From Urmitella timonensis (GTDB lineage Bacteria; Actinomycetota; Actinomycetes; Actinomycetales; Actinomycetaceae), in NCBI GenBank assembly GCA_900120415.1, contig FQLW01000006.1, forward strand, positions 992,001 to 1,056,000: a DNA stretch of 64,000 bases, given 5' to 3'. The notes under the pieces are model-generated. The model saw nothing but the letters and a program-made list of their open reading frames with translations. It was not told the DNA's origin and made no database searches. Of the stretch, positions 1 to 64,000 are shown piece by piece. Numbering within the stretch: the stretch's first letter is position 1; every line of letters starts with the position of its first letter. Position numbers and translations under genes: made by a program.

Positions 1-423
1 ACTTCTGCTCTTGATGCTGGTCAATGGCTAGAGGTAGCGTTCGCTCTGATAGCGGTGTTTATTTTGCTGTTAATAGCAAGATTCTCTTCTTTAGGAGCTT
101 TTATTACCGGTTTGCTACTCACCGTGGGAGGAGCTTTCTTCCTGGTTGTGCCCGCTAAAACCGCTGCGGCACTGGATCCGTTCTTGACCGCTTTGGATAA
201 TGCTGGTCAGCAAGGTCATTTCTATCAGGCTCTGCCTAGTAATATTGCACATCATTTGGCATGGTCGGGTGGCTCTGGAATGTTGTTATTTGCCGGTCTA
301 GCTCTGTTGGGAATAGGTTTCCTTTCCCATAGTGCTCGTCGTGCGGGACGTAAAGATTACCTAATCGAACGCAAAGTTAAAGCGGCAGACGATAGCCAAG
401 ATAACAAGATGACTGCCAGCTAG
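1..423 (+). CDS. Membrane protein, 3' part of gene (cut by window edge)
   Basis: The reading frame is open from base 1 without a stop, so the GTG at 55 is probably not the true start and the gene begins outside the window. The visible 140 residues contain one long hydrophobic stretch at the left edge that runs into a second, then a loop rich in Ala, Leu and Asp, then a further membrane helix (about residues 94-110 of the visible part) and a basic, polar C-terminal tail, which is probably cytoplasmic. I do not recognise a family. A strong hairpin follows directly. The gene is convergent with the Crp-type regulator downstream. Confidence 0.6.
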   Translation, partial: TSALDAGQWLEVAFALIAVFILLLIARFSSLGAFITGLLLTVGGAFFLVVPAKTAAALDPFLTALDNAGQQGHFYQALPSNIAHHLAWSGGSGMLLFAGLALLGIGFLSHSARRAGRKDYLIERKVKAADDSQDNKMTAS

Positions 424-442
424 TTTGCCTAGATGCTAATAG

Positions 443-486
443 TTTGAGGGGGGTGGCAACCAGATGGTTGCCACCCCCCCTCAAAA
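443..486. terminator. Strong hairpin terminator
   Basis: A long inverted repeat follows the membrane protein gene: a run of six G then TGGCAACC, a four-base loop AGAT, then GGTTGCCA and seven C, flanked by TTTGA/TCAAA. The stem is about 20 bp with one bulged C and is followed by AAAAGTTTT. It can work in both directions between the convergent genes. Confidence 0.8.
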
Positions 487-511
487 GTTTTAGTCACCTG
501 ATTGTGGGGCT

Positions 512-548
512 CTAGGGTTAATGCTCTGTTTTAGAGCATTAACCCTAG
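512..548. terminator. Hairpin terminator of the Crp-type gene
   Basis: A perfect 16-bp stem (CTAGGGTTAATGCTCT at 512-527 and its complement at 533-548) with loop GTTTT. It sits just beyond the stop codon of the minus-strand regulator gene at 551. Confidence 0.75.
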
Positions 549-550
549 AT

Positions 551-1237
551 TTAGCGAGCGCGCCTGGCTAGGCGATCAACGTCAATCAAGGTAACCGCGC
601 GTCCCTCCAGGCGTATCCAACCACGGGAAACAAACTCTGCCAAGGATTTATTCACGGTTTCACGCGATGCCCCTACTAGCTGCGCCAGCTCTTCTTGAGT
701 CAAATCGTGGGGAACGTGAATACCGTCCTCGGTACGGATTCCGAAACGGTCAGCCAAATCCAGTAGTGCTTTCGCAACCCTGCCGGGTACATCTGAGAAC
801 ACCAGGTCGGCTAGCGCCTCGTTGGTGCGGCGCAAGCGCTTTGCCAGCGCTTTGAGCATATGTTTCGCCAATGAAGGATTATCGTCCAGGAAGTCCATTA
901 AATCCGCATGGTTTAGGAAAACTAGACGCGCTGGAGATACCGCTGTGGCGGTAGTGGAACGCTGTCCGGGATCAAAAAGGGTGAGCTCGCCCAGAATTTC
1001 ACCAGGTCCTAAAACCGCTAGTAGGTTTTCGCGACCGTCAGGGGACTGATGGGATAGTTTTACTTTCCCTTCGGCCACAATGTATAAACGGTCGCCATCG
1101 TCGCCCTCTTCAAACAGGTTTTCTCCACGCCGTAACGTGGTTTGCCCCATCATAGAGAATAGGCGCATTTGCGCGTCCTGATTTAGTCCCTCGAACAGGG
1201 GAACTCTGGCTAGAAAGGACGAATCCAAGCTAATCAC
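551..1237 (-). CDS. Crp/Fnr-family transcription regulator (GlxR-like)
   Basis: The 228-residue protein has the usual two-domain layout: a cyclic-nucleotide-binding beta-barrel (about residues 10-125, with the GEILGELTLFD phosphate-binding-cassette region) and a C-terminal winged helix (about 170-215, QEELAQLVGASRETVNKSL). Length and motifs match actinobacterial Crp/GlxR proteins, global regulators that usually respond to cAMP. The start is supported by TAAGGAGT upstream on the minus strand. A Crp-like palindrome 60 bp upstream suggests autoregulation. It neighbours the haem operon but has its own terminator. The exact effector is inferred from family only. Confidence 0.9.
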   Translation of the reverse strand: MISLDSSFLARVPLFEGLNQDAQMRLFSMMGQTTLRRGENLFEEGDDGDRLYIVAEGKVKLSHQSPDGRENLLAVLGPGEILGELTLFDPGQRSTTATAVSPARLVFLNHADLMDFLDDNPSLAKHMLKALAKRLRRTNEALADLVFSDVPGRVAKALLDLADRFGIRTEDGIHVPHDLTQEELAQLVGASRETVNKSLAEFVSRGWIRLEGRAVTLIDVDRLARRAR

Positions 1238-1299
1238 TCCTTACAGAAAATATCGATAGCTAACGAAAAGTACATACCGCTTTAACACTACTCGCTTGT

Positions 1300-1315
1300 T
1301 GTGACATATGCCACC
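1300..1315. promoter_or_regulatory. Candidate Crp/GlxR binding site
   Basis: TGTGA-CATATG-CCACC matches the Crp/GlxR consensus TGTGA-N6-TCACA perfectly in the left half and in 3 of 5 bases in the right half. It lies about 60 bp before the start of the Crp-type gene, where an autoregulatory site would be expected. Confidence 0.45.
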
Positions 1316-1444
1316 TGAGGGGCGGCGTGTTTTCGACATTCTGGGCTATTCGGAAATTTCTCGCAGCTACCTGGGACTTCAATCCCCCTATCTGGGAATG
1401 GATTGAAGAGGGAATGCCTAATAATTAAGACAAAGTGGCGTTAG

Positions 1445-2185
1445 CTATTTTTCGTTACGCTGCCGCTGTATCCATTCCGCTAGTTCCATCCGCTTGCCGG
1501 TATAGAAGGGCGTATCCTGGCGGACATGTAAGCGAGCTTCGCAGTCCCGCTGCTGACGCAGCACCCCCATAATCCGGTTAATATCGTCGGATTCTAGGGT
1601 AACTGACCATTCGTAATCATTAAGTGCAAAGGTCGCCAAAGTAGACACCGCTACATCCAGGTAACCTGCGCCATTGCGACCATGCTCGGCGAGCATGGCA
1701 CTGCGTTTAGCCTTGGGCAGGTAATACCATTCGAGGGAACGCACAAACGGGTAAACCGCCGCATAGGCACGGGGCGCCCAACCACCGAAGCAGGCAGGCA
1801 GGTGGGGCTTATTGAACTCCGCAGTCATATGAGCGCTCATAATCGACCACACCGGTACCAAGTGGGCTCCTAGCCGCGAGTTCAATACCGCATGGTAGGC
1901 AGCTTGGAGCTTGTCATTTGATTCATCTAGGAACCAGAACATTAAATCAGCGTCTGCGCGGTAACCGGCAACGTCATACCAGCCGCGTACGGTTACTCCC
2001 AATTCTGAGATGGTTTCCTCGAGTTCGCGTGCCATGGCTGCTCGCTCTGCCTCCTGGGCAGGTAGCGGCAAAGCTAGTTCAAAAACCGCGTGCATAGAAA
2101 AATTGTTGCGGGAATTAACTTCCTCGGGATCTACCTTGTAATCGCGAGGATCAGGGGATACATCATTAGGCATTGGATGAGCCAT
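1445..2185 (-). CDS. hemQ: Coproheme decarboxylase HemQ (chlorite dismutase-like)
   Basis: HemQ oxidatively decarboxylates coprohaem III to haem b, the last step of the coproporphyrin-dependent pathway of Gram-positive bacteria. The 246-residue protein has the actinobacterial HemQ signature: the YPFVRS-x-EWY segment, followed by the LAEHGR segment with the proximal haem-ligand histidine. It is the last gene of the minus-strand hemA-hemH-hemQ unit, 33 bp after hemH, with AAAGGAGAAAAA just before the start. Its presence means this organism uses the coproporphyrin branch, so the linked hemY/hemG domain should act on coproporphyrinogen III. Confidence 0.93.
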   Translation of the reverse strand: MAHPMPNDVSPDPRDYKVDPEEVNSRNNFSMHAVFELALPLPAQEAERAAMARELEETISELGVTVRGWYDVAGYRADADLMFWFLDESNDKLQAAYHAVLNSRLGAHLVPVWSIMSAHMTAEFNKPHLPACFGGWAPRAYAAVYPFVRSLEWYYLPKAKRSAMLAEHGRNGAGYLDVAVSTLATFALNDYEWSVTLESDDINRIMGVLRQQRDCEARLHVRQDTPFYTGKRMELAEWIQRQRNEK

Positions 2186-2218
2186 TTTTTCTCCTTTTAG
2201 CTTTCGCTTATTAGCTGT

Positions 2219-3334
2219 TTATTCTTTTGTAGTTTCAAACTCGACAGGCAGGTCAATAGCATTTTTGCTGCCTCTAGAATCTCCGGGGGGCGCCCAGGCT
2301 GGCCAGCGGGGTTCTAAAGCGTCTTGGGCATAGGCGACCTCGCCTCCTGCTTTTTCCTGGGCGCGCTCCTTTACTAAATCTGCAAGCGCTCCAATAAAAC
2401 CAGGTTCCGTACCTACCGTTGGCACCCGCAAATAGTTAAGCCCCAACTGGACTGCAGTTTCTTTAGCCTCGGTATCCAGGTCGTAAACCACTTCCATATG
2501 GTCACAGATAAACCCGATAGGTACGCAGACTACGTCAGTTACGCCCTCTGCTTTCAGCTGTGCTAAGCGGTCGTTAATATCGGGCTCTAACCAGGGTATT
2601 CGCGGTGACCCGGAGCGGGAACAATAGGACAAATCCCAGTTCAGCTCCCGTCCTAGCTCTTTACTCGCCCTCGCCGCGACCTCGGAGCATACCTGTTGGT
2701 GTTGGCGCACATAGTCGGGGCGGCAGTTATCGGCAGGACCAGAGCATTCCTGCATGGCACTGGGAATCGAGTGGGTCACAAAGGCGACATAGGGGAGAGG
2801 TTCACTGTCTTTTTCTAGATTCTGTAGCTCTTTTACCAGCAGTTTCGTATAGGCTCCTACGAAGCCTTCAGTAGTGTAGTAGGCGCGCACTTTATCTAGT
2901 TCCAGCGATAAATCCTGAGCCTGTAGCTGGGATTTCGCGGCTGCTAAGTCTTCCCGGTATTGCCGGCACCCCGAATAGCAAACATAGGCGGAAGTAAAAA
3001 TACAAAGTACCCGTTTTAACCCCCGCATAGCCAGGTCGCATAGGGTGTCGTGGATAAAGGGATGCCAGTTACGGTTGCCGATTACTACTTCGATATCTTC
3101 CCCCCGCCGGCTCAGTTCCAGCTCGAGGGCGCGCCGGATTTCCAGGTTACGCGCATTTATGGGGCTAATTCCGTGGAAACGTCCATAGTGGGTGGAAACC
3201 TGTTTTAACCTCTCGTCAGGAACTCCCCGCCCGGAGGTAGCGTTGCGCATAAACGGCAACACGTCCTCCATTTGGCGCGGCCCTCCATAGCTGACCAGCA
3301 TTACCGCATCATATTGGGCAGAAATCTCGCTCAC
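2219..3334 (-). CDS. hemH: Ferrochelatase (coproporphyrin III ferrochelatase, HemH/CpfC)
   Basis: This enzyme inserts ferrous iron into coproporphyrin III in the cytoplasm. The 371-residue protein has ferrochelatase motifs: an N-terminal LVSYGGPR, a central FVTHSIP segment with the catalytic histidine, and the C-terminal GFICDHMEVVYDLD segment with the metal-site acidic residue. Several cysteines are present, as in actinobacterial enzymes that carry a [2Fe-2S] cluster, but I cannot prove a cluster here. Its ATG overlaps the hemA stop by four bases, so translation is coupled. The product goes to HemQ, encoded next in the operon. Confidence 0.92.
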   Translation of the reverse strand: MSEISAQYDAVMLVSYGGPRQMEDVLPFMRNATSGRGVPDERLKQVSTHYGRFHGISPINARNLEIRRALELELSRRGEDIEVVIGNRNWHPFIHDTLCDLAMRGLKRVLCIFTSAYVCYSGCRQYREDLAAAKSQLQAQDLSLELDKVRAYYTTEGFVGAYTKLLVKELQNLEKDSEPLPYVAFVTHSIPSAMQECSGPADNCRPDYVRQHQQVCSEVAARASKELGRELNWDLSYCSRSGSPRIPWLEPDINDRLAQLKAEGVTDVVCVPIGFICDHMEVVYDLDTEAKETAVQLGLNYLRVPTVGTEPGFIGALADLVKERAQEKAGGEVAYAQDALEPRWPAWAPPGDSRGSKNAIDLPVEFETTKE

Positions 3335-4650
3335 CGTGCCTCCTTTTCGCCTGGAGAGTCCTTTTTTACCTCAGTAACTTTCAAGCCGGTTACCGGGCAG
3401 GCAGGTTCGGTATCTCCCGATTTTGGCGGTGTTTCTACAGCTAATCCCCAAACTTGTTGGAGGGCGTTTACGTATTCGCGCCCCAGCCCTTCGCGTCCGG
3501 CGCGATGAGCATTTATGGTGGGGATATGGGCTAGACGAGCCGCCAGGTGTCGCAGCGCATATTCGACTTCTGCGCGCGCAATATATTCCCCATTTGGCAA
3601 GCGGGAGATTTCATCAGCCAGCATCTGGCGAAAACTCTCGCGCAGCGCTACTACTACCGAATCCATCTGGCGGTCAGCTAACAGCTGCTCGGTTTTCTTA
3701 ACCCCCTCGGATACGATTTGTTCCGCCCGCTCGACTTGGGCTTTTCCTGCTTCCGGTACGTGAGCGCTGATTTCTTCTAAGTTGATTACTTTTACCCGCT
3801 CAAGGTCGGCTACCCCGTCCTCGATATCGGTTTGTAGAGCTAAATCGAGAATCGTCTTTTCTCCGCTAGATAGCGCTAAAGCCCGTCCTACTTCCTCTTT
3901 TGTTAATACCGGCGCACCCATACCCCGGCAGGTAACAATTAAAGTCGCTGCCTGTAAAGCCGTAACTAGCTGGTCTTTGGCTACCGCTTCGAGGTCGTGT
4001 CCAGATGCGAAGCGTTCGGCACGCCCGGAGGTGGAATAAACCGCAATATCTTGCACCCCTTTGGCGCGCAGTGCTGCCACGGTGGCTCCCGCATAGGAGC
4101 CGGTACCGATTAAGAGTGTCGGGGTTCCTGCCAGGGGAGTTATGTATTCAGCAGCCATTTCGAGGGCGCAGGCTACTACTGAACGTCCCTGGGAGGCTAG
4201 CCCGGTTAGATGTGCAACCCGGCGGGAGGTGCTGAGTGCTTCTTGGCAGGCACGGGTGATAGTTGAAGATGAAACTCGGTTTTGGGTAGCAACGGTGAGG
4301 GCGCGGCGCAGCTGTCCAGAGATTTCTCGTTCCCCCACCACCATGGAGTCTAGTCCGCAGGCGACTGTAAATAAATGTTCCAAAACCTGCCGGTCACGGC
4401 GAATCTCGCAGTCGGTACCTAACCGGGATTGGATATAGCTGTCTACCGCTTTTTGCTGTTCATCGCTGGTTGTGGGTGCAGTTTCGATGATTATTTCTAC
4501 CCGGTTGCAGGTGGACAGTGGTAGCACTCCCTGCACTTCGGGTAGCCGTTGCAATAGGTCTTTGGGTAATCCTTCGATGGTACTGGCGGCTGTGGCTACG
4601 GCGTTTAGCCCGTGCCGGAGATGATGTACCGAATAGGAAGAAAGACCCAC
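3331..4650 (-). CDS. hemA: Glutamyl-tRNA reductase
   Basis: HemA reduces Glu-tRNA(Glu) to glutamate-1-semialdehyde, the first committed step of C5-pathway tetrapyrrole synthesis. The 439-residue protein has the N-terminal catalytic domain with the active-site cysteine in PLSTCNRVEI, a GERE-I-GQ segment, an NADPH-binding Rossmann domain (IGTGSYAG) and a helical dimerisation domain. It is the first gene of the minus-strand hemA-hemH-hemQ unit and is divergent from hemE. A tRNA-Glu gene lies elsewhere in the window. The partner hemL is not in the window. Confidence 0.93.
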   Translation of the reverse strand: MGLSSYSVHHLRHGLNAVATAASTIEGLPKDLLQRLPEVQGVLPLSTCNRVEIIIETAPTTSDEQQKAVDSYIQSRLGTDCEIRRDRQVLEHLFTVACGLDSMVVGEREISGQLRRALTVATQNRVSSSTITRACQEALSTSRRVAHLTGLASQGRSVVACALEMAAEYITPLAGTPTLLIGTGSYAGATVAALRAKGVQDIAVYSTSGRAERFASGHDLEAVAKDQLVTALQAATLIVTCRGMGAPVLTKEEVGRALALSSGEKTILDLALQTDIEDGVADLERVKVINLEEISAHVPEAGKAQVERAEQIVSEGVKKTEQLLADRQMDSVVVALRESFRQMLADEISRLPNGEYIARAEVEYALRHLAARLAHIPTINAHRAGREGLGREYVNALQQVWGLAVETPPKSGDTEPACPVTGLKVTEVKKDSPGEKEAR

Positions 4651-4933
4651 GTGCTCATTAGACCATTTTTTTATTTTTTGAAAAGGACGGGGCGTTTTGT
4701 TTGCTCTCGTGTCTTACTGTTTTCTGTTTTCCCAGTCCAGGGGGTTGCGGAAGAATAATTATCTGCCAGAGTGTCACTAAGAATTAGGCTATTTCGCAAC
4801 AGACAGATGCGGAAAATGTGTCATAAAAAGCTGACCGCTTTTGACCTTGCGATATTTACCGGGGGCGGTAATCCAAATCTGGTATGTTTTGCTTTGTTTT
4901 GCGCCCACCTAACTTGCCGTAGATGATGGAAAT

Positions 4934-5968
4934 ATGTCTGAGCAAAATTCTTTCCTCCAAGCCGTTCGCGGCCTGCGTCCCGAGAAAACTCCAGTTTGGT
5001 TTATGCGCCAAGCCGGGCGTTCCTTGCCCGAGTATCGCCGCCTACGTGCCGGTAACGATATGCTCACTGCCTGCACTACCCCTGAACTGGCAGCGGAAAT
5101 AACCCTGCAACCGGTGCGCCGCTACGGGGTAGATGCCGCGATTTTCTTCTCCGATATTGTCACCCCCCTGTATTTGGCGGGTTTAAAAGTAGAGATAGTC
5201 CCCGGTAAAGGCCCGGTTTTCGCTGACCCGGTTTTATGTCCTGAGGACGTAGACCGCCTCACCAGCTTTAAGGGTTTTGATTCGAGCTGTATTACCGAGG
5301 CCGCGCAAATGGTTTGCGCCGAGCTGGGCGACACTCCCCTAATTGCGTTCGCGGCTGCGCCTTTTACACTGGCCTCCTACCTAATTGGGGATACCCGCTC
5401 GAAGAATCACCTGGAAGCGCGGGCTTTTATGCATTCTTACCCGGATGCCTGGAACCGGCTCGCCAGCTGGTGTGCGGATATGTCGGCGGCGTTCCTGGCG
5501 GCACAGATTGCCGGCGGGGCGCGTACCGCGCAGGTTTTCGATTCGTGGGTGGGCGACCTTTCACGCGCCGATTACCAAAGCTATTGCCTGGAGCATTCTC
5601 GGGTAGTGATTGATTCTGCTCATGCCCATGGAGTTCCGGTGATTCATTTCGGGGTGGGCGCGGCCTCCCTACTCGATTTAATGCGCGACGCCGGCGCGGA
5701 ATGTATCGGGGTTGATTGGCGGCTACCTCTAAGTGAAGCCGTAAAGCTAATCGAACATGGGCCTGGTGACCAATTCGCGGTGCAAGGCAATATTGACCCC
5801 GCCGTTTTGTTTGCTCCCCAGCAGATACGCCGCGACCATGTAGCTCAGGTGTTAGCGGAGGGTAAGCAGGCCGCCGCCCATATCGTCAATCTGGGACATG
5901 GGGTACCGCCGAATGTAGACCCCGCGGTTTTGCAAGAAATCGTCGACCAGGTACATGCAAATGGCTAG
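4934..5968 (+). CDS. hemE: Uroporphyrinogen decarboxylase
   Basis: HemE removes four carboxyl groups from uroporphyrinogen III to give coproporphyrinogen III. The 344-residue protein shows the N-terminal signature TPVWFMRQAGRSLPEYR, the FFSDIVTPL segment and the GNIDPAVL region near the end. It is transcribed divergently from hemA across 283 bp of non-coding DNA and ends seven bases from the stop of a convergent small membrane protein gene. Start ATG is chosen because alignment with the family begins there. Confidence 0.95.
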   Translation: MSEQNSFLQAVRGLRPEKTPVWFMRQAGRSLPEYRRLRAGNDMLTACTTPELAAEITLQPVRRYGVDAAIFFSDIVTPLYLAGLKVEIVPGKGPVFADPVLCPEDVDRLTSFKGFDSSCITEAAQMVCAELGDTPLIAFAAAPFTLASYLIGDTRSKNHLEARAFMHSYPDAWNRLASWCADMSAAFLAAQIAGGARTAQVFDSWVGDLSRADYQSYCLEHSRVVIDSAHAHGVPVIHFGVGAASLLDLMRDAGAECIGVDWRLPLSEAVKLIEHGPGDQFAVQGNIDPAVLFAPQQIRRDHVAQVLAEGKQAAAHIVNLGHGVPPNVDPAVLQEIVDQVHANG

Positions 5969-5975
5969 CGCCAAT

Positions 5976-6416
5976 TTAGCTTTTGACCGGCAAATACCCC
6001 CTAATTAGGTGGAAAACTAGCGCTAAAAGCCCGAACATAACCAGGCAGACCAGCTGACCTAAAATGATGGTCACATGCCCAATATCGTGTATTACGCAAT
6101 AAAGTCCGGGGATTATTAAAAGCAATAATGCGGTAGCCCAAAACAATATTTCCAGGGTTTTTAAATATCTAAAAATCTCATCGCTCGTTGCTGTTTTGGA
6201 ACTGTTCTTATATGCAAAAATAAAAGTAACCAAGCAAGCTAATAGAATCGGCAGTAAAACTATCCATCCCACGATTCCCCAGATAGCGCCGTATTTTAAT
6301 CCCCATTCTTTTGACAGTTCGACAAACAGGAAAAACTCCACAACCGCCGATAAAACCACTAACACACATCCCAGAGCGCTAAAAGCTGCGGTTGATTTTA
6401 CAATCGACTTCTTCAT
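5976..6416 (-). CDS. Small four-helix membrane protein, probably iron-repressed
   Basis: This 146-residue protein has four hydrophobic segments (about residues 12-34, 45-68, 88-108, 114-138), a basic N-terminus and almost no soluble part. I do not recognise a family. It starts with a strong ribosome binding site (TAAGGAGT) and is preceded by a near-consensus promoter whose -10 hexamer abuts a DtxR-type iron box, so expression should rise when iron is short. Lying among haem genes, it may take part in iron or haem handling; that is inference from context only. It is AT-richer than its neighbours. Confidence 0.75.
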   Translation of the reverse strand: MKKSIVKSTAAFSALGCVLVVLSAVVEFFLFVELSKEWGLKYGAIWGIVGWIVLLPILLACLVTFIFAYKNSSKTATSDEIFRYLKTLEILFWATALLLLIIPGLYCVIHDIGHVTIILGQLVCLVMFGLLALVFHLIRGYLPVKS

Positions 6417-6449
6417 AGGGACTCCTTAGTAGTATACGATACCGCCTAG

Positions 6450-6468
6450 TAGCATTAGGCTAACCTAA
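6450..6468 (-). promoter_or_regulatory. DtxR/IdeR-type iron box
   Basis: Read on the minus strand, TTAGGTTAGCCTAATGCTA matches the DtxR consensus TTAGGTTAGSCTAACCTAA at 15 of 19 positions, with the left half perfect. It touches the -10 hexamer of the promoter for the minus-strand membrane protein gene. It could also affect the divergent hemY-hemC gene, but that start is 145 bp away. Confidence 0.7.
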
Positions 6469-6496
6469 ATAAATAAGATTTTGAACATCATGTCAA
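6468..6496 (-). promoter_or_regulatory. Sigma-70-type promoter of the small membrane protein gene
   Basis: On the minus strand TTGACA (6496-6491), a 17-bp spacer and TTTATT (6473-6468) form a good housekeeping promoter. The iron box overlaps the -10 by one base and continues downstream, the classic position for repression. Confidence 0.65.
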
Positions 6497-6612
6497 TAGA
6501 TTAAATAAATCGTTACCAATCAGTTACCTAAGGTTTTAGCCATTAACTATTGGCATCTGCTTGATTACTGCACTACTTTCATTAAGTAGATACCCACACT
6601 GACGGAGATGTT

Positions 6613-9168
6613 ATGGAGACCCTTGAGCAGCTTGCCGATTATGATGTTTTGATTATCGGAGGAGGACTGGCCGGATTGACCAGCGCCTATACTCTGCAAA
6701 AACAGGGTGCGCGGGTAGCGGTGATTGAAGAGAGAGGACGCCCCGGCGGCCTGATTTGTTCGGGGCGTTTTGGGGACTTCACCTTCGATATTGGCGCTGA
6801 AGCTTTTGCGGCGGGGGCTAGCGAAGTTAAAGATTTATGTGCAGAGCTAGGTCTACCGCTGGTTGCTCCCCGCGGTAAATCCTGGATTTTTCACCACGAA
6901 CGCGCAGGTCACCGGGAGGGTGCACTTCCGATTCCCCACGGTATGCTAGGGATTCCTGCCAGCCTAGATGACCCGGGCATTGTGGGAGCGCTTAGCGAAG
7001 CAGAAATGCAGCGCGCCCGTGAGGACTTAACTATGGGGGCGCAGATAGGGGCGGAAGAAACCACCGTCACCGGGCTGGTAACTGCCCGCCTAGGAAAAGC
7101 CGTTTTAGAAAAAGTAGTTGCGCCCGTTGCCGGGGGAATCCATTCGGCAAGCACCGACCGCCTAAACGCCGATACCGTGCTGCGCGGACTGCGTCCCGTC
7201 CTAAAAGAACACGGTTCGCTGGTGAAAGCAGTCGCCGCTTTGCGCGGACTAAAGCCCGGCAAACCCGCCGTACTCGCCCCCGAGGGAGGAATGTTCCGCC
7301 TGGTAGAAACCTTAGCGCAGCGTATTGAAGAGGGCGGGGGGCTGATTTTGTCTCATGTGCGCGGCCTCGACCTGGCACCGATTGCAAATAAACCTGATGC
7401 CGAAGCCGACGCTGCTGCGGAGTCTAATCAGCCCGGCTCACCCGGTTGGAAGGTCACCGTTTCTAACACCAAATCGGGGGTGACTCCCGGGGCTAGTCCC
7501 ATAAATATCGGAGAGGCAGTCACGGTTACTGTCCCACAGGTAGTAGTTGCTTTACCGGGCTACTTAGCCGCACCGATGCTGGGCAAAGTGCCCGGGATTC
7601 AAGTCGGTGAGCTCCCCCAGGGCGGGCCGATTGCGCATGTAACTTTATTTGTAGATTGCCCGGCTTTGGATGCTCATCCGCGCGGTTCCGGAATGTTGGT
7701 GCAACGCCCCAGCAGTAAAGATATTGAGAACGGCTGCGTGGGAGCGAAAGCTATCACTCATTACACTTCCAAATGGCCGTGGGCGCAGGAAGCTGCCGGT
7801 AAAGGTCGCCACCTGCTGAGAGTGTCTTATGGTTGGGCAAATGGGCCGGAGGTTCCGGTATCGGTCGAGGGCGCGTTAAAGGATGCTTCCCGACTGCTGG
7901 GGGTAGCGATTTCTCCAGAACAACTGCTCGGTTCGATGATTATTCACTGGGATGGCTCTCTGCCACCTTTCACCCCTAAGCACCGGGAAATGACCGCCAA
8001 GCTGCTGGAAGATATACGTGCTTATCCCGGTCTGGATTTAGCAGGCTCTTGGGTGGCCGGTTCGGGGATTGCCGCCGTAGTCCGTCAGGCGCAAACGATT
8101 AAAATGCGCGGTACCGGCTGGATTAGCGAAGCGCGCTCGGACGCTTTAGTTTTGGGTACTCGTGCTTCCCGCCTGGCGGTAACCCAATCGGAAACCGTAG
8201 CTAACGCTTTGCGCGCTCAGGGACTAAATGTGCAACTGCGGCAAGTGCGCACCGCCGGCGATATTTCCCGCGCCTCTTTACAAAAACTGGGGGGAGTTGG
8301 GGTTTTTGCCGCGCAGCTAAGGCTCGCACTCTTGGAGGAAAACTGTCATTTAGCAGTGCATTCTTTCAAAGATTTACCCACCCAGGAGGCTCCGGGACTA
8401 AAAGTTGCGGCGATTCCGAGCCGCGCGGATGCCCGGGACGCCCTGTGCGCCGCTCCTGGTTTAACTTTGGAAACTTTACCGCCAGGCGCCACCGTGGGTA
8501 CAGGTTCTCCGCGCCGCTCCGCCCAAATCCTGGCTTTACGTCCCGACCTCAAGATCGTGGATATTCGCGGCAATGTGCCTACCCGCCTGGGCAGGGTGAA
8601 AGGCATTGCCGCTCCTGAGGGTGACTTTACTGATGGACGGGAGACTCGGGAAAAAATTTCGCAGGGCGCACACGACTTGGATGCAGTGATTTTGGCGGCG
8701 GCCGGTTTGGATCGGATTGGGCTGGGCGCTTACGCCAACGAGCGGTTTGACCCCGAACAGGTGCTGCCAGCTCCAGCGCAGGGGGCGCTCGCGGTGGAGG
8801 CTTCAGAGGCAGCGCTTAAAGCCCACCCCGATTTAGCGGCTGCGCTGGAAGAGCTTAATGACCTGGCAACTGCGCTTACTTCTACGGCGGAGCGGGCAGT
8901 GTTAGCGGAACTAAACGCCGGGTGCGCCGCGCCTGTGGGAGCCTTTGCCCAGATGCAGGCGGGCAAACTAACCCTGACTGCCGCGATTATTTCCCTCGAT
9001 GGTACTCGCGAGGTACGTATCAGCGACTCCTTGCAGGCCGATCCGGAAAAAACCTTCGCCGAGCTGCTTGACCAGGCGCGTCAGCTAGGTGAAAGCGTGG
9101 CGCGCGCCCTCCTAGAATCTGGGGGCGCCGAACTCGCTGACCTGGGCGCCGCTAAGGCGCGTGGCTAA
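6613..9168 (+). CDS. Fused coproporphyrinogen oxidase (HemY/CgoX) and hydroxymethylbilane synthase (HemC)
   Basis: One uninterrupted 851-residue frame joins two haem enzymes. Residues 1 to about 505 form a FAD-dependent HemY/CgoX oxidase, with a dinucleotide-binding IIGGGLAGL near residue 14, a PGG motif and the C-terminal FAD-contact segment GSWVAGSGIAAVV. With HemQ present it should oxidise coproporphyrinogen III to coproporphyrin III. Residues about 512-851 are HemC (start LVLGTRASRLAVTQS; NLATALTS-type region; Cys771 in NAGCAAPVG would carry the dipyrromethane cofactor), which polymerises porphobilinogen. The HemC part has an insertion of about 25 residues after RGNVPTRLGR. No stop or frame change lies at the junction. 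The two steps are not consecutive in the pathway, so the fusion is odd. hemD follows 35 bp later. Confidence 0.9.
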   Translation: METLEQLADYDVLIIGGGLAGLTSAYTLQKQGARVAVIEERGRPGGLICSGRFGDFTFDIGAEAFAAGASEVKDLCAELGLPLVAPRGKSWIFHHERAGHREGALPIPHGMLGIPASLDDPGIVGALSEAEMQRAREDLTMGAQIGAEETTVTGLVTARLGKAVLEKVVAPVAGGIHSASTDRLNADTVLRGLRPVLKEHGSLVKAVAALRGLKPGKPAVLAPEGGMFRLVETLAQRIEEGGGLILSHVRGLDLAPIANKPDAEADAAAESNQPGSPGWKVTVSNTKSGVTPGASPINIGEAVTVTVPQVVVALPGYLAAPMLGKVPGIQVGELPQGGPIAHVTLFVDCPALDAHPRGSGMLVQRPSSKDIENGCVGAKAITHYTSKWPWAQEAAGKGRHLLRVSYGWANGPEVPVSVEGALKDASRLLGVAISPEQLLGSMIIHWDGSLPPFTPKHREMTAKLLEDIRAYPGLDLAGSWVAGSGIAAVVRQAQTIKMRGTGWISEARSDALVLGTRASRLAVTQSETVANALRAQGLNVQLRQVRTAGDISRASLQKLGGVGVFAAQLRLALLEENCHLAVHSFKDLPTQEAPGLKVAAIPSRADARDALCAAPGLTLETLPPGATVGTGSPRRSAQILALRPDLKIVDIRGNVPTRLGRVKGIAAPEGDFTDGRETREKISQGAHDLDAVILAAAGLDRIGLGAYANERFDPEQVLPAPAQGALAVEASEAALKAHPDLAAALEELNDLATALTSTAERAVLAELNAGCAAPVGAFAQMQAGKLTLTAAIISLDGTREVRISDSLQADPEKTFAELLDQARQLGESVARALLESGGAELADLGAAKARG

Positions 9169-9203
9169 TATCCGCAACAGGAAACTATTTTCGGAGGGCG
9201 ACT

Positions 9204-9953
9204 ATGGCATTTACAGTGGCACTTACGGCAGAGCCAACGCGCCCACTAGCAAAAAAACTACAGGCAGAATTGCCTGAGTGCCAGATAGTTAGCGCTCCGG
9301 TTACCCGTTCGCGCCCGGTTAGCGATCCGCGGGTCTCTAGCTACCTAAACAGTTTGCGGCGCGGGGAATATAGTTGGGTGGTGATTACTTCTGCCCGCAC
9401 CGTGAAGTATTTACAAGAGCTACTAGCTACCGAGCCGCCTCTAAAAACCTTTCCCCAGGTAGCAGCGGTGAGTAAAGCCAGCGCACTGGCCGCAAGCAAG
9501 GCTGGCTGGAGTGTTGCTTTGCAAGCGGGCGGTAACGCCACGGATTTGGCGCGCTGTTTTGCGAGCTTAACCCCCAGTCCCTCCCGCCCTTCCCGGGTGT
9601 TCTTGCCGGGATCAGCGCTCAGTAAACCCAACCTCGCTGCAGCATTAAGCGACCTAGGCTACCAGGTTGATAGCTGCGCCCTCTACACCATGACCCCGGT
9701 TTCTTCCTGTCCGGAAGTATATTTCCACGCCGATGCGGTCGCGGTTACCGCTGGTTCTAATCTGCGCGCCCTTGCTGACTTCGGGATATTTAGTTCCTGC
9801 CCCACGCCCTCAACTCCCGCCCTACCCCGCCTAGTTTGTATCGGGGAGCCGAGCGCCCAAGTGGCAGCAGAACTTGGGCTAAAAGTCGCGGCAGTAGCGA
9901 AAACCCCTGATGCCGCTGGGTTAGCCCAAGCAATCAGTTCGTGTAGGCAGTAA
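9204..9953 (+). CDS. hemD: Uroporphyrinogen-III synthase
   Basis: HemD closes and inverts ring D of hydroxymethylbilane, the product of the HemC domain encoded just upstream. Sequence conservation in this family is low; recognition rests on length (249 residues), the VVITSARTVKYL segment, the VFLPGSALSKPNLAAAL segment, the VDSCALYTM segment and the GNATDLA-type region, plus its place after hemC. ATG at 9204 is preceded by CGGAGGG. A small AT-rich hairpin (9963-9980) follows the stop. Confidence 0.85.
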   Translation: MAFTVALTAEPTRPLAKKLQAELPECQIVSAPVTRSRPVSDPRVSSYLNSLRRGEYSWVVITSARTVKYLQELLATEPPLKTFPQVAAVSKASALAASKAGWSVALQAGGNATDLARCFASLTPSPSRPSRVFLPGSALSKPNLAAALSDLGYQVDSCALYTMTPVSSCPEVYFHADAVAVTAGSNLRALADFGIFSSCPTPSTPALPRLVCIGEPSAQVAAELGLKVAAVAKTPDAAGLAQAISSCRQ

Positions 9954-10075
9954 ACCCCACGCTTTCCTAGACGTAGGAAATAAAACCTGGTTCTTGCCGA
10001 GCAGCTACCAGATAATGTTTACCCAACCCATTTTTCCTGCATATATGCGTTAGGTTCGGAATGCTAAAATGAAGT

Positions 10076-10945
10076 ATGACTTATATGCCGCCAGAAAACA
10101 ATGCGAACCCTGTTCCTCAAAATCTCCCCACGTCACAAACCCCCCAATTTTCACCAGTAAACCCCCAAATGCCCGCTACGGGGTTGCCTCCGGCAACTCC
10201 CACCAAGAAACGCATGAGTACCGGTAAAATTGTCACCATTTGCACCCTGACGGTATTTTTTATTGCTCTAATCGGCTTGTTTGTCGCCAACACTTTAGTG
10301 GCAAGTGTGCAAGAGCGATCCTTGAAAGACGACTTCGTCAAAGAGGGATTTTCAAATGTGCGGGCTGAAATTAACTCTAGCCCTATGCTCCTCAGTTACT
10401 TTAAAGACTATTATCGCGAAGCAAAAGTCACTGCCTCGGCGGGTACTCTGGCTACCGAGGGGTCAAAGCAGAATTTAAAGATAAAGGATATACGGGTTGT
10501 TTTCCATGGCTTAAAAGGTGGGGATAATCCCATCATTGAAAAGGGCAATATGACTTTCATCCTGCCGGGTGAAGAATTTGATAAGTCCATAAAGGAAGAT
10601 GCCACTGCCTCCAAAATGAATATGCGGCGCAACGGTAACAAAATTACTGCCGAGGGGGAAGAACAAGGTTTAAAGATTCAGGTTGAAATGGGTATGCATT
10701 TTGAACCTGGTAAAGATGGGCAATCTGGAAAGCTCTTCATGTCGATTGACAAAATAACAATTAACGGTAGTGAAGAGTTCATGGGGCAAAAACTAACCCC
10801 CGCTGATTTGGGATTTAAAGATAATAAGGAAGAAATTCCGCTAGGTTTCCAAGATGGTTTCATTTTGAAGAACATTGTTTTTTCGGGTAAAGATATCAAG
10901 TTTGATATTGATGTAAAGAACGTCAAACTAGCGGATATCGGCTAG
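10076..10945 (+). CDS. Proline-rich, single-pass membrane protein of unknown function
   Basis: The 289-residue protein has a Pro/Asn/Gln-rich cytoplasmic N-terminus (about 1-45), a basic KKRMSTGK stretch, one transmembrane helix (about 51-72) and a large extracytoplasmic domain with many Lys, Asp and Gly residues. I do not recognise the domain; the repeated short strand-like segments and length recall putative cell-surface DUF proteins. No clear ribosome binding site is seen; TAAAAT seven bases before the ATG could be the -10 of a leaderless transcript. The gene is AT-richer than the haem genes. Confidence 0.7.
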   Translation: MTYMPPENNANPVPQNLPTSQTPQFSPVNPQMPATGLPPATPTKKRMSTGKIVTICTLTVFFIALIGLFVANTLVASVQERSLKDDFVKEGFSNVRAEINSSPMLLSYFKDYYREAKVTASAGTLATEGSKQNLKIKDIRVVFHGLKGGDNPIIEKGNMTFILPGEEFDKSIKEDATASKMNMRRNGNKITAEGEEQGLKIQVEMGMHFEPGKDGQSGKLFMSIDKITINGSEEFMGQKLTPADLGFKDNKEEIPLGFQDGFILKNIVFSGKDIKFDIDVKNVKLADIG

Positions 10946-11148
10946 ATTCTTTTACTTTATTCAAGGAATAGATAAAGCTACCCTCGGTGCGGCTGACTCT
11001 GAACCTAACTCCTGAGAAGGTAAGAATCGTTTTTCGGCTAACGGATATTCAAATTTTTGGGCACATATCTCGCGTCACCCCTCGGGTGCGGTATGCTTTT
11101 CCTAGTTTTCTTATCCGCAAGCCGCATGGCTAAGCCAAGGAGGAACGA

Positions 11149-12570
11149 TTGTTTAACTCCCACGAAGAAGCCCTAAAATTTGTTGCTGACCAGGATATTG
11201 AGCTGATTGATATCCGTTTTTGCGACCTAATCGGCACCAGTCAGCATTTCACTATTCCAGCTGACCAGTTTGCAGATGCCCTGGAAAACGGCTTGATGTT
11301 TGACGGCTCCTCTATTCGCGGTTTCACTTCGATAGAGAAATCAGATATGAAGCTCATAGCTGATGTGTCTGATGCTTATGTGGATCCGTTCCGCGCCTGC
11401 CCCACCTTGGTGGTGAATTGTTCCATCGTGGATCCCTTCACCGATGCGCCTTTTCCCCGCGATCCTCGCCAGGTGGCTGCTAAAGCGGAAGCCTACCTGC
11501 GTTCTACGGGAATCGCCGATACCTGCTTTATTGGTGCCGAAGCTGAGTTTTATCTCTTCGATTCAGTTCGATACCAAACCCAGCCTTATGACACTTTTGT
11601 AAAACTCGATTCTGTTGAAGGATATTGGAATACAGGTCGGGAGGAAGAGGGCGGAAACCTGGCCTATAAGACTCCGCTCAAGGGCGGATACTTCCCGGTT
11701 TCGCCCTCCGATAAGTTCTGTGACCTGCGTGATTACATGGTTAAGTTACTTAGTGAATCAGGTTTAACTATGGAACGGGCTCACCACGAGGTTGGCTCCG
11801 GCGGGCAACATGAAATTAACTATCGTTTTAACTCGCTGATGGCGGCGGGTGACGACATGATGAAGTTCAAGTACATCATTAAGAACGCCGCGCAAGAAGC
11901 GGGAGTAACCGCTACCTTTATGCCTAAACCCATGGCGGGAGATAACGGTTCGGGAATGCACACCCATTTTTCGCTCTGGAAAGAGGGTAAACCGCTGTTT
12001 TATGACGAAACCGGCTATGGTTCCCTTTCCGACCTGGCTCGTTACTTTATTGGCGGCTTGTTGCAGCACGCACCAGCGCTGCTAGCGTTCACTAACCCTT
12101 CGGTTAATTCTTACCGGCGTCTAGTTCCGGGTTTTGAGGCTCCGATTAACCTGGTGTATTCGGCACGGAACCGTTCTGCCTGTATCCGGATTCCGGTGAC
12201 CGGTACTTCCCCGAAAGCTAAACGGGTGGAATACCGGGTTCCTGACCCTAGCGCGAATCCTTACCTGTCTTTCGCGGCTTGCCTGATGGCGGGGATTGAT
12301 GGGATTCAAAACCGCTTAGAGCCGCCAGCTCCAGTGGATAAGGATCTCTATGAGCTGCCACCTGCCGAATACCATGACATTCCGAAACTGCCTTGTTCCC
12401 TGGATGCCGCTTTAGATGCTCTCCGCGCTGACCAGGATTTCTTGACTGAAGGCGAGGTATTTACCCCGGATTTGATTGAGACTTGGATTAACTACAAGGA
12501 GCAAAATGAGGTTGCCCCCCTGCGACAGGTGGTACATCCTTATGAATTCCAGCTTTACTACGATATTTAA
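11149..12570 (+). CDS. glnA: Glutamine synthetase type I
   Basis: GlnA makes glutamine from glutamate, ammonia and ATP. The 473-residue length and motifs fit the dodecameric type I-beta enzyme: FDGSSIRGF near the N-terminus, [20 protein letters not shown] and [14 protein letters not shown], and a C-terminal DLYELPP segment with the tyrosine normally targeted by adenylylation. The start is TTG at 11149 with AAGGAGGA eight bases upstream; no ATG fits. A strong terminator follows, so the gene is monocistronic. Confidence 0.96.
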
Positions 12571-12588
12571 GTCAGTTCTCTAAACAAA

Positions 12589-12654
12589 CCTGCCCCCGCG
12601 ACCTCGGAAAAATATTGGCTGTTACCTACGATTTTCCGAGGTCGCGGGGGCAGG
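12589..12654. terminator. glnA terminator
   Basis: A perfect 23-bp stem (12589-12611 with 12632-12654; core CCTGCCCCCGCGACCTCGG and its complement) with a 20-base loop, followed by GTTTTG. It separates glnA from the convergent small membrane protein gene. Confidence 0.85.
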
Positions 12655-12668
12655 GTTTTGCTACCGCG

Positions 12669-12875
12669 CTATTGTTTTGGCAGACGTTTCTTCCTATTAA
12701 TTTCAACTTCCCACAGTACAGCAGCTATCACCCCGAAAATCGGCGCAGCCATCACCATAATTCCCGCACCAAAAGGGAAACCTTTGCCCGTGTTTATCAC
12801 ATAGATAATCAGTAATCCTGTTACCAGTAACACTGCACACAGAATAGTGAATATCCAGGCAAATGCTTTTAGCAT
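12669..12875 (-). CDS. Small two-helix membrane protein
   Basis: The 68-residue protein has two hydrophobic helices (about 5-27 and 36-55) and a basic C-terminal tail (NRKKRLPKQ). A ribosome binding site (GAAAGGATG) stands before the ATG on the minus strand. It lies 39 bp downstream of an exported-protein gene on the same strand and may be co-transcribed with it. I do not recognise a family. Confidence 0.55.
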   Translation of the reverse strand: MLKAFAWIFTILCAVLLVTGLLIIYVINTGKGFPFGAGIMVMAAPIFGVIAAVLWEVEINRKKRLPKQ

Positions 12876-12914
12876 TTAGTTTCATCCTTTCAACTTATTC
12901 TGGGCTTTGAGGGG

Positions 12915-13706
12915 TCAGCATACGCCATCGGCAATAAGTAGTTTTTCTAGGGATTTATTATCGTATTGTTTAGAAATTTCCGGTCGATAGCTTTCCCTGG
13001 CTCTTACTAGAGCTGTACATAATTCCCCTGCTTTTTCTTGGTATCTATTTCTTCTAACCATCTGCTCCTCGCTTTCGTCGATAATCTCGCCATCTTCGCT
13101 TTCGACTTGTGCTGGGGCTCCTTCTTTCATAAATGGAGCAGCGAGTTTATCGAACTCGTTTAGGCTTTTCCGCATTTGCGTATTGGTTTCCATTGCCTGA
13201 TACCCTTCGAGGAACTCTCGGATAATCCCAATTTCTTTTGAAAAACGTAGCGCTGCAGCTTCACTAATTGATTCCCGATATTTTGTTTCTTGCTCATCTG
13301 AGTTGCGCCAAGCAGAGAAATTAGCGGGCTTAAACGCAGGTAGATTTAGCTTTTTTTGGAGGTTATCGATCCAGGGTTTATACATGGTGTAGAAAGTCTC
13401 AAAAGCTTTATCTTTATTGAGATATTCCGGATTTAACAGCACTTTGTAATGCTTTTTCTGGAACTGCATATTGGCAACTACGGGTTGATAGCACTGGTTA
13501 GCGCTTCCCTCTACTCCGTATCCGGCATCAGTAGCATCTCGTAGGGTGGACAGTGAACACCAGCTATACATGGGCAGATTTGTTATATCCTTCGTACCGG
13601 CATTGTCTTTAGTGTGATTGCCCCACAGATAACCCACTCCAAGCCCAGTCGCGCAGGTTAAAACGCAAGCTAAAACAACCGCTCCTATCTTTTTATTGAT
13701 CTTCAT
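12915..13706 (-). CDS. Putative exported or membrane-anchored protein, unknown function
   Basis: The 263-residue protein begins with a basic MKINKK stretch and a hydrophobic segment (about 8-28) that looks like a signal anchor; VLACVLTCATG could be read as a weak lipobox but is not a good match. The remainder is soluble, rich in Lys/Glu, with a predicted helical character, an acidic ESEDGEIIDESEE stretch and four or five cysteines that could pair outside the cell. No family recognised. It lies upstream of a small membrane protein gene and is divergent from the NarL-type regulator. Confidence 0.6.
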   Translation of the reverse strand: MKINKKIGAVVLACVLTCATGLGVGYLWGNHTKDNAGTKDITNLPMYSWCSLSTLRDATDAGYGVEGSANQCYQPVVANMQFQKKHYKVLLNPEYLNKDKAFETFYTMYKPWIDNLQKKLNLPAFKPANFSAWRNSDEQETKYRESISEAAALRFSKEIGIIREFLEGYQAMETNTQMRKSLNEFDKLAAPFMKEGAPAQVESEDGEIIDESEEQMVRRNRYQEKAGELCTALVRARESYRPEISKQYDNKSLEKLLIADGVC

Positions 13707-13778
13707 TTTTGCAATCCCCTCGTAGTATTTGATGTGACACTTTCATACTTTCAAAGGGGATTACGCATATTCAATGGT

Positions 13779-13829
13779 CAAGTGGCTGTATATCAAGAAC
13801 AGGTGGCTACTGTTAATGACCAGGTGGCT
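13779..13829 (+). repeat. Three direct repeats spaced 21 bp
   Basis: CAAGTGGCT (13779), CAGGTGGCT (13800) and CAGGTGGCT (13821) recur at exactly 21-bp intervals, two helical turns, so they face the same side of DNA. They lie between the exported-protein gene and the divergent response-regulator gene, about 100 bp before the regulator start. This layout fits an activator or repressor binding array, possibly for the adjacent NarL-type regulator. Confidence 0.6.
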
Positions 13830-13930
13830 TCCCAATGGTTGTTGATTTAATAAGCGTGTTGGCTACCCACTCGCCTACAGCGCAAGAGAAACAAAACATA
13901 TATTCTTAAGGAAAACAACGAGGGGGAGCG

Positions 13931-14581
13931 GTGAGCAAACCAGAAATCACTATCGGCTTGGTCGATGACGACCCATTTGCATTACAGGCATTATCTGCGA
14001 TTTTAAATTCCACTTCCAAGTGCTCTGTAACTTGGGCAATCTCCAATCCTGCGCAAACTCTGGAATCCTGTAGGCGAAATCCTGTAGACCTGGTATTACT
14101 TGATTATTTATTAGGAGAAACAACCGGGGATTTAATCTGTAAACAAATTATCCAGCAGAACCCGCAACAAAAAGTGGTGATTATTTCTAGCCTAGAAGTT
14201 GCTGATGTTGCCCGCACTGCCCTCCTCGCAGGAGCTAGAGGATTTCTAAGTAAATCCGATATTTTAAAAGACTTAGCGAGTTTTATATCAGTCATAATGC
14301 AAGAATCGGTAGTTGTATCTCACGCGGTAGCGCAAGGCTTATTCCATGCTATCCCCGCCCCCTCTCAAATTGCTCTCACTAAGCGTGAACAACAAGTTTC
14401 AGAATTGATATTGCAGGGAATGTCTAACCGGGAGATTGCGGAAAAAATGAGTTACTCCCTGTCCACGGTGAAAGAAACTGTAACTGCGCTGTTGGAAAAA
14501 ACCCATACTTCCTCGCGAACAGCAGCGGTAGCCGTCCTTGTCCAAGACGGGGCGGTGAGCTACCCGAAAACCCTTCCCTAA
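13931..14581 (+). CDS. NarL/LuxR-family response regulator
   Basis: The 216-residue protein has an N-terminal receiver domain (acidic pair in VDDDP near residue 12, phospho-acceptor Asp in LVLLDYLLGE near residue 58, conserved Lys in LSKSD) and a C-terminal LuxR-type helix-turn-helix (about 149-205, LTKREQQVSELILQGMSNREIAEKMS). The GTG start has AGGGGGAG just upstream. It is convergent with a histidine kinase gene 34 bp away, a natural partner. The repeat array upstream is a candidate target. Confidence 0.9.
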   Translation: MSKPEITIGLVDDDPFALQALSAILNSTSKCSVTWAISNPAQTLESCRRNPVDLVLLDYLLGETTGDLICKQIIQQNPQQKVVIISSLEVADVARTALLAGARGFLSKSDILKDLASFISVIMQESVVVSHAVAQGLFHAIPAPSQIALTKREQQVSELILQGMSNREIAEKMSYSLSTVKETVTALLEKTHTSSRTAAVAVLVQDGAVSYPKTLP

Positions 14582-14615
14582 AGCGGGCGTTAGCGTACAA
14601 AAAGCTAACTTCTGC

Positions 14616-15755
14616 CTAGGGGACACTAACCTCGAGTTGTAATAGATTCTGCCACAGGTTATTACGCTTGCCATAGGTGAGCAGACCGCCGATACTCAGC
14701 ATCCGATTAGTAGAAAGTTCTAATCCCATCTTTGAAGAATCCACCGAGATAGTCCGGATGTGATTCCTAGTTTCTAGACGAAAGCTATTCTCGCAGATTC
14801 GCGCATTTACTGTTACCGGATAATCGGAATCTCCGTAACGGAAAATGTTCTCGAAAAGTTCCGCGAGCACCTGCTCTACAATACTTGTTTGCTGCCGCGA
14901 GCACTCTATATCTTCAGATTTTTCACACTGGCAAATAACTTGAAATCCCTGCTGTTCTAACCGATTACACAGCTGAGCAAGATAATCCTGCAAGCTTTCG
15001 CTCATGAACCTGTCTCTTTCGGGAGAGATGTTTTCTGAATTTATAAGGGCGCGAATAGCCTTCGATATTTCCTTGGTTTCATGGGCAGCAGTTTCCCGAA
15101 ACTCATCCGGTGGCAATAATTTCCGCTGGCTTTGTTCCGCAGCCAGCAAAATGTGAGTGCAGTGGCGCAAAACATTATCGTGGAGACGAATGTTGAGATT
15201 ACGCCGTTCCTCCTCTCTAGCTGCCTGCTCGTCACGTCCGATTTGGAAAGAGCGTTCCATCCAAACCCTTACAAGTATTCCGGCAACCGAAAAGCAAACC
15301 ACATTAGAAAACGCACCTATCGCTTCCAAATTAACTGGGTCTTGCCAAATAAAGACGAAAAAGACATTAATTACCGTGGGAATCAGTACTGCTGGTCCTA
15401 AACGTTTAGGGGAGAAAGAGAAAGTATCTAAAAGAGCGATATTTGACGCGGGAAAAATAGGTGCCCAGTAAATCTCATCTCCCCCAATCAATGCGAAAGA
15501 AGTAAGCGCATACCCTATCCAGAACATGGGGAAACGGATGGCTAACAAAGCCATAGTTAAAGCTTCAATCGCCAGCAGAAACCCGATATCAAATCCTTGG
15601 GTAAATATCCCGTCGTACAAGAGAAATAGGCAGTAAAAAACTGCGACTGCAATAATTACTGCTCTGAGGAACAAAATTTTGCGAGTGAACTTTTTGCCTA
15701 AAGTTTGTCGGTCAAAATATAAATACGAACCGAGAACCTTAAATACCTCATCCAC
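14616..15755 (-). CDS. Sensor histidine kinase (NarX/HisKA_3-like)
   Basis: The 379-residue protein has about five or six hydrophobic helices (residues about 25-165), then a cytoplasmic dimerisation helix with NIRLHDNVLRHCTHIL, where His in LHD is the likely phospho-acceptor, and a C-terminal ATPase domain with an N-box (LAELFENIFRYGD) and a shortened G-box (MGLELSTNRMLSIGG). A canonical DxGxG D-box is not obvious, so the ATPase part is divergent. The gene converges with the NarL-type regulator, and the two probably form one signalling pair. The input signal is unknown. Confidence 0.8.
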   Translation of the reverse strand: MDEVFKVLGSYLYFDRQTLGKKFTRKILFLRAVIIAVAVFYCLFLLYDGIFTQGFDIGFLLAIEALTMALLAIRFPMFWIGYALTSFALIGGDEIYWAPIFPASNIALLDTFSFSPKRLGPAVLIPTVINVFFVFIWQDPVNLEAIGAFSNVVCFSVAGILVRVWMERSFQIGRDEQAAREEERRNLNIRLHDNVLRHCTHILLAAEQSQRKLLPPDEFRETAAHETKEISKAIRALINSENISPERDRFMSESLQDYLAQLCNRLEQQGFQVICQCEKSEDIECSRQQTSIVEQVLAELFENIFRYGDSDYPVTVNARICENSFRLETRNHIRTISVDSSKMGLELSTNRMLSIGGLLTYGKRNNLWQNLLQLEVSVP

Positions 15756-15942
15756 AGGAAAATGATACTTAAAACTGTGGGGTAGATGCTGGAAATAAAG
15801 ACGTAGTTACGAACGAATCGGCACTTTTCTTTGAGTAGGTGAGGCTTAAACCGGTATTGGCACGCATCCTGGCTTGCCGACAACCTTTAGAAAAGCAACA
15901 GGCAGGTGCGTTAGAATCGTGCCAGATAGCTAGGGAGAAAAA

Positions 15943-16938
15943 ATGACAGATGACTTTATGCTGAAACCGACTATTCGTCCTCGTCGCCTGCGGGCTTTCC
16001 CCGCAATGCGCAACCTAATCGCCGAAACCCGGGTCAGTCCCGCCCAGCTGATGCTGCCCGCGTTCGTGCGAGACGGGATTGAGGAAGCTGTCGAGATTCC
16101 CTCTCTACCGGGGGTTTTTCAGCATACCGTGGAGTCTATTCGCGCCCTTGCCTCCGAATGCGTTAAAGCCGGAGTCGGCGGAATCATGCTGTTCGGGATT
16201 CCCAATACCGCTGATAAGGACGAGCAAGGCAGTCCTGCCTGGGATCCAGACGGGATTTTGAATCGCGGTATCCGCGCCGTGCGCGAAGAAGTAGGAGATG
16301 AGCTGGTAGTCGGGGCTGATACTTGCCTGGATGAGTTCACTAGCCACGGACATTGCGGGGTACTCACTGCTGACGGCCAAGTCGATAATGATGCCACCTT
16401 GCCGCTGTATGCCAAAATGGCGCTCAGCCAGGCGCGCGCCGGAGCCCATATGGTTGCGCCCTCGGGGATGATGGATGGCCAAATCGCGGTGATTCGCCAG
16501 GCGCTTGACGAGGCTGGATTCACCGACACCACCGTTTTGGCTTACTCGGCAAAATATGCCTCCGCTTTCTTTGGTCCTTTCCGGGATGCGGTTGCCTGCT
16601 CTCTAGAGGGCGATCGCCGCTCTTACCAGCAAGATCCCCGTAACCGCCGGGAGGGCGTATTTGAAACCCAGCTAGATTTAGCCGAGGGCGCCGATATGGT
16701 GATGGTTAAACCGGCTGGCTACTATCTGGATGTGCTGGCTGATGTGGCGGAAATGTCACCGGTTCCAGTCGCGGCCTACCAGGTCAGCGGGGAATACGCG
16801 ATGTTAGAGGCAGCGGCCGCTAACGGCTGGATTGACCGCGAACGCGCCATTGACGAGTCTTTGCACGCGATTGTGCGCGCCGGAGCCGATACGGTGCTCA
16901 CTTATTGGGCGCTAGAGTACGCGCAGCGAGTAAAATAA
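15943..16938 (+). CDS. hemB: Delta-aminolevulinic acid dehydratase (porphobilinogen synthase)
   Basis: HemB condenses two 5-aminolevulinate molecules to porphobilinogen, the substrate of the HemC domain. The 331-residue protein shows RPRRLRA near the start, the metal-site region [12 protein letters not shown], the catalytic lysine region [17 protein letters not shown] and [11 protein letters not shown]. It stands apart from the main haem block, with AGGGAG before the ATG. The following nuclease gene starts eight bases after its stop. Confidence 0.95.
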
Positions 16939-16946
16939 CCTGCTCA

Positions 16947-18560
16947 ATGCCTGATTCTCCCCGCGTGCTAGCAGTTTCCGAAGTGGCTCATGCCGCTAAC
17001 TGCCAGTGGCGGCTCTGGTGCTACCTCACCGACCATATGGAGTTGAAATCTGCCGATGTTTTCCACCGTTATATCGGGGATTTAACTAGCGCCGAGGAAG
17101 AAAAACTGGCTGCCCGCTACCGAGACGCGGGTAAGATTTTTCAAACAAATCTTGCAGCTACCAGCGCAGACCTTACGGGAACGCTTCCTTTCCTCCTTTA
17201 CGAGGACGAATCCTGGGTATTGCAGTTACCGCGATTTTCTGCCCATGCCCGCCTAGATTCAGTACATCTCCTGGCTGGTTTCGCCCATTTAGCTGGCGCA
17301 AATCAGCAGTTGTTAAATGCTGCTTTCCCTACTTTAGAGGCTAAACTCGCTTCCCGCGCCCAAATCTTGCTAGCGGATGGTAAAACTGTAGATTTTCCGC
17401 TGCCAGAGCTAGAGGAACTGTGGGAACCTATTGCGGAGCAGGCGCGCACTTTAAGGAGCGACCAGGATTTACTGTCTGCTACCCCCGAGGAGGCTTGGCG
17501 CGCCCTCGACACCGTGTGTGGAAGCTGTTCGCACTGTGCGTGGGCGCTAGCGCGTTTCGATGACCCCTTGCTGATCAGCGGAGTGGGCCCGGGACTGCGC
17601 CGGGAGCTGCGAGCCGAAAACATCTTTACTGCCAGCGAGTTTGCTACAAATCCTCCAGATGGTTACAGCCCGGAGCTAATCCGACAAGCCCGCTTACAGG
17701 TCAGTCAAAACCCCGCAGAACTGCTGCTAGAAACTAATCCGCTGGCTCCGGCCTTAATGGCTCTTCCTGAGCCTCAGGCGGGGGATGTGTATTTGGATTT
17801 CGAGAATGACTCCCTTTGGGGGTGGACGCTCAAAGACCATACCGGGCTGATTTACCTGGGCGGATTGGTTTGTTTTGACGAAGAGTCTTGGGGGGAGCCA
17901 AAATCTTTAACCCCGGCGCTGCCGATTCGCGGTCAAGAGTCGCTGCCGGCGACAGGCAGCACAAACGTAGCGGAGGAAGTAGGGGAACTATCAAAGCGTA
18001 TCGGCGGAAAATATCAGAGTTTTTGGGCGCATAACCGCGCCCAGGAACGCCAGCTACTAATTGATTTACTGGATTTTTTGCAACAGCGCTTCCGCCGGTT
18101 TCCGCAAATACGTATTTATCATTATTCCCCACAAGAACGCCTCTACCTGCAACGGTTATCTTCCCGTCACGGATTACTACAAGGTGAAGTGCGCGACTTG
18201 CTGTCAGCTAACGGCCCGATGCGGGACCTACAGCAAGTGGTGCAATCAGCTATTCGCACCGGTCAAGGCGGATATTCCCTTAAAGAAATGGAACCGTTCT
18301 ATATGGGGTCTTGGATGCGTTCAGAGGATCTGGATAATGGCGCGGATTCGGTGATTGTTTACGATACCCTGGCGCGAAAAGGCGTCCTCGAACCTGGAAC
18401 TAAACTAACGGCTGAGGACGCCGAGCAGCTACGCCTCCTCGCCCTCTATAACGAATATGACTGCTGCTCAACCGCACTTTTACATCACTGGTTGGTTAAT
18501 CAGCACCGCCGACCGCACCTAAGCGTCGCAACGGAAACTACCGACCCTGAAGCCGAATAG
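16947..18560 (+). CDS. RecB-like nuclease with RNase H-like domain (TM0106 type)
   Basis: ATG at 16947, eight bases after hemB, is preferred over an earlier in-frame codon inside hemB; the product is then 537 residues. The N-terminal half resembles a RecB/Cas4-like nuclease module with a cysteine cluster (CGSCSHC near residue 193). A helix-hairpin-helix-like segment (GVGPGLRRELRAENIFTASEF) follows. The C-terminal half has a DEDD-type RNase H-like fold (VYLDFEND; FWAHNRAQER; final YNEYDCCST). Such proteins are predicted nucleases of unknown substrate. Longer relatives carry a helicase domain, absent here. Confidence 0.75.
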   Translation: MPDSPRVLAVSEVAHAANCQWRLWCYLTDHMELKSADVFHRYIGDLTSAEEEKLAARYRDAGKIFQTNLAATSADLTGTLPFLLYEDESWVLQLPRFSAHARLDSVHLLAGFAHLAGANQQLLNAAFPTLEAKLASRAQILLADGKTVDFPLPELEELWEPIAEQARTLRSDQDLLSATPEEAWRALDTVCGSCSHCAWALARFDDPLLISGVGPGLRRELRAENIFTASEFATNPPDGYSPELIRQARLQVSQNPAELLLETNPLAPALMALPEPQAGDVYLDFENDSLWGWTLKDHTGLIYLGGLVCFDEESWGEPKSLTPALPIRGQESLPATGSTNVAEEVGELSKRIGGKYQSFWAHNRAQERQLLIDLLDFLQQRFRRFPQIRIYHYSPQERLYLQRLSSRHGLLQGEVRDLLSANGPMRDLQQVVQSAIRTGQGGYSLKEMEPFYMGSWMRSEDLDNGADSVIVYDTLARKGVLEPGTKLTAEDAEQLRLLALYNEYDCCSTALLHHWLVNQHRRPHLSVATETTDPEAE

Positions 18561-18668
18561 AATCCCGCCTGGGATTTACCCGCTTTGATTTAACCTGCAC
18601 TTTTCGCTTAAGAAAAATTACAGCTAGCTCTACTGTTGCGGTCTCTATCCCCGTGGGAAAATGGGGTT

Positions 18669-19193
18669 ATGAGTGATAATCAACCCCAAGCAGACAACTT
18701 CAGTAACCAGCACTATCCCGGGGGGCGACCCGGATTACCCAACCCCTCTTTTCCCCAATATGGTTCCGGGGATGAATATCGGTCTTATCCCCCCACGATG
18801 CCCACCGCTCCCAGCGCTAATTCTGATGGCGGTCAGGTTAGCTCCGATGAGCGTACGATGGCGATCTTGGCACACTTAGCGGCCGTGATTGCAATGGTAG
18901 TTTCTGCTGGTTGGCTCACTTTTGTGGGGCCGCTGATTGTCTGGTTTATTTATAAAGATAAAAGCCGGTTTGTGCGTAACGCTGCCGCCGGTGCCTTTAA
19001 CTTTAACTTGGCGATGAGCATTACTTCTGTGGTGGCTTGGATACTTTGCTTCACCGTAATCTTGATACCTTTGTCCCTCATCGCATTTGCAGTGGTTTTC
19101 ATAATGACCCTAGTGTGCTCGATTAAAGGCGCGGTGAAAGCCTCCAATAAGGAGTTTTATCACTACCCGTTTGGGATTAATCTTCTTGACTAA
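18669..19193 (+). CDS. DUF4870-domain membrane protein
   Basis: Starting at ATG 18669 the product is 174 residues: a Pro/Asn/Gly-rich N-terminal tail (about 1-60), then the DUF4870 signature DERTMAILAHLAAVI, followed by FVGPLIVWFIYKDKS and three membrane helices, ending with YPFGINLL. An earlier start would add 11 unsupported residues. The family is widespread, with no assigned function. It is a single gene. Confidence 0.85.
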   Translation: MSDNQPQADNFSNQHYPGGRPGLPNPSFPQYGSGDEYRSYPPTMPTAPSANSDGGQVSSDERTMAILAHLAAVIAMVVSAGWLTFVGPLIVWFIYKDKSRFVRNAAAGAFNFNLAMSITSVVAWILCFTVILIPLSLIAFAVVFIMTLVCSIKGAVKASNKEFYHYPFGINLLD

Positions 19194-19400
19194 CTCTCCG
19201 GTAAACCCTAGAAACTATTTGTGACCTATGATACTTAAAGGGCTATCTTCCTGGTAAGCGGATTTTCGCTACCCAATTGTTTTCGTTTTCAGATTTTTCC
19301 TGTCCCTGTTCCAGGATTCTTTCAGCCCAGAGCGTAAAGGTATCATTTGTTGATTTGGATTACCTAAGCGAGACTTAGATTATTTTGAAAGGATTCACAC

Positions 19401-20768
19401 TTGTCCTTTATCGGGAGAGCCTGGCGCTACGTAGTCAGGAAACCAGTAAGAACCATTGTTATATTAGCGGTACTCACAGTGGTAGCTACCGTTTTGATGT
19501 CGGCAGATGCCATTGAGAGGGCGAGCGCACGCGAAGGCGCAAAGGTAGAAGCGAAAGCGGGCGCCGGTTTCGTCCTCGGAAATAATCCCCAGTTCAATCA
19601 GGGAACCCCGCGGGGAGCCGGTACTGTTAAAGGTGCAGACATAGAGAAAATCGCGAAACTATCTGGCGTTAAAAGCTATGTTGCCAGGCAAAACGTTACA
19701 GCCGATTTGGTTGATGCCAAGACCCAAAGACTAGGCACCAATGATTATGACGAGAAAAAAGAAGCACAATTCGGTAATGCCGTGAACGTTTGGGGAGTAA
19801 ACCGCACCGATATCGATAATAACTTCCGTTCAGGAGCGCTCACCCTAGTTTCCGGGCGACATCTAAAACCTGAGGACCGCAATAAAGCCATCATTCACGA
19901 AGATTTAGCGAAAGCAAACGGTCTTAAACTTGGTAGCAAATTGAAACTAAAGGGAAATCCCTACGACGTGGACAATTCCCGTAAATCTACCGCTCAAACC
20001 GAAGCAGAAATCGTGGGGCTAGTTCGCGGTTCTAACACTCGACAAGCTGCCCAACGCAGTGAGCTGTTTTCCAATACGGTATATACAGACCTGGACACCA
20101 CCCGCGCCCTCTATCAAATGAATAAAGACAACGAGATTTACCAGGACGCGAATTTCTTTGTTGCCTCCAACGCAGATTTAGAAAAAGTTCAAAAAGAGGC
20201 CAGTGCCTTAAAGATTGATTGGCAAAACTATCAGCTTTCGCCCTCTACCCAATACCTTGCTGGAATTACTGGGGCAATCAGTGGAATAAACTCGCTGATG
20301 AGCACCACTAAGATTGCGGCATTTGGATTCGCGTTGTTGATATTAACGCTGGTGCTTTTCTTGTGGATGAATGAACGGAAGAAAGAAACCGGGGTACTGC
20401 TATCGGTGGGCACCTCAAAGCGAAGTATTTTTGCCCAATACCTGTGCGAACTGGTAGTAACTGCGATTCCCGCTTTCATATTGGCGTTCTTTGCGTCCCG
20501 CTCGATTGCGCAATGGCTAGGGGATTCAGTTCTATCATCGGTAAACAATTCGCTGCTACAGGAACTATCCCAGACTGGACAGGCGGGCGCGGATATTGAA
20601 TCATCGACTGCCACGAAAACCCTTGACACCTTGGCAGTATCGCTTTCTACCCCCTCGGTCGTTACCGCGGTGCTATTAACCCTGCTAGTGGGAGCTATTT
20701 GTGTGCTGGTAGCATCCTTACCGATGCTGCGTCGCCCCCCGCGCGCCCTATTGGTGGATATCAAATGA
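19401..20768 (+). CDS. ABC transporter permease, FtsX/MacB type (first of pair)
   Basis: The 455-residue protein has one N-terminal transmembrane helix (about 17-36), a large extracytoplasmic domain (about 40-290), then three helices in the C-terminal FtsX-like domain (about 300-325, 345-370, 420-445). This is the MacB/LolC/Vex type, which works mechanically rather than by forming a wide channel. Start is TTG at 19401 with GAAAGGA upstream. It overlaps the second permease by four bases and is followed by its ATPase. The substrate is unknown; relatives handle peptides, lipids or drugs. Confidence 0.85.
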   Translation: MSFIGRAWRYVVRKPVRTIVILAVLTVVATVLMSADAIERASAREGAKVEAKAGAGFVLGNNPQFNQGTPRGAGTVKGADIEKIAKLSGVKSYVARQNVTADLVDAKTQRLGTNDYDEKKEAQFGNAVNVWGVNRTDIDNNFRSGALTLVSGRHLKPEDRNKAIIHEDLAKANGLKLGSKLKLKGNPYDVDNSRKSTAQTEAEIVGLVRGSNTRQAAQRSELFSNTVYTDLDTTRALYQMNKDNEIYQDANFFVASNADLEKVQKEASALKIDWQNYQLSPSTQYLAGITGAISGINSLMSTTKIAAFGFALLILTLVLFLWMNERKKETGVLLSVGTSKRSIFAQYLCELVVTAIPAFILAFFASRSIAQWLGDSVLSSVNNSLLQELSQTGQAGADIESSTATKTLDTLAVSLSTPSVVTAVLLTLLVGAICVLVASLPMLRRPPRALLVDIK

Positions 20769-21979
20769 GAACATTAAGTGTATGGAGACGCGCCTGGTAT
20801 TCAATCAGTCGCCGACCGCGCCGCGCCTTGCTGCTTACCTTGATAATGAGCGTAGTTTTTACTGCTCTAGTTTCACAATCAGGGGTTCGCGGACAAGTTG
20901 CTCAGATTTCAGATGCCATTAACTCGGGGGTAAACGCCGGTTTTACCGCTCAAAGCCAAAACGGAATGCTAGCGCAAAGTGAGGCAGAGAAACTAGCGCA
21001 AATTCCGCAGGTCAAACGATACTCTTTTGAAAAAGAGACTCTCGCTAAACCTGAGGGCGCGCAGCTGGTAGCCAGCGCAAGCGGGATTCAACTGGATGCG
21101 GCTTTTGCTGGGAATGCCGGAATCATTGGCACGCGCAACAGTGATTTAAACCCGTCATTCTTGGGCAAACTCTACCGTTTAGAAACCGGTAAACATCTTA
21201 AAGACGCAGGGCAGGGGGCACTAATTCACCGTGACTTCGCCAAACGAAACTCTTTACAGGTGGGTAGCGAGCTTCGCCTTTCCCAAAACGGCACGGAAGT
21301 AAAAGTGCCGGTAGTCGGAATTTTCAGTGGAAAAACCGAGAATCCAAGCGGGCTTCCCTCCGGGGCTTCAGAAAACCAGATTTTCACAGATTTAGCTACC
21401 AGCCAACGTTTAGGGGGTAAAGACCTCAGCGTTGCCCGCTATTTCACTTCCGGCGCAGACACTTTACCGGCGGCTTTACGTTCCGCTCAGCAAGCGACAC
21501 CGAAGCTGACTATTGAATCTAACGCGACCCAGTTCGCGGGAGTGCTAGCTAGTCTTTCCGGGGTTAATAAGCTGCTGACGGGATTAGCTTTGGGAATAGG
21601 GGGAGCCGGGCTGGCCGCCCTCGCCCTGGTCATGATTTTTTGGATTCGAGGACGTACCCGCGAAATTGGGGTGCTGCTCGCGGTTGGTAAAACCAAGATT
21701 GACATATTGATACAGCTCATCATAGAAAGCGCTATTTTAGCGCTAGTGGGTAGCGTGATAGGGGTACTGGTGGGAAGTCTTTTATCTTCCCAGGTTTCTT
21801 CCCTGGTATTTGCCAACTCTGCTACTCCCTCTTTATCCGCGTTGAGCACGGTCGGCAACGTTGGGGGAGTGCTTAGCGCAGCCGCCCTCGGATATTTAAT
21901 TACTTTCGCAGCGCTCCTGTTAGCAACCCTGCCCCTTCTTCATCAAACCCCGAGAGCCATTCTCTCTAAAAACAGTTAG
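20765..21979 (+). CDS. ABC transporter permease, FtsX/MacB type (second of pair)
   Basis: The ATG at 20765 overlaps the preceding stop as ATGA, so it is preferred over an earlier in-frame codon. The 404-residue product has the same layout as its partner: N-terminal helix, extracytoplasmic domain with low identity to the first permease, and a three-helix FtsX domain with GRTREIGVLLAVGKTK before the second helix. The two probably form a heterodimer with the ATPase encoded next. Confidence 0.85.
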   Translation: MRTLSVWRRAWYSISRRPRRALLLTLIMSVVFTALVSQSGVRGQVAQISDAINSGVNAGFTAQSQNGMLAQSEAEKLAQIPQVKRYSFEKETLAKPEGAQLVASASGIQLDAAFAGNAGIIGTRNSDLNPSFLGKLYRLETGKHLKDAGQGALIHRDFAKRNSLQVGSELRLSQNGTEVKVPVVGIFSGKTENPSGLPSGASENQIFTDLATSQRLGGKDLSVARYFTSGADTLPAALRSAQQATPKLTIESNATQFAGVLASLSGVNKLLTGLALGIGGAGLAALALVMIFWIRGRTREIGVLLAVGKTKIDILIQLIIESAILALVGSVIGVLVGSLLSSQVSSLVFANSATPSLSALSTVGNVGGVLSAAALGYLITFAALLLATLPLLHQTPRAILSKNS

Positions 21980-21987
21980 GAAATATT

Positions 21988-22620
21988 ATGAGCATTTTGC
22001 AGTTAGATAACCTTAATTACGTTTACCCAGGAACTAGCACCCAGATTCTTTCTGAGGTTTGCAATGAGTTTGAGATAGGTAAGTTTTATGCGATTGTTGG
22101 CGCTTCCGGGGCTGGAAAATCCACTTTATTGAATCTGCTTGCCGGTTTAGATAAACCCACTTCCGGTGCGGTCTGCTTTGATGGAACCGATATTGCTAAA
22201 ACCGGGTATTCGCGCCATCGTAAAAAGCAGATTTCTCTAGTTTTCCAAAACTATAACCTGATTGATTATTTGACTCCGCTAGAGAACCTGCGCTTAGTGA
22301 ACGGGAAAGCTAAAGCTTCGACCTTAACTGAGCTGGGGCTTTCTGAAAAGGAGGCGCGGCGCAGCGTAATGGCACTGTCTGGTGGGCAGCAACAGCGGGT
22401 AGCTATCGGGAGGGCATTAGTATCGGGAGCACCCATTATTCTTGCTGATGAGCCTACTGGCAATCTGGATGAAAAAACCGCTAACGAAGTGATTGAGATA
22501 TTACAGCGAGCAGCACATGAACAGAATAAATGCGTTATCGTGGTTACCCATTCGCGTCAGCTTGCCCGCAGTGCGGATGTCACTTTGCGCCTAACCCGCC
22601 GCAAGCTAGTCGCTGCCTAA
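21988..22620 (+). CDS. ABC transporter ATP-binding protein (LolD/MacB-ATPase type)
   Basis: The 210-residue ATPase has Walker A GASGAGKST near residue 39, a Q-loop, the signature SGGQQQR, Walker B IILADEPTGNLD and a switch histidine in VVTHS. It follows the two FtsX-type permease genes at 8 bp and completes the transporter. The terminator at 22677 ends the operon. Confidence 0.92.
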   Translation: MSILQLDNLNYVYPGTSTQILSEVCNEFEIGKFYAIVGASGAGKSTLLNLLAGLDKPTSGAVCFDGTDIAKTGYSRHRKKQISLVFQNYNLIDYLTPLENLRLVNGKAKASTLTELGLSEKEARRSVMALSGGQQQRVAIGRALVSGAPIILADEPTGNLDEKTANEVIEILQRAAHEQNKCVIVVTHSRQLARSADVTLRLTRRKLVAA

Positions 22621-22676
22621 AAGGCAGGGCGAAGGAATAGCGCTAAGGCGACCAGGTGTAGTGGAGGGCGAGCGCA

Positions 22677-22711
22677 CCTCGGTTTTAGTTTTGCAGTCAC
22701 TAAAACCGAGG
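22677..22711. terminator. Hairpin between ABC operon and restriction gene
   Basis: A 13-bp perfect stem CCTCGGTTTTAGT (22677-22689) and its complement (22699-22711), extended by outer GAGCG/CGCTC pairs. It stands between the convergent ABC operon and the restriction gene and marks the left edge of the accessory region. Confidence 0.7.
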
Positions 22712-22806
22712 TTGCAGCTCGCTCTCTGCTCACTTTAAGAACCGTCATTGGCGGGGGGATTGGGTCCGAGTTTCTAGGCAGCATCCGATACTGGACAATA
22801 TCCGCA

Positions 22807-24108
22807 TTAATCAACAATCGATAGCAGCCACCGTAACCAGCTAATCACGGTGCGCGCGCGTCTATTTACCGTAGAGTCTGCATCACAAACATTTAGTTCA
22901 CGCATTAGTGAAATCACCGTATTACTGTCTGGTATTTGCCCAGTTATATAGGTCTGCTGAAATAGCTTGTTGAATATTTCATGCTCGAACATGTATTCAG
23001 CAAAGGCTAGTTGTCTATCACGCTTTCCGAGCTTTATCACTTTTTTGGCTCGCGCAGATAAGGTGGTTCTGCCTTTAGTTGAACGGTCGAAAAGACCAAG
23101 ATATTCGCCTGCTGCCGGATAGTAGGCTGCTTGTCTCTGAACGGTTCCCATGAACTGTGTAATCTCATCAGTGGTCATGCTATTGCCCTCAACACCCGCC
23201 ATATTCTCCATTAATGAGACTATCCGGTCGAATTTATCTGCCTGTATAAAGGGTATTTTCGTGGTATTTTTATCGTCACTGGTGAGAATGCGTACCTTTT
23301 TGCGCACATCCTCTAAATCACTGGTGGTAATACGTTGATTCTCGAAAGTATAGACCCCACTCTGCACTAACTCTAATGAGTTATAGTCCTCCAAATCAGC
23401 AAATCTATACTCATAGAGATAGTAGGTCATATTAGTGTACTGGGAAAACACCAGGCGTATTGGCTTCTTCACTAATGCCTGGTATTTTCTGTAAGGATAG
23501 TAGAGCTGGCGTACATGGAAGTCATCATTCAAGATGTTTTTAGCTTCCATAATGATTACCGAGTCCTTATTTTCAAAACCACCATCAATCTCTAACTGCG
23601 CACCCCGCACTGCAATACGAACTTTATTGTTATTAGTACAGGCGACCTTAAAATCAAAATCTCCTGTACCCATTCGACCATTGAAAGTTTCAACCGTATT
23701 GTCATTATCATCGGTATTTAGAAATTCATCTAAGATACCTGCTGCAAGCAGAGCGTTTATCGCATTTGCTTCAGTGGTTATATTGTCTGCCTGTAAAGTT
23801 TCAAAGTCTGGTAACGAACATAAAACAGGTTTTGTATCTGAAACCTGTTCAAATCCATGATGAAGTATAAAGTCTCCCAATACGTATGAGCGTCTGGATA
23901 TTGGAAGAACATTAATCCCCCGTGCCTTCAGCGGCTGAGGCACGCCTTCCGAGGTATCGTGTTTTGTCATTAGACGCGGTTCCCGGAATTTCTTTATCTC
24001 TGACGCTGGCAGTTCATAAACGCCACCATCGGCAATAGTTTCCATTATTTCGGGATGTGCTGCAAGAATGCCATTCCATGCTTCATTGGTTTTATTCTCT
24101 TCAGCCAC
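22807..24108 (-). CDS. Type II restriction endonuclease (PD-(D/E)XK fold)
   Basis: The 433-residue protein pairs with the adenine methylase upstream. A PD-(D/E)XK core can be seen: Asp175 in EIDGG and Glu188-x-Lys190 in IIMEAKN. The central domain (about 140-290) holds this nuclease core, and the rest resembles the winged-helix flanks of the restriction family with DUF6996/DUF6997-type domains. It is larger than DpnII or MboI enzymes, so the recognition site cannot be read from sequence. Its ATG lies within the end of the methylase gene (8-bp overlap), so it is translated after the methylase. The region is AT-richer than the housekeeping genes, which suggests transfer. Confidence 0.75.
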   Translation of the reverse strand: MAEENKTNEAWNGILAAHPEIMETIADGGVYELPASEIKKFREPRLMTKHDTSEGVPQPLKARGINVLPISRRSYVLGDFILHHGFEQVSDTKPVLCSLPDFETLQADNITTEANAINALLAAGILDEFLNTDDNDNTVETFNGRMGTGDFDFKVACTNNNKVRIAVRGAQLEIDGGFENKDSVIIMEAKNILNDDFHVRQLYYPYRKYQALVKKPIRLVFSQYTNMTYYLYEYRFADLEDYNSLELVQSGVYTFENQRITTSDLEDVRKKVRILTSDDKNTTKIPFIQADKFDRIVSLMENMAGVEGNSMTTDEITQFMGTVQRQAAYYPAAGEYLGLFDRSTKGRTTLSARAKKVIKLGKRDRQLAFAEYMFEHEIFNKLFQQTYITGQIPDSNTVISLMRELNVCDADSTVNRRARTVISWLRWLLSIVD

Positions 24109-24934
24109 TGATTAATACCTCATTGACGGCGCCGCGCAGATTGCCTTTACTGTTAATCGCTCTTCTTGCTTTTACAGTTTTAATATTGAAACCCTCATAT
24201 AGTTCCCGTATCCCAGGACAATCACTATTTGACTGCAAAAACGCGATTCCACTGTTTTTCAATCTTAGGCATTCGTCTCGTAATCTAACCTGTTCTTCGT
24301 ATCCAAAACCGCTCTGCGTGTAACCAGTGAAAGCGGAGGTAGCTGATACGGGCATATAGGGCGGATCGAGATACACGAATGCACCTTCAGGTAATTCAGC
24401 TAAAGCGTCAGCGTAATCTCCACACCTAATATCAACATCGTTTTGAAAGTATTTAGATAATGCCCTAATTCCGGGTTCGTTTACGATATTGGGGTGCTTA
24501 TAGTTTCCGTAGGGAACATTGATTTGTCCTTGGGAATTAACGCGGAACAAACCATTGAAGCAGGTCTTGTTTAGATATATCACTCTCGCAGCCCGTTCGG
24601 TGCTAGACAAATGCGAAAACGAAGGTTTACGGTCTAGGGCTCTGACTTCATAATAATAGTCGCGGCTGTTTAAAGCTTCATGTTGGCGTAGTAGATCTAG
24701 TAGCTCATCGGGGTCGTCACGAACTGTGCGGTAAACGTTAATCAGTTCGCCATTGGAATCATTGATACGCGCCCGTTTAGGCTGTGTATCGAGCAGCAGC
24801 GCTCCGCCACCTATAAACGGTTCTACATATAAGGAGAAAGATTCAGGAATTAAAGGCGATATTTCGGAAAGTAGTTGTCGCTTACCACCCACCCACTTCA
24901 AAATGGGTTTGAGCAAAGTGTTTTCCTTCGTCAT
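24101..24934 (-). CDS. DNA adenine-N6 methyltransferase (Dam/D12 class)
   Basis: The 277-residue protein is a D12-class adenine methylase, with SAM-binding KWVGGKRQLL near residue 12 and EPFIGGGALLLDT near residue 38, and catalytic DPPY near residue 190. It should protect host DNA at the site cut by the endonuclease encoded directly downstream. Many members methylate GATC or related sites, but the target here is not determinable by eye. Methylase first, nuclease second is the safe order for establishing such a system after transfer. Confidence 0.9.
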   Translation of the reverse strand: MTKENTLLKPILKWVGGKRQLLSEISPLIPESFSLYVEPFIGGGALLLDTQPKRARINDSNGELINVYRTVRDDPDELLDLLRQHEALNSRDYYYEVRALDRKPSFSHLSSTERAARVIYLNKTCFNGLFRVNSQGQINVPYGNYKHPNIVNEPGIRALSKYFQNDVDIRCGDYADALAELPEGAFVYLDPPYMPVSATSAFTGYTQSGFGYEEQVRLRDECLRLKNSGIAFLQSNSDCPGIRELYEGFNIKTVKARRAINSKGNLRGAVNEVLISG

Positions 24935-25036
24935 TTACTTTCCCACTCGTACTTAAACAATCCCATCAACCGCATTTGAACGATAAGACGCCAAAAAGCT
25001 TTAGCACTTTATAAGGCAAGGATACCTGATGATTGA

Positions 25037-25813
25037 ATGCGACTCACGTCACTCAACGATCTTGCGGTGAAGAAAAGTGACAGACCTGCCATTGCCATTG
25101 GTAACTGGATGCGCAACCGCAATACTGTTGAGCTACTGGGAATTTGGGAGATTTCAAACAACCCTGACTTTAAAGTCATCGAATTCGATGACTTTAGAAA
25201 GAATGCTGGTCTAAATAGTTTCACATTGACTCCATCGAAATGGATAGAAGCAACCGGCGCTATAGGAATCAGAGTGAAGCGCGACAGACATGGTGGCACT
25301 TTTGCACATGTAGATTTAGCAATGGATTTCGCTGCCTGGATTAGTCCAGAATTCCGACTGCATGTTTTCCAAGAATATCGACAGTTAAAAGCAGATGAAA
25401 CCAGCCGTTTGAATCTCGAATGGCAAAAGAATCGTCTATTTGCGTCTCTCAACTATCGACTTCATACAGATGCTGTTAAAGAAATGCTTCCAGCCGATAT
25501 TGACAGCAAGCTCTCCGGTATTCAATACGCAAGAGAGGCCGAGATGCTTAATTTGGCTGTTTTCGGCTTTACTGCAAAGGACTGGAAGCTACGAAATCCT
25601 AATCTTGATGGAAATCCACGAGATTATGCTTCAGCTACACAATTGCTGATCTTAAACAATCTGGAAGTACTCAATGCAACCTTCATCCAGGAAGGAATTG
25701 ACCGAGATACCAGATACAAAAAGCTTTATGAAAGTGCCCGCAGACAAGAAAAGACATTTGCGGAATCGTCAGGGTTGAAGCAAATTGAACGACCAACTGA
25801 TGACCGGACATGA
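25037..25813 (+). CDS. KilA-N domain protein, possibly truncated at its N-terminus
   Basis: The 258-residue product has a KilA-N DNA-binding domain (about residues 5-110: NWMRNRNTVELLGIWE, TPSKWIEATGAIGI, GGTFAHVDLAMDFAAWISPEFRLHVFQEY) and a helical C-terminal part. Such proteins occur in phages, prophages and mobile islands. Other KilA-N proteins have about 20 more residues before this point. The same frame stays open upstream except for one TGA right before the ATG, with a weak match to the missing part, so the gene may be an N-terminally damaged copy. A second, diverged fragment lies at 37375. Confidence 0.7.
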   Translation: MRLTSLNDLAVKKSDRPAIAIGNWMRNRNTVELLGIWEISNNPDFKVIEFDDFRKNAGLNSFTLTPSKWIEATGAIGIRVKRDRHGGTFAHVDLAMDFAAWISPEFRLHVFQEYRQLKADETSRLNLEWQKNRLFASLNYRLHTDAVKEMLPADIDSKLSGIQYAREAEMLNLAVFGFTAKDWKLRNPNLDGNPRDYASATQLLILNNLEVLNATFIQEGIDRDTRYKKLYESARRQEKTFAESSGLKQIERPTDDRT

Positions 25814-26129
25814 GAAATAGCATTACACCCGAAATAGAGTCCCATTTTCGGCATTGAACCATCAATGTTATTTTCCCCAACGGACTAATGAGGGTGCGAA
25901 GCTGGATTCTAAACTTTTACACAGACGGTCACGGGATTCCCGGAGTGTTTGTACAAGGTCAAGCTCGAAACGCAGGTTTCAACCATGAGTTTATACCCAA
26001 ACATGTAGGGATGTGGTTCTTGGCTAATGCCCTTCTGGGGACACGAATAGTAGCATACCTCGATGTTCAGAGTTTTCTATAGCAGTAATTATGTTATCTA
26101 CCAGGGATATTGCTAGTTTTGGAATAGCT
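25814..26129. other. Non-coding stretch after the KilA-N gene
   Basis: About 316 bp. Short open frames exist on both strands but have no ribosome binding site or recognisable sequence. I see no repeat, RNA gene or clear terminator here. Confidence 0.5.
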
Positions 26130-26606
26130 CTAAATGGTTTTGCTCTCGAGTAGACCATCTTGCGGAGTCCATATCCACCGCTTTCCCAAGGGATCTGTAT
26201 AGCTAATACTATCAATGGTATGTTTTGATGAATTTGCAATCGGGTTAAGTGCATCGAACTGGGTGTGTTCGATAGTTGGGTAGTTACCATCTGTGGGAGA
26301 AAAATACAATCCTGGTGGAAGTATTTTAAATTTACGTGAGCTATCATTACCGTTGCTGGTTGCTTTAATTGTCACGTCTCTATAGGCAACAGGTTCTTTT
26401 TCAGAGTTATTAATAGCTAGTCCCCAGTCATCGTTCATTTTTTTACGGCACCACCATGCTTGAAGATTACCCGAAAGGTCACGTCTACTAGCCTCCCAAG
26501 CACGGTCAGAAGCTTTTCTAGCTGTCATCCACGCGACAAGTGAGAAAACTAGCGATATTCCGGACGCTGCTGCTCCGATGAGCTCAGAAATATTACCAAG
26601 TTCCAT
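26130..26606 (-). CDS. Unknown protein with N-terminal membrane helix
   Basis: The 158-residue protein has a hydrophobic helix at about residues 9-30, a helical, basic segment (TARKASDRAWEASRRD) and then a beta-rich C-terminal part (about 45-158) with several Trp, Asn and Lys residues. A strong ribosome binding site (AGAGGAGTG) precedes the ATG. No family recognised. It lies between the restriction/KilA-N genes and the left 368-bp repeat, so it belongs to the accessory region; a defence or signalling role is only a guess. Confidence 0.6.
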   Translation of the reverse strand: MELGNISELIGAAASGISLVFSLVAWMTARKASDRAWEASRRDLSGNLQAWWCRKKMNDDWGLAINNSEKEPVAYRDVTIKATSNGNDSSRKFKILPPGLYFSPTDGNYPTIEHTQFDALNPIANSSKHTIDSISYTDPLGKRWIWTPQDGLLESKTI

Positions 26607-26772
26607 TTACACTCCTCTTTGGTGCTGACTGTATTCTGAAGATATCTGGTTGTTATGGAGTCTAGGTTTGTTTTATTGCTCATATGGGGGCAACCTGGCT
26701 AACCTGCTCTAATTATAGTTTTAGATTACTTCAAAGAAGCTCGAATTGGGGGCAACCTCTTTGCTGGGGGGG

Positions 26773-26793
26773 ATTAACCCTTTGGGGGTTAAT
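26773..26793. terminator. Hairpin copy inside left repeat
   Basis: ATTAACCC-TTTGG-GGGTTAAT, the same hairpin that follows the intact efflux gene (37516-37536), duplicated with the left repeat. Confidence 0.5.
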
Positions 26794-27113
26794 GCTTTAA
26801 GAGTTCATGGGCAGCGTGCCCTTCGGGTTCGATTTGAAAAGTGCAGTGTTCGATTTTTCGTGGGAAATGAGTTTTCATACAGGTTTCTACCTGGTGTAAT
26901 ACTTCGAGGGCGTGTCCGTCTTTATAACACTGTTTAGCTATGATGATATGGGCTGACAGTAATACAGTGTGGGAATTTAGGGGCCATACGTGCAGGTCGT
27001 GAAGTCCGGTAACATGGTCTACCCGCAAAATATGTTGGCGAATCTCGGCTACGTTTAGTTCCTTGGGGGCGCGGTCAAGCAAAATCTCCCCTGCATCTTT
27101 GAGTAGTTTATAG
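26789..27113 (-). pseudogene. C-terminal fragment of cation diffusion facilitator gene
   Basis: This minus-strand fragment encodes about 107 residues identical to the C-terminal cytoplasmic domain of the intact CDF exporter at 37532-38437 (LLDRAPKELNVAEIRQHILR onward). It lacks all membrane helices and ends abruptly at the right end of the repeat, 27113. It has no start signal of its own and is a by-product of the repeat-forming recombination. Confidence 0.9.
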
Positions 27114-27240
27114 TAATGCTTTACAGATAATTACCCATAAATCCACCGCGGTAGCGCCGCGAAAATAGCGTTAGTATTTTTTGAATGTGGGCAGGAGGAA
27201 AAGCTTATTCCCGCGCCCATCTCCCTAAAATATGTGGTAA

Positions 27241-28968
27241 CTAGGCTATTTGTTGCCCTAAAAGCGTTCTATAAATTGGCTGATCTTTAAGTTCCTGATG
27301 AGTCCCTTCCGCAACCACGTGCCCACCCTCAAGAACTACGATATAATCCGCGATACGAATAGAAGCCAGCCGATGGGCAATGACGATAGTGGTACGGTCA
27401 GCTCTTGCGTGACGAATATTTTTGGCAATGGAGGCTTCGAGAAACGGGTCAATATTAGCTAGCGGCTCATCGAGGATGAGCATGTCGGGATGCCGAAGAA
27501 AAGCACGAGCAATCCCGATACGTTGACGTTCCCCACCCGAGAGCGTGGTTCCCCGATCTCCGACTTTCGCGTCTAATCCTCCTAAAGAAGTAATCAGCTC
27601 ACTGATATCAGCTTCGGCAAGAGCTGCCCAAATATCATCATCGGAGGCCTGCGGATTAGCTAAAACAAGATTGTCTCGCACAGTTCCGGCAAAGATATGG
27701 CAGTCCTGGGGAACAAGAGCCAGTCTTTCGCGATATTGATTCGGTTGATAGGAGCGAAGATTTTTCCCATCAAAACGCAGTTCGCCTTCCTGAGGATCAA
27801 GATAACGCATAGCCAGATTGGCTAGGGTAGTTTTCCCCGCCCCTGATTTTCCAACAATGGCGATTGAGCGTTTAGGAGTTGCGGTTAAGTTAACTTGGTT
27901 AATAACTGGCTTACCTGCCTGATAGGAAAAAACCGTATTGTCGCTAACTAAATGGTTTGTTTCTGCCTCGTATACGGCATGATTGGTTTCCGGGATGGAG
28001 GGGATGGGATCCTTAGCGTTAAGAATGGTATTAATCCGGTGTGCGCATGCCCCAATTTCTCCTACTCTCCCCAGCATGCCTACTAGCGTTGTCGCGGGGG
28101 TTGCTACTAGACCCGCTAGCGCCACCGCAACTGGTAACAAAGCTGAATCTAATTGTCCGGTCAGCACCCATCCAGTTAGGATGACTAGCAATATTGTGGA
28201 TCCGACTGTGGTGGCAATCGTAGAAAATGCTGATTCCCAAGCTTTCCTTATCGTTTGCGAATTCTTAGTTACCTGCACTTTTCGCGTTAAATCCAGGATT
28301 TGCGCATTTTGTTTATCCACCATCCCCAAGGAACGCAGTTCCCTTTGCCCTTGAATAGAATCCAGAACCGCAATACGCAATTGGGCTAGTTGATTACGTA
28401 ATTTTTTACCTTGTCGCCGTTGTATGGACATGAGGGCGAAAGGGAATGCAATCATAGCTGCAGTTGGTAACAGCATTATCAGTCCAACCGGACCAATAAA
28501 ACTCACCAGCACCCCGGTAAATAACATAGGAGTGAGGACGGCACAGATGGCAGTGGAGGCCGTATGCGCATAAAACCATTCCAACTGTTCCGCATCATTC
28601 ATGGCTGCCGATGCCACATCACCGGTGCGTTTTCCTTGCAATCCTAAGGGGGCAATTCTTTCTATAGCGTTATAAATATGCACCCGCAAAGTATGTAGAA
28701 TCCGGTAGGCAACTTCATGTGACCACCAAACCTCAAAGAGGGTACTCACGGCATGCACGACCACCAGGGTAAACATCATAACGAACAGCAGGGTCAGATT
28801 ATTCGTACGGTTTAATATGAATTGCGTAGATATCCATACTGAACTTACCGCAACCCCAACAACACTAATTTGGGCAAGTGCAGTCACAATAGTGGCAGCT
28901 ACGAAGAGAGGAACACACTCGCGTAGCCGCTTCATCAGCGCGAGGAAATTACTGAAAACTAAGCTCAT
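27241..28968 (-). CDS. ABC half-transporter (membrane domain plus ATPase), second of pair
   Basis: The 575-residue protein has six membrane helices (about residues 15-300) and a C-terminal ATPase with Walker A GKSGAGKT, signature LSGGERQR, Walker B LILDEPLANIDP and switch His in IAHR. Layout resembles CydC, IrtB or YbtQ. It starts 6 bp after the first half-transporter gene, so the two probably form a heterodimer. In an operon with a YcaO enzyme and peptide gene it may export the modified peptide; since Ybt- and Irt-type half-transporter pairs import metallophores, import is an alternative. It ends the minus-strand unit. Confidence 0.87.
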   Translation of the reverse strand: MSLVFSNFLALMKRLRECVPLFVAATIVTALAQISVVGVAVSSVWISTQFILNRTNNLTLLFVMMFTLVVVHAVSTLFEVWWSHEVAYRILHTLRVHIYNAIERIAPLGLQGKRTGDVASAAMNDAEQLEWFYAHTASTAICAVLTPMLFTGVLVSFIGPVGLIMLLPTAAMIAFPFALMSIQRRQGKKLRNQLAQLRIAVLDSIQGQRELRSLGMVDKQNAQILDLTRKVQVTKNSQTIRKAWESAFSTIATTVGSTILLVILTGWVLTGQLDSALLPVAVALAGLVATPATTLVGMLGRVGEIGACAHRINTILNAKDPIPSIPETNHAVYEAETNHLVSDNTVFSYQAGKPVINQVNLTATPKRSIAIVGKSGAGKTTLANLAMRYLDPQEGELRFDGKNLRSYQPNQYRERLALVPQDCHIFAGTVRDNLVLANPQASDDDIWAALAEADISELITSLGGLDAKVGDRGTTLSGGERQRIGIARAFLRHPDMLILDEPLANIDPFLEASIAKNIRHARADRTTIVIAHRLASIRIADYIVVLEGGHVVAEGTHQELKDQPIYRTLLGQQIA

Positions 28969-28974
28969 AGTCGA

Positions 28975-30708
28975 CTAGGCTCCTATCTGTGCACTAATCA
29001 ATCTTGACCAGGCATTATCTTCCTGGCTTAACGTACAGGGATTCCCGCTACAAAGCACTTTCCCGTGTCCCATTACCACTACATGATCTGTTTGCTCAGC
29101 AGCGTCAATACGGTGGGTAACCAGCAATAAAGTGAGATTCGGGTACGCCCTGCGAATATTAGCTAGAACCGTTGTTTCTGTTTGGGTGTCCAAACCAGAA
29201 GTAGATTCGTCAAGTACAAGGAGAGGGCACTTACGAACCAGAGCACGAGCGATTGCCAACCGCTGTTTTTGCCCTCCGGAGAGGTTCGAAGCATGTTCTT
29301 CAATTTTTAAATCAAGAATATTGTCACCAGAATCAGGATTGTTATCGGGATGCAGGTTTGTGGCACAGGCTAGCTTTAGAGCCGTCATCATCTCCGCTTC
29401 ATCCGCTTTGGGATTAGCTTCGGCTAAAATTGATCTTACTGTTCCCGGAAAAATAATCGGGTCTTGCGGAACTAGGGTGACGGTACGCGCAATATCCAAA
29501 CTGTCCGCTGAAACCCCTCCAACTGTGATACTTCCACTATCAGGGTGATCGAAACCCATTAATAACCCGAGCGCGGTGGATTTTCCAGAACCTGACAGCC
29601 CTACCAAGGCGGTTGTTTTACCTGCGGGAGCTGCGAAAGTGACTTGATCAAGAGCGTGATCTGTAGCTCCCGGATAAGCGTAAGAGATGCTAGCGAAAGA
29701 AACCTCATTGCTTTGAGGCAACTTTTGCGAAGATTTGCAGGTCGTGGAAGAAGTTTGCGTCTGCTCAAATATTTCGCTCATAGCTGGCAGCGCGGAAATA
29801 CCAAAGAATGCTTCATGCCAACATGCCGATAAGGCAGTAAATGGGCGGAACAGTTCGATAGATAGCAGCGTAACCACAAATAGCGAGCTGATTGGCATCG
29901 CCTCGGAAGAAATCAAAGAAATTGCGATCACTAGCCCGAGGGCGGGACCGAGCACTTTCATCATTCCTGATAGGCCCGTTTCCCCCAAGGAAAGCCGTAG
30001 CTGCCCCATAGTAGTTTTCAGCAGCTGGCTCGACTGTTTTTCCAATTGGGTGCCATGATTTTTAGCCGCCCCAAAAGATTTCAAAGTGGACATCCCCATC
30101 ATAGAATCCACGAAATCGGCATTGAGATTTTCGTACGCTATCCAATGCGATTGTCCGCGATTAGCAAGAGCTTTATCCCATAATCGGGGAATGGCAACAA
30201 TCGCGACTCCACAGACTAAAAGAACTCCCGCAATCAGGGGAGAAATGCTGGCAATAACAATCGTTAAACCAATCGCTGTTAGGGCGGTGACCGCAAGTTG
30301 GGTGAAATACTTGACGAAATAGGGTTCGATCGCCTCAACCCCATCAGTGAGAACCGACTGTATTTGTCCAGAACGCCCCAGCCCTCCCCGCATCGGTCCG
30401 CGCGCATCTAGTTGCTCTAGAAGAGCCCGCCGTAAACGGCTTTTTACCACTAGTCCCGCTCGATTTTGTAGAAGCTGTCCACTTACCTCAAGTAACGGGC
30501 GGATTAAGAGCAAGCCAGCGATAGCTATGATTAGTCCCACCACCATGGAGACTCGGCGAGAGCTCAATAGCTCATTGAAAAGCATGGCGTTGCACACCGC
30601 GGTTGCAATATATAAGCAAGACACCAGGACACCCAACATCATGGCGGGAGCCAGCAGCCACACGGAGACTCTCGCGGCGCGCATAACTAAACGTTGCTTT
30701 GTGAACAT
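28975..30708 (-). CDS. ABC half-transporter (membrane domain plus ATPase), first of pair
   Basis: The 577-residue protein has a six-helix exporter-type membrane domain (about 10-310) and an ATPase domain with Walker A GLSGSGKST, signature NLSGGQKQR and Walker B LLVLDESTSGLD. It is closer to CydD/YbtP-type than to peptidase-containing bacteriocin exporters, as no N-terminal C39 protease is present. It follows the YcaO gene by 34 bp and directly precedes its partner. Leader removal must then be done by another protein; the peptidase of the divergent unit is a candidate. Confidence 0.87.
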   Translation of the reverse strand: MFTKQRLVMRAARVSVWLLAPAMMLGVLVSCLYIATAVCNAMLFNELLSSRRVSMVVGLIIAIAGLLLIRPLLEVSGQLLQNRAGLVVKSRLRRALLEQLDARGPMRGGLGRSGQIQSVLTDGVEAIEPYFVKYFTQLAVTALTAIGLTIVIASISPLIAGVLLVCGVAIVAIPRLWDKALANRGQSHWIAYENLNADFVDSMMGMSTLKSFGAAKNHGTQLEKQSSQLLKTTMGQLRLSLGETGLSGMMKVLGPALGLVIAISLISSEAMPISSLFVVTLLSIELFRPFTALSACWHEAFFGISALPAMSEIFEQTQTSSTTCKSSQKLPQSNEVSFASISYAYPGATDHALDQVTFAAPAGKTTALVGLSGSGKSTALGLLMGFDHPDSGSITVGGVSADSLDIARTVTLVPQDPIIFPGTVRSILAEANPKADEAEMMTALKLACATNLHPDNNPDSGDNILDLKIEEHASNLSGGQKQRLAIARALVRKCPLLVLDESTSGLDTQTETTVLANIRRAYPNLTLLLVTHRIDAAEQTDHVVVMGHGKVLCSGNPCTLSQEDNAWSRLISAQIGA

Positions 30709-30742
30709 AATCGCCTATCCTTTCTCAACAACGGTATCGGTT

Positions 30743-32953
30743 CTACGCGTGCGGCATTGGGAAGGGGTTCATGCTGCCTTCAGGTCTTGGCGAATCCACC
30801 CATCCTAACCGTACTGCTTCCTCTGCCACCATATTGCGACCCAGGTAGGGAAATGCGGCGGGAGTATTGCCGATGGTGCCAGGAATTAATGTGCGAATCA
30901 CATGCAGTCCGCAAGAAGCGACATCGCGAGAGGTGATATCAACGGTTATTACCCGCATACCCCGGGCATGGATACGCTCTATATAGCTAGCTAATTGACT
31001 ATCTTTCAGCTGTGGCACAGATGAAATACTGCGGGTTGCTGGTATATCCAACAGTGGTTTCACTCTGTCTACCGCACGAGGATCTAGAAAGACCTCTTGC
31101 TGAATTAGGAGGTCATCTACATCTTTGAGATCCTCACGGAAATCATCCAGATAGCGGCGGTCACGGCGCCATTTCTTATATGAGCGTCCAGGAAGTAGAC
31201 CTTTACGGATTGCGGTCCAATGTGCCCCTTCGGGGTTTGCGAGGTCGTGAGCTCCTTCTTGTAAGGTGAGCGCTTCACTCCAGGCTTTTAAGGCGCCTTG
31301 TTCAACGCTCGAGCGACAAGAAAAACCAACGTGTACCAGTTTAGATACATCATTGTGAACTACCCCGGCTAGAACCGGAATATTGAAAGTGTTGTCTAGA
31401 TTGATCAAAGCGGGACGGAGGGGCTCTTTTGTCCCGATAAAAAGATCTAAGTATTTCTGAGGTAATTTCAGGTGCGGAAGCGCCTGGGTGTTCAACCACC
31501 ACACCATGGTGGCATGCCGCTCAATAATTTCACTGATACCAGATAATATCGCCTGTGCACTGCTGGTTCCTGCTGCTACTCCAGCAAAGGCAGGAAAGTT
31601 AACTTTCGGTTCTTGCCGATACTGGTTGGTATACCAGTTGACATACACCAAGGAGGCGGGAACTAAAACTGGCTCTTCATCCTCATAATAGGTACCTTCC
31701 ACCCACCCTACGGGCAGGTCAGGGGTCAACGGTACAAAAGGAAATCCGGGGTGCTGGTACTGGTTTGCAGAGAAAAGCACCAGTTCTTCCGGATGAAGAA
31801 GCGGGTATCCTTTTCTCGTTAATTCCCGATAAGAACCATGTAATACCGGTTTGAGATCAATTAGGTTAGAACAATAACGCTCAACTGATTCACCAATAGC
31901 CGCTAGTTCGGTGTCGTGGATCTGCGCTTCCTTTTCTTTTTCTCCAACCTCATTGGGGATTAACGTTGAGCCTTGGCAAAAAACTGTGTTGATATAAGTT
32001 GATGTTCTGCGTAAATCACACGTTCTCGCCTGGGTAGTATGCAGCGTAGGTGGCATATAGGCACTGTGCTGTACCCGGGTGAGCTCTTTTACGATTCCGT
32101 AGCATTTATCAACCACAAAGGGGGGAGGGTGAATTGGGGATTTAGGCTGGGGGCCCATCATAAAATTTGTGGGAAGCACCGCGTGAACTTCGAGCTCCCC
32201 TTCCAAGGAAATTGCCCAAATAGTGTCAAGGGGGTTTGATTTCTGGTTATCGATTTCATTGCGAGTAATAGCTCTAATTAATTCCGCTGCTTTGTGCCCC
32301 ATATTTTTGGCTGCAGCTAAGCGCGGTAAGAAGCTTCCCCATATGGGGCTACCCATTTTTGCTTGAAATACTTCACTATTGACTGCATTTCCGGCGAGAC
32401 GAGCAAGACTGTCGCTATAAGTTGCACCTTGCCCTTTAAGTACTGCTGGGCCAACCAATAGTTGGTCGGGGGTATGATCCACCGTGATCACTGAAATATT
32501 TAGCCCGAGATTGTCTTCAATGGTTTGCGCAAATACGGGAGCAGGCTCATCTCCGCGGCACACCACTAGCGTGCCGCAATTGAAGACTTGGTATGCACAT
32601 TCGCGAACTGACTGGGAAGACAGGCGCGCCGCGACATCATTCTTTTGAAGCTCCGAAGTTATTAAACGCGCAATTGTGGGGTCACCGCAGACAATTACCT
32701 CTGCAACGGCCGCAGATTGAGGATCAGGGGTCTGGAAGACTAGGTCATGCGTGTTGATAAAACAGCTGTGTTTTTCTAATGCTTTTTTCAACGGAGTGCC
32801 CAAAGGGTGAGTGGACTGGACATCCTGCGCCGCATCTAAGACGCGCACGATGCTATTAGCATCCGTTGAGAGCACCAGATCACGACCATCTGCACATGTA
32901 AGAACGCATCTATTCGTATCCAAAGGCCTTACTTGCGCGCAAATCTTCCACAT
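30743..32953 (-). CDS. Fused E1-like/YcaO cyclodehydratase for azoline formation
   Basis: The 736-residue protein has the layout of fused TOMM cyclodehydratases (PatD/LynD type): an N-terminal leader-binding and E1-like part (about 1-290) and a YcaO domain (about 300-736). YcaO ATP-site motifs are seen: GESVERY near 354-359, SEIIERH near 473-480, and AWSEALTLQE near 552-561. The chain ends in the Pro-x-Pro-x-Pro tail typical of azoline-forming YcaO proteins (P730, P732, P734). Such enzymes use ATP to cyclise Cys, Ser or Thr in a precursor peptide into thiazoline or oxazoline rings. The small peptide gene 78 bp upstream is the obvious substrate. No flavin dehydrogenase is encoded nearby. Confidence 0.88.
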   Translation of the reverse strand: MWKICAQVRPLDTNRCVLTCADGRDLVLSTDANSIVRVLDAAQDVQSTHPLGTPLKKALEKHSCFINTHDLVFQTPDPQSAAVAEVIVCGDPTIARLITSELQKNDVAARLSSQSVRECAYQVFNCGTLVVCRGDEPAPVFAQTIEDNLGLNISVITVDHTPDQLLVGPAVLKGQGATYSDSLARLAGNAVNSEVFQAKMGSPIWGSFLPRLAAAKNMGHKAAELIRAITRNEIDNQKSNPLDTIWAISLEGELEVHAVLPTNFMMGPQPKSPIHPPPFVVDKCYGIVKELTRVQHSAYMPPTLHTTQARTCDLRRTSTYINTVFCQGSTLIPNEVGEKEKEAQIHDTELAAIGESVERYCSNLIDLKPVLHGSYRELTRKGYPLLHPEELVLFSANQYQHPGFPFVPLTPDLPVGWVEGTYYEDEEPVLVPASLVYVNWYTNQYRQEPKVNFPAFAGVAAGTSSAQAILSGISEIIERHATMVWWLNTQALPHLKLPQKYLDLFIGTKEPLRPALINLDNTFNIPVLAGVVHNDVSKLVHVGFSCRSSVEQGALKAWSEALTLQEGAHDLANPEGAHWTAIRKGLLPGRSYKKWRRDRRYLDDFREDLKDVDDLLIQQEVFLDPRAVDRVKPLLDIPATRSISSVPQLKDSQLASYIERIHARGMRVITVDITSRDVASCGLHVIRTLIPGTIGNTPAAFPYLGRNMVAEEAVRLGWVDSPRPEGSMNPFPMPHA

Positions 32954-33031
32954 AACCCCTGATCCTCTTACCTATATGAAATATTGGGTAAAGTGCGTCT
33001 TAGCACTATTTTTTACTCGACGCCTATCTAC

Positions 33032-33136
33032 TTACCTCCATGCAAAGCTCTGCTGGGTAGCGCCGTGATGGCAGTGAGGAACAGTGATTTGATCGGTGTT
33101 CACTTCCTCAATCTCTACGATTTCGAGTGTGTTCAT
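33032..33136 (-). CDS. Candidate RiPP precursor peptide (34 residues)
   Basis: A 34-codon frame starts at ATG 33136-33134 behind an excellent ribosome binding site (AAAGGAGGGG at 33139-33148) and ends at TAA 33034-33032. The first about 20 residues are acidic and leader-like (EIVEIEEV near 5-12); the end reads PHCHHGATQQSFAWR. The core offers one Cys, one Thr and one Ser for cyclisation and three His as possible metal ligands. It is the first gene of the minus unit behind the iron-box promoter, directly before the YcaO gene, where RiPP precursors usually lie. No similar known peptide comes to mind. Assignment rests on position, ribosome binding site and composition. Confidence 0.75.
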   Translation of the reverse strand: MNTLEIVEIEEVNTDQITVPHCHHGATQQSFAWR

Positions 33137-33189
33137 TTCCCCTCCTTTCAAGCGATAGAAACTTCAGAGGCTAGCCTTTAACTTGTCGC

Positions 33190-33208
33190 ATAGGTTATGC
33201 TAACCTAA
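33190..33208. promoter_or_regulatory. DtxR/IdeR-type iron box between divergent RiPP and uptake units
   Basis: ATAGGTTATGCTAACCTAA matches the DtxR consensus TTAGGTTAGSCTAACCTAA at 17 of 19 positions. It lies in the only intergenic region between the minus-strand peptide/YcaO/ABC unit and the plus-strand peptidase/Fec unit, so one site can control both. Iron-loaded DtxR would repress them. Confidence 0.85.
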
Positions 33209-33212
33209 GTAC

Positions 33213-33240
33213 AGTTTACGTGGTTTCTTCTTTTGCACAA
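33213..33240 (-). promoter_or_regulatory. Candidate promoter of the precursor/YcaO unit
   Basis: On the minus strand TTGTGC (33240-33235), a 16-bp spacer and TAAACT (33218-33213) form a plausible promoter whose start site would fall inside the iron box, about 70 bp before the precursor start. A plus-strand promoter is less clear; TTGTCG-N17-TAAGTA (33183-33211), with the box in the spacer, is one option. Confidence 0.45.
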
Positions 33241-33278
33241 GAGGGAAATAAAACTACGGAACAAATGAAGGAGGTTAG

Positions 33279-34460
33279 GTGAACCAGATATCGCGACCCT
33301 CCCTGCCTAAGTGCGAAAACATGATCAAAGTGCGCGGTGAGATCCGGTTACCCGAAGGCAGTGCCTTCTACCCACAGTGGAAAACCTCTGGATCTAACCC
33401 GGTATATGGCGGTTACCAAGATGCTTGCGAAACCCTGGTTTGCGACACCAAAACTTTTGATGTCATCACCCACAAATCTGGAAAATCATTCCCACTAGGA
33501 CAGCACATTAAACCAATAAAAATGCTCGACCAAGAGCTCTATTTACAAGGCTCCTCCTTTATTAACGCTCCCCGCCTTTACCGACTTGATCGGAAAACTG
33601 GAGAACTAACTTTCGCTAAGAATGACACCTCCCGAAATGGCAACGCATTTACCTGCAGACAGATTTGGGCCCATAGTGAGGACGGAACCCGAATCCCTAT
33701 AGACTGCTTCGGAACGTTAGCGGGAAAACAGCCGACAATCGTATTTATTTACGGAGGATTCGGGAGGAACAATCACAGTTTTTACAGTCCAGACATTTAC
33801 TCAAAATGGTTAACCCGTGGTTACAGCGTTGCCGTTATTCACTCCCGAGGAGGCGGTGAATACGGGAAAGCTTGGCACCAAGCCGGGGTTAAAGCAGGAA
33901 GACGCAAAGTCAGGGAGGATATAGCCTCTTCTATTCGTGAATTGCATCGTCAAGATATTTGTACCCCCGAGACTACATTCGTACACGGCATGTCTCATGG
34001 AGCACTGCTGGCAGCGATTACCACTATCCACCACCCAGAACTGGTATCCCAAGTAATATGCCGCGTCCCGATTAGCAGCACGAAAGACCTGCCGAAAACA
34101 ACCTTAGGTCGTAAATGGTTAGACGAGTACGGGGATCCTCAAACCGCTGATTGGGATAACTTTATGAAAGAAGAAGATCCCTTAGCCTGTGATACCACAC
34201 CCCAAATTTTAAGCAACACATCTTGGCTGATTATTGGCTACTGCCACGATGCAGTCACCGCTATTTCTCATGCAGATGCCCTAGTCGAACGGGTAAATAA
34301 TTTGGGAGGAGAAGTAACGTACTGGCGTTATTCCAGCAAAGGCGGACATGAGGGGGCATGTGATCCCAGCAAGCGGATAGCCCACGAACGCAAGCTGTGG
34401 AGCTATCTGAGCCAAAAAGCATCTGAAATAAAAATGAAAGCAACAGGTTCTCCATGTTGA
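33279..34460 (+). CDS. Short prolyl-oligopeptidase-family (S9) peptidase, candidate leader peptidase
   Basis: The 393-residue protein has an alpha/beta-hydrolase peptidase domain with a full triad: Ser239 in GMSHGA, Asp324 in GYCHDAV, His357 in KGGHEGA. It keeps only a short N-terminal part in place of the about 400-residue propeller of classical prolyl oligopeptidases. No signal peptide is seen, so it acts in the cytoplasm. GTG start with AAGGAGG four bases upstream. It is the first gene of the plus unit and overlaps the Fec permease gene by seven bases. It may cut the leader from the modified peptide or break down the imported compound to release metal; neither is proven. Confidence 0.8.
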   Translation: MNQISRPSLPKCENMIKVRGEIRLPEGSAFYPQWKTSGSNPVYGGYQDACETLVCDTKTFDVITHKSGKSFPLGQHIKPIKMLDQELYLQGSSFINAPRLYRLDRKTGELTFAKNDTSRNGNAFTCRQIWAHSEDGTRIPIDCFGTLAGKQPTIVFIYGGFGRNNHSFYSPDIYSKWLTRGYSVAVIHSRGGGEYGKAWHQAGVKAGRRKVREDIASSIRELHRQDICTPETTFVHGMSHGALLAAITTIHHPELVSQVICRVPISSTKDLPKTTLGRKWLDEYGDPQTADWDNFMKEEDPLACDTTPQILSNTSWLIIGYCHDAVTAISHADALVERVNNLGGEVTYWRYSSKGGHEGACDPSKRIAHERKLWSYLSQKASEIKMKATGSPC

Positions 34461-35476
34461 CGAATCGAAAGCAACGCCTAATTCTCGGAATTATCTTAGC
34501 GTTAGCACTAGTCTGCTCAATAATAGTGGCTGTAATTGTGGGTGCTACGGATATTTCATTATCGGCAGCACTTGAAGGTATCGGTGCCACTCTGAGAAGA
34601 ACTACTGACACTGACGTTGACACTCAGATTATCGGCCAGGTGAGATTTCCCCGCGCTGTTTTGGGAGCAATCGTTGGTGCCGGCCTGGGTATATGCGGCC
34701 TAATAACCCAATCGCTACTGCGAAACCCATTGGGCGATCCCTATATTCTAGGTATTTCCTCCGGGGCCTCCACCGGCGCAGCAGCCGTCATAGTTTTCGG
34801 TACAACCAGCAATATCTTATCTGCATTGGGAATCACGTTCGGTGCCTTCCTGGGAGCAGTAGCCTCCATCCTGCTCGTCACCCTGCTAGCTTCTGCCGGA
34901 GGAAAAATCACTCCGACACGCATTATTTTTGCAGGTATGGCGGTAACTTACTTTTTCTCGGCAGTAACCAGCCTGATAACTCTAATGGCTAAAAACGCGG
35001 CTGGAACCAAATCGGTAATGTTCTGGATGCTCGGATCAATATCTAACGCCACCTGGCATGACTCCTTCATCGCCGGCAGCGTAGTAACTATTGCATTAAT
35101 TTGCTTCTCCATCTGGGGAAGACGGGTTGACATCCTTAACCTGGGAGACGATGCCGCAATCTCACTGGGTACCAGTCCTCGCCTCTATCGAAACCTCCTA
35201 TTCCTCATAGTGGCTCTCACTATAGCGGTACTTGTCTCCCTTACCGGCGCCATCGGATTCGTGGGCCTAGTTGTCCCTCATGCCGCGAAACAACTGGTAG
35301 GTTCCACCACTCGAGCTGCGTTACCTATCTCTGCCCTGGGAGGTGGACTTCTCGTCGTCATTGCCGACACCTGTACCCGCGTGGCTATAAGACCAGCGGA
35401 ACTACCTATCGGGATACTAACAGCCCTGGTAGGGACCCCTATGCTAATGGCTCTCATCAAGAAATATTCCAAATAG
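34454..35476 (+). CDS. Metallophore ABC importer permease, FecCD family
   Basis: The 340-residue protein has the FecCD/BtuC layout of about ten membrane helices, with family segments such as RFPRAVLGAIVGAGLGICG, RNPLGDPYILGISSGAS and the ATPase-contact region GFVGLVVPHAAKQLVG. A single permease gene is present, so it presumably forms a homodimer as BtuC does. It overlaps the peptidase gene and is followed by the binding protein and ATPase genes. Confidence 0.93.
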   Translation: MLTNRKQRLILGIILALALVCSIIVAVIVGATDISLSAALEGIGATLRRTTDTDVDTQIIGQVRFPRAVLGAIVGAGLGICGLITQSLLRNPLGDPYILGISSGASTGAAAVIVFGTTSNILSALGITFGAFLGAVASILLVTLLASAGGKITPTRIIFAGMAVTYFFSAVTSLITLMAKNAAGTKSVMFWMLGSISNATWHDSFIAGSVVTIALICFSIWGRRVDILNLGDDAAISLGTSPRLYRNLLFLIVALTIAVLVSLTGAIGFVGLVVPHAAKQLVGSTTRAALPISALGGGLLVVIADTCTRVAIRPAELPIGILTALVGTPMLMALIKKYSK

Positions 35477-35490
35477 AAAGGAAGAAAAGG

Positions 35491-36480
35491 ATGATCAAGA
35501 AACGAATTGCGGCTGGCCTGCTGGGTGTAAGCCTTGTAGCTGCCGCCCTCACTGGCTGCTCCGGGACAAAAGAATCGTCCAGCGCTGCTTCTGACCAACC
35601 TATTACAGTTAAAAACTGTGGGGTGGAAACGAAGTTTACTACCCCTCCTAAGAAAGTTGTTTCGATGGGAGTCACCGGTTTGGCGTACCTATTTGCTGCC
35701 GGAGCAGAAAAATCCATTGTTGGCCGCGCAAATGAATGGGGTGAAGAGCCGCCCTCCTGGATAGGTAAAAAAGCAGACGGAATCAAAGTGCTATCAACGG
35801 AATCCATTTCTATGGAAGCACTCATGAAATTGAAACCTGATCTTGCTTATGGTGGCGGATTCAGTTCCGAAACCACCGCTCCGAAAGCTGTAGCAGAAAA
35901 GGGAATCCCTGCCGTTGTAGATGCTACCGAGTGTAACTACTTCTATACAGATCAACAATCCGATGAATCGTTCAATACTACTTTGGCGGAGATTACTCAG
36001 CTAGGCAAAATCATGGGCACCTCCGAAAAAGCGGATGCCACAGTCAAGGAACTTAAAGAGAAACTAGAGCAAGTTAGTAATGAGAAAATCGGTAAAGAAC
36101 GCAAAGTTTCCTACGCCTACTACTACGGAGAAGGTCCCGAACTATTTAGTTACGGAAACAAAGGAGTCATGGGGGAAATAAATAAGACCCTTAACCTCGT
36201 CAGCGCTATCGACCCGAACTATCATCCGCACCAAGGCCCCATTGCTCCAGAAGCATTTGTTAAATCAGACCCCGATGTAATCATCTTGCTCACCGGAATG
36301 GGGGGCGCCACCAAAGATAGTTCAATGCAACGACTTGAAAGGATTCCTGGTTTCAAGGACATGAAAGCGGTTAAAAACGGCAACATTATCTACGCGGAAT
36401 CCGCAGTAGCTTATGCTTCCCCCACCGCGATTTATGGAACATTTGAACTTGCTGATCAGCTCAAGAAACTAGGAAAGTAA
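35491..36480 (+). CDS. Metallophore-binding lipoprotein, FecB/BtuF family
   Basis: The 329-residue protein has a lipoprotein signal peptide with lipobox LTGC (Cys near residue 24) and then the two-lobed helical-backbone binding-protein fold (PKKVVSMG near the start; LKPDLAYGGG; DPDVIILLTG; final FELADQL). It should hold the metal-peptide or another siderophore outside the cell for the adjacent permease. Ribosome binding site GAAAGGAAG precedes the ATG. Ligand identity is unknown; linkage to the YcaO genes suggests the cassette's own product. Confidence 0.92.
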   Translation: MIKKRIAAGLLGVSLVAAALTGCSGTKESSSAASDQPITVKNCGVETKFTTPPKKVVSMGVTGLAYLFAAGAEKSIVGRANEWGEEPPSWIGKKADGIKVLSTESISMEALMKLKPDLAYGGGFSSETTAPKAVAEKGIPAVVDATECNYFYTDQQSDESFNTTLAEITQLGKIMGTSEKADATVKELKEKLEQVSNEKIGKERKVSYAYYYGEGPELFSYGNKGVMGEINKTLNLVSAIDPNYHPHQGPIAPEAFVKSDPDVIILLTGMGGATKDSSMQRLERIPGFKDMKAVKNGNIIYAESAVAYASPTAIYGTFELADQLKKLGK

Positions 36481-36484
36481 ACGA

Positions 36485-37264
36485 ATGAATGATTCTCCCC
36501 TTACGATAGAAAAAGCTAGCGTTCATTTCGGTGACACCAAAGTTCTTGACGGGGTCTCCTTCGAGGTATCTCAAGGTAAAATTTTAGGTATCGCTGGTCC
36601 TAATGGTTCCGGGAAAACTACCCTCATGAGAGCTATGTTCGCTGCACAAAAACTATCGGAGGGGAGAATTCTCCTCAGTGGGCAACCTTTAAACCAAATG
36701 CGTCCCGGTCAGGTTGCCCGGCGTATCGCAGTCGTTTCCCAATTTGAGCATGACATGGAAAGAACCCGCGTGCTCGATATTGTTCTCCTGGGACGATCCC
36801 CGCATCGTAAAGACATCCAAGGATATAGCGCAGCAGATCGAAAAATTTGTCAAGAAGCTCTCCACGCTGTTGGAATGAGCTATGCACAAGACCGCTACGT
36901 GGATACCCTTTCCGGTGGCGAACGTCAACGGGTACTAATTGCTCGCTCCCTCGCCCAACAGTGCAAATGTACGCTTCTAGACGAACCCACCAATCACCTA
37001 GACGTAAAGTACCAACACCAAATTCTTAGCATCATTAAGAAAGTTAGCGATACAGCCGTCATAATTTTGCATGACCTTAACCTGGTAACCCGCTACTGCG
37101 ACCAGGCAATTATTCTTAAAAATGGACGCCTGCACACACAAGGTATCCCCGAGGATATTCTCACTCCTGAACTCATCCACGATGTTTATGGAGTAAGCGC
37201 CAAAGAAGTCCAAGACGGAAACGTCAAACAATTTATTTTCAAACCATTGCCATCCACCACCTGA
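36485..37264 (+). CDS. Metallophore ABC importer ATPase, FecE family
   Basis: The 259-residue ATPase has Walker A GPNGSGKTT, signature LSGGERQR, Walker B CTLLDEPTNHLD and switch His in ILHDLN, the usual FecE/BtuD pattern. It starts 4 bp after the binding-protein gene and completes the importer. About 110 bp after its stop a broken KilA-N fragment and the right 368-bp repeat begin, so it is the last gene of the cassette. Confidence 0.94.
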   Translation: MNDSPLTIEKASVHFGDTKVLDGVSFEVSQGKILGIAGPNGSGKTTLMRAMFAAQKLSEGRILLSGQPLNQMRPGQVARRIAVVSQFEHDMERTRVLDIVLLGRSPHRKDIQGYSAADRKICQEALHAVGMSYAQDRYVDTLSGGERQRVLIARSLAQQCKCTLLDEPTNHLDVKYQHQILSIIKKVSDTAVIILHDLNLVTRYCDQAIILKNGRLHTQGIPEDILTPELIHDVYGVSAKEVQDGNVKQFIFKPLPSTT

Positions 37265-37374
37265 CAGGTGAGCTAATGTCTCAGGCTCTAACGGTGTACT
37301 GTAACCAGGAAAACACGCCCTCAACTGTGACCACGACCTTAGTAACCCAATCAACCGGTGACAGAGCGGTGGTA

Positions 37375-37488
37375 TACGATCTTGCAGTGAAGAAAACTGA
37401 CAGAGCTGCCATTGCCCTTGGTAACTGGATGCGCAACCGTAATACTGTTGAGTTCCTGGGAATTTGGCAGATTTCAAATAGTCCCGAT
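37375..37488 (+). pseudogene. KilA-N gene fragment cut at the repeat junction
   Basis: About 114 bp encode DLAVKKTDRAAIALGNWMRN and continue through RNTVEFLGIWQISNSPD, clearly related (about 85 percent at DNA level by eye) to residues 8-45 of the KilA-N protein at 25037. The similarity stops exactly at the right repeat (37489). There is no family-like N-terminus and the open frame then reads antisense into the CDF gene. It is a remnant of a second KilA-N gene destroyed by recombination. Confidence 0.85.
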
Positions 37489-37856
37489 TTGGGGGCAACC
37501 TCTTTGCTGGGGGGGATTAACCCTTTGGGGGTTAATGCTTTAAGAGTTCATGGGCAGCGTGCCCTTCGGGTTCGATTTGAAAAGTGCAGTGTTCGATTTT
37601 TCGTGGGAAATGAGTTTTCATACAGGTTTCTACCTGGTGTAATACTTCGAGGGCGTGTCCGTCTTTATAACACTGTTTAGCTATGATGATATGGGCTGAC
37701 AGTAATACAGTGTGGGAATTTAGGGGCCATACGTGCAGGTCGTGAAGTCCGGTAACATGGTCTACCCGCAAAATATGTTGGCGAATCTCGGCTACGTTTA
37801 GTTCCTTGGGGGCGCGGTCAAGCAAAATCTCCCCTGCATCTTTGAGTAGTTTATAG
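37489..37856. repeat. Right copy of 368-bp direct repeat
   Basis: Matches 26746-27113 over its full length by eye. This copy is continuous with the intact CDF gene, so it is the original context; the left copy is the duplicate. Confidence 0.95.
37516..37536. terminator. Hairpin downstream of the CDF gene
   Basis: ATTAACCC (37516-37523), loop TTTGG, GGGTTAAT (37529-37536). It overlaps the CDF stop codon and is present in both repeat copies. No strong T-run, so terminator function is tentative. Confidence 0.5.
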
Positions 37857-38437
37857 CCGCGGGGCAACATGGCGGCAGCGATTAACAGAGAAATAACGGC
37901 ATCAAAGCGGTTAATCCCAGTTAAACGAGTAACTATCCCTCCAGCAATTACCCCAACCGAGGAAATAGCATCTACGGTCACCTCTAGAAAGGCTGCGCGA
38001 ATGTTTAAGTTATCCCGGTGACGTCCCGCCATTACCAGCATCGAAAGCAAGTTTCCCAGCAGACCCGCCACCGCCCAGGCTGCCATCTGGGTGCCATCAA
38101 CCGGAATAGGGGTGATTAAATGCGCAATCCCCTCATATCCAATGACAGCGCAAATGATGATAATCATGCCCGCCTGGATTCCGCCAGCAATTGCTTCTAA
38201 CCGGGCATAACCATAGGTTAGAGCGTCCGTACTAGGGCGGGTCATTAAAGTGGCGGTAAAAGCAGCCAGTAATAGCCCCACAGAATCGATTGCCACATGA
38301 CCGGTATCGGCAGCTAAAGCCAAAGAATGAGATAAAACCGCCCCGACTAGCTGGGCGAGAAGCACCCCAAAAGTTATCGCAGCTGCGATTAATAGCCGGG
38401 TACGAGTAGAGCCGGTGGTCGGAGAATGCTGATGCAA
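37532..38437 (-). CDS. Cation diffusion facilitator metal exporter (ZitB-like)
   Basis: The 301-residue protein has six membrane helices and a C-terminal cytoplasmic metal-binding domain, the standard CDF layout. Metal-site residues are seen in helix 2 (HVAID, HxxxD) and helix 5 (EVTVD, in the AFLEV-xx-D form common in actinobacterial members). It exports divalent cations, probably zinc or a similar metal, in exchange for protons. Histidines at the start (MHQHS) may bind metal. Its last about 108 codons form the 368-bp direct repeat. Confidence 0.92.
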   Translation of the reverse strand: MHQHSPTTGSTRTRLLIAAAITFGVLLAQLVGAVLSHSLALAADTGHVAIDSVGLLLAAFTATLMTRPSTDALTYGYARLEAIAGGIQAGMIIIICAVIGYEGIAHLITPIPVDGTQMAAWAVAGLLGNLLSMLVMAGRHRDNLNIRAAFLEVTVDAISSVGVIAGGIVTRLTGINRFDAVISLLIAAAMLPRGYKLLKDAGEILLDRAPKELNVAEIRQHILRVDHVTGLHDLHVWPLNSHTVLLSAHIIIAKQCYKDGHALEVLHQVETCMKTHFPRKIEHCTFQIEPEGHAAHELLKH

Positions 38438-38552
38438 AGTTGTAACCTCTCGAATTGGGCAGTACCTGATAGTTAAGGTCGATACTTATTTAACCACACG
38501 GCTTTTCAACATTTAACCCCCACTCTCACATAGCTAAATAAAACATGTAAGA

Positions 38553-39473
38553 ATGATAAATATGTCGTCAAGTAACACTCCGGCGCTGCGTGGATGGCGT
38601 CATCTGTTTTCTGGTAAAGAACGAGAAATCTATTACCCTGCGGGACAATCAACTTATGATTCAGAAACGGTTCTAATAGTTGCTACTGACCGTTTTAGCG
38701 CCTATGGTCAGGTTTTCCCTACGGAAATTCCCGGAAAAGGTCTTGCTCTAACCCAGCTAACGACCTGGTGGTTAGAACAGCTAGGGGACTGTATCCCAAA
38801 TCATTTTCTGTCTACTTCCTCAGTGCCCGAGATGGTAGCGGGTCGTGCCATGATTTGCCGTCATCTCGATATGTACCCTTTGGAATGTCACGTATCCGGC
38901 TACCTAGTAGGGCAGGCATGGCGCGAATATCAAGAAAAAGGCACAATCGCTGGGGTGCGTATGCCGGAGGGCTTACAGCGCGATCAAAAACTAGACAAAC
39001 CAGTGTTTAACCCGGTAGCTAAAACTCAGATGGGTAGGCACGATAACAATGTTTCTTGGGAAGCATTACAGTCCCTGGTTGGTAGTGGACGGGTAGATAA
39101 AATAATCGAGTATTCCCTAGACCTTTATGACCGAGCCGCTAAAATCGCCTGGGAACGGGGAGTTATTTTAGGCTCCACCAAGTTTGAGTTCGGTTCAGCT
39201 CTGCCTTATGGCGGAGAGGCGGTGGTGTTAGGAGACGAGGTTCTCACTCCCGATTCTTCGCGGTTTTGGAATGCCGATAGCTACCAGGTGGGTAAACCCA
39301 ACCCGCAACTAGATTCCCAAATGTTACGTGACTGGGTGGATTCTGAAGAATGTCATTGGCAGCCGTACAAGTTGCAAACTCCCCCGGAGATTCCGGAATC
39401 TGTGGTGCAGCAGACAGCTAATCGCTATCAAGAGATTTATGAAACTTTAACTGGACGTACTCTCAACGAGTAG
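38553..39473 (+). CDS. purC: Phosphoribosylaminoimidazole-succinocarboxamide synthase
   Basis: PurC joins aspartate to CAIR in purine synthesis. The 306-residue protein shows SGKEREIYYP, LIVATDRFSAYGQVFP, the CHVSGYLVGQAWREY segment and IAWERGVILGSTKFEFG. Two ATGs (38553, 38562) are possible starts; no clear ribosome binding site precedes them, and TAAGAATGATAAAT upstream could be a promoter for a leaderless transcript. It stands alone, with no other purine gene beside it. Confidence 0.93.
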   Translation: MINMSSSNTPALRGWRHLFSGKEREIYYPAGQSTYDSETVLIVATDRFSAYGQVFPTEIPGKGLALTQLTTWWLEQLGDCIPNHFLSTSSVPEMVAGRAMICRHLDMYPLECHVSGYLVGQAWREYQEKGTIAGVRMPEGLQRDQKLDKPVFNPVAKTQMGRHDNNVSWEALQSLVGSGRVDKIIEYSLDLYDRAAKIAWERGVILGSTKFEFGSALPYGGEAVVLGDEVLTPDSSRFWNADSYQVGKPNPQLDSQMLRDWVDSEECHWQPYKLQTPPEIPESVVQQTANRYQEIYETLTGRTLNE

Positions 39474-39538
39474 CGGATTATCTATTAACAAGTTTATTCC
39501 ACAGCTTTTGCAGCGGTTATTAAATAAGCTAACAACCC

Positions 39539-39560
39539 TGTGGATAAAATCTGTGGATAA
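39539..39560. repeat. Two DnaA-box-like sequences (TGTGGATAA)
   Basis: TGTGGATAA at 39539-39547 and again at 39552-39560, each equal to the consensus DnaA box TTATCCACA on the other strand. Two variants TGGGGATAA follow at 39704-39712 and 39714-39722. They lie in a 343-bp gene-free stretch after purC. Confidence 0.55.
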
Positions 39561-39609
39561 CTTTTTCCTTGAGTTTATCTATAAGGGTTCTGTCAAATTA
39601 TTATTGCTC

Positions 39610-39632
39610 ACCCTCAAGTAAACCTTGAGGGT
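39610..39632. terminator. Hairpin after purC
   Basis: ACCCTCAAG (39610-39618), loop TAAAC, CTTGAGGGT (39624-39632), a perfect 9-bp stem. It may end purC transcription, though it lies about 137 bp after the stop and lacks a strong T-run. Confidence 0.4.
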
Positions 39633-39734
39633 ATGGGCGGTTTTGTGTGTTGCCGCAGCTCTTTAGGCTGCGAGATTGTTAGTTGGGGTATTTACCCTAA
39701 TCCTGGGGATAACTGGGGATAACCAGCAGGAAAA

Positions 39735-39773
39735 GAGGGCGGATTCGGCAACTAATTTACCGAATCCGCCCTC
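39735..39773. terminator. Bidirectional terminator
   Basis: A perfect 14-bp stem GAGGGCGGATTCGG (39735-39748) and its complement (39760-39773), preceded by AAAA and followed by GATTAAAA. It serves the convergent GlsB-like gene and possibly purC. Confidence 0.75.
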
Positions 39774-39816
39774 GATTAAAATCCTTATCAGCGTGTCAAA
39801 CGCTAAGGCTCAAAGA

Positions 39817-40071
39817 CTAGCCATTCTTGGGGCGTCCCCGCAGACCCAAGTACAAGGAAATCAGAGCCACCGCGATTACAATCGCAACAATGAAGCTAAT
39901 TACCGAATGACCATCACCAATTAGTTTAACGAGCAGCCAATCAGACAGCCCCGCAGAAACCATACCGATAATAATGGTGATTAGCATCCCCATGTTTTGC
40001 TCGCCCTTCATAAATAGCCGAGCTAAAGCGCCAATAATACCGCCAGCAATAATTGCACCAATCCAACCCAT
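39817..40071 (-). CDS. GlsB/YeaQ/YmgE-family membrane protein
   Basis: The 84-residue protein has three hydrophobic helices and the family's Gly-rich first helix (MGWIGAIIAGGIIGALARLFMKG). Members are annotated as transglycosylase-associated proteins and are often stress-induced, but a biochemical role is not established. Ribosome binding site AGGAGAAG precedes the ATG. It is a single gene. Confidence 0.85.
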   Translation of the reverse strand: MGWIGAIIAGGIIGALARLFMKGEQNMGMLITIIIGMVSAGLSDWLLVKLIGDGHSVISFIVAIVIAVALISLYLGLRGRPKNG

Positions 40072-40257
40072 AGTCTTCTCCTGTATTAATCGTGATTTCT
40101 CTTCGTAAATCGTTGGTTGTACCTTTCCGGTTTAACACTTCCCTGCAGGAAATGTCCAAGGTTATCGCTAGTAATGAAAAAACTATCAGCTGCACTCCTT
40201 ATGCCACGAATGCTGTAAAACCAGCCTTCACCTGCTAATTAAGTTGCGTGAAGGTGG

Positions 40258-41091
40258 CTATGAATCCAAATCCACGAATAGGGCGCGGTGATCAGAAATC
40301 GGCATTTTAATATTTTCGACCGATACCACCTGACAGTGAGGGGGTGCTAGAACGTGATCTATTTGAAAACTGGGTTGGTTCGCAGGATAAGTCAAAGCAT
40401 CAGCGATAGTTAAATAGGGAAACATATCACGTACCGCATCATTACGTAAATTGAAATCCCCAGCTAGCACTGGGGTAGCGCTACCAGCTAAAGCACATAA
40501 ACCCTGCCAAGAGCGACCTAGCTGATTTGCCGCAGTAACAGACCCTAACTCCAGGTGCGTGCAACCCAGCAGGAAGCTACCCTGCTTAGTTAAAACCTCT
40601 GCCCCTAATAGGTTGCGGGTTTGTCCCCCATAAAAACTCCAGTTGCGCATATCCCAGCCGTTAATAGTGATGCGAGGCGGAGCTGCTCCCAGTTTTGCAC
40701 TCACCCAGCGGCGCACCGGATGCGGGGTGAGAATCCCCAGCCCGTATCCACCAACCAAAGGACGGTCAGCGCGAAAAGGGTTAAATAGATTTGTCTTTAC
40801 AGATTTGGGAAGCGCAACCGGCAAGCGCACCCCTAAAACTACCTGACCGGCAAAAAACCCTAAAAAACGATAATGCCAGCTAGTCCCAGTTTCCTGACTT
40901 AAAGCATGGGCAAGGGCGCGAGTTTGGTTAGTAAAACCAGTGTGTAGCTGATAAAAATCAACTTCTTGCAGGCAAATAGCGTCAGCTTGGTAAGAAGCAA
41001 ACTGCTTAGCCAAATCGCGCCAACAATCCTGGCTCGGCTCTACGCCCTTAGCAGGAGTGCCATGTTGCAGATTAGCGCTGATAATCCGCAT
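40258..41091 (-). CDS. Endonuclease/exonuclease/phosphatase-family hydrolase
   Basis: The 277-residue protein shows the EEP fold: N-terminal [10 protein letters not shown], metal-binding CLQEVDFYQ, central [16 protein letters not shown], and the final SDHRALFVD with the catalytic histidine. Members hydrolyse phosphodiesters in nucleic acids, lipids or signalling molecules; the substrate is unknown here. No signal peptide. Its start overlaps the end of msrB by 20 bases. Confidence 0.87.
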
Positions 41092-41494
41092 TATCGTCCG
41101 CCTTGAAGTCTAGGCAGATAGAGTTAATGCAATAGCGCTGCCCCCCAGGCATATCGGGAGCGTCCTCGAATACGTGCCCCAGGTGGCTTTCACAGTTAGC
41201 GCACCGCACCTCGGTTCTAATCATCCCATGCGAAGAATCCTGGTGATAGGTGACTGCTGCGTCCTCGGGTCGGAAAAATGCGGGCCAACCACAATGAGAA
41301 TCAAACTTGGTGGTGGAGCTAAAGAGCTGTGCCCCACAGGCTCGGCAACGATAAATTCCTTCCCGATTTTCATGGAGATACTCTCCGGTTCCGGGGCGCT
41401 CAGTACCTGCTTCGCGCAAAACGTGATACTCGTTTGCGTCTAGACGCTGACGCCAATCGGCCTCGCTCGCGGTGTGAGGATCAAAGTTACTCAT
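41072..41494 (-). CDS. msrB: Peptide-methionine (R)-S-oxide reductase
   Basis: MsrB repairs R-methionine sulfoxide in proteins. The 140-residue protein has two CxxC zinc motifs (CRACG and CANC), the GWPAFF substrate segment and the catalytic cysteine in RYCINSI. It lies between mscS and the EEP hydrolase gene on the minus strand, overlapping the latter. Confidence 0.95.
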
Positions 41495-41502
41495 TTGGAA
41501 TC

Positions 41503-42687
41503 TTAACCTTTCTGTGGATTGTTTTCGCCAGCCAACTTACGTGCCAGGCGGTGTACTTCTTCATCGGAACGTTCACGGCTCAGGTAACGAACCTCTTGCG
41601 GTTGAATTCGGCGGGAAACTAGCGCCCAGGGGACTTCTTTCACTAACCATTGAATTAATTGTTCTCGCAGGTAACAGCGAAGTATCCAAAGGTTAGAGCT
41701 GTCGGCAGCGGAAACAGAAATCCGGACTGTCTGGCAATCGGGGCTCATATCAGAGACTTCGACGCTAGCGCTGCGACCATCCCAAAGTTCGGTGCCGGAA
41801 AGCAATAAATCAACTTGAGCGCGAATCGAATCGATAGGCGCGGAATAATCCAATTGCAGTTCCACTATCCCTAACTGCTGACTATGTTTGCGTGTCCAAT
41901 TCTCAAATTTCTGTTGGGTGAAATGCGTAGAGGGAACAATCATTCGCCGCTCATCATAGAGGCTCAACACCACGTAGGTAAGCGTAATTTCCTCTACTGT
42001 CCCCAGTTCTTTAGTGCCGTCTAACCCCGGAACCTGAACTTTGTCCCCTACCCGCAGAGCATCCGATAGGGCGAGCTGTAAACCAGCAAACACGTTAGCC
42101 AAAGTAGATTGAGCAGCCAAGGTAGCCACAATCGAGGCGACACCGGCAGAAGCCAACATAGAGCTCATTGCCACCTGAGCCGAGGGGAAAGTCAAAATAG
42201 CGCTAGCAATTCCCACCACCACTACAACTGCTTGTAAAACCCGGCGAATAACTTGCGCCTGAGTAAGCATCTTAGAGCGGTTGCGAGAAGGCTTATCTTG
42301 GTTAGCTTTGACCGCCACGTCCTCTATCAGATAGCAGATGCGCGTAGTGAGGAACGTTAATACCAAAATAACCGCTATCAGCAGTCCATGGCTAAACCGC
42401 CCAATGCCAGTCGAACTCTCGATATTTAGACCCGAGGTAGTGTATTTCCAGCCCAAATAGGCACCGAGGATAATCATCGTCAGGTAAAAGGCGCGGGTGG
42501 CGCGGTCGAGAATCAGTTTAGTGAGTGGCTCGCGCCTGGCGAGTAGTTTCAAAATTGCGGTAGTGATTAGCGCCAAGATAATCCCGGCGACTACCCCTAT
42601 CCCCATACCGGCCAGACTGGTTAGCCAGTCGAATACTTGCTCGACAGTTTCGTCAGACGGGGAAGCCTCCCAAGGGTGCAGCTGCAT
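41503..42687 (-). CDS. Small-conductance mechanosensitive channel (MscS family)
   Basis: The 394-residue protein has membrane helices in the first about 190 residues, the pore-lining helix ([20 protein letters not shown]), the following [18 protein letters not shown] region and a soluble C-terminal part. MscS channels release solutes on hypo-osmotic shock. It is first in a minus-strand group with msrB (8 bp gap) and the EEP gene. Confidence 0.92.
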
Positions 42688-42852
42688 ACCTCTAGATTAC
42701 GGTTTGCGGCTAAAAAATGCAGTTCTTGAAGAGTAAAATAGAGGGTAGATCGCAGTTGTGAGAGGCTTCATAGGAAATCGCTTTGCCTTTGCTTGCCTTT
42801 GCCCGGTAAAGTTATTCAAGTCTGAGCCGAGGTCTTTGGACCAGGCCGCGAG

Positions 42853-42925
42853 GCCCCCATCGTCTAGAGGCCTAGGACACCGCCCTTTCACGGCGGCGGC
42901 ACGGGTTCGAATCCCGTTGGGGGTA
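42853..42925 (+). tRNA. tRNA-Glu (anticodon TTC)
   Basis: A 73-nt cloverleaf: acceptor GCCCCCA pairs with TGGGGGT (one G-U), D-arm CGTCTAGAGGCCTAGGAC, anticodon stem CCGCC/GGCGG with loop CTTTCAC (anticodon TTC), T-arm CGGGTTCGAATCCCG. No encoded CCA. This tRNA also feeds HemA. Confidence 0.95.
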
Positions 42926-42959
42926 CGATCTGCCGGAAGGTGGAAACATAAAAGAATAT

Positions 42960-43033
42960 GGCCCAGTGGCGCAGTTGGTTAGCGCGCCGCCCTGTCACGG
43001 CGGAGGTCGCGGGTTCAAGTCCCGTCTGGGTCG
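42960..43033 (+). tRNA. tRNA-Asp (anticodon GTC)
   Basis: A 74-nt cloverleaf: acceptor GGCCCAG with CTGGGTC, D-arm GCGCAGTTGGTTAGCGC, anticodon loop CTGTCAC in a CCGCC/GGCGG stem, T-arm CGGGTTCAAGTCCCG, discriminator G. No encoded CCA. Confidence 0.95.
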
Positions 43034-43051
43034 CAGGTCTTATCGACCCTA

Positions 43052-43127
43052 GGCTCTGTAGCTCAGTTGGGAGAGCGTTCGACTGAAAATCGAAAGGTCA
43101 CCGGATCGATGCCGGTCGGAGCCACCA
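43052..43127 (+). tRNA. tRNA-Phe (anticodon GAA)
   Basis: A 76-nt gene with encoded CCA: acceptor GGCTCTG with CGGAGCC, D-arm GCTCAGTTGGGAGAGC, anticodon loop CTGAAAA, T-arm with GGATCGATGCC. The last base is five bases from the stop of the convergent thiL gene. Confidence 0.95.
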
Positions 43128-43131
43128 CGTC

Positions 43132-44268
43132 TTAGCTAGCTTTATTTTCGGAAGCAAAATGATCCCATCCGCTCTGATAGCTGCTTTTCCCATCCACTAA
43201 TAGGAACGCTCCACCATGTTGGCTACCAATGTCGCCGTTGTTCGCACAAAAGCTAGTATCGTCGATATCTACGGATTCAAATCCGTTGGTACTGCCTAGA
43301 GACTTTCCAGTTCCGGGCAAGGCTACCACCTCGCCAATAGGGGTAAAACCGGGAACTGAAAAACCGGGAGGAGCACTGCACAGCAACCCGTGATCTTCGC
43401 CGCCTCCCAGTACCCAATCCCAACTATCCCTATTAAGAACCTGAGCCAGTCCCGCCAGTCGCTGCGCATATTTAGTTAACTTAGCGGTCTGCAAATTGAT
43501 AACCACCCCGGAAGCAGCAGCGATTTTAGCGCCGTCACGGCTGAGACCATCGGAAATGTCCATAAGGGCGTGCGCTCCGCTAGCAGCTAACTGGGCAGCT
43601 AGACAGGCGGGAATTACCGGAACCTGGTAGCGGGAAATAACTTCTTGCGCGAGTTGGACTAACTCCTCAGGGAGGGCGGATTTAACCGAATCCGGGTTTC
43701 CAAAGCGTTCCAGCAAGGCTAATCCGGCGGCAGAATAGCCTAGGTTGCCCGCGAAATAAACCAGGTCGCCCGCTTTAGCTCCGGAGCGTAAAAGCGGGGC
43801 GCGTCCTTGCAAATCTCCAATAACCGTAACCGCTACTTGTAGACAAGGTCCGGAAGATAAATCCCCTCCAACTAGGGCGTATCCATAGCTTTCCAACCCG
43901 CAAGCCAAACCGGTCGCCAGGGAGTGTATATCTGCTTTACCCATATCTTTGGGAATCGTAACTGCGGCCACTGCGCTGTGGGCAGATGCCCCCATAGCCG
44001 CAATGTCGGCAGCGTTTTGGGCGGCAGCGCGCCTGCCGATTTGTTCCAGGCTCATCCAATCACGGCGAAAATGCACTCCCTCTACCAATACATCGGTAGA
44101 AACTACACTGTTGCCATCGGGGTGTTTCAGTACCGCGCAATCGTCTCCGGAACCTACTAGCACCCGAGAATGAATGCGCAACGTTTGGGTAAAATCAGCA
44201 ATCAGCTTATCTTCGGTAGTAACCGGAGGATATGCGCTGCATCTGGCTTTCAGGTCGGTAATACACAT
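43132..44268 (-). CDS. thiL: Thiamine-monophosphate kinase
   Basis: ThiL phosphorylates thiamine monophosphate to the active cofactor. The 378-residue protein has the family motifs VGSGDDCAVL, STDVLVEGVHF, RAAAQNAADIAAMGA, GGDLSS and MDISDGLSRD. It is longer than usual (about 320-340) owing to a C-terminal extension of about 50 residues. It follows tatC by 10 bp on the minus strand and converges on the tRNA cluster. No TPP riboswitch is seen upstream. Confidence 0.92.
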   Translation of the reverse strand: MCITDLKARCSAYPPVTTEDKLIADFTQTLRIHSRVLVGSGDDCAVLKHPDGNSVVSTDVLVEGVHFRRDWMSLEQIGRRAAAQNAADIAAMGASAHSAVAAVTIPKDMGKADIHSLATGLACGLESYGYALVGGDLSSGPCLQVAVTVIGDLQGRAPLLRSGAKAGDLVYFAGNLGYSAAGLALLERFGNPDSVKSALPEELVQLAQEVISRYQVPVIPACLAAQLAASGAHALMDISDGLSRDGAKIAAASGVVINLQTAKLTKYAQRLAGLAQVLNRDSWDWVLGGGEDHGLLCSAPPGFSVPGFTPIGEVVALPGTGKSLGSTNGFESVDIDDTSFCANNGDIGSQHGGAFLLVDGKSSYQSGWDHFASENKAS

Positions 44269-44278
44269 ACCTGACAGC

Positions 44279-45064
44279 TTACTTTTTCCGCTTTTTGTTC
44301 AAGAGCCTAGATAGGCTGCCGCCACCCCGTAACCAATCATTGAGCGCAGATATCCCTACTGCCAAAAGATAAAGCCCAATCAGCGCCGACATTTGCACAA
44401 TCATCGGCCAGGCGGTAGGTAGGGGATTGGCGATTGCCGAAAAAACAGCGGCCAGTACCACTGCCCACCGCCAACCTTTCAACATACTTTTAGCTTTCAT
44501 TACTCCCGCAAAGTTCAGCGCCACCAAGATTTCGGGAGCCAGGCAAGAAAGCCCGAACGCTAAAACCATTCGCATAAAGAAGGTGATATAGGAATCCGCC
44601 CGCAGCAACATTACCGCACCCTCTGGGGTGAAAGAATTAAGAATTGCTACCGCCTTGGGGATAATCCAAATACCGGATAAAGCGCCCCCACTGAAAAGAA
44701 AAAGACCAGTTAAACCGAAAGCTACGATATAGATTTTTTCTTTTCGCTTCAGCCCCGGAGAGATAAACGCTCCTATTTGAAAAATCCACCAAGGCGCAGA
44801 AATCAATACTCCCAGCCACAGGGAAACCTGAATCCGCAAATCAAATGCGGCACCGATAGTCTGGAAGTTTAGTTGCGGTGCCTGTTCGCTGACGGCGCGC
44901 AATGGCTCTTGCATCCAGTTCAAGGTGGGGGTAACTAAAAACCAGCCTCCGATTGAGGCTACAAAGATACCTAATAGCGCTAGAAGTAAGCGTTTGCGCA
45001 GTTCCAGAAGATGTTCGCTTACCCGCATACGGGCTTGCGGATTGGTCTTTTTTTGTCCCGGCAT
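44279..45064 (-). CDS. tatC: Sec-independent protein translocase TatC
   Basis: The 261-residue protein has six membrane helices and the TatC signature HLLELRKRLL at the N-terminus, which helps bind twin-arginine signal peptides, and a conserved F-x-AFGLSCLAPEILVAL segment in the middle. It works with TatA, encoded 15 bp upstream. The C-terminus is short and basic (LLNKKRKK). Confidence 0.95.
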   Translation of the reverse strand: MPGQKKTNPQARMRVSEHLLELRKRLLLALLGIFVASIGGWFLVTPTLNWMQEPLRAVSEQAPQLNFQTIGAAFDLRIQVSLWLGVLISAPWWIFQIGAFISPGLKRKEKIYIVAFGLTGLFLFSGGALSGIWIIPKAVAILNSFTPEGAVMLLRADSYITFFMRMVLAFGLSCLAPEILVALNFAGVMKAKSMLKGWRWAVVLAAVFSAIANPLPTAWPMIVQMSALIGLYLLAVGISALNDWLRGGGSLSRLLNKKRKK

Positions 45065-45079
45065 AGGGGGCGAGGGGGG

Positions 45080-45370
45080 CTATTTGGTTTCCGGCGGATT
45101 AGCTGTTTCTGTTTGCCCATTCGGGGTTTGAGAGGACGAGGGGTAAGTAGAACCTTCACCAGGAGAGCTAGCGGGGGGTGCGGCGGGGATTTGCGGGTTC
45201 TGAGGTTCTGCCGCTACCTGCTTATTACTGCTATCTTCGCTGAGGTCTGAAAGTTCCGACTTGAGAACCTTTGCTGATTTGCCGATGTTGCGGGCTATAT
45301 CAGGCAGCTTGGAAGCTCCAAAAATGATAATCAACACGAGTAACAGAATCAGAATATGTACGGGTCGCAC
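45080..45370 (-). CDS. tatA: Sec-independent protein translocase TatA
   Basis: The 96-residue protein has one N-terminal membrane helix (about 5-22, ILILLLVLIIIFGASKLPD, with the FG motif), an amphipathic helix and a Pro/Ser/Gln-rich tail of about 40 residues. TatA oligomers form the passage for folded proteins. It is the first gene of tatA-tatC-thiL. Confidence 0.92.
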   Translation of the reverse strand: MRPVHILILLLVLIIIFGASKLPDIARNIGKSAKVLKSELSDLSEDSSNKQVAAEPQNPQIPAAPPASSPGEGSTYPSSSQTPNGQTETANPPETK

Positions 45371-45657
45371 GGCGTTATCCGTCCCTTCATTACTAGGTCA
45401 TTTCAACAAAGAATCTCCCCTAATTGTAGCGGGGTGGTAGCCCAAATAGCTTGTTGAATTGAAAATAGTTAAAAGTTTCGACTTCTGCCTGATATTCCCA
45501 TACTTAGGAAGCTGGGGGATTAACTCCCCTATAAAACCTGCAAAATACCTGCCATGTGTAGGTCGAAACCAAATCGGAAGTATCTAAAAGCTGCTAATCG
45601 GCTTCGTCCGAGGTGTTCGTCCTCTAAACGGGGTAATCTGAGGGCGGGAGGCAAAAC

Positions 45658-46503
45658 GTGAGCGAGTTCATTACTGATGAAAAAGCAGGCGCCCTGGCCA
45701 TTGCCGATTTGATGGAGGGCAAGAAAACAATTGTGGTTGCGGGGGCAGGGATGTCCACAGATGCGGGGATTCCGGATTATCGCGGCACTGGCTCGTCGGG
45801 TATGCCTACCGTAGATATGGATCAGTTTTTAAGTGAGCTTTATTGGCGCAAATGGGTGTGGCGGCGCAACCAGGAAACTTGGAAAACGGTGGCAAGGCTG
45901 CAACCCACTCCGGGGCATCGGGCTTTAGCCCGCCTAGAGGACGCGGGGCTGGTTAATTGCATCGCCACCCAAAATGTAGATGGCTTAGACCGCAAAGCAG
46001 GTTGTAAGAATGTGCAGCTGCTGCATGGCAGTTTTGAGGAAGTGCAATGTCTAGGCTGCAAAGCAGTGTTTTCGCGTGAGTATATCGACCACCACCTGCG
46101 CAAACTTAATCCGGATGTAAAGGATGACCCTGACCCCAAAAATGTGGCAGTGCTAGCGGCGGCCGATGAGCAGGCGGCGCGTACCTGCCAGTTTAACCTG
46201 CTTTCCTGTCCGCGCTGTGGCGGGATTATTAAACCCGGAATCGTCTTTTTCGGAGAATCTCTACCCGGCCAGGCGATAGAGCGTTCTTTCACGGCGGCAC
46301 GGGAAGCCGATGTGGTGCTGGCGGTGGGAACTTCCTTGGCAGTTTTAACTGGGCTGTGGGTGTTGCGGGAAGCCTGGGGGACTGGAGCGAAAGTGGCGGT
46401 GATTAATCGCGGAGCTACTGCCGCTGATTCTCTTGCTGACGTGCGGGTATCTGGAGGTTCCTCGCAAGTCTTAGAGCTGATAGCTTCCCAGCTATTGGAT
46501 TAG
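45658..46503 (+). CDS. Sir2-family NAD-dependent deacetylase
   Basis: The 281-residue sirtuin has the NAD-binding GAGMSTDAGIPDYRG, the catalytic QNVDGLD and LHGSF segments, and a zinc site made by CLGC and CPRCGG. These enzymes remove acyl groups from protein lysines. It starts with GTG behind GGGAGG and ends with a terminator at 46579. The substrate range cannot be told from sequence. Confidence 0.93.
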   Translation: MSEFITDEKAGALAIADLMEGKKTIVVAGAGMSTDAGIPDYRGTGSSGMPTVDMDQFLSELYWRKWVWRRNQETWKTVARLQPTPGHRALARLEDAGLVNCIATQNVDGLDRKAGCKNVQLLHGSFEEVQCLGCKAVFSREYIDHHLRKLNPDVKDDPDPKNVAVLAAADEQAARTCQFNLLSCPRCGGIIKPGIVFFGESLPGQAIERSFTAAREADVVLAVGTSLAVLTGLWVLREAWGTGAKVAVINRGATAADSLADVRVSGGSSQVLELIASQLLD

Positions 46504-46866
46504 CTTCCGGGGTTACCTGGGGTTTTCCGGCGTTGAGGGCGCGGGGCAGGTTGCGGTTGCCTTGGCAGCCTATAAATGCCTAGAGTCGGTTTCACGCGCT
46601 CCCTCCTGCGCATATGTGAAACCGACTCTAGGTTGTAGTTTAGGGGGTTATCTTGACACACGTTCCCCTAAAATAGCCGGAGCGACCGGCTCTCTTCAGT
46701 ATACCTGAAAAATAAAAGAAACCTAATCTTTTATAATGTGGCACGAACCATAGTTTGTTTCCATGTGGCAGTTTTAGCTAGCTATTTGGCTACGCTGCTT
46801 TAAGAGCTCTAAGTTAATAACAGGCTAGAATAACTGTCGATACAACTTTACTTTCAGGAAGTCGCA
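46504..46866. other. Non-coding stretch with sirtuin terminator
   Basis: 363 bp between the sirtuin gene and the menE-like gene. It holds one strong hairpin (46579-46632) and AT-rich DNA before the menE-like start. No RNA gene or small coding frame is convincing. Confidence 0.5.
46579..46632. terminator. Terminator after the sirtuin gene
   Basis: A perfect 17-bp stem CCTAGAGTCGGTTTCAC (46579-46595) and its complement (46616-46632), loop 20 bases, followed by TTGTAGTTT. Confidence 0.75.
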
Positions 46867-48579
46867 ATGGAAATCCTTTCTCCTTTTCATTACCTGCCGA
46901 TAGGTGATTCCCCGGCGGATGTCTCGACGCTACTTTCGGCGCTAGCCAAACTTATAGGAAGCAAAGAAAGCTCCTCCGCCCGGGTAAGACAGATTCTTTT
47001 CCCATTCCCTCAAAACACTGCATTTCCTGCTGAACTTCAAGAATATGAGACTCGGCGTAAAGCGCTGCCGGAATCAGCGGTATTAGCTTTACCAGCGCCC
47101 GCCACCAGCTCGGTTATCTGCTACTCGCAACTTGTTATTAAAACTATGGCTGATGCGGTTAATGCGGCGGTAGGTAGACCAGGTAGATGGATATTAGCCA
47201 CCCCGGCAACTGAAATTGACGGGATTATGACTCTCGCGCGCGCTATCGCGGTTGGTATCCCGCCAATTATTGCAGCCAAAACCCGACCTGCCAGCGCCAA
47301 AGAGATACTTCGTGCGGTAGAAAGAGCGAAAGACCGTTCTAGTCGGGATGAAGCACCCATCTATATGCAGATTACAAAAACCCAGTTGGGGGAGCTATTG
47401 GAAATCCCTCTGGCTGAGCGTGCTGACCTTCAGGCAGTATCTTCTCTGATGGTTACCGGTTTAACCAGCCACGACCTCCTGGCACGGGCGGCTAAAGAAG
47501 CCGGTATTGAGATTGTTAAAGCCTACGGAATTCCTGAATCATGCGGGATATGCGTCCTGGACGGACAGCCAGTCGCGGGAGTTCATGTCGCAACTATCGG
47601 GGATAGGATTTGGCTTTCCGGGATATGCATGATGCTCGGCTACCTGGGTACACCGGGCGAGGTTGATTTTGTTTCCCGAGGACGCAAACGTTGGCTTCGC
47701 TCTAAAGATGCCGGTCATATGCGCGGGCCTCGTCTGGAAGTTGATGGGCGGTTACGGGATGTAATCTCTAGTGCGGGCATACGTATCCAAGCTTCCCTAG
47801 TAGAGCGAGTTATTCGCGATTTGCCGCAAGTCGAACAAGTGGTGGTAGTTGGGGTTCCCGATTCCAAATGGGGTTCCTTGGTGACCGCCGTAATCGAACC
47901 GGCAGCTGATGTTGCTCGCCAGCTCCTAAATCCCCAGCATAATCTGGAAGTTAAATCCGAAAACTCCCCTCTGTTCTCTCAGCAACCAAAAGTCAAGGTT
48001 GATTCCGAGAAGGTGCGAAAATTAGCGGGTCTACCCGCTGAAGGGGAAGAAGATTCCTCTGCGCAGCTAACCCCCCTAGAGGCAGCAATGGCTGCCATGG
48101 CAGCCAAAATCAGGGGAGCTGATGTCGATGTGGTTGCCGCCGCCGAGACCGGACAGTTACCAGCGGGAATCTACGAGGTAGCCCGGGGTACAGCTAACCC
48201 TACGGAACAGGGAGAAATATATTTCCCCACCGCCAATATTGGGCAAGCAGCCTCAGTGGGATTACCTGAGGACTTGGACGGCGATATGGAGGAAATGGAG
48301 ATTGCGGCGGCAAAAATACCGGCAGATACGCAACGCGGTGACCGAGGCGATTACCCTCATAAATCAACTATTCCGACCGAGGACGAATCAGAACCTTCTA
48401 CAGATTTAGCTATGCTGGTACGTTCGCTGGTTACCGGGCAGCTCGACCGGGCACACGCTCCGCGCGCCCTCGTTCTGGTAGACAAAATCCCGCTTGACCT
48501 GAAAGGAAACCCAGATCGCGGTGCCTGTCGGGACTTGGCGGCGCGCCGGGTAGCAGCCGGGGAAGCCTGGATTAGATAG
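46867..48579 (+). CDS. MenE-like acyl-CoA ligase, divergent in key motifs
   Basis: The 570-residue protein aligns by eye with actinobacterial o-succinylbenzoate-CoA ligase (MenE, usually about 370-500 residues): GRPGRWILATPATEIDGIMTLARAI, YGIPESCG, GRLRDVISSAGIRIQ and VEQVVVVGVPDSKWG are recognisable. But the ATP-binding TSGSTGxPK loop is replaced by TSSVICYSQLVIK, the threonine in YGxTE is proline, and the C-terminal catalytic GKxDR reads GNPDR. An acidic, Ala-rich insertion of about 150 residues (about 375-530) precedes the last segment. It lies before menA, so a menaquinone role is likely, but activity is doubtful. Confidence 0.65.
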   Translation: MEILSPFHYLPIGDSPADVSTLLSALAKLIGSKESSSARVRQILFPFPQNTAFPAELQEYETRRKALPESAVLALPAPATSSVICYSQLVIKTMADAVNAAVGRPGRWILATPATEIDGIMTLARAIAVGIPPIIAAKTRPASAKEILRAVERAKDRSSRDEAPIYMQITKTQLGELLEIPLAERADLQAVSSLMVTGLTSHDLLARAAKEAGIEIVKAYGIPESCGICVLDGQPVAGVHVATIGDRIWLSGICMMLGYLGTPGEVDFVSRGRKRWLRSKDAGHMRGPRLEVDGRLRDVISSAGIRIQASLVERVIRDLPQVEQVVVVGVPDSKWGSLVTAVIEPAADVARQLLNPQHNLEVKSENSPLFSQQPKVKVDSEKVRKLAGLPAEGEEDSSAQLTPLEAAMAAMAAKIRGADVDVVAAAETGQLPAGIYEVARGTANPTEQGEIYFPTANIGQAASVGLPEDLDGDMEEMEIAAAKIPADTQRGDRGDYPHKSTIPTEDESEPSTDLAMLVRSLVTGQLDRAHAPRALVLVDKIPLDLKGNPDRGACRDLAARRVAAGEAWIR

Positions 48580-48682
48580 CCCCAAAAGGGGACAGCCACC
48601 TGTGCAAAGGACGCGCACTAACGTTGGGTGCGTGAATATACGAGACTTAAATCGGAATTTAAAGAAAGGAATCTAGTAATCC

Positions 48683-49573
48683 ATGGCTACTGGTTCGCAA
48701 TGGATTGAAGCTGCCCGTCCTAAAACTCTGCCCGCGTCCTTAGCGCCGGTAGTAATGGGAATAGGGGCGGCTATTGGTTTGCAGCAAGCCTCGATAGGTA
48801 AATCTCTGCTCGCCCTACTGGTCGCGTTATCTTTCCAGGTGGGAGTGAACTTCTCCAATGATTATTCCGATGGGATTCGCGGAACTGACTCGAGCGGGAA
48901 ACGGGTTGGCCCTACCCGCCTTACCGGGCAGGGCTTAGCTACCCCCAAAGCGGTACTAGCCGCCGCTATCAGCTGCTATTTTTTGGCGGCAATATCTGGT
49001 TTGGGGCTGTGTATTTGGTCAGGAAGCTACCTGTTGATTCTGCTCGGAGCCTTGGCGGTGCTAGCAGCCTGGTTCTATACCGGTGGCAAACATCCTTACG
49101 GCTATCTGCCTGGGATTTCGGAACTCATGGTATTCGTTTTCTTTGGTTTATTAGCGACCGAGGGCACTATTTGGGTGCAAACCGACTCTCTTCCTTGGCG
49201 TACCTGGACGGCGGCCAGCGGGATTGGGTTGCTTTCTTGCGCATTGCTATTAGTAAACAATCTTCGCGATATTGCTGGCGACCGCCAAAGCGGAAAAAAT
49301 ACGCTAGCGGTGAAGTTGGGAGATAAGTCCTCAAGATACCTGTTCGCTATCTACCTTTATGGGGCACTGATTTTGGGAGTAGTCTCATTTAATCTTCGCT
49401 GGATTGCAATAGTGTTCGGGGTGGTAATGGCGATTTTGATGAGTCTGGCAATGGCAACAGTCTTGCGCGGGGCTAGCGGAAAAGAACTAATAAAAACCCT
49501 GAAACAAGTGGGGCAAATCACCTTAATCTATGGGGTGGCGATTGGTTTAGGCTGGGCCTATCTGGGGCTATAG
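48683..49573 (+). CDS. menA: 1,4-dihydroxy-2-naphthoate polyprenyltransferase
   Basis: MenA attaches the prenyl tail to DHNA at the membrane. The 296-residue protein has about eight to nine helices and the first aspartate motif NDYSDGIRGTD, the GPTRLTGQG segment and the second motif LLVNNLRDIAGDRQSGKNTLA. It follows the menE-like gene and abuts the next gene with no gap. Confidence 0.94.
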   Translation: MATGSQWIEAARPKTLPASLAPVVMGIGAAIGLQQASIGKSLLALLVALSFQVGVNFSNDYSDGIRGTDSSGKRVGPTRLTGQGLATPKAVLAAAISCYFLAAISGLGLCIWSGSYLLILLGALAVLAAWFYTGGKHPYGYLPGISELMVFVFFGLLATEGTIWVQTDSLPWRTWTAASGIGLLSCALLLVNNLRDIAGDRQSGKNTLAVKLGDKSSRYLFAIYLYGALILGVVSFNLRWIAIVFGVVMAILMSLAMATVLRGASGKELIKTLKQVGQITLIYGVAIGLGWAYLGL

Positions 49574-50149
49574 GTGGCTAAAAGCTCGGTTGTTGCTAGG
49601 CTTGAGAACATGGTTGCGGTAGTTATTACCCTGGTACAAATTCTGCTAGCCGTGTATGCGCTGGTGGACTGCTTACGCACAGCTAAAACAGATTTACCTG
49701 GGAGGCTGCCACGGGCATTCTGGTTGCTAATAATTATTCTGTTACCGTTACTAGGCCCCTTAGCTTGGATTGTCATTTCCTGGGCTAGCAAAGCCGAAAC
49801 CTCTGATGGAAGAGTCGAAATCCCTAAAAATCCGCTAGAAATCTTCCGGGGTGGCGCCGAGCGTTCCGAATCGCGCGAACCGGAGATACCGCAAGCTCCT
49901 GATGATAACCCCGATTTCCTGTTCTCGATTGAGGCAAAAATGCGGCGGGAACGTCTGGCACGCGAGGCGGAAGAAGAAGCAAAAAAACGTGCCACGAAAA
50001 ACCAACCCCCTGCTGCTAACGACCAAAAATCCACCGGTAGCATTGAAGATAGCATTGCGAGTGAGGATATAGCTCCCACGCCGGAAGGTGAGGAGGGCGA
50101 GACCGGTCCGGGCAGCAACCCCCCGGAAGAAGCGTCCTCCCCGGAATAA
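49574..50149 (+). CDS. PLDc_N-domain membrane protein
   Basis: Starts at GTG directly after the menA stop (an ATG at 49610 is the alternative). The 191-residue product has a helix, the PLDc_N domain (VYALVDCLRT; PRAFWLLIIILLPLLGPLAWIV, about 35-75) and then a long charged, Glu/Lys/Arg-rich tail. PLDc_N proteins are small membrane proteins with no settled role. Co-transcription with menA is likely. Confidence 0.8.
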   Translation: MAKSSVVARLENMVAVVITLVQILLAVYALVDCLRTAKTDLPGRLPRAFWLLIIILLPLLGPLAWIVISWASKAETSDGRVEIPKNPLEIFRGGAERSESREPEIPQAPDDNPDFLFSIEAKMRRERLAREAEEEAKKRATKNQPPAANDQKSTGSIEDSIASEDIAPTPEGEEGETGPGSNPPEEASSPE

Positions 50150-50220
50150 AGCTCTACCGCTTCAACTTGGCTACATTCCTAGAGGGTAGCCCGATAAAGA
50201 TAAATCCAGCTAGGCAGGGT

Positions 50221-50940
50221 CTAGTTACCTTGATTTAAAGCGGCAGCCGAAGTGCCAGGCACCATATCGCTGGCGCGAGCGAGCAAAGGCGCTGCCGGTT
50301 CACAATAATCCAAAGAAATCAAGGTATTACCAAGGAACGTCAGAGAAGTCAGAGAAGCGAGGGAGCATTGACGCCGGTTAGGCAAATGTGCAAGCGGGCG
50401 ACCCTCCACAAAAAGGCGAAAAGCCCAGATAGGAAGCTGGTGAGATACCAGCAAGATTTCCCGGATCTGCGAACCATCATCCGAGTGTCCCAAGCGGGAA
50501 GAATCCTTAATCGGTGAATGTAAAGCTGAACGCACCGCCTCCCTAACCCTACTGGCTTGAACCGCATAAGGCTCACACCAAGACGGACGCAGCACATTAC
50601 GGTAACGAGGCCAGTTCCGCGGATGAAACAGGGCGGCGCGGTTGCCATTGACCACTTCGCCCTCAAACATATTCATAGATTCGAGCAGACGCTTGTCGGT
50701 GCTAATCGGCAAATCAAACAGCTGGGAAGCCGGAGTAGCTGACTCTACTGCTCGCTCTAGAGGAGAAGAAATAATCGCCTCTAAATAAGCCCCTTTTTCC
50801 AATAGATATTCCGCGCTCATCTGCGCCATTTGCTTGCCCAAGTCGGTTAGATGGTAACCGGGTAAACGTCCATAAAGAACCCCGTCAGGATTATCCACTT
50901 CCCCGTGGCGCATTAAATGAATCGTGGTCAGCTTCTGCAT
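50221..50940 (-). CDS. Histidine phosphatase family protein
   Basis: Beginning at ATG 50940 the product is 239 residues; 57 extra bases upstream are open but start without family similarity. The signature LMRHGEVDNPDG holds the catalytic histidine; SSPLERAVESA and LLVSHQLPIW complete the branch-1 histidine phosphatase pattern. The substrate is unknown (phosphoglycerate or another small phosphoester). It is divergent from the HAD-family gene. Confidence 0.85.
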   Translation of the reverse strand: MQKLTTIHLMRHGEVDNPDGVLYGRLPGYHLTDLGKQMAQMSAEYLLEKGAYLEAIISSPLERAVESATPASQLFDLPISTDKRLLESMNMFEGEVVNGNRAALFHPRNWPRYRNVLRPSWCEPYAVQASRVREAVRSALHSPIKDSSRLGHSDDGSQIREILLVSHQLPIWAFRLFVEGRPLAHLPNRRQCSLASLTSLTFLGNTLISLDYCEPAAPLLARASDMVPGTSAAALNQGN

Positions 50941-51014
50941 AGACACCACTCTAACAAACCAATCTTGCATAAGACTGGGTGCGAGGAGCGGCGCCAAATA
51001 GGTAGGGTAGAGAC

Positions 51015-51764
51015 GTGAAAGCGAAACCGAGAGTAGCAGCCTTCTTTGATGTAGACGAAACCGTAATTCGGGGAGCCAGCTCTTGGATACTCACTCGCGA
51101 ATTGTTCCGCCACCGATTCTTTGGGGTATCTGACCTGTTCTTCGCAGCACGTCACGCTTTCATGTACGTTGTGCTAGGGGAAGATCAAAATCGTATTGAA
51201 CAGGTAAAAAATCGAGCTTTGCGAGTAATGGCAGGACATTCACGCCAAGAGATAATGGCAATCTCTGAGCAGGTATGCGATTTATTAGAGAAAAAACTGT
51301 TCCCTCAGGCGCAAGGGTTAATCAAACGCCATTTGGCTGCCGGTCACGATATTTGGTTGATTTCAGCCGCACCCGCAGAGCTACCGCAAATGTTGGCCGA
51401 GCGCCTGGGGCTAACCGGAGGTATCGGTACCCAGATTGCGGTTAAGGACGGTGTTTACCAACCACAGCTCGCATCTGAGCTAATGCATTCTCAAGGTAAA
51501 CGAGAAACAGTAATAGCATTGGCTAAAGAACGTGGATACGACCTTACCCAATGTTTTGCCTATTCAGATTCCGATAATGATATGCCCCTGCTGACTTTAG
51601 TGGGTAAACCTTCGGCGATTAATCCTGATATTTGGTTGCGGGTGCGGGCATTTCAACGTGGCTGGCCGGTAATAGATTTTAGGCGTCGCTCGCGAATCAG
51701 CAAGATTCTCCAAAAGGTTAAGGCTAGGCGGCGGGGACTGGAACTTAAAGGATTAGATCAATAG
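51015..51764 (+). CDS. HAD-superfamily phosphatase, subfamily IB (SerB-like)
   Basis: The 249-residue protein has HAD motif I FFDVDETVIRG near the N-terminus, motif II ISAAP, and motif III YSDSDNDMPLL. Subfamily IB members include phosphoserine phosphatase and phospholipid-type phosphatases; the hydrophobic cap (RFFGVSDLFFAARHAF) fits the latter as well. The GTG start has TAGGGT seven bases upstream, which suggests a leaderless transcript. Confidence 0.85.
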   Translation: MKAKPRVAAFFDVDETVIRGASSWILTRELFRHRFFGVSDLFFAARHAFMYVVLGEDQNRIEQVKNRALRVMAGHSRQEIMAISEQVCDLLEKKLFPQAQGLIKRHLAAGHDIWLISAAPAELPQMLAERLGLTGGIGTQIAVKDGVYQPQLASELMHSQGKRETVIALAKERGYDLTQCFAYSDSDNDMPLLTLVGKPSAINPDIWLRVRAFQRGWPVIDFRRRSRISKILQKVKARRRGLELKGLDQ

Positions 51765-51823
51765 CTGGAAACTGAGACTATTTCTGACTAACCTGGCAGA
51801 TGTCCTATTTGGAAGGAATCATT

Positions 51824-52531
51824 TTGACTAACAACGATTCAAAGTTAGCGGCTGGTTTAGATAAGCAACCGGAGGAGGTCTCCGGAATGTTCGATCAGGT
51901 TGCCGCCCGTTATGACTTGACAAACGATTTTATGACTTTTGGGCAACACCGGATTTGGCGACGCTGCCTATCTAAAGTTGTAGCTGCGCGCCCAGGGCAG
52001 AAAGTTTTAGATATTGCGGCGGGTACCGGCACGTCCTCACTCAGTTTTTATCGCGCGGGAGCCGAGGTAACTTGTTGCGATTTTTCTCCCGGGATGGTGG
52101 CGGAGGGCAAAAAGCGACATCCGGAGCTCAACTTTATAGTTGGCGATGCCCATGATTTGCCCTTTTCTGACGAACAATTTGATACCGTTACCTGCTCTTT
52201 TGGGTTTAGGAATATGAATAATCCCGCGCTTGCTTTACAAGAGCTGGCGCGGGTTACGAAACCGGGTGGAAAGCTCGCTATTATGGAGTTTTCTACCCCT
52301 CCGTCACCGTTTATTGCCAAAGCTTATGAGCTTTATATGCGAAACGTGCTGCCGGTAGCGGGTCGTCTAATTTCTTCAGATTCGGATGCCTACACCTACC
52401 TGTTTGACTCAATTTTGGATTGGCCAAATCAAGAAACCTTGGGAAAACTGATTCAGGAAAACGGCTGGGGTGAAGTCTCGTATCGCAATCTAACTTTAGG
52501 TGCGGTGGCGATTCATCGAGCCTATAAATAG
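51824..52531 (+). CDS. menG: Demethylmenaquinone methyltransferase
   Basis: MenG (UbiE) adds the final ring methyl to make menaquinone. I prefer the TTG start at 51824 because GGAAGG lies at good distance and the family starts there; an ATG at 51800 would add eight residues. The 235-residue product has FDQVAARYDLTNDFMTFGQHR, the SAM site VLDIAAGTGTSS, and SFGFRNM, all standard for the family. A weak hairpin follows (about 52540-52570). Confidence 0.9.
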   Translation: MTNNDSKLAAGLDKQPEEVSGMFDQVAARYDLTNDFMTFGQHRIWRRCLSKVVAARPGQKVLDIAAGTGTSSLSFYRAGAEVTCCDFSPGMVAEGKKRHPELNFIVGDAHDLPFSDEQFDTVTCSFGFRNMNNPALALQELARVTKPGGKLAIMEFSTPPSPFIAKAYELYMRNVLPVAGRLISSDSDAYTYLFDSILDWPNQETLGKLIQENGWGEVSYRNLTLGAVAIHRAYK

Positions 52532-52816
52532 GGCGGACAGCGGTTTTACGCAAACGTGTAGAACCGTCAAGATAATCACCGCGATTAGGCACGCAGTTAG
52601 AATTAGGTAAGGAAGAACTTGCTTAATCGATTCGGGATTCTAATGAACAAAATAGTGAGATTTTCATTCTGCCAGCATAAATTGCTCTGACTTCAACCAG
52701 ATAAGAAAGCAAGTTAGCCTAGTATGGGCGCGCGCAGCGTGCCTAAAACCTGGTTAAACTTGTTTAAGTCCATCTAGTCAAGAGGACGCCTACACTGCGG
52801 GAGGGGGCAAACCGGC

Positions 52817-54106
52817 ATGGCAACTAAGATTGCAAAAGATCAGTGTCAAGTGCTGGTCGTAGGGGCTGGTCCTGCCGGGGCGGCAACTGCCTATCACCTC
52901 GCTAAAGCCGGTATAGACGTCCTCGTCCTAGAAAAATCTGCGTTCCCGCGGGACAAAATCTGCGGTGACGGTCTAACTCCGGGAGCGGTAAAAGAAATCC
53001 TAGCAATGGGGATTAACCCGGTTGAAGAGGGATGGCAGGTCAATCGGGGGCTCAGTGTAATTGGTGGGGGACATCGAATTACCCTACCGTGGCCTGAAAA
53101 ATCTTCGCTTCCCTCCTACGGGCTCACTTGCAAGCGAACCGAGCTTGACCAGCGACTTATTCAGCAAGCGGTCGCTTGCGGTGCGCGACTAATTGAAAAC
53201 ACCGCCGTACAAGACCTACTTACAGACGCTGACGGTTACGCCTGCGGGGTAAGCGCAATCGTGCGCGAGCCACAAACTCGGCAAAAAAAGAATCGTGAAT
53301 TCCGTGCTCGCTACGTGGTTGATTGCACGGGAGCAAATGCTCGTTTAGCCTCCCGGCAAGGACGAACCCCCCTCAAGAATCGCCCCCTGGCGGTGGCGGC
53401 GCGAGCGTATTTCTATTCCCCCCGCGGTAACGAAGAAATGATGGAGTCCCACTTGGAACTGTGGGACGGTAAGCCCGGTCATTCAAACCTGTTGCCCGGT
53501 TACGGATGGCTATTCCCGATGGGCGACGGGATTGTAAACGTGGGGCTAGGCTCGGTATCTTCGGGTGCACAATCAACCAAATTGCCCTATAAACAGATAT
53601 TTAATCGCTGGGTAGCTAACTTGCCGAAACAGTGGGGGCTCAGCGAAGAAAACATGATTGGTTCGCTGCGTTCAGCGCCCTTGCCGATGGCATTTAATCG
53701 TAAACCGGCTTACGAAAATGGGCTACTTTTGGTTGGGGATGCTGCCGGAATGGTGTCGCCATTCAACGGAGAGGGCATCGCTCCGGCAATGTTTGCCGGG
53801 CGGCGCGCAGCCGATGCTTTAATCCAGGCACTAGGTCGTACCTCGCGCGCTCAAGCCGAACTTGCCCTCCAGGAATATCCTCGCGACCTGCAAGATCAAT
53901 ATGGGGGCTACTACAGTCTAGGTCGCGTATTCGTGCGACTAATCGAAAACCCGAAAATTATGCACGCCTGCACCAAATATGGTTTGGACAAACCGGCGTT
54001 GATGCGTTTTGTCCATAAAATGCTTTCTGATGGTTATGAACGCCGTGGCGGAGTAGCCTCCGACCGGGTGCTACAAATTCTGACTAAGGTGGTAAAACCA
54101 TCATGA
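52817..54106 (+). CDS. Geranylgeranyl-reductase-family FAD oxidoreductase (MenJ-like)
   Basis: The 429-residue protein has N-terminal FAD-binding VVGAGPAGAATAYHLA, a PRDKICGDGLTPGAV segment and the second FAD site LLVGDAAGMVSPFNGEGIA. In actinobacteria such proteins reduce one or more double bonds of the menaquinone tail. Location between menG and the complex I operon fits a menaquinone role. Confidence 0.85.
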   Translation: MATKIAKDQCQVLVVGAGPAGAATAYHLAKAGIDVLVLEKSAFPRDKICGDGLTPGAVKEILAMGINPVEEGWQVNRGLSVIGGGHRITLPWPEKSSLPSYGLTCKRTELDQRLIQQAVACGARLIENTAVQDLLTDADGYACGVSAIVREPQTRQKKNREFRARYVVDCTGANARLASRQGRTPLKNRPLAVAARAYFYSPRGNEEMMESHLELWDGKPGHSNLLPGYGWLFPMGDGIVNVGLGSVSSGAQSTKLPYKQIFNRWVANLPKQWGLSEENMIGSLRSAPLPMAFNRKPAYENGLLLVGDAAGMVSPFNGEGIAPAMFAGRRAADALIQALGRTSRAQAELALQEYPRDLQDQYGGYYSLGRVFVRLIENPKIMHACTKYGLDKPALMRFVHKMLSDGYERRGGVASDRVLQILTKVVKPS

Positions 54107-54209
54107 GGATCATTTTTGAGATAGAAGATTTGAGCCGGAAAAGAACCGGAAACTACGGCAGTTGCCAGTTCAGAGATGACTGGGCAGACAAGAAGGATGT
54201 GGAGACCAA

Positions 54210-54578
54210 ATGAGTCCATCGGCATCACTGTTAATAATGGGAGCGGTAGCGATTGTGCTGGCCGTGGGCGGTTTGGTACTGTCCGCGCTCCTAGGACCGG
54301 CACGTAAAAACCAGGTAAAGCTGGGTACTTACGAATGCGGAATTGACTCTAATGCTCACGAGGACGCGCGAGGGCGTTTCCCGATTAAGTATTACTTAAT
54401 CGCAATGACGTTTATCGTCTTCGATGTGGAAATGGTGTTCCTGTATCCATTTGCCGTATCGATAAGTCACTTTGGTCAAGTGATGGCCATTCCGGTACTA
54501 ATCGACATTTTGTTGTTCATCGTTTTGGTGCTGGTGCCCTACATTTATGAGTGGCGCCGGGGCGGACTGGACTATTAA
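54210..54578 (+). CDS. nuoA: NADH-quinone oxidoreductase subunit A
   Basis: The 122-residue subunit has three helices and family segments YECGIDSN, FPIKYYLIAMTFIVFDVEMVFLYPF. It belongs to the membrane arm of respiratory complex I. First gene of the operon, with GTGGAGA before the ATG. No strong promoter could be picked out in the 103 bp upstream. Confidence 0.95.
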   Translation: MSPSASLLIMGAVAIVLAVGGLVLSALLGPARKNQVKLGTYECGIDSNAHEDARGRFPIKYYLIAMTFIVFDVEMVFLYPFAVSISHFGQVMAIPVLIDILLFIVLVLVPYIYEWRRGGLDY

Positions 54579-54592
54579 GAGAGAGGTAAAGC

Positions 54593-55153
54593 ATGTCTTT
54601 TGATAATGAGATACCGGCAGGAGTCGCGCTTACCAGCCTAGATAAATTCATGGGTCTAAGCCGTAAAGCCAGCCTATGGCCGGTAACTATGGGTCTAGCC
54701 TGCTGCGCTATCGAGATGATGGCCACTGGAACCCCTCGTTTCGATATTTCCCGTTTCGGGATGGAGGTATTCCGTGCCTCGCCCCGCCATGCTGATTTGA
54801 TGATTGTCTCGGGTAGGGTTTCCTGGAAGATGGCACCGATTATTCGGAACTGCTACGATGCCATGCCCGAGCCCAAGTGGGTTATCTCTATGGGGGCCTG
54901 CGCGTCCTCAGGAGGGGTTTTCAATAACTATGCGGTGGTACAAGGCTGCGACCACGTAGTTCCTGTAGATGTTTACCTGCCCGGATGCCCTCCCCGCCCA
55001 GAAGCCCTGATTCATGCAATTATGGTGCTGTGGGATCAGATTCATTACCGCACCCCCATCACCCAAAAAGAACGCTTGGAGATTGCCCGTAAAGCAGAAC
55101 AAGCAGCTTTGGCAGCGACTCCTACTTCCCAGATGAAAGGACTGTTGGCGTGA
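54593..55153 (+). CDS. nuoB: NADH-quinone oxidoreductase subunit B
   Basis: The 186-residue subunit carries cluster N2, the last iron-sulfur cluster before quinone: cysteines in [18 protein letters not shown] and [11 protein letters not shown]. Ribosome binding site GAGAGG precedes the ATG. The stop overlaps the nuoC start by four bases. Confidence 0.97.
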
Positions 55154-55902
55154 GTACAGACGACAAGACAGTAGTCCTGCATTCCGATGTAGAGGACGGG
55201 CCGGTAGCAGTTGAGGTTAGCGCCCCGCGTGGCTTTGCTGCTGGCTCTAATATGGGTATCCGTCACGGTCTGTTCGGGGTGCATGATGATGGTGACACTA
55301 CCGGTTTTGGAGACATCGAATTACAGCGGCAAATGCCCGCTGAAAGTCCCCGCCCCTATGGGTCATGGTTCGATGAGGTCGTAGAGATTTTAGAAGAGCT
55401 TATCGAACAGTCTGAGCTAGAAATAGCACAGGTAATCGAGCGGGTGGTAGTCGATAATGATGAACTGACTATTTTTGTCTCCCGCGAGCACTTGCCGCAG
55501 GTTGCCAGTTGGCTCCGCGACGATCAAGACCTACGTTTTGAGCTGTGCCTTGGGGTGAACGGGGTGCACTATCCGCACGATAAAGGGCGAGAACTGCACG
55601 CCGTCTATATGCTTTATTCGGCAACCCACAACCGCCAACTACGGTTGGAAGTTACCTGTCCGGAATCTGACCCTCGGATTCCCTCGGTGGTAGCCACCTA
55701 TCCCGGAAATGACTGGTGGGAACGGGAAACCTGGGATTTGATGGGGATTATCTTTACCGGTCATCCCGGTCTTAGTAGAACTGCTCTACCCGATGACTGG
55801 GTAGGTCATCCTCAGCGGAAGGATTATCCGCTAGGCGGTATTCCGGTGCAATTTAAGGGCGCTACGGTTCCGCCCGCCGATTCGCGGAGGTCATACAGTT
55901 AA
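55150..55902 (+). CDS. nuoC: NADH-quinone oxidoreductase subunit C
   Basis: The 250-residue subunit starts with GTG overlapping the nuoB stop. The C-terminal part holds the family signature ([23 protein letters not shown] and [12 protein letters not shown]). The N-terminal about 60 residues are variable. It sits in the quinone-reducing peripheral arm with NuoB and NuoD. Confidence 0.95.
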
Positions 55903-57276
55903 ATGAAATACGTATCTGATAGCGAAAACAGCCCGCTGCTAAGAGCTGCCGGATCCGCCCTCGATAATCTAATTACCAAGGACACTCCGCAATACGATTT
56001 GCAAGGTGGCGACTGGGAAGAGATGGCTTCCGAAGTCGAAAAGCTCGCCAACGAACGCATCGTCATGAACCTAGGACCCGTTCACCCCTCTACCCATGGG
56101 GTGCTGCGCCTAATTGTAGAGCTAGACGGGGAATATGTTCGTGACGTGCGGGTGGGAACCGGTTATTTGCATACCGGTATCGAAAAGAACATGGAATACC
56201 GTACCTGGACACAGGGCGTGACCTACTGTACCCGCATGGATTATGTGGCTCCGTTCTTCCAAGAAGCCGCCTACTGCCTGGCAGTCGAAAAAGTTTTGAA
56301 GAAAACCGCCGAGGTTCCAGAGCGGGCAAATCTAATTCGTATCCTGATGATGGAGCTTAACCGGATAGCTTCCCATATTGTTGCTATCGCTTCTGGTGGT
56401 AACGAGCTCGGCGCCACCACCATGATGACTATCGGGTTCAGAGGACGCGAAGAAATCCTGCGGATTTTTGAGCAAGTAACCGGTCTGCGTATGAATCACG
56501 CCTATATTCGTCCCGGTGGAGTTGCTCAGGACTTACCTCCCGGGTGCACTGAATATATTCGCGACCTATTACCAAAGACTCGGCGCGATATTAACGAACT
56601 ACAGGATTTGACCTTACAAAACCCCATCTTCAAGGCACGTTTTTGTGATGTAGCGGTTTTGCCTTTATCGGCACATATGGCAATGTCTATGACCGGACCA
56701 TCAGTAAGGGCTGCCGGGTATCCCCTGGATATGCGGAAGATGCAACCCTACTGTGGATATGAAAACTTTGATTTCGATGTTCCGGTAGCCGACCAGTCCG
56801 ATGCCTACAACCGGACCGTGGTGCGCTTCGACGAGTGCTATGAGTCTTTGAAGATTATCTACCAGGTACTAGATCGCCTTGATGAAACCGAGGGCGAACC
56901 GGTAATGATTTCCGATCCACAAATTAAGTGGTCGGCTCAGCTAAGCGTAGGTATTGACGGTCAAGGTAACTCTCCTGAACATATCAAGGAGATTATGGGA
57001 AGCTCTATGGAGTCATTAATTCAGCACTTTAAGCTGGTAACCGAAGGCTTTAGAGCGCCAGTCGGTCAGGCAACCCAATTAGTAGAACACGCGAAAGGCG
57101 TGATGGGGGTACACGTGGTCTCTGACGGTGGCACTCGTCCTTATCGGGCACATTTCCGTGACCCCAGTTTCGCTAACCTGCAATCCTTATCCCTAATGGC
57201 TCAAGGTGGCACGATTTCTGATTTGATTGTGGCGCTAGCCAGTGTGGATCCCGTACTGGGAGGTGTAGATCGCTAA
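55903..57276 (+). CDS. nuoD: NADH-quinone oxidoreductase subunit D
   Basis: The 457-residue subunit shows [22 protein letters not shown] with quinone-site residues, [15 protein letters not shown] and the [10 protein letters not shown] segment. It starts right after the nuoC stop and overlaps nuoE by one base. An N-terminal extension of about 45 residues precedes the core. Confidence 0.96.
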
Positions 57277-58070
57277 TGAGTTATTACAACCCTGAAGTTG
57301 AGCAAAAGTTCCGCGCCGAAGCTGCGGAAATCATTGCCCGCTACCCCAAGGGGCATGAGCGTAGCGCGATGATTCCGCTGCTACATCTGGTGCAAAGCAT
57401 AGACGGGTATGTAACCGCCAACGGTATCGGATTAATCGCCGATATTTTGAACTGCCAGCGGGCAGAAGTTAGCGCGGTTGCGACTTTCTACACCCAATTC
57501 AAACGCCATCCCAACGGTGAATACACCGTAGGGGTTTGCACTAACGCTCTGTGTGCCGTCCTCGGAGGAGACACCATTATGCAGACCCTAGAAAAAGAGC
57601 TAGAGGTCGGAAATGATGAAACCACCCCGGACGGTAAAATCACTTTAGAAGCTCTAGAATGTAATGCTGCCTGCGACTACGCTCCGGTAGTTATGGTTAA
57701 TTGGGAGTTCTTCGATAATCAGACTCCCCAATCCGCCGTGCAATTGGTACGTGACATCAAAGCGGGTAAACCGGTTCGTCCTACGCGCGGATCCGAGACG
57801 GCTCCTACCTTTAAAGAAGCCAGTCGCATTTTGGCTGGATTCCCCAATGCCCAGACCGCAAGTCAAGGGGTTGCAGCCGGTCCCGCCAGTTTGTGGGGAC
57901 TCAAAGTTGCGGAAGAAAACGGAATGGAAGCTCCCGATCCGGGACAGTTTGAAAAATCAGATGCAACCCAGATTCATGAAACCGAGTCAGGTAAGGCTGC
58001 AAATGCCGCCGGAACAGATGCGGTGGGCAGGAAACACTCCTCTGCTGAGCACAAGGAGACGGGCAAGTGA
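57276..58070 (+). CDS. nuoE: NADH-quinone oxidoreductase subunit E
   Basis: The 264-residue subunit has the thioredoxin-like domain with [2Fe-2S] ligands CTNALC and ECNAAC in the first about 150 residues. A C-terminal extension of about 100 residues, rich in Ala, Gly, Glu and Lys and without clear fold, is similar to that in other actinobacteria. Overlaps nuoF by four bases. Confidence 0.94.
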   Translation: MSYYNPEVEQKFRAEAAEIIARYPKGHERSAMIPLLHLVQSIDGYVTANGIGLIADILNCQRAEVSAVATFYTQFKRHPNGEYTVGVCTNALCAVLGGDTIMQTLEKELEVGNDETTPDGKITLEALECNAACDYAPVVMVNWEFFDNQTPQSAVQLVRDIKAGKPVRPTRGSETAPTFKEASRILAGFPNAQTASQGVAAGPASLWGLKVAEENGMEAPDPGQFEKSDATQIHETESGKAANAAGTDAVGRKHSSAEHKETGK

Positions 58071-59380
58071 GCGAAAAGTTAAAGTCTGAAATCCGCCGGG
58101 TTCCGCTGACCCCCATCGTTACCAAACAGTACCGCGAGCCTGAAAGCTGGACGCTAGCGGCTTATAGGAAAACTGGTGGCTACCGCGGGTTAGAAAAAGC
58201 TAAACACCTGGAACCGGCGGAAATTGTGGAAGCAGTTAAGCAAGCCGGAGTTAGAGGGCGCGGCGGTGCCGGTTTCGGTACTGGTCTAAAGTGGTCGTTC
58301 TTACCTCCCGATGATGGGGGTCCGCGTTACCTGACCGTGAACTGCGACGAATCTGAGCCAGGCACTTGTAAAGATATCCCCATGGTTTTGGCGAACCCCC
58401 ATGCAGTAATCGAGGGGGTCGCCATCACCTGTTTTGCCATTGGCTGTAAGCACGCTTTCATTTATATCCGCGGCGAAGTGGTTCACGCCTATAACCGCCT
58501 TTTAGTGGCAATTAAAGAGGCTGAAGATGCGGGGCTGTTGGGAGATTTGAAACTTATCGCCCATGCCGGTGCTGGTGCTTATATTTGCGGCGAAGAAACC
58601 GCGCTTTTGGATTCCCTAGAGGGCAAGCGGGGTCACCCGCGGCTAAAACCGCCATTTCCCGCGGTTAAAGGGCTCTATGCCCGTCCTACCGTTATCAATA
58701 ATGCGGAAACCATGGCTCAGGTAGCTACCGTTTTTCAAAATTCGGTTGATTGGTATGCCTCAATGGGTAAAGATAAATCCCTGGGTTACGGTATGTTTAA
58801 CCTGTCGGGACATATTAAACACCCCGGTCTTTATGAGGCTCCTTTCGGCATAACCATGCGCGAGCTGCTGGAATACTCTGGCGGGATTCGCGAGGGGCAC
58901 ACCTTAAAGTTCTATACCCCCGGTGGCTCCTCAACTCCGCTTTTTACCGAAGCTGACCTCGATGTTCCCTTGACCTACGAGGACGTAGCTGCCGCCGGAT
59001 CTATGCTGGCAACCCGCGCCCTGCAAGTGTTTGATGAAACTACTTCCGTAGTCAGGGTAATTAGCCGTTGGACAGACTTCTATCAGCATGAATCTTGCGG
59101 TAAATGCACCCCGTGCCGCGAGGGTACCTATTGGATGAAGCAGATAATGCACCGCCTCGAGGCTGGTAAAGGACAAGAGGGGGACGTGGATTTACTCTAC
59201 GATATCGCCGGTAATATCGCGGGACGTAGCTTCTGCGCCCTGGGAGATGCCGCGGCCACCCCGGTTCGGAGCGGCATCGAGAAATTCCGTAAAGAATTCG
59301 AAGCTGGCTATACCACTCCCTGGTGGGAGGCATTTCCGCCCGCCGCCTCGGAGGTTTTTAACGAAGGAGGCCTCCTGTGA
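58067..59380 (+). CDS. nuoF: NADH-quinone oxidoreductase subunit F
   Basis: The 437-residue subunit binds NADH and FMN (GRGGAGFGTGLKWSF; GAYICGEETALLDSLEG) and a [4Fe-4S] cluster (ESCGKCTPCREGTYW with a later Cys in FCALGDA). It is the entry point for electrons. GTG start overlapping the nuoE stop. Confidence 0.97.
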   Translation: MSEKLKSEIRRVPLTPIVTKQYREPESWTLAAYRKTGGYRGLEKAKHLEPAEIVEAVKQAGVRGRGGAGFGTGLKWSFLPPDDGGPRYLTVNCDESEPGTCKDIPMVLANPHAVIEGVAITCFAIGCKHAFIYIRGEVVHAYNRLLVAIKEAEDAGLLGDLKLIAHAGAGAYICGEETALLDSLEGKRGHPRLKPPFPAVKGLYARPTVINNAETMAQVATVFQNSVDWYASMGKDKSLGYGMFNLSGHIKHPGLYEAPFGITMRELLEYSGGIREGHTLKFYTPGGSSTPLFTEADLDVPLTYEDVAAAGSMLATRALQVFDETTSVVRVISRWTDFYQHESCGKCTPCREGTYWMKQIMHRLEAGKGQEGDVDLLYDIAGNIAGRSFCALGDAAATPVRSGIEKFRKEFEAGYTTPWWEAFPPAASEVFNEGGLL

Positions 59381-61980
59381 GTGAACAAGTCAAAATTAAT
59401 ATTGACGGTCAGGATATCGAGGTCGCCAAGGGGACACTCTTAATTCGAGCAGCCGAAAAACTGGGAATCCATATTCCCCGTTTTTGCGACCACCCACTGC
59501 TAGACCCTGCCGGAGCTTGCCGGCAATGCCTAGTAGAGGTAGCAATGCCGGGGCGTGACGGGGTGGTTCGTCCTATGCCCAAGCCCCAACCGGCGTGCAC
59601 CATGACCGCGATGGCGGGCATGGAAATCAAAACTGCTGCCACTTCGGAGGTAGCGGAGAAAGCCCAGCATGGGATTACCGAGTTCCTGTTGATTAACCAT
59701 CCCCTAGATTGTCCGATTTGCGATAAAGGCGGGGAATGTCCGCTACAGAATCAAGCGATGTCGCACGGTACTTTGCGCAGCCGGTTTATAGATGAAAAGC
59801 GGCTGTGGCCCAAACCGGTGGAACTAACCGGTCAGATTCTAATCGACCGGGAACGCTGCGTGCTCTGTCAGCGTTGCGTACGCTTCGCTAACCAGATTGC
59901 GGGCGACTCTTTCATCGCCTTGCAAGGGCGCGGGGGCGGTTCCTCTCCGCGTGACGACCACGATTTCATGGGGGAAAATGTTGGCGCCTTTGACCAGGAA
60001 ACCCTGGGAATCTCCGATTCTGACGGTTCAAAACCGCAGCTGCGCCTCGACCCGGAAACACAGGCGTTGTCGGATTCGCATGGAAAACCGGCTCCGCTTT
60101 CCTCTCTAGCTGCTCGGGGGGCAGGGGCAGATGAGCAAGATCAGTCAGGTAGACTTTTCAGTTCCTATTTCTCAGGCAACATTATTCAGATTTGCCCGGT
60201 AGGGGCATTAACCTCGAAACGTTACCGTTTCCGGGCACGTCCTTTTGATTTGATTTCTACGCCAGGAGTAACCGAACAGGACGCTTCCGGTTCTGCACTG
60301 CGTACCGACATTCGTCGTGGGGTGATTACCCGCAGGATGGCGCAAAAGGATTTGCAGGTAAACGAGGAATGGATTACCGATAAAGATCGTTTCGGATACC
60401 AGTGGCAGTTCCAACCGTCTCGGATTAAAACTCCACTGGTACGTGAAGATGGCAAGTTAGTTCCAACTTCCTGGTTTGATGCTTTTGAACGTGCAGCCCA
60501 GGGATTATCCGCAGCTGGCAAGGGCAAAGTTGGTTTCTTACCGGGAGGACGGCTAACTTTCGAGGACGCCTACGCCTGGTCAAAGTTTGCCCGGGTAGTG
60601 TGCGGGACTAACGATATAGATCAGCGTACCCGCACAGCTGGCAGAGAAGAAGAATCTTTCTTGGGTGCCTATTTTGCGGGCGCTGGAATGCCGGTTACCT
60701 ATGATGACCTGGAAAAAGCTGGTCAAGTGCTCCTGGTTGGTTTTGAGCCCGAGGACGAATGCGGTGCGGTATTCCTCCGGCTGCGTAAAGGGGTCAGGAA
60801 CGGCAGCGTAAAAGTGGCTACTGTAGCACCTTTTGCTTCGCCCTCTTCGGTAAAAACCGCAGCTACAGTACTATTTGCAGCTCCCGGAACCGAACCGGAA
60901 GTTGTTGCTAACGTAAAAGCCGATGCCGAGGGTGATTTTGGTGCGGTATTTGCGGGTCTTAAGGATGAGGGCGCGGTGATTGTTGTCGGTGAACGTGCCG
61001 GCATAGTGCCTGGTCTGCTCAGTGCGGTTAATCACCTAGCTGCTCGGAGCGGAGCGCGTCTGGCATGGATTCCGCGCCGCAGCGGAGAACGCGGCGGGGT
61101 TGAAGCAGGTCTATTACCTGGTTTACTTCCTTTTGGACGTGACGGACATGACAGTTCAGCTCGCAATGATTTGGCTACGGTCTGGGGCGGGCAGCTACCA
61201 GCAGAGCCGGGACGCGACACCCAACAAATCCTGCGAGCCGCTGCTAGTGGAGAATTGTCCGCGCTGGTACTGGGGGGATTGGATTTACGTGACCTGCCAG
61301 ACCAGGATTTAGTGGGCAAAGCTCTAAAGAAATGCCCCTTCGTGGTTTCTTTGGAAATCAATTTCACACCCGCAGCTGAAGCAGCAGATGTAGTGTTCCC
61401 GGTAGCTCCGGTTTCGGAAAAACCTGGCACTTTCATTAACTGGGAAGGACGGCTGCGACCTTTCGGGCAAGCCCTGGTTTCTCAAGATATGCCCGATTGG
61501 CAAGTGCTAAACAAGCTGGCGCAGGTAATGGGAATCGAACTGGGAATAGACTCTCTGAAGTCAATCTACGCCGAAGCTAACGATTTGCTTGATTGGAATG
61601 GTTCGCGGGTATCATTCGAGCCCAGCGCACCCGCTGACTTACTTGCTCCCCAAGCTAGTGAAGTGGTTGTTACCTGCCATAAGCCCCTAATTGACGAGGG
61701 TCTTTTGCAGACAGGGGCAGCAGATATGCAAGCAGCTGGGCGTGCTTCATTTGCGCGTATTAGCCCGCAAACAGCGAAAGAGTTTGGTATCAGTGCCGGT
61801 GGGGCTGTAAATCTGAAAACAGACCAGGGGAGCATCCAGCTTCCGGTGGTGCTAACCGATATGCCACAGCGCGTGGTGTGGGTACCAGAATGTTCTGCTC
61901 ACTGTCACGTACATGAGTCTTTGGGCGTTAGCAGTGGCGCCCTCGTCGAATTGGAGCCCGTTGCGGAGGTACAGCAGTGA
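59377..61980 (+). CDS. nuoG: NADH-quinone oxidoreductase subunit G
   Basis: The 867-residue subunit has an N-terminal [2Fe-2S] domain (CDHPLLDPAGACRQC), a His/Cys cluster (HPLDCPICDKGGECPLQ), a further cluster domain (CVLCQRCVRF and ICPVGALTSK) and a molybdopterin-oxidoreductase-like C-terminal part. An unusual loop of about 60 residues rich in Asp and Ser separates the CVLCQRC and ICPVGA halves (about residues 190-255). Starts at GTG overlapping nuoF. Confidence 0.96.
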   Translation: MSEQVKINIDGQDIEVAKGTLLIRAAEKLGIHIPRFCDHPLLDPAGACRQCLVEVAMPGRDGVVRPMPKPQPACTMTAMAGMEIKTAATSEVAEKAQHGITEFLLINHPLDCPICDKGGECPLQNQAMSHGTLRSRFIDEKRLWPKPVELTGQILIDRERCVLCQRCVRFANQIAGDSFIALQGRGGGSSPRDDHDFMGENVGAFDQETLGISDSDGSKPQLRLDPETQALSDSHGKPAPLSSLAARGAGADEQDQSGRLFSSYFSGNIIQICPVGALTSKRYRFRARPFDLISTPGVTEQDASGSALRTDIRRGVITRRMAQKDLQVNEEWITDKDRFGYQWQFQPSRIKTPLVREDGKLVPTSWFDAFERAAQGLSAAGKGKVGFLPGGRLTFEDAYAWSKFARVVCGTNDIDQRTRTAGREEESFLGAYFAGAGMPVTYDDLEKAGQVLLVGFEPEDECGAVFLRLRKGVRNGSVKVATVAPFASPSSVKTAATVLFAAPGTEPEVVANVKADAEGDFGAVFAGLKDEGAVIVVGERAGIVPGLLSAVNHLAARSGARLAWIPRRSGERGGVEAGLLPGLLPFGRDGHDSSARNDLATVWGGQLPAEPGRDTQQILRAAASGELSALVLGGLDLRDLPDQDLVGKALKKCPFVVSLEINFTPAAEAADVVFPVAPVSEKPGTFINWEGRLRPFGQALVSQDMPDWQVLNKLAQVMGIELGIDSLKSIYAEANDLLDWNGSRVSFEPSAPADLLAPQASEVVVTCHKPLIDEGLLQTGAADMQAAGRASFARISPQTAKEFGISAGGAVNLKTDQGSIQLPVVLTDMPQRVVWVPECSAHCHVHESLGVSSGALVELEPVAEVQQ

Positions 61981-63326
61981 ATACAGCAATTCTGCTAAGC
62001 GCAAATAGTACTGGTGCCGCTGATTTCAGTAATGACACCTGGTGGATAACGCTAATCAAAGCGGTATTTATCGTGTTCTGGTTGATTATCAGCGTAATTA
62101 TGGCGCTATGGGTGGAAAGGCGTGGTCTAGGTCGTATTCAGACCAGACCAGGACCTAATGTTCACGGTCCGCTCGGTCTTTTCCAGGCATTGGCCGATGC
62201 CATTAAGCTTTTGACCAAAGAAGATATCTTCAAACGACAGGTTGATAAAGTTCTTTATCTAATGGCTCCAATCGTTACCGCTGCCTGTGCGTTCTGTGTC
62301 TACGCGGTGATTCCCTTCGGTCCGAGTCTGCATATCGGTAACTTCTCAACACCTTTGCAGCTAACCGACTCTGATGTAGCTGTGCTTTATATGTTAGCTG
62401 TCGCGGGTCTGGGAATTTACGGGATTATTCTTGCAGGTTGGGCCTCTAACGGACATTTGCCTTTATATGGTGCAACCCGGTCTGCTGCACAGGTAATCAG
62501 CTACGAGCTAGCGATGGGAATGTCTTTAGTATCCGTGTTCGTGGTATCCGGTTCGATGAAAACTTCGGAGATTGTGGCTGCTCAGTCGCCTATGTGGTGG
62601 TGTATTGCCCTGTTCCCCGCTTTCGTAATCTACATAATCTCGATGATGGGAGAGGTAAACCGTCTACCTTTCGACCTGCCCGAATGTGAAGGCGAAATCG
62701 TAGCGGGGCATATGACCGAGTATTCCTCAATGAAGTTCGCCTGGTTCTACCTGGCGGAATACATCAATATGTTTAACGTATCGGGGATTTGCGTGACGCT
62801 GTTCCTGGGTGGTTGGCGTTTCCCCGGTGGGGAAGCAATCTTGGGGGGCGCACTCAACAGCGGACTATGGCCTTTCCTATGGTTTGGAATCAAAGTATGG
62901 GCAGTCATGTGGTTCATGATTTGGGTGCGTGGTACCTTGCTGCGGGTTCGCTATGACCAGTTGATGATGCTGGGATGGAAGATTTTGCTGCCAGTATCAA
63001 TTGCCTGGATGGTAGTGGTGGTAGTTATGCGAGTAGTCAGCCTCTACGGTATCGGCACTATTTCGCAAAGAATGATTGCCATCGCAGCAATCTTTATATT
63101 CGCCCTCGTTCTTATCTGGATAACAGGGATTAAGGCAGATAACAAAGCCCGAGAACAACAAGAGCTTAAAGAGTATGCCGCCAGTGCGCCCTTTGATGCT
63201 TTCGCTGGGGGCTATCCGGTGCCGCCAATGCCGGGGCAAACGTTACCTCCCAGTCCCCGTGCTTTAACAAATGTGGGCGCAGATGAAGATTACCTGGTTG
63301 CTAAAGGGGGAGAATCTGATGAGTAA
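61977..63326 (+). CDS. nuoH: NADH-quinone oxidoreductase subunit H
   Basis: The 449-residue membrane subunit forms part of the quinone pocket: [38 protein letters not shown] and the [13 protein letters not shown] segment. A C-terminal soluble tail of about 60 residues (Pro-rich, then acidic) is longer than in proteobacteria. GTG start overlapping nuoG by four bases. Confidence 0.96.
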
Positions 63327-63972
63327 ACGTAATCCCACCAGGGACGATATGATTTTTGAGCCCGATCCTAAAGGTCCGGTTGGTGAATTCTTTGCACCGG
63401 TTGCCGGATTTGGGGTTACCTTCCGTTCGTTTTTCCGTCCCACGGTCACCGAGCAGTATCCCTACGAAGCTCCGCATATCCAACCCCGTTTCCATGGGCG
63501 TCACCAGCTGAATCGTTATCCCGATGGATTAGAAAAATGTATTGGCTGTGAACTGTGCGCCTGGGCCTGTCCTGCGGATGCCATCTATGTAGAGGCCGCT
63601 GCCAATACTCCCGAGGCGCAATATTCGCCCGGGGAACGCTATGGCAAGGTCTATCAAATTAACTATTTGCGCTGCATTTTCTGTGGGTTATGCATGGAGG
63701 CTTGTCCCACCAGGGCACTAACCATGAGTAATGAATTCGAGATGGCTGATTACCATCGCGAAAACATGATTTACGAAAAAGGCCAGATTCTCGCTCCCCT
63801 TGAGGAGGGAATGCTCGCAGCTCCTCATCCCATGGTGGAAGGAACCACCGATGGCGACTATTACCGAGGGAAGGTGACCGGCGTGACCCAGGCGCAACGT
63901 GACTGGGTTCGCGAGCACCGTCCAGAAGATCCGACTCTTATACAGTCGGGGGTTAAGGAGGTTCAGCAATGA
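63319..63972 (+). CDS. nuoI: NADH-quinone oxidoreductase subunit I
   Basis: ATG at 63319, with AAAGGGGGAG upstream, is preferred over an earlier in-frame codon inside nuoH, giving 217 residues and an 8-bp overlap. Two [4Fe-4S] motifs are seen: [17 protein letters not shown] and [17 protein letters not shown]. It passes electrons towards NuoB. Confidence 0.96.
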
Positions 63973-64000
63973 CATTGCTAGCCCAAGCCGCAGCTACAGA
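63969..64000 (+). CDS. nuoJ: Start of next nuo gene, probably nuoJ (cut by window edge)
   Basis: ATG at 63969 overlaps the nuoI stop (ATGA). Only about ten codons are visible ([10 protein letters not shown]). Identity as nuoJ is inferred from conserved operon order, not from sequence. Confidence 0.6.

Follow-up and report, generated by a model that had tools for sequence, protein, structure and literature searches.

Gene content of the cassette

The window, the whole 64,000-nt stretch of DNA that was analyzed, contains two divergent gene sets that share a promoter bearing one DtxR-type box (ATAGGTTATGCTAACCTAA, positions 33190..33208; two mismatches from TTAGGTTAGSCTAACCTAA). The minus strand encodes a precursor peptide (33032..33136; ATG start, GGAGG ahead) whose product, MNTLEIVEIEEVNTDQITVPHCHHGATQQSFAWR, has 34 residues including His and Cys, a fused cyclodehydratase (30743..32953) in which an N-terminal part is joined to a YcaO domain, and two ABC half-transporters of the exporter fold, ABC2 (28975..30708) and ABC1 (27241..28968), each matching PF00664 and PF00005. 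The plus strand encodes an S9 prolyl-oligopeptidase-type peptidase consisting of the catalytic half only (33279..34460; GTG start; PF00326, 76.5 bits), a FecCD-type permease (34454..35476; PF01032, 283 bits), a FecB-type substrate-binding protein of the lipoprotein type with the lipobox LTGC (35491..36480; PF01497, 90 bits), and a FecE-type ATPase (36485..37264; PF00005, 114 bits). When the ORF list and translations were re-read, the initial annotation proved correct about the positions of these ORFs on both strands and about the gene set around the box. No sigma-70 promoter was found by a scan of 32950-33300, and PADLOC gave no match for the window YcaO or S9 protein. A hairpin between the precursor and YcaO genes, strong in several relatives, was not used as evidence, given its weakness in the window (z -0.9) and its lack of sequence conservation.

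Azoline-forming YcaO proteins, which make thiazole/oxazole-modified microcins (TOMMs), are recognized by their ATP-site motifs, a Pro-rich C-terminus and the lack of a TfuA partner. The window YcaO scored 174 bits with the Pfam YcaO model and 243.9 bits with the SagD model TIGR03604 (curated cut-off, 219.25), and its nearest solved structures were LynD, TruD and MusD. It carries the motifs GESVERY and EALTLQEG and ends in NPFPMPHA; among 21 YcaO proteins, GE[AS]xERY and the P-x-PH end were present in all 21, and the LQEG pattern in 14. Neither a Pfam match to TfuA nor a B protein (nitroreductase-type dehydrogenase) was found in the window cluster or the flanking ORFs scanned (ten for the B protein). 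On these features, the enzyme is predicted to be an azoline former. The S9 protein aligns to residues 371-673 of prolyl endopeptidase 2bkl and retains Ser237 (in GMSHG), His357 and a candidate Asp324; it is predicted to be the leader peptidase, cutting after a conserved Pro of the precursor.

For the importer, the best NCBIfam names were of the F420-0, B12 (BtuC), haem and siderophore types, none of which reached its cut-off, and the solved relatives of the substrate-binding protein include iron, siderophore and haem binders. Solved relatives of ABC1 include Sav1866, YbtQ and CydC. Assignment of the ABC halves as CydDC was rejected because of a score below cut-off, and the match of ABC1 to YbtQ was not diagnostic, as Sav1866 and CydC scored alike.

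Precursor peptides and conservation across relatives

YcaO loci from 29 genomes, one per genome, were read, with YcaO identities to the window of 37-100%. From a first search (18 matching genomes), 12 shorter matches (E 1e-76 to 5e-61), seen as short stretches, were left out, as were two weak genomes (G585 and G587) from a second search (22 genomes); the YcaO matches from all searches were otherwise read. The co-occurrence of this YcaO with FecBCD genes and a small peptide, noted initially in the window, recurs in the relatives: all 29 loci encode a His-rich precursor together with the YcaO, 26 also have FecCD and ABC2, and 25 have ABC1 (the stretch of L051 ends after ABC2), so that homologues do not consistently lack the peptide or the importer. 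The binding protein was detected in 23 loci by phmmer and in L024 by Pfam. The three remaining loci (L027, L061 and L064) have the precursor and YcaO without importer, ABC pair or box; in two of them, L027 and L061, an MFS transporter is encoded.

The leader of the window precursor is predicted to end in ITVP, followed by the predicted core HCHHGATQQSFAWR. Comparison with the precursors of L050, L051, L052, L054, L056 and L057, whose YcaOs are 54-68% identical, gave pS of 0.59-0.97 and pN of 0.10-0.30. Because synonymous differences far exceed non-synonymous ones in this clade, which we call the VPHCHH clade after its core, we conclude that the window peptide is the product of a real gene. At least two His residues follow the conserved Pro in all 25 precursors compared, and the cores are short and His-rich with few Cys, Ser or Thr. 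Among these precursors, Cys is restricted to the VPHCHH clade, and distant cores lack it (e.g., NANNHGHVSTAFAWS); therefore, thiazoline would not be a family feature.

Seven genomes encode the binding protein without this YcaO. FecBCD and the ABC pair were present in six of them and the box in five; in the seventh, the locus is cut by a contig end. Four readable importer-only relatives keep the importer, ABC pair and box, and the precursor, YcaO and S9 genes are absent at the locus. Since these relatives keep the ABC pair without S9, a part in synthesis is suggested for S9 and one in uptake for the ABC pair. A reading of the minus-strand genes as a synthesis and export unit looks doubtful, because the ABC half-transporters follow the importer and not the biosynthetic genes.

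Iron-type and zinc-type regulatory sites

Only two places in the 2.14-Mb window genome have three or fewer mismatches to TTAGGTTAGSCTAACCTAA (reversed-pattern control, 0), namely the cassette box and a site preceding the gene for the iron permease EfeU (above its NCBIfam cut-off). None of 200 shuffles was as good as the window box. Each of the 15 loci with VPHCHH cores has a box with 1-4 mismatches no more than 450 nt upstream of YcaO, and boxes were also found within this distance in L062 (three mismatches) and L063 (five); for each locus, the shuffles gave 0/200. A conserved 19-bp palindrome in the promoter is a feature of DtxR regulons, and the cassette is predicted to be under iron repression by DtxR.

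We defined a Zur-type site as a 7-1-7 palindrome like TGAAAATGATTTTCA and scored it against TGANAAYSRTTNTCA; the Zur consensus used was from PMC2823685. Seven of nine distant clusters have such a site at 0-1 mismatch in the cluster promoter, and L023 and L076 have just 2-mismatch Zur-like sites. In the YcaO tree, these two loci are labeled Zur on those sites, and L063 is labeled DtxR on its 5-mismatch box. Elsewhere in the genomes G516, G977, G980 and G1271, the Zur-type motif precedes genes of the zinc-starvation type (L28/L33, type-B L36, AztC/ZnuA-like, AztA-like or CobW/ZigA-like), several of these zinc-type names scoring below curated cut-offs. Of the 23 sites read outside the clusters, nine adjoin zinc-type genes or, in one case, a Fur-family gene, and zinc-type neighbors occur in four of the seven genomes with a cluster Zur-type site; the two such sites read in G102 have neighbors without assignment, and none was read in G183 or G144. 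At one mismatch, the Zur pattern showed no enrichment in G242 (5 places versus 4 for the control) and weak enrichment in the window genome (14 versus 5), whose sole exact Zur-type site precedes ZnuA. DtxR-type sites of the nine distant-cluster genomes (20 places in seven genomes) include none at the cluster; their neighbors include haem oxygenase, ornithine/lysine N-monooxygenase and a FecB-type protein. Consensus scans of 16 loci for Fur, Nur, CsoR and NikR gave scattered best matches, the Fur matches overlapping Zur-type sites, and were rejected.

With a DtxR-type box in the VPHCHH loci and a Zur-type palindrome in most distant clusters, a single cassette appears to answer to iron in the VPHCHH clade and to zinc elsewhere. 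The link to iron made in the initial annotation is supported for that clade. Most distant relatives have a Zur-type site instead, so the prediction of iron applies to this clade and not to the family.

Proposed function and relation to known systems

The gene content, its conservation, the boxes and the co-absence pattern are directly observed, whereas the chemistry of the enzymes, the cleavage step, the binding of metal, the direction of transport and the identity of the regulators are inferred. The Varibaculum cassette is likely to be a ribosomally made, azoline-bearing siderophore system, induced by iron starvation and recovered through its importer, with a zincophore counterpart in distant actinobacteria. 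Iron-loaded DtxR on the shared box would block both operons until low iron freed it from the DNA. The YcaO would then bind the leader (LEIVEIEE...) and cyclize Cys and/or Ser/Thr of the core; as no dehydrogenase gene was found nearby, the rings would be left unoxidized, as azolines next to imidazoles. That His and azoline ligands are less suited to Fe(III) than to Fe(II), Zn, Cu or Ni weighs against this reading, as do the three loci without importer, ABC pair and box and the importer names below cut-off. After S9 cleavage behind the Pro of ITVP, the product would exit the cell, with the ABC pair as one candidate exporter, and bind iron, and FecBCD would import the metal-loaded form. The ABC pair, kept with FecBCD where the biosynthetic genes are missing, would act in uptake or recycling, like YbtPQ and IrtAB, which are exporter-fold ABC pairs acting in uptake. 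The cassettes of distant actinobacteria, with Cys-less cores and a Zur-type site, would yield a zincophore. The metallophore role suggested initially gains support from the linkage of importer to biosynthesis, a feature of metallophore systems, from the conserved box and from its sharing with EfeU; metal binding and azolines stay predictions.

Many characterized TOMMs are toxins or antibiotics. Goadsporin and plantazolicin, for example, are antimicrobial (PMC4603692), and the product could be a TOMM of this type induced by metal starvation, with an importer that merely shares its promoter, as the three loci without importer might suggest. We consider this unlikely: FecCD and ABC2 accompany the YcaO across several families, two different metal regulators are predicted, the cores are short, His-rich and poor in Cys/Ser/Thr, and several genomes retain importer, ABC pair and box without biosynthetic genes, a pattern more in keeping with uptake than with immunity. 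It is less probable again that the peptide aids uptake of haem, cobalamin or another metal complex, like a haemophore, and not of free iron or zinc. The F420-0, BtuC and haem models closest to the importer and the haem binder among relatives of the binding protein are in its favor, but those models all score below cut-off, the Zur-type sites of relatives point to zinc rather than to haem or B12, and EfeU carries the other box of the window genome. Slightly more remote is a single cargo metal, zinc or manganese, in all clades, with the box answering to a manganese-sensing DtxR relative. The window genome has two DtxR-family regulators, and the box alone reads equally as iron or manganese; the same box at EfeU and the different likely ligands of VPHCHH-type and Zur-type cores argue against it. 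Finally, the idea that the peptide acts as a signal or regulates the importer from within, suggested by a short product adjoining its own transporters, is highly improbable given the need for a cyclodehydratase, the lack of a conserved receptor gene in the cassette and the importer-only genomes that manage without the peptide.

Returning to the metallophore reading, we lean slightly toward a wider view, in which an actinobacterial family of ribosomal YcaO-made metallophores plugs a precursor-YcaO core into a FecBCD/ABC-pair uptake system. The sensor would have been swapped (Zur and zinc in most lineages, DtxR and iron in the Varibaculum-Arcanobacterium-Mobiluncus clade), with cores changing from N/H-rich to HCHH, and uptake-only relatives would exploit the peptide of others. 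To our knowledge, siderophores and zincophores are products of non-ribosomal or other small-molecule enzymes, and the ribosomal metallophores considered here are copper-linked; we recognized no description of a YcaO-made siderophore or zincophore in the literature searched, which covered few subscription papers. If true, bacteria would have a new means of scavenging scarce metals that is encoded directly in a gene: with the siderophore or zincophore in a 34-codon gene, DNA would suffice to read, predict and compare metal ligands. One scaffold with two predicted metal sensors is a natural experiment that makes metal specificity testable, and the product would add to microbial communities a common good that apparent non-producers also use.

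Among known systems, methanobactin is likewise a metallophore made from a ribosomal peptide, has azole-type rings and is taken up by a dedicated system, but it binds copper and uses MbnBC enzymes and other transport. Yersiniabactin (with YbtPQ) and mycobactin (with IrtAB) are thiazoline/oxazoline siderophores of non-ribosomal synthesis, whereas the window cassette encodes its peptide in a gene and also has FecBCD. LynD and TruD share the fused architecture and C-terminal YcaO part of the window enzyme at weak E-values (4e-11 and 1e-9), and the precursor, operon and regulation of these cyanobactin systems are unrelated. Coelibactin is of non-ribosomal origin, whereas the window cassette would make a RiPP. 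This Zur-controlled Streptomyces metallophore (PMC6103462) and the distant cassettes, where Zur is predicted, are both Zur-linked in actinobacteria. Captophorins and bufferins are ribosomal peptides and bind metal via ring-modified residues, but they carry MNIO-made thiooxazoles and serve copper detoxification (PMC13097082), whereas the window cassette would use YcaO for iron or zinc acquisition with an importer.

A further close counterpart is mobilisin, a fused-cyclodehydratase TOMM group of Mobiluncus, Rhodococcus and other Actinobacteria (Cox et al. 2015, PMC4603692). The mobilisin section of that paper names the group without product or function and describes B, C and D proteins only, with no importer, metal box or peptidase; no B protein was found in the window cluster or the ten flanking ORFs scanned. 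The window YcaO shares 59% identity with a YcaO from Mobiluncus mulieris, and its family is probably the group named in 2015. The initial annotation knew of no described system with this gene set, but the YcaO family itself is thus not wholly undescribed. Like the window cassette, mobilisin has a short peptide with few Cys, Ser or Thr nearby, and the metallophore reading, if true, would provide this orphan group with a function.

Cassette genes and their conservation

We confirmed all ORFs called in the initial annotation at 27241..37264. Downstream of the DtxR-type box (33190-33208), the minus strand encodes a 34-codon peptide (33032-33136, including the stop) and a fused YcaO of 736 aa (30743-32953), together with two ABC half-transporters, ABC2 (28975-30708) and ABC1 (27241-28968). 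The plus strand carries an S9 peptidase gene (33279-34460), then genes for a FecCD permease, a binding lipoprotein and an ATPase (to 37264). The window belongs to a Varibaculum genome: its YcaO is 96-97% identical to that of V. cambriense and 92% to that of V. vaginae. This YcaO passed the SagD cut-off in a profile search, and among solved structures those of the fused cyclodehydratases LynD, TruD and MusD come closest to it. Its C-terminus is PFPMPHA; a Pro-rich C-terminal end is a mark of azoline-forming YcaOs. No dehydrogenase match was found among the cluster ORFs and ten further flanking ORFs scanned, so the rings would remain azolines. Just 3' of the importer, on the opposite strand, lies a CDF-family metal efflux gene (37532-38437; TIGR01297 217.5 bits, cut-off 82.35). 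At 22807-24934, a D12-class adenine DNA methyltransferase adjoins a DUF6996/DUF6997/DUF7226 protein, resembling a restriction-modification pair.

To follow the gene set in relatives, we searched four overlapping genome sets, drawn from the class (394 genomes), the family (200), the phylum (396) and the order (396). Twenty-nine loci were read, and 14 further matches were left out (12 shorter matches, E 1e-76 to 5e-61, and weak ones in genomes G585 and G587). The co-occurrence of YcaO, peptide and FecBCD, for which the initial annotation had proposed a search, was borne out: a precursor stands beside YcaO in 29/29 loci and FecCD in 26/29. ABC2 is likewise present in 26/29 and ABC1 in 25/29, the stretch of locus L051 stopping after ABC2. 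L027, L061 and L064 have precursor and YcaO but lack importer, ABC pair and box; an MFS transporter takes the place of the importer at L027 and L061. The S9 peptidase is found in 14 of the 15 loci whose precursor core holds VPHCHH (absent from L056), and in 0/14 other loci.

On sequence grounds, the small peptide ORF of the window is a real gene. Compared with the peptide genes of L050, L051, L052, L054, L056 and L057, whose YcaOs are 54-68% identical to that of the window, pS was 0.59-0.97 and pN 0.10-0.30; the values for L055 and L059 were similar, lying inside these limits. Four copies from the same genus showed 0-1 non-synonymous change each. VPHCHH is invariant in all 15 clade loci. The 25 precursor sequences compared have in common a short leader, at least two His and the conserved motif [AV]P-[NH]; most carry F-x-W near the end, and Cys is confined to the VPHCHH clade.

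Several features vary among relatives. Hairpins between precursor and YcaO are strong in L051, L054, L056, L057, L059, L060, L075 and L024 and weak in Varibaculum (window 32954-33031); such a hairpin could set precursor excess. L073, L074 and L075 have a second, divergent YcaO-like ORF directly downstream of YcaO; its Pfam YcaO score is 62.6 bits in L075 and 53.2 bits in L074, and in L073 phmmer matched it weakly. Two SAM-methyltransferase genes adjoin the cluster in a distant relative (L024, 10776-12358) and a close one (L051, 14413-15926). Genome G404 (L054), of the window's own genus, has a 56%-identity cassette version instead of the 92-97% one, which may reflect replacement or horizontal transfer.

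DtxR-type and Zur-type promoter sites

All 15 VPHCHH loci have a DtxR box (1-4 mismatches) no more than 450 nt upstream of YcaO, and so do L062 (3 mismatches) and L063 (5 mismatches); for each of these loci, 0/200 shuffled controls were as good. The sole other box in the window genome (up to 3 mismatches) precedes EfeU, which scores above its NCBIfam cut-off. This genome encodes two DtxR-family regulators.

In nine distant clusters (L023-L026, L060, L073-L076), no DtxR box was found near YcaO. Seven of them carry the site TGANAAYSRTTNTCA (0-1 mismatch) in a cluster promoter; in L023 and L076, Zur-type sites appear there only at 2 mismatches, the one in L076 preceding a CobW GTPase gene that is itself ahead of the precursor. 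A Zur consensus and zinc-type regulons are described in PMC2823685 and PMC6103462. With up to 1 mismatch allowed, the pattern occurred at 67 places across the nine genomes versus 11 for the reversed control, an excess clear in most genomes and absent in G242 (5 vs 4); G684 had no place. Eight places lie within clusters and 59 outside, of which 23 were read, none of those in G183 and G144. At 9/23, family searches, with several scores below curated cut-offs, named neighbours of zinc-starvation type (alternative L28/L33, type-B L36, AztC/ZnuA-like, AztA-like and CobW/ZigA-like, in G516, G977, G980 and G1271) or, once, a Fur-family regulator (G242; best model PerR). The same genomes hold 20 DtxR-type sites (7/9 genomes), none at the RiPP cluster. 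Seven were read, six with assigned neighbours: haem oxygenase, ornithine/lysine N-monooxygenase, FecB-type protein, ABC ATPase, class-III aminotransferase and Trep_Strep membrane protein. In the window genome, the single exact Zur-type site precedes ZnuA, and the pattern is noisy at 1 mismatch (14 vs 5 control).

Two groupings of sites were also seen. In G516, Zur-type (1 mismatch) and DtxR-type (3 mismatches) sites stand 73 bases apart (C1:2890772 and 2890845; L100, L130) ahead of a Trep_Strep membrane protein gene, for which dual zinc and iron control is possible. Contig 34 of G1271 (L106, L107, L075), ~55 kb long, has six matches to the Zur-type pattern with at most 1 mismatch; it also encodes L36, a class I aldolase and a CobW GTPase as well as the RiPP cluster, and may represent a zinc-starvation island.

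A YcaO tree of 21 loci needed two changes per regulator label, with L023 and L076 labelled Zur on 2-mismatch sites and L063 labelled DtxR on a 5-mismatch box. The DtxR clade is placed next to L060 and L073-L075, which are Zur-type (support 94/93); L062/L063 form a separate DtxR case.

Importer loci without synthesis genes

The binding protein was detected at 1e-30 in 24/200 family genomes, comprising 17 of the 18 with YcaO plus FecBCD and seven without that YcaO, one of which (G455) has an unrelated 28% YcaO. The eighteenth, G516, has a more distant binding protein that misses this threshold. Four of the seven (L122, L123, L125, L126) keep FecBCD, ABC pair and box (1-3 mismatches) in the same divergent layout; neither precursor nor S9 was found in the 13.5-14 kb read, nor YcaO, which was sought genome-wide. 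L124 is interrupted by a contig end, and L128 keeps FecBCD and ABC pair with neither kind of box. In L127 (G567, 4120-5557), box, precursor and transport genes are kept, and YcaO is reduced to about its first 51 residues, running into FecCD. L127 is evidently a deletion relic, a snapshot of synthesis lost with uptake kept.

Because S9 is missing along with precursor and YcaO in the stretches read at L122, L123, L125 and L126, it would belong with synthesis. S9 matches the catalytic half of prolyl endopeptidase, which fits a predicted cut after the conserved Pro of the precursor. The ABC pair probably belongs with uptake. It is present in 31/31 FecBCD loci with both halves readable (L051 and L124 are interrupted), and this constant company speaks for the pair acting in import or recycling, as the ABC pairs YbtPQ and IrtAB do, and against a simple label of RiPP export. 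ABC1 scored 201 bits with YbtQ and 206 with Sav1866.

Proposed function and relation to known systems

What is observed comprises the genes, their conservation, the boxes and the co-absence pattern. Strong indirect evidence suggests that this conserved RiPP-plus-importer cassette with metal-type boxes serves metal acquisition. Metal starvation would release a putative repressor from the promoter, YcaO would close rings in the His-rich core, and S9 would take off the leader. The product would then be secreted and bind metal outside the cell, and the metal-loaded form would be recovered by FecBCD plus the ABC pair.

The cassette relates to two known kinds, TOMM RiPPs and metallophores. Cox et al. 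2015 (PMC4603692) gave the name 'mobilisin' to a group comprising 52 D proteins, which occur in Mobiluncus, Rhodococcus and further Actinobacteria; for this group they give no product or function, and a short peptide was spotted by hand. The window YcaO likely belongs to this group, since it is 59% identical to a Mobiluncus mulieris YcaO. A B protein is reported for the group, and none was found in the window cluster and ten flanking ORFs. Judged by title, no related paper on 'mobilisin' was recognised beyond PMC4603692, and our literature search recognised none tying YcaO to a siderophore or zincophore. The ribosomal metallophores described in PMC13097082 are copper-linked MNIO products, whereas the cassette described here uses YcaO.
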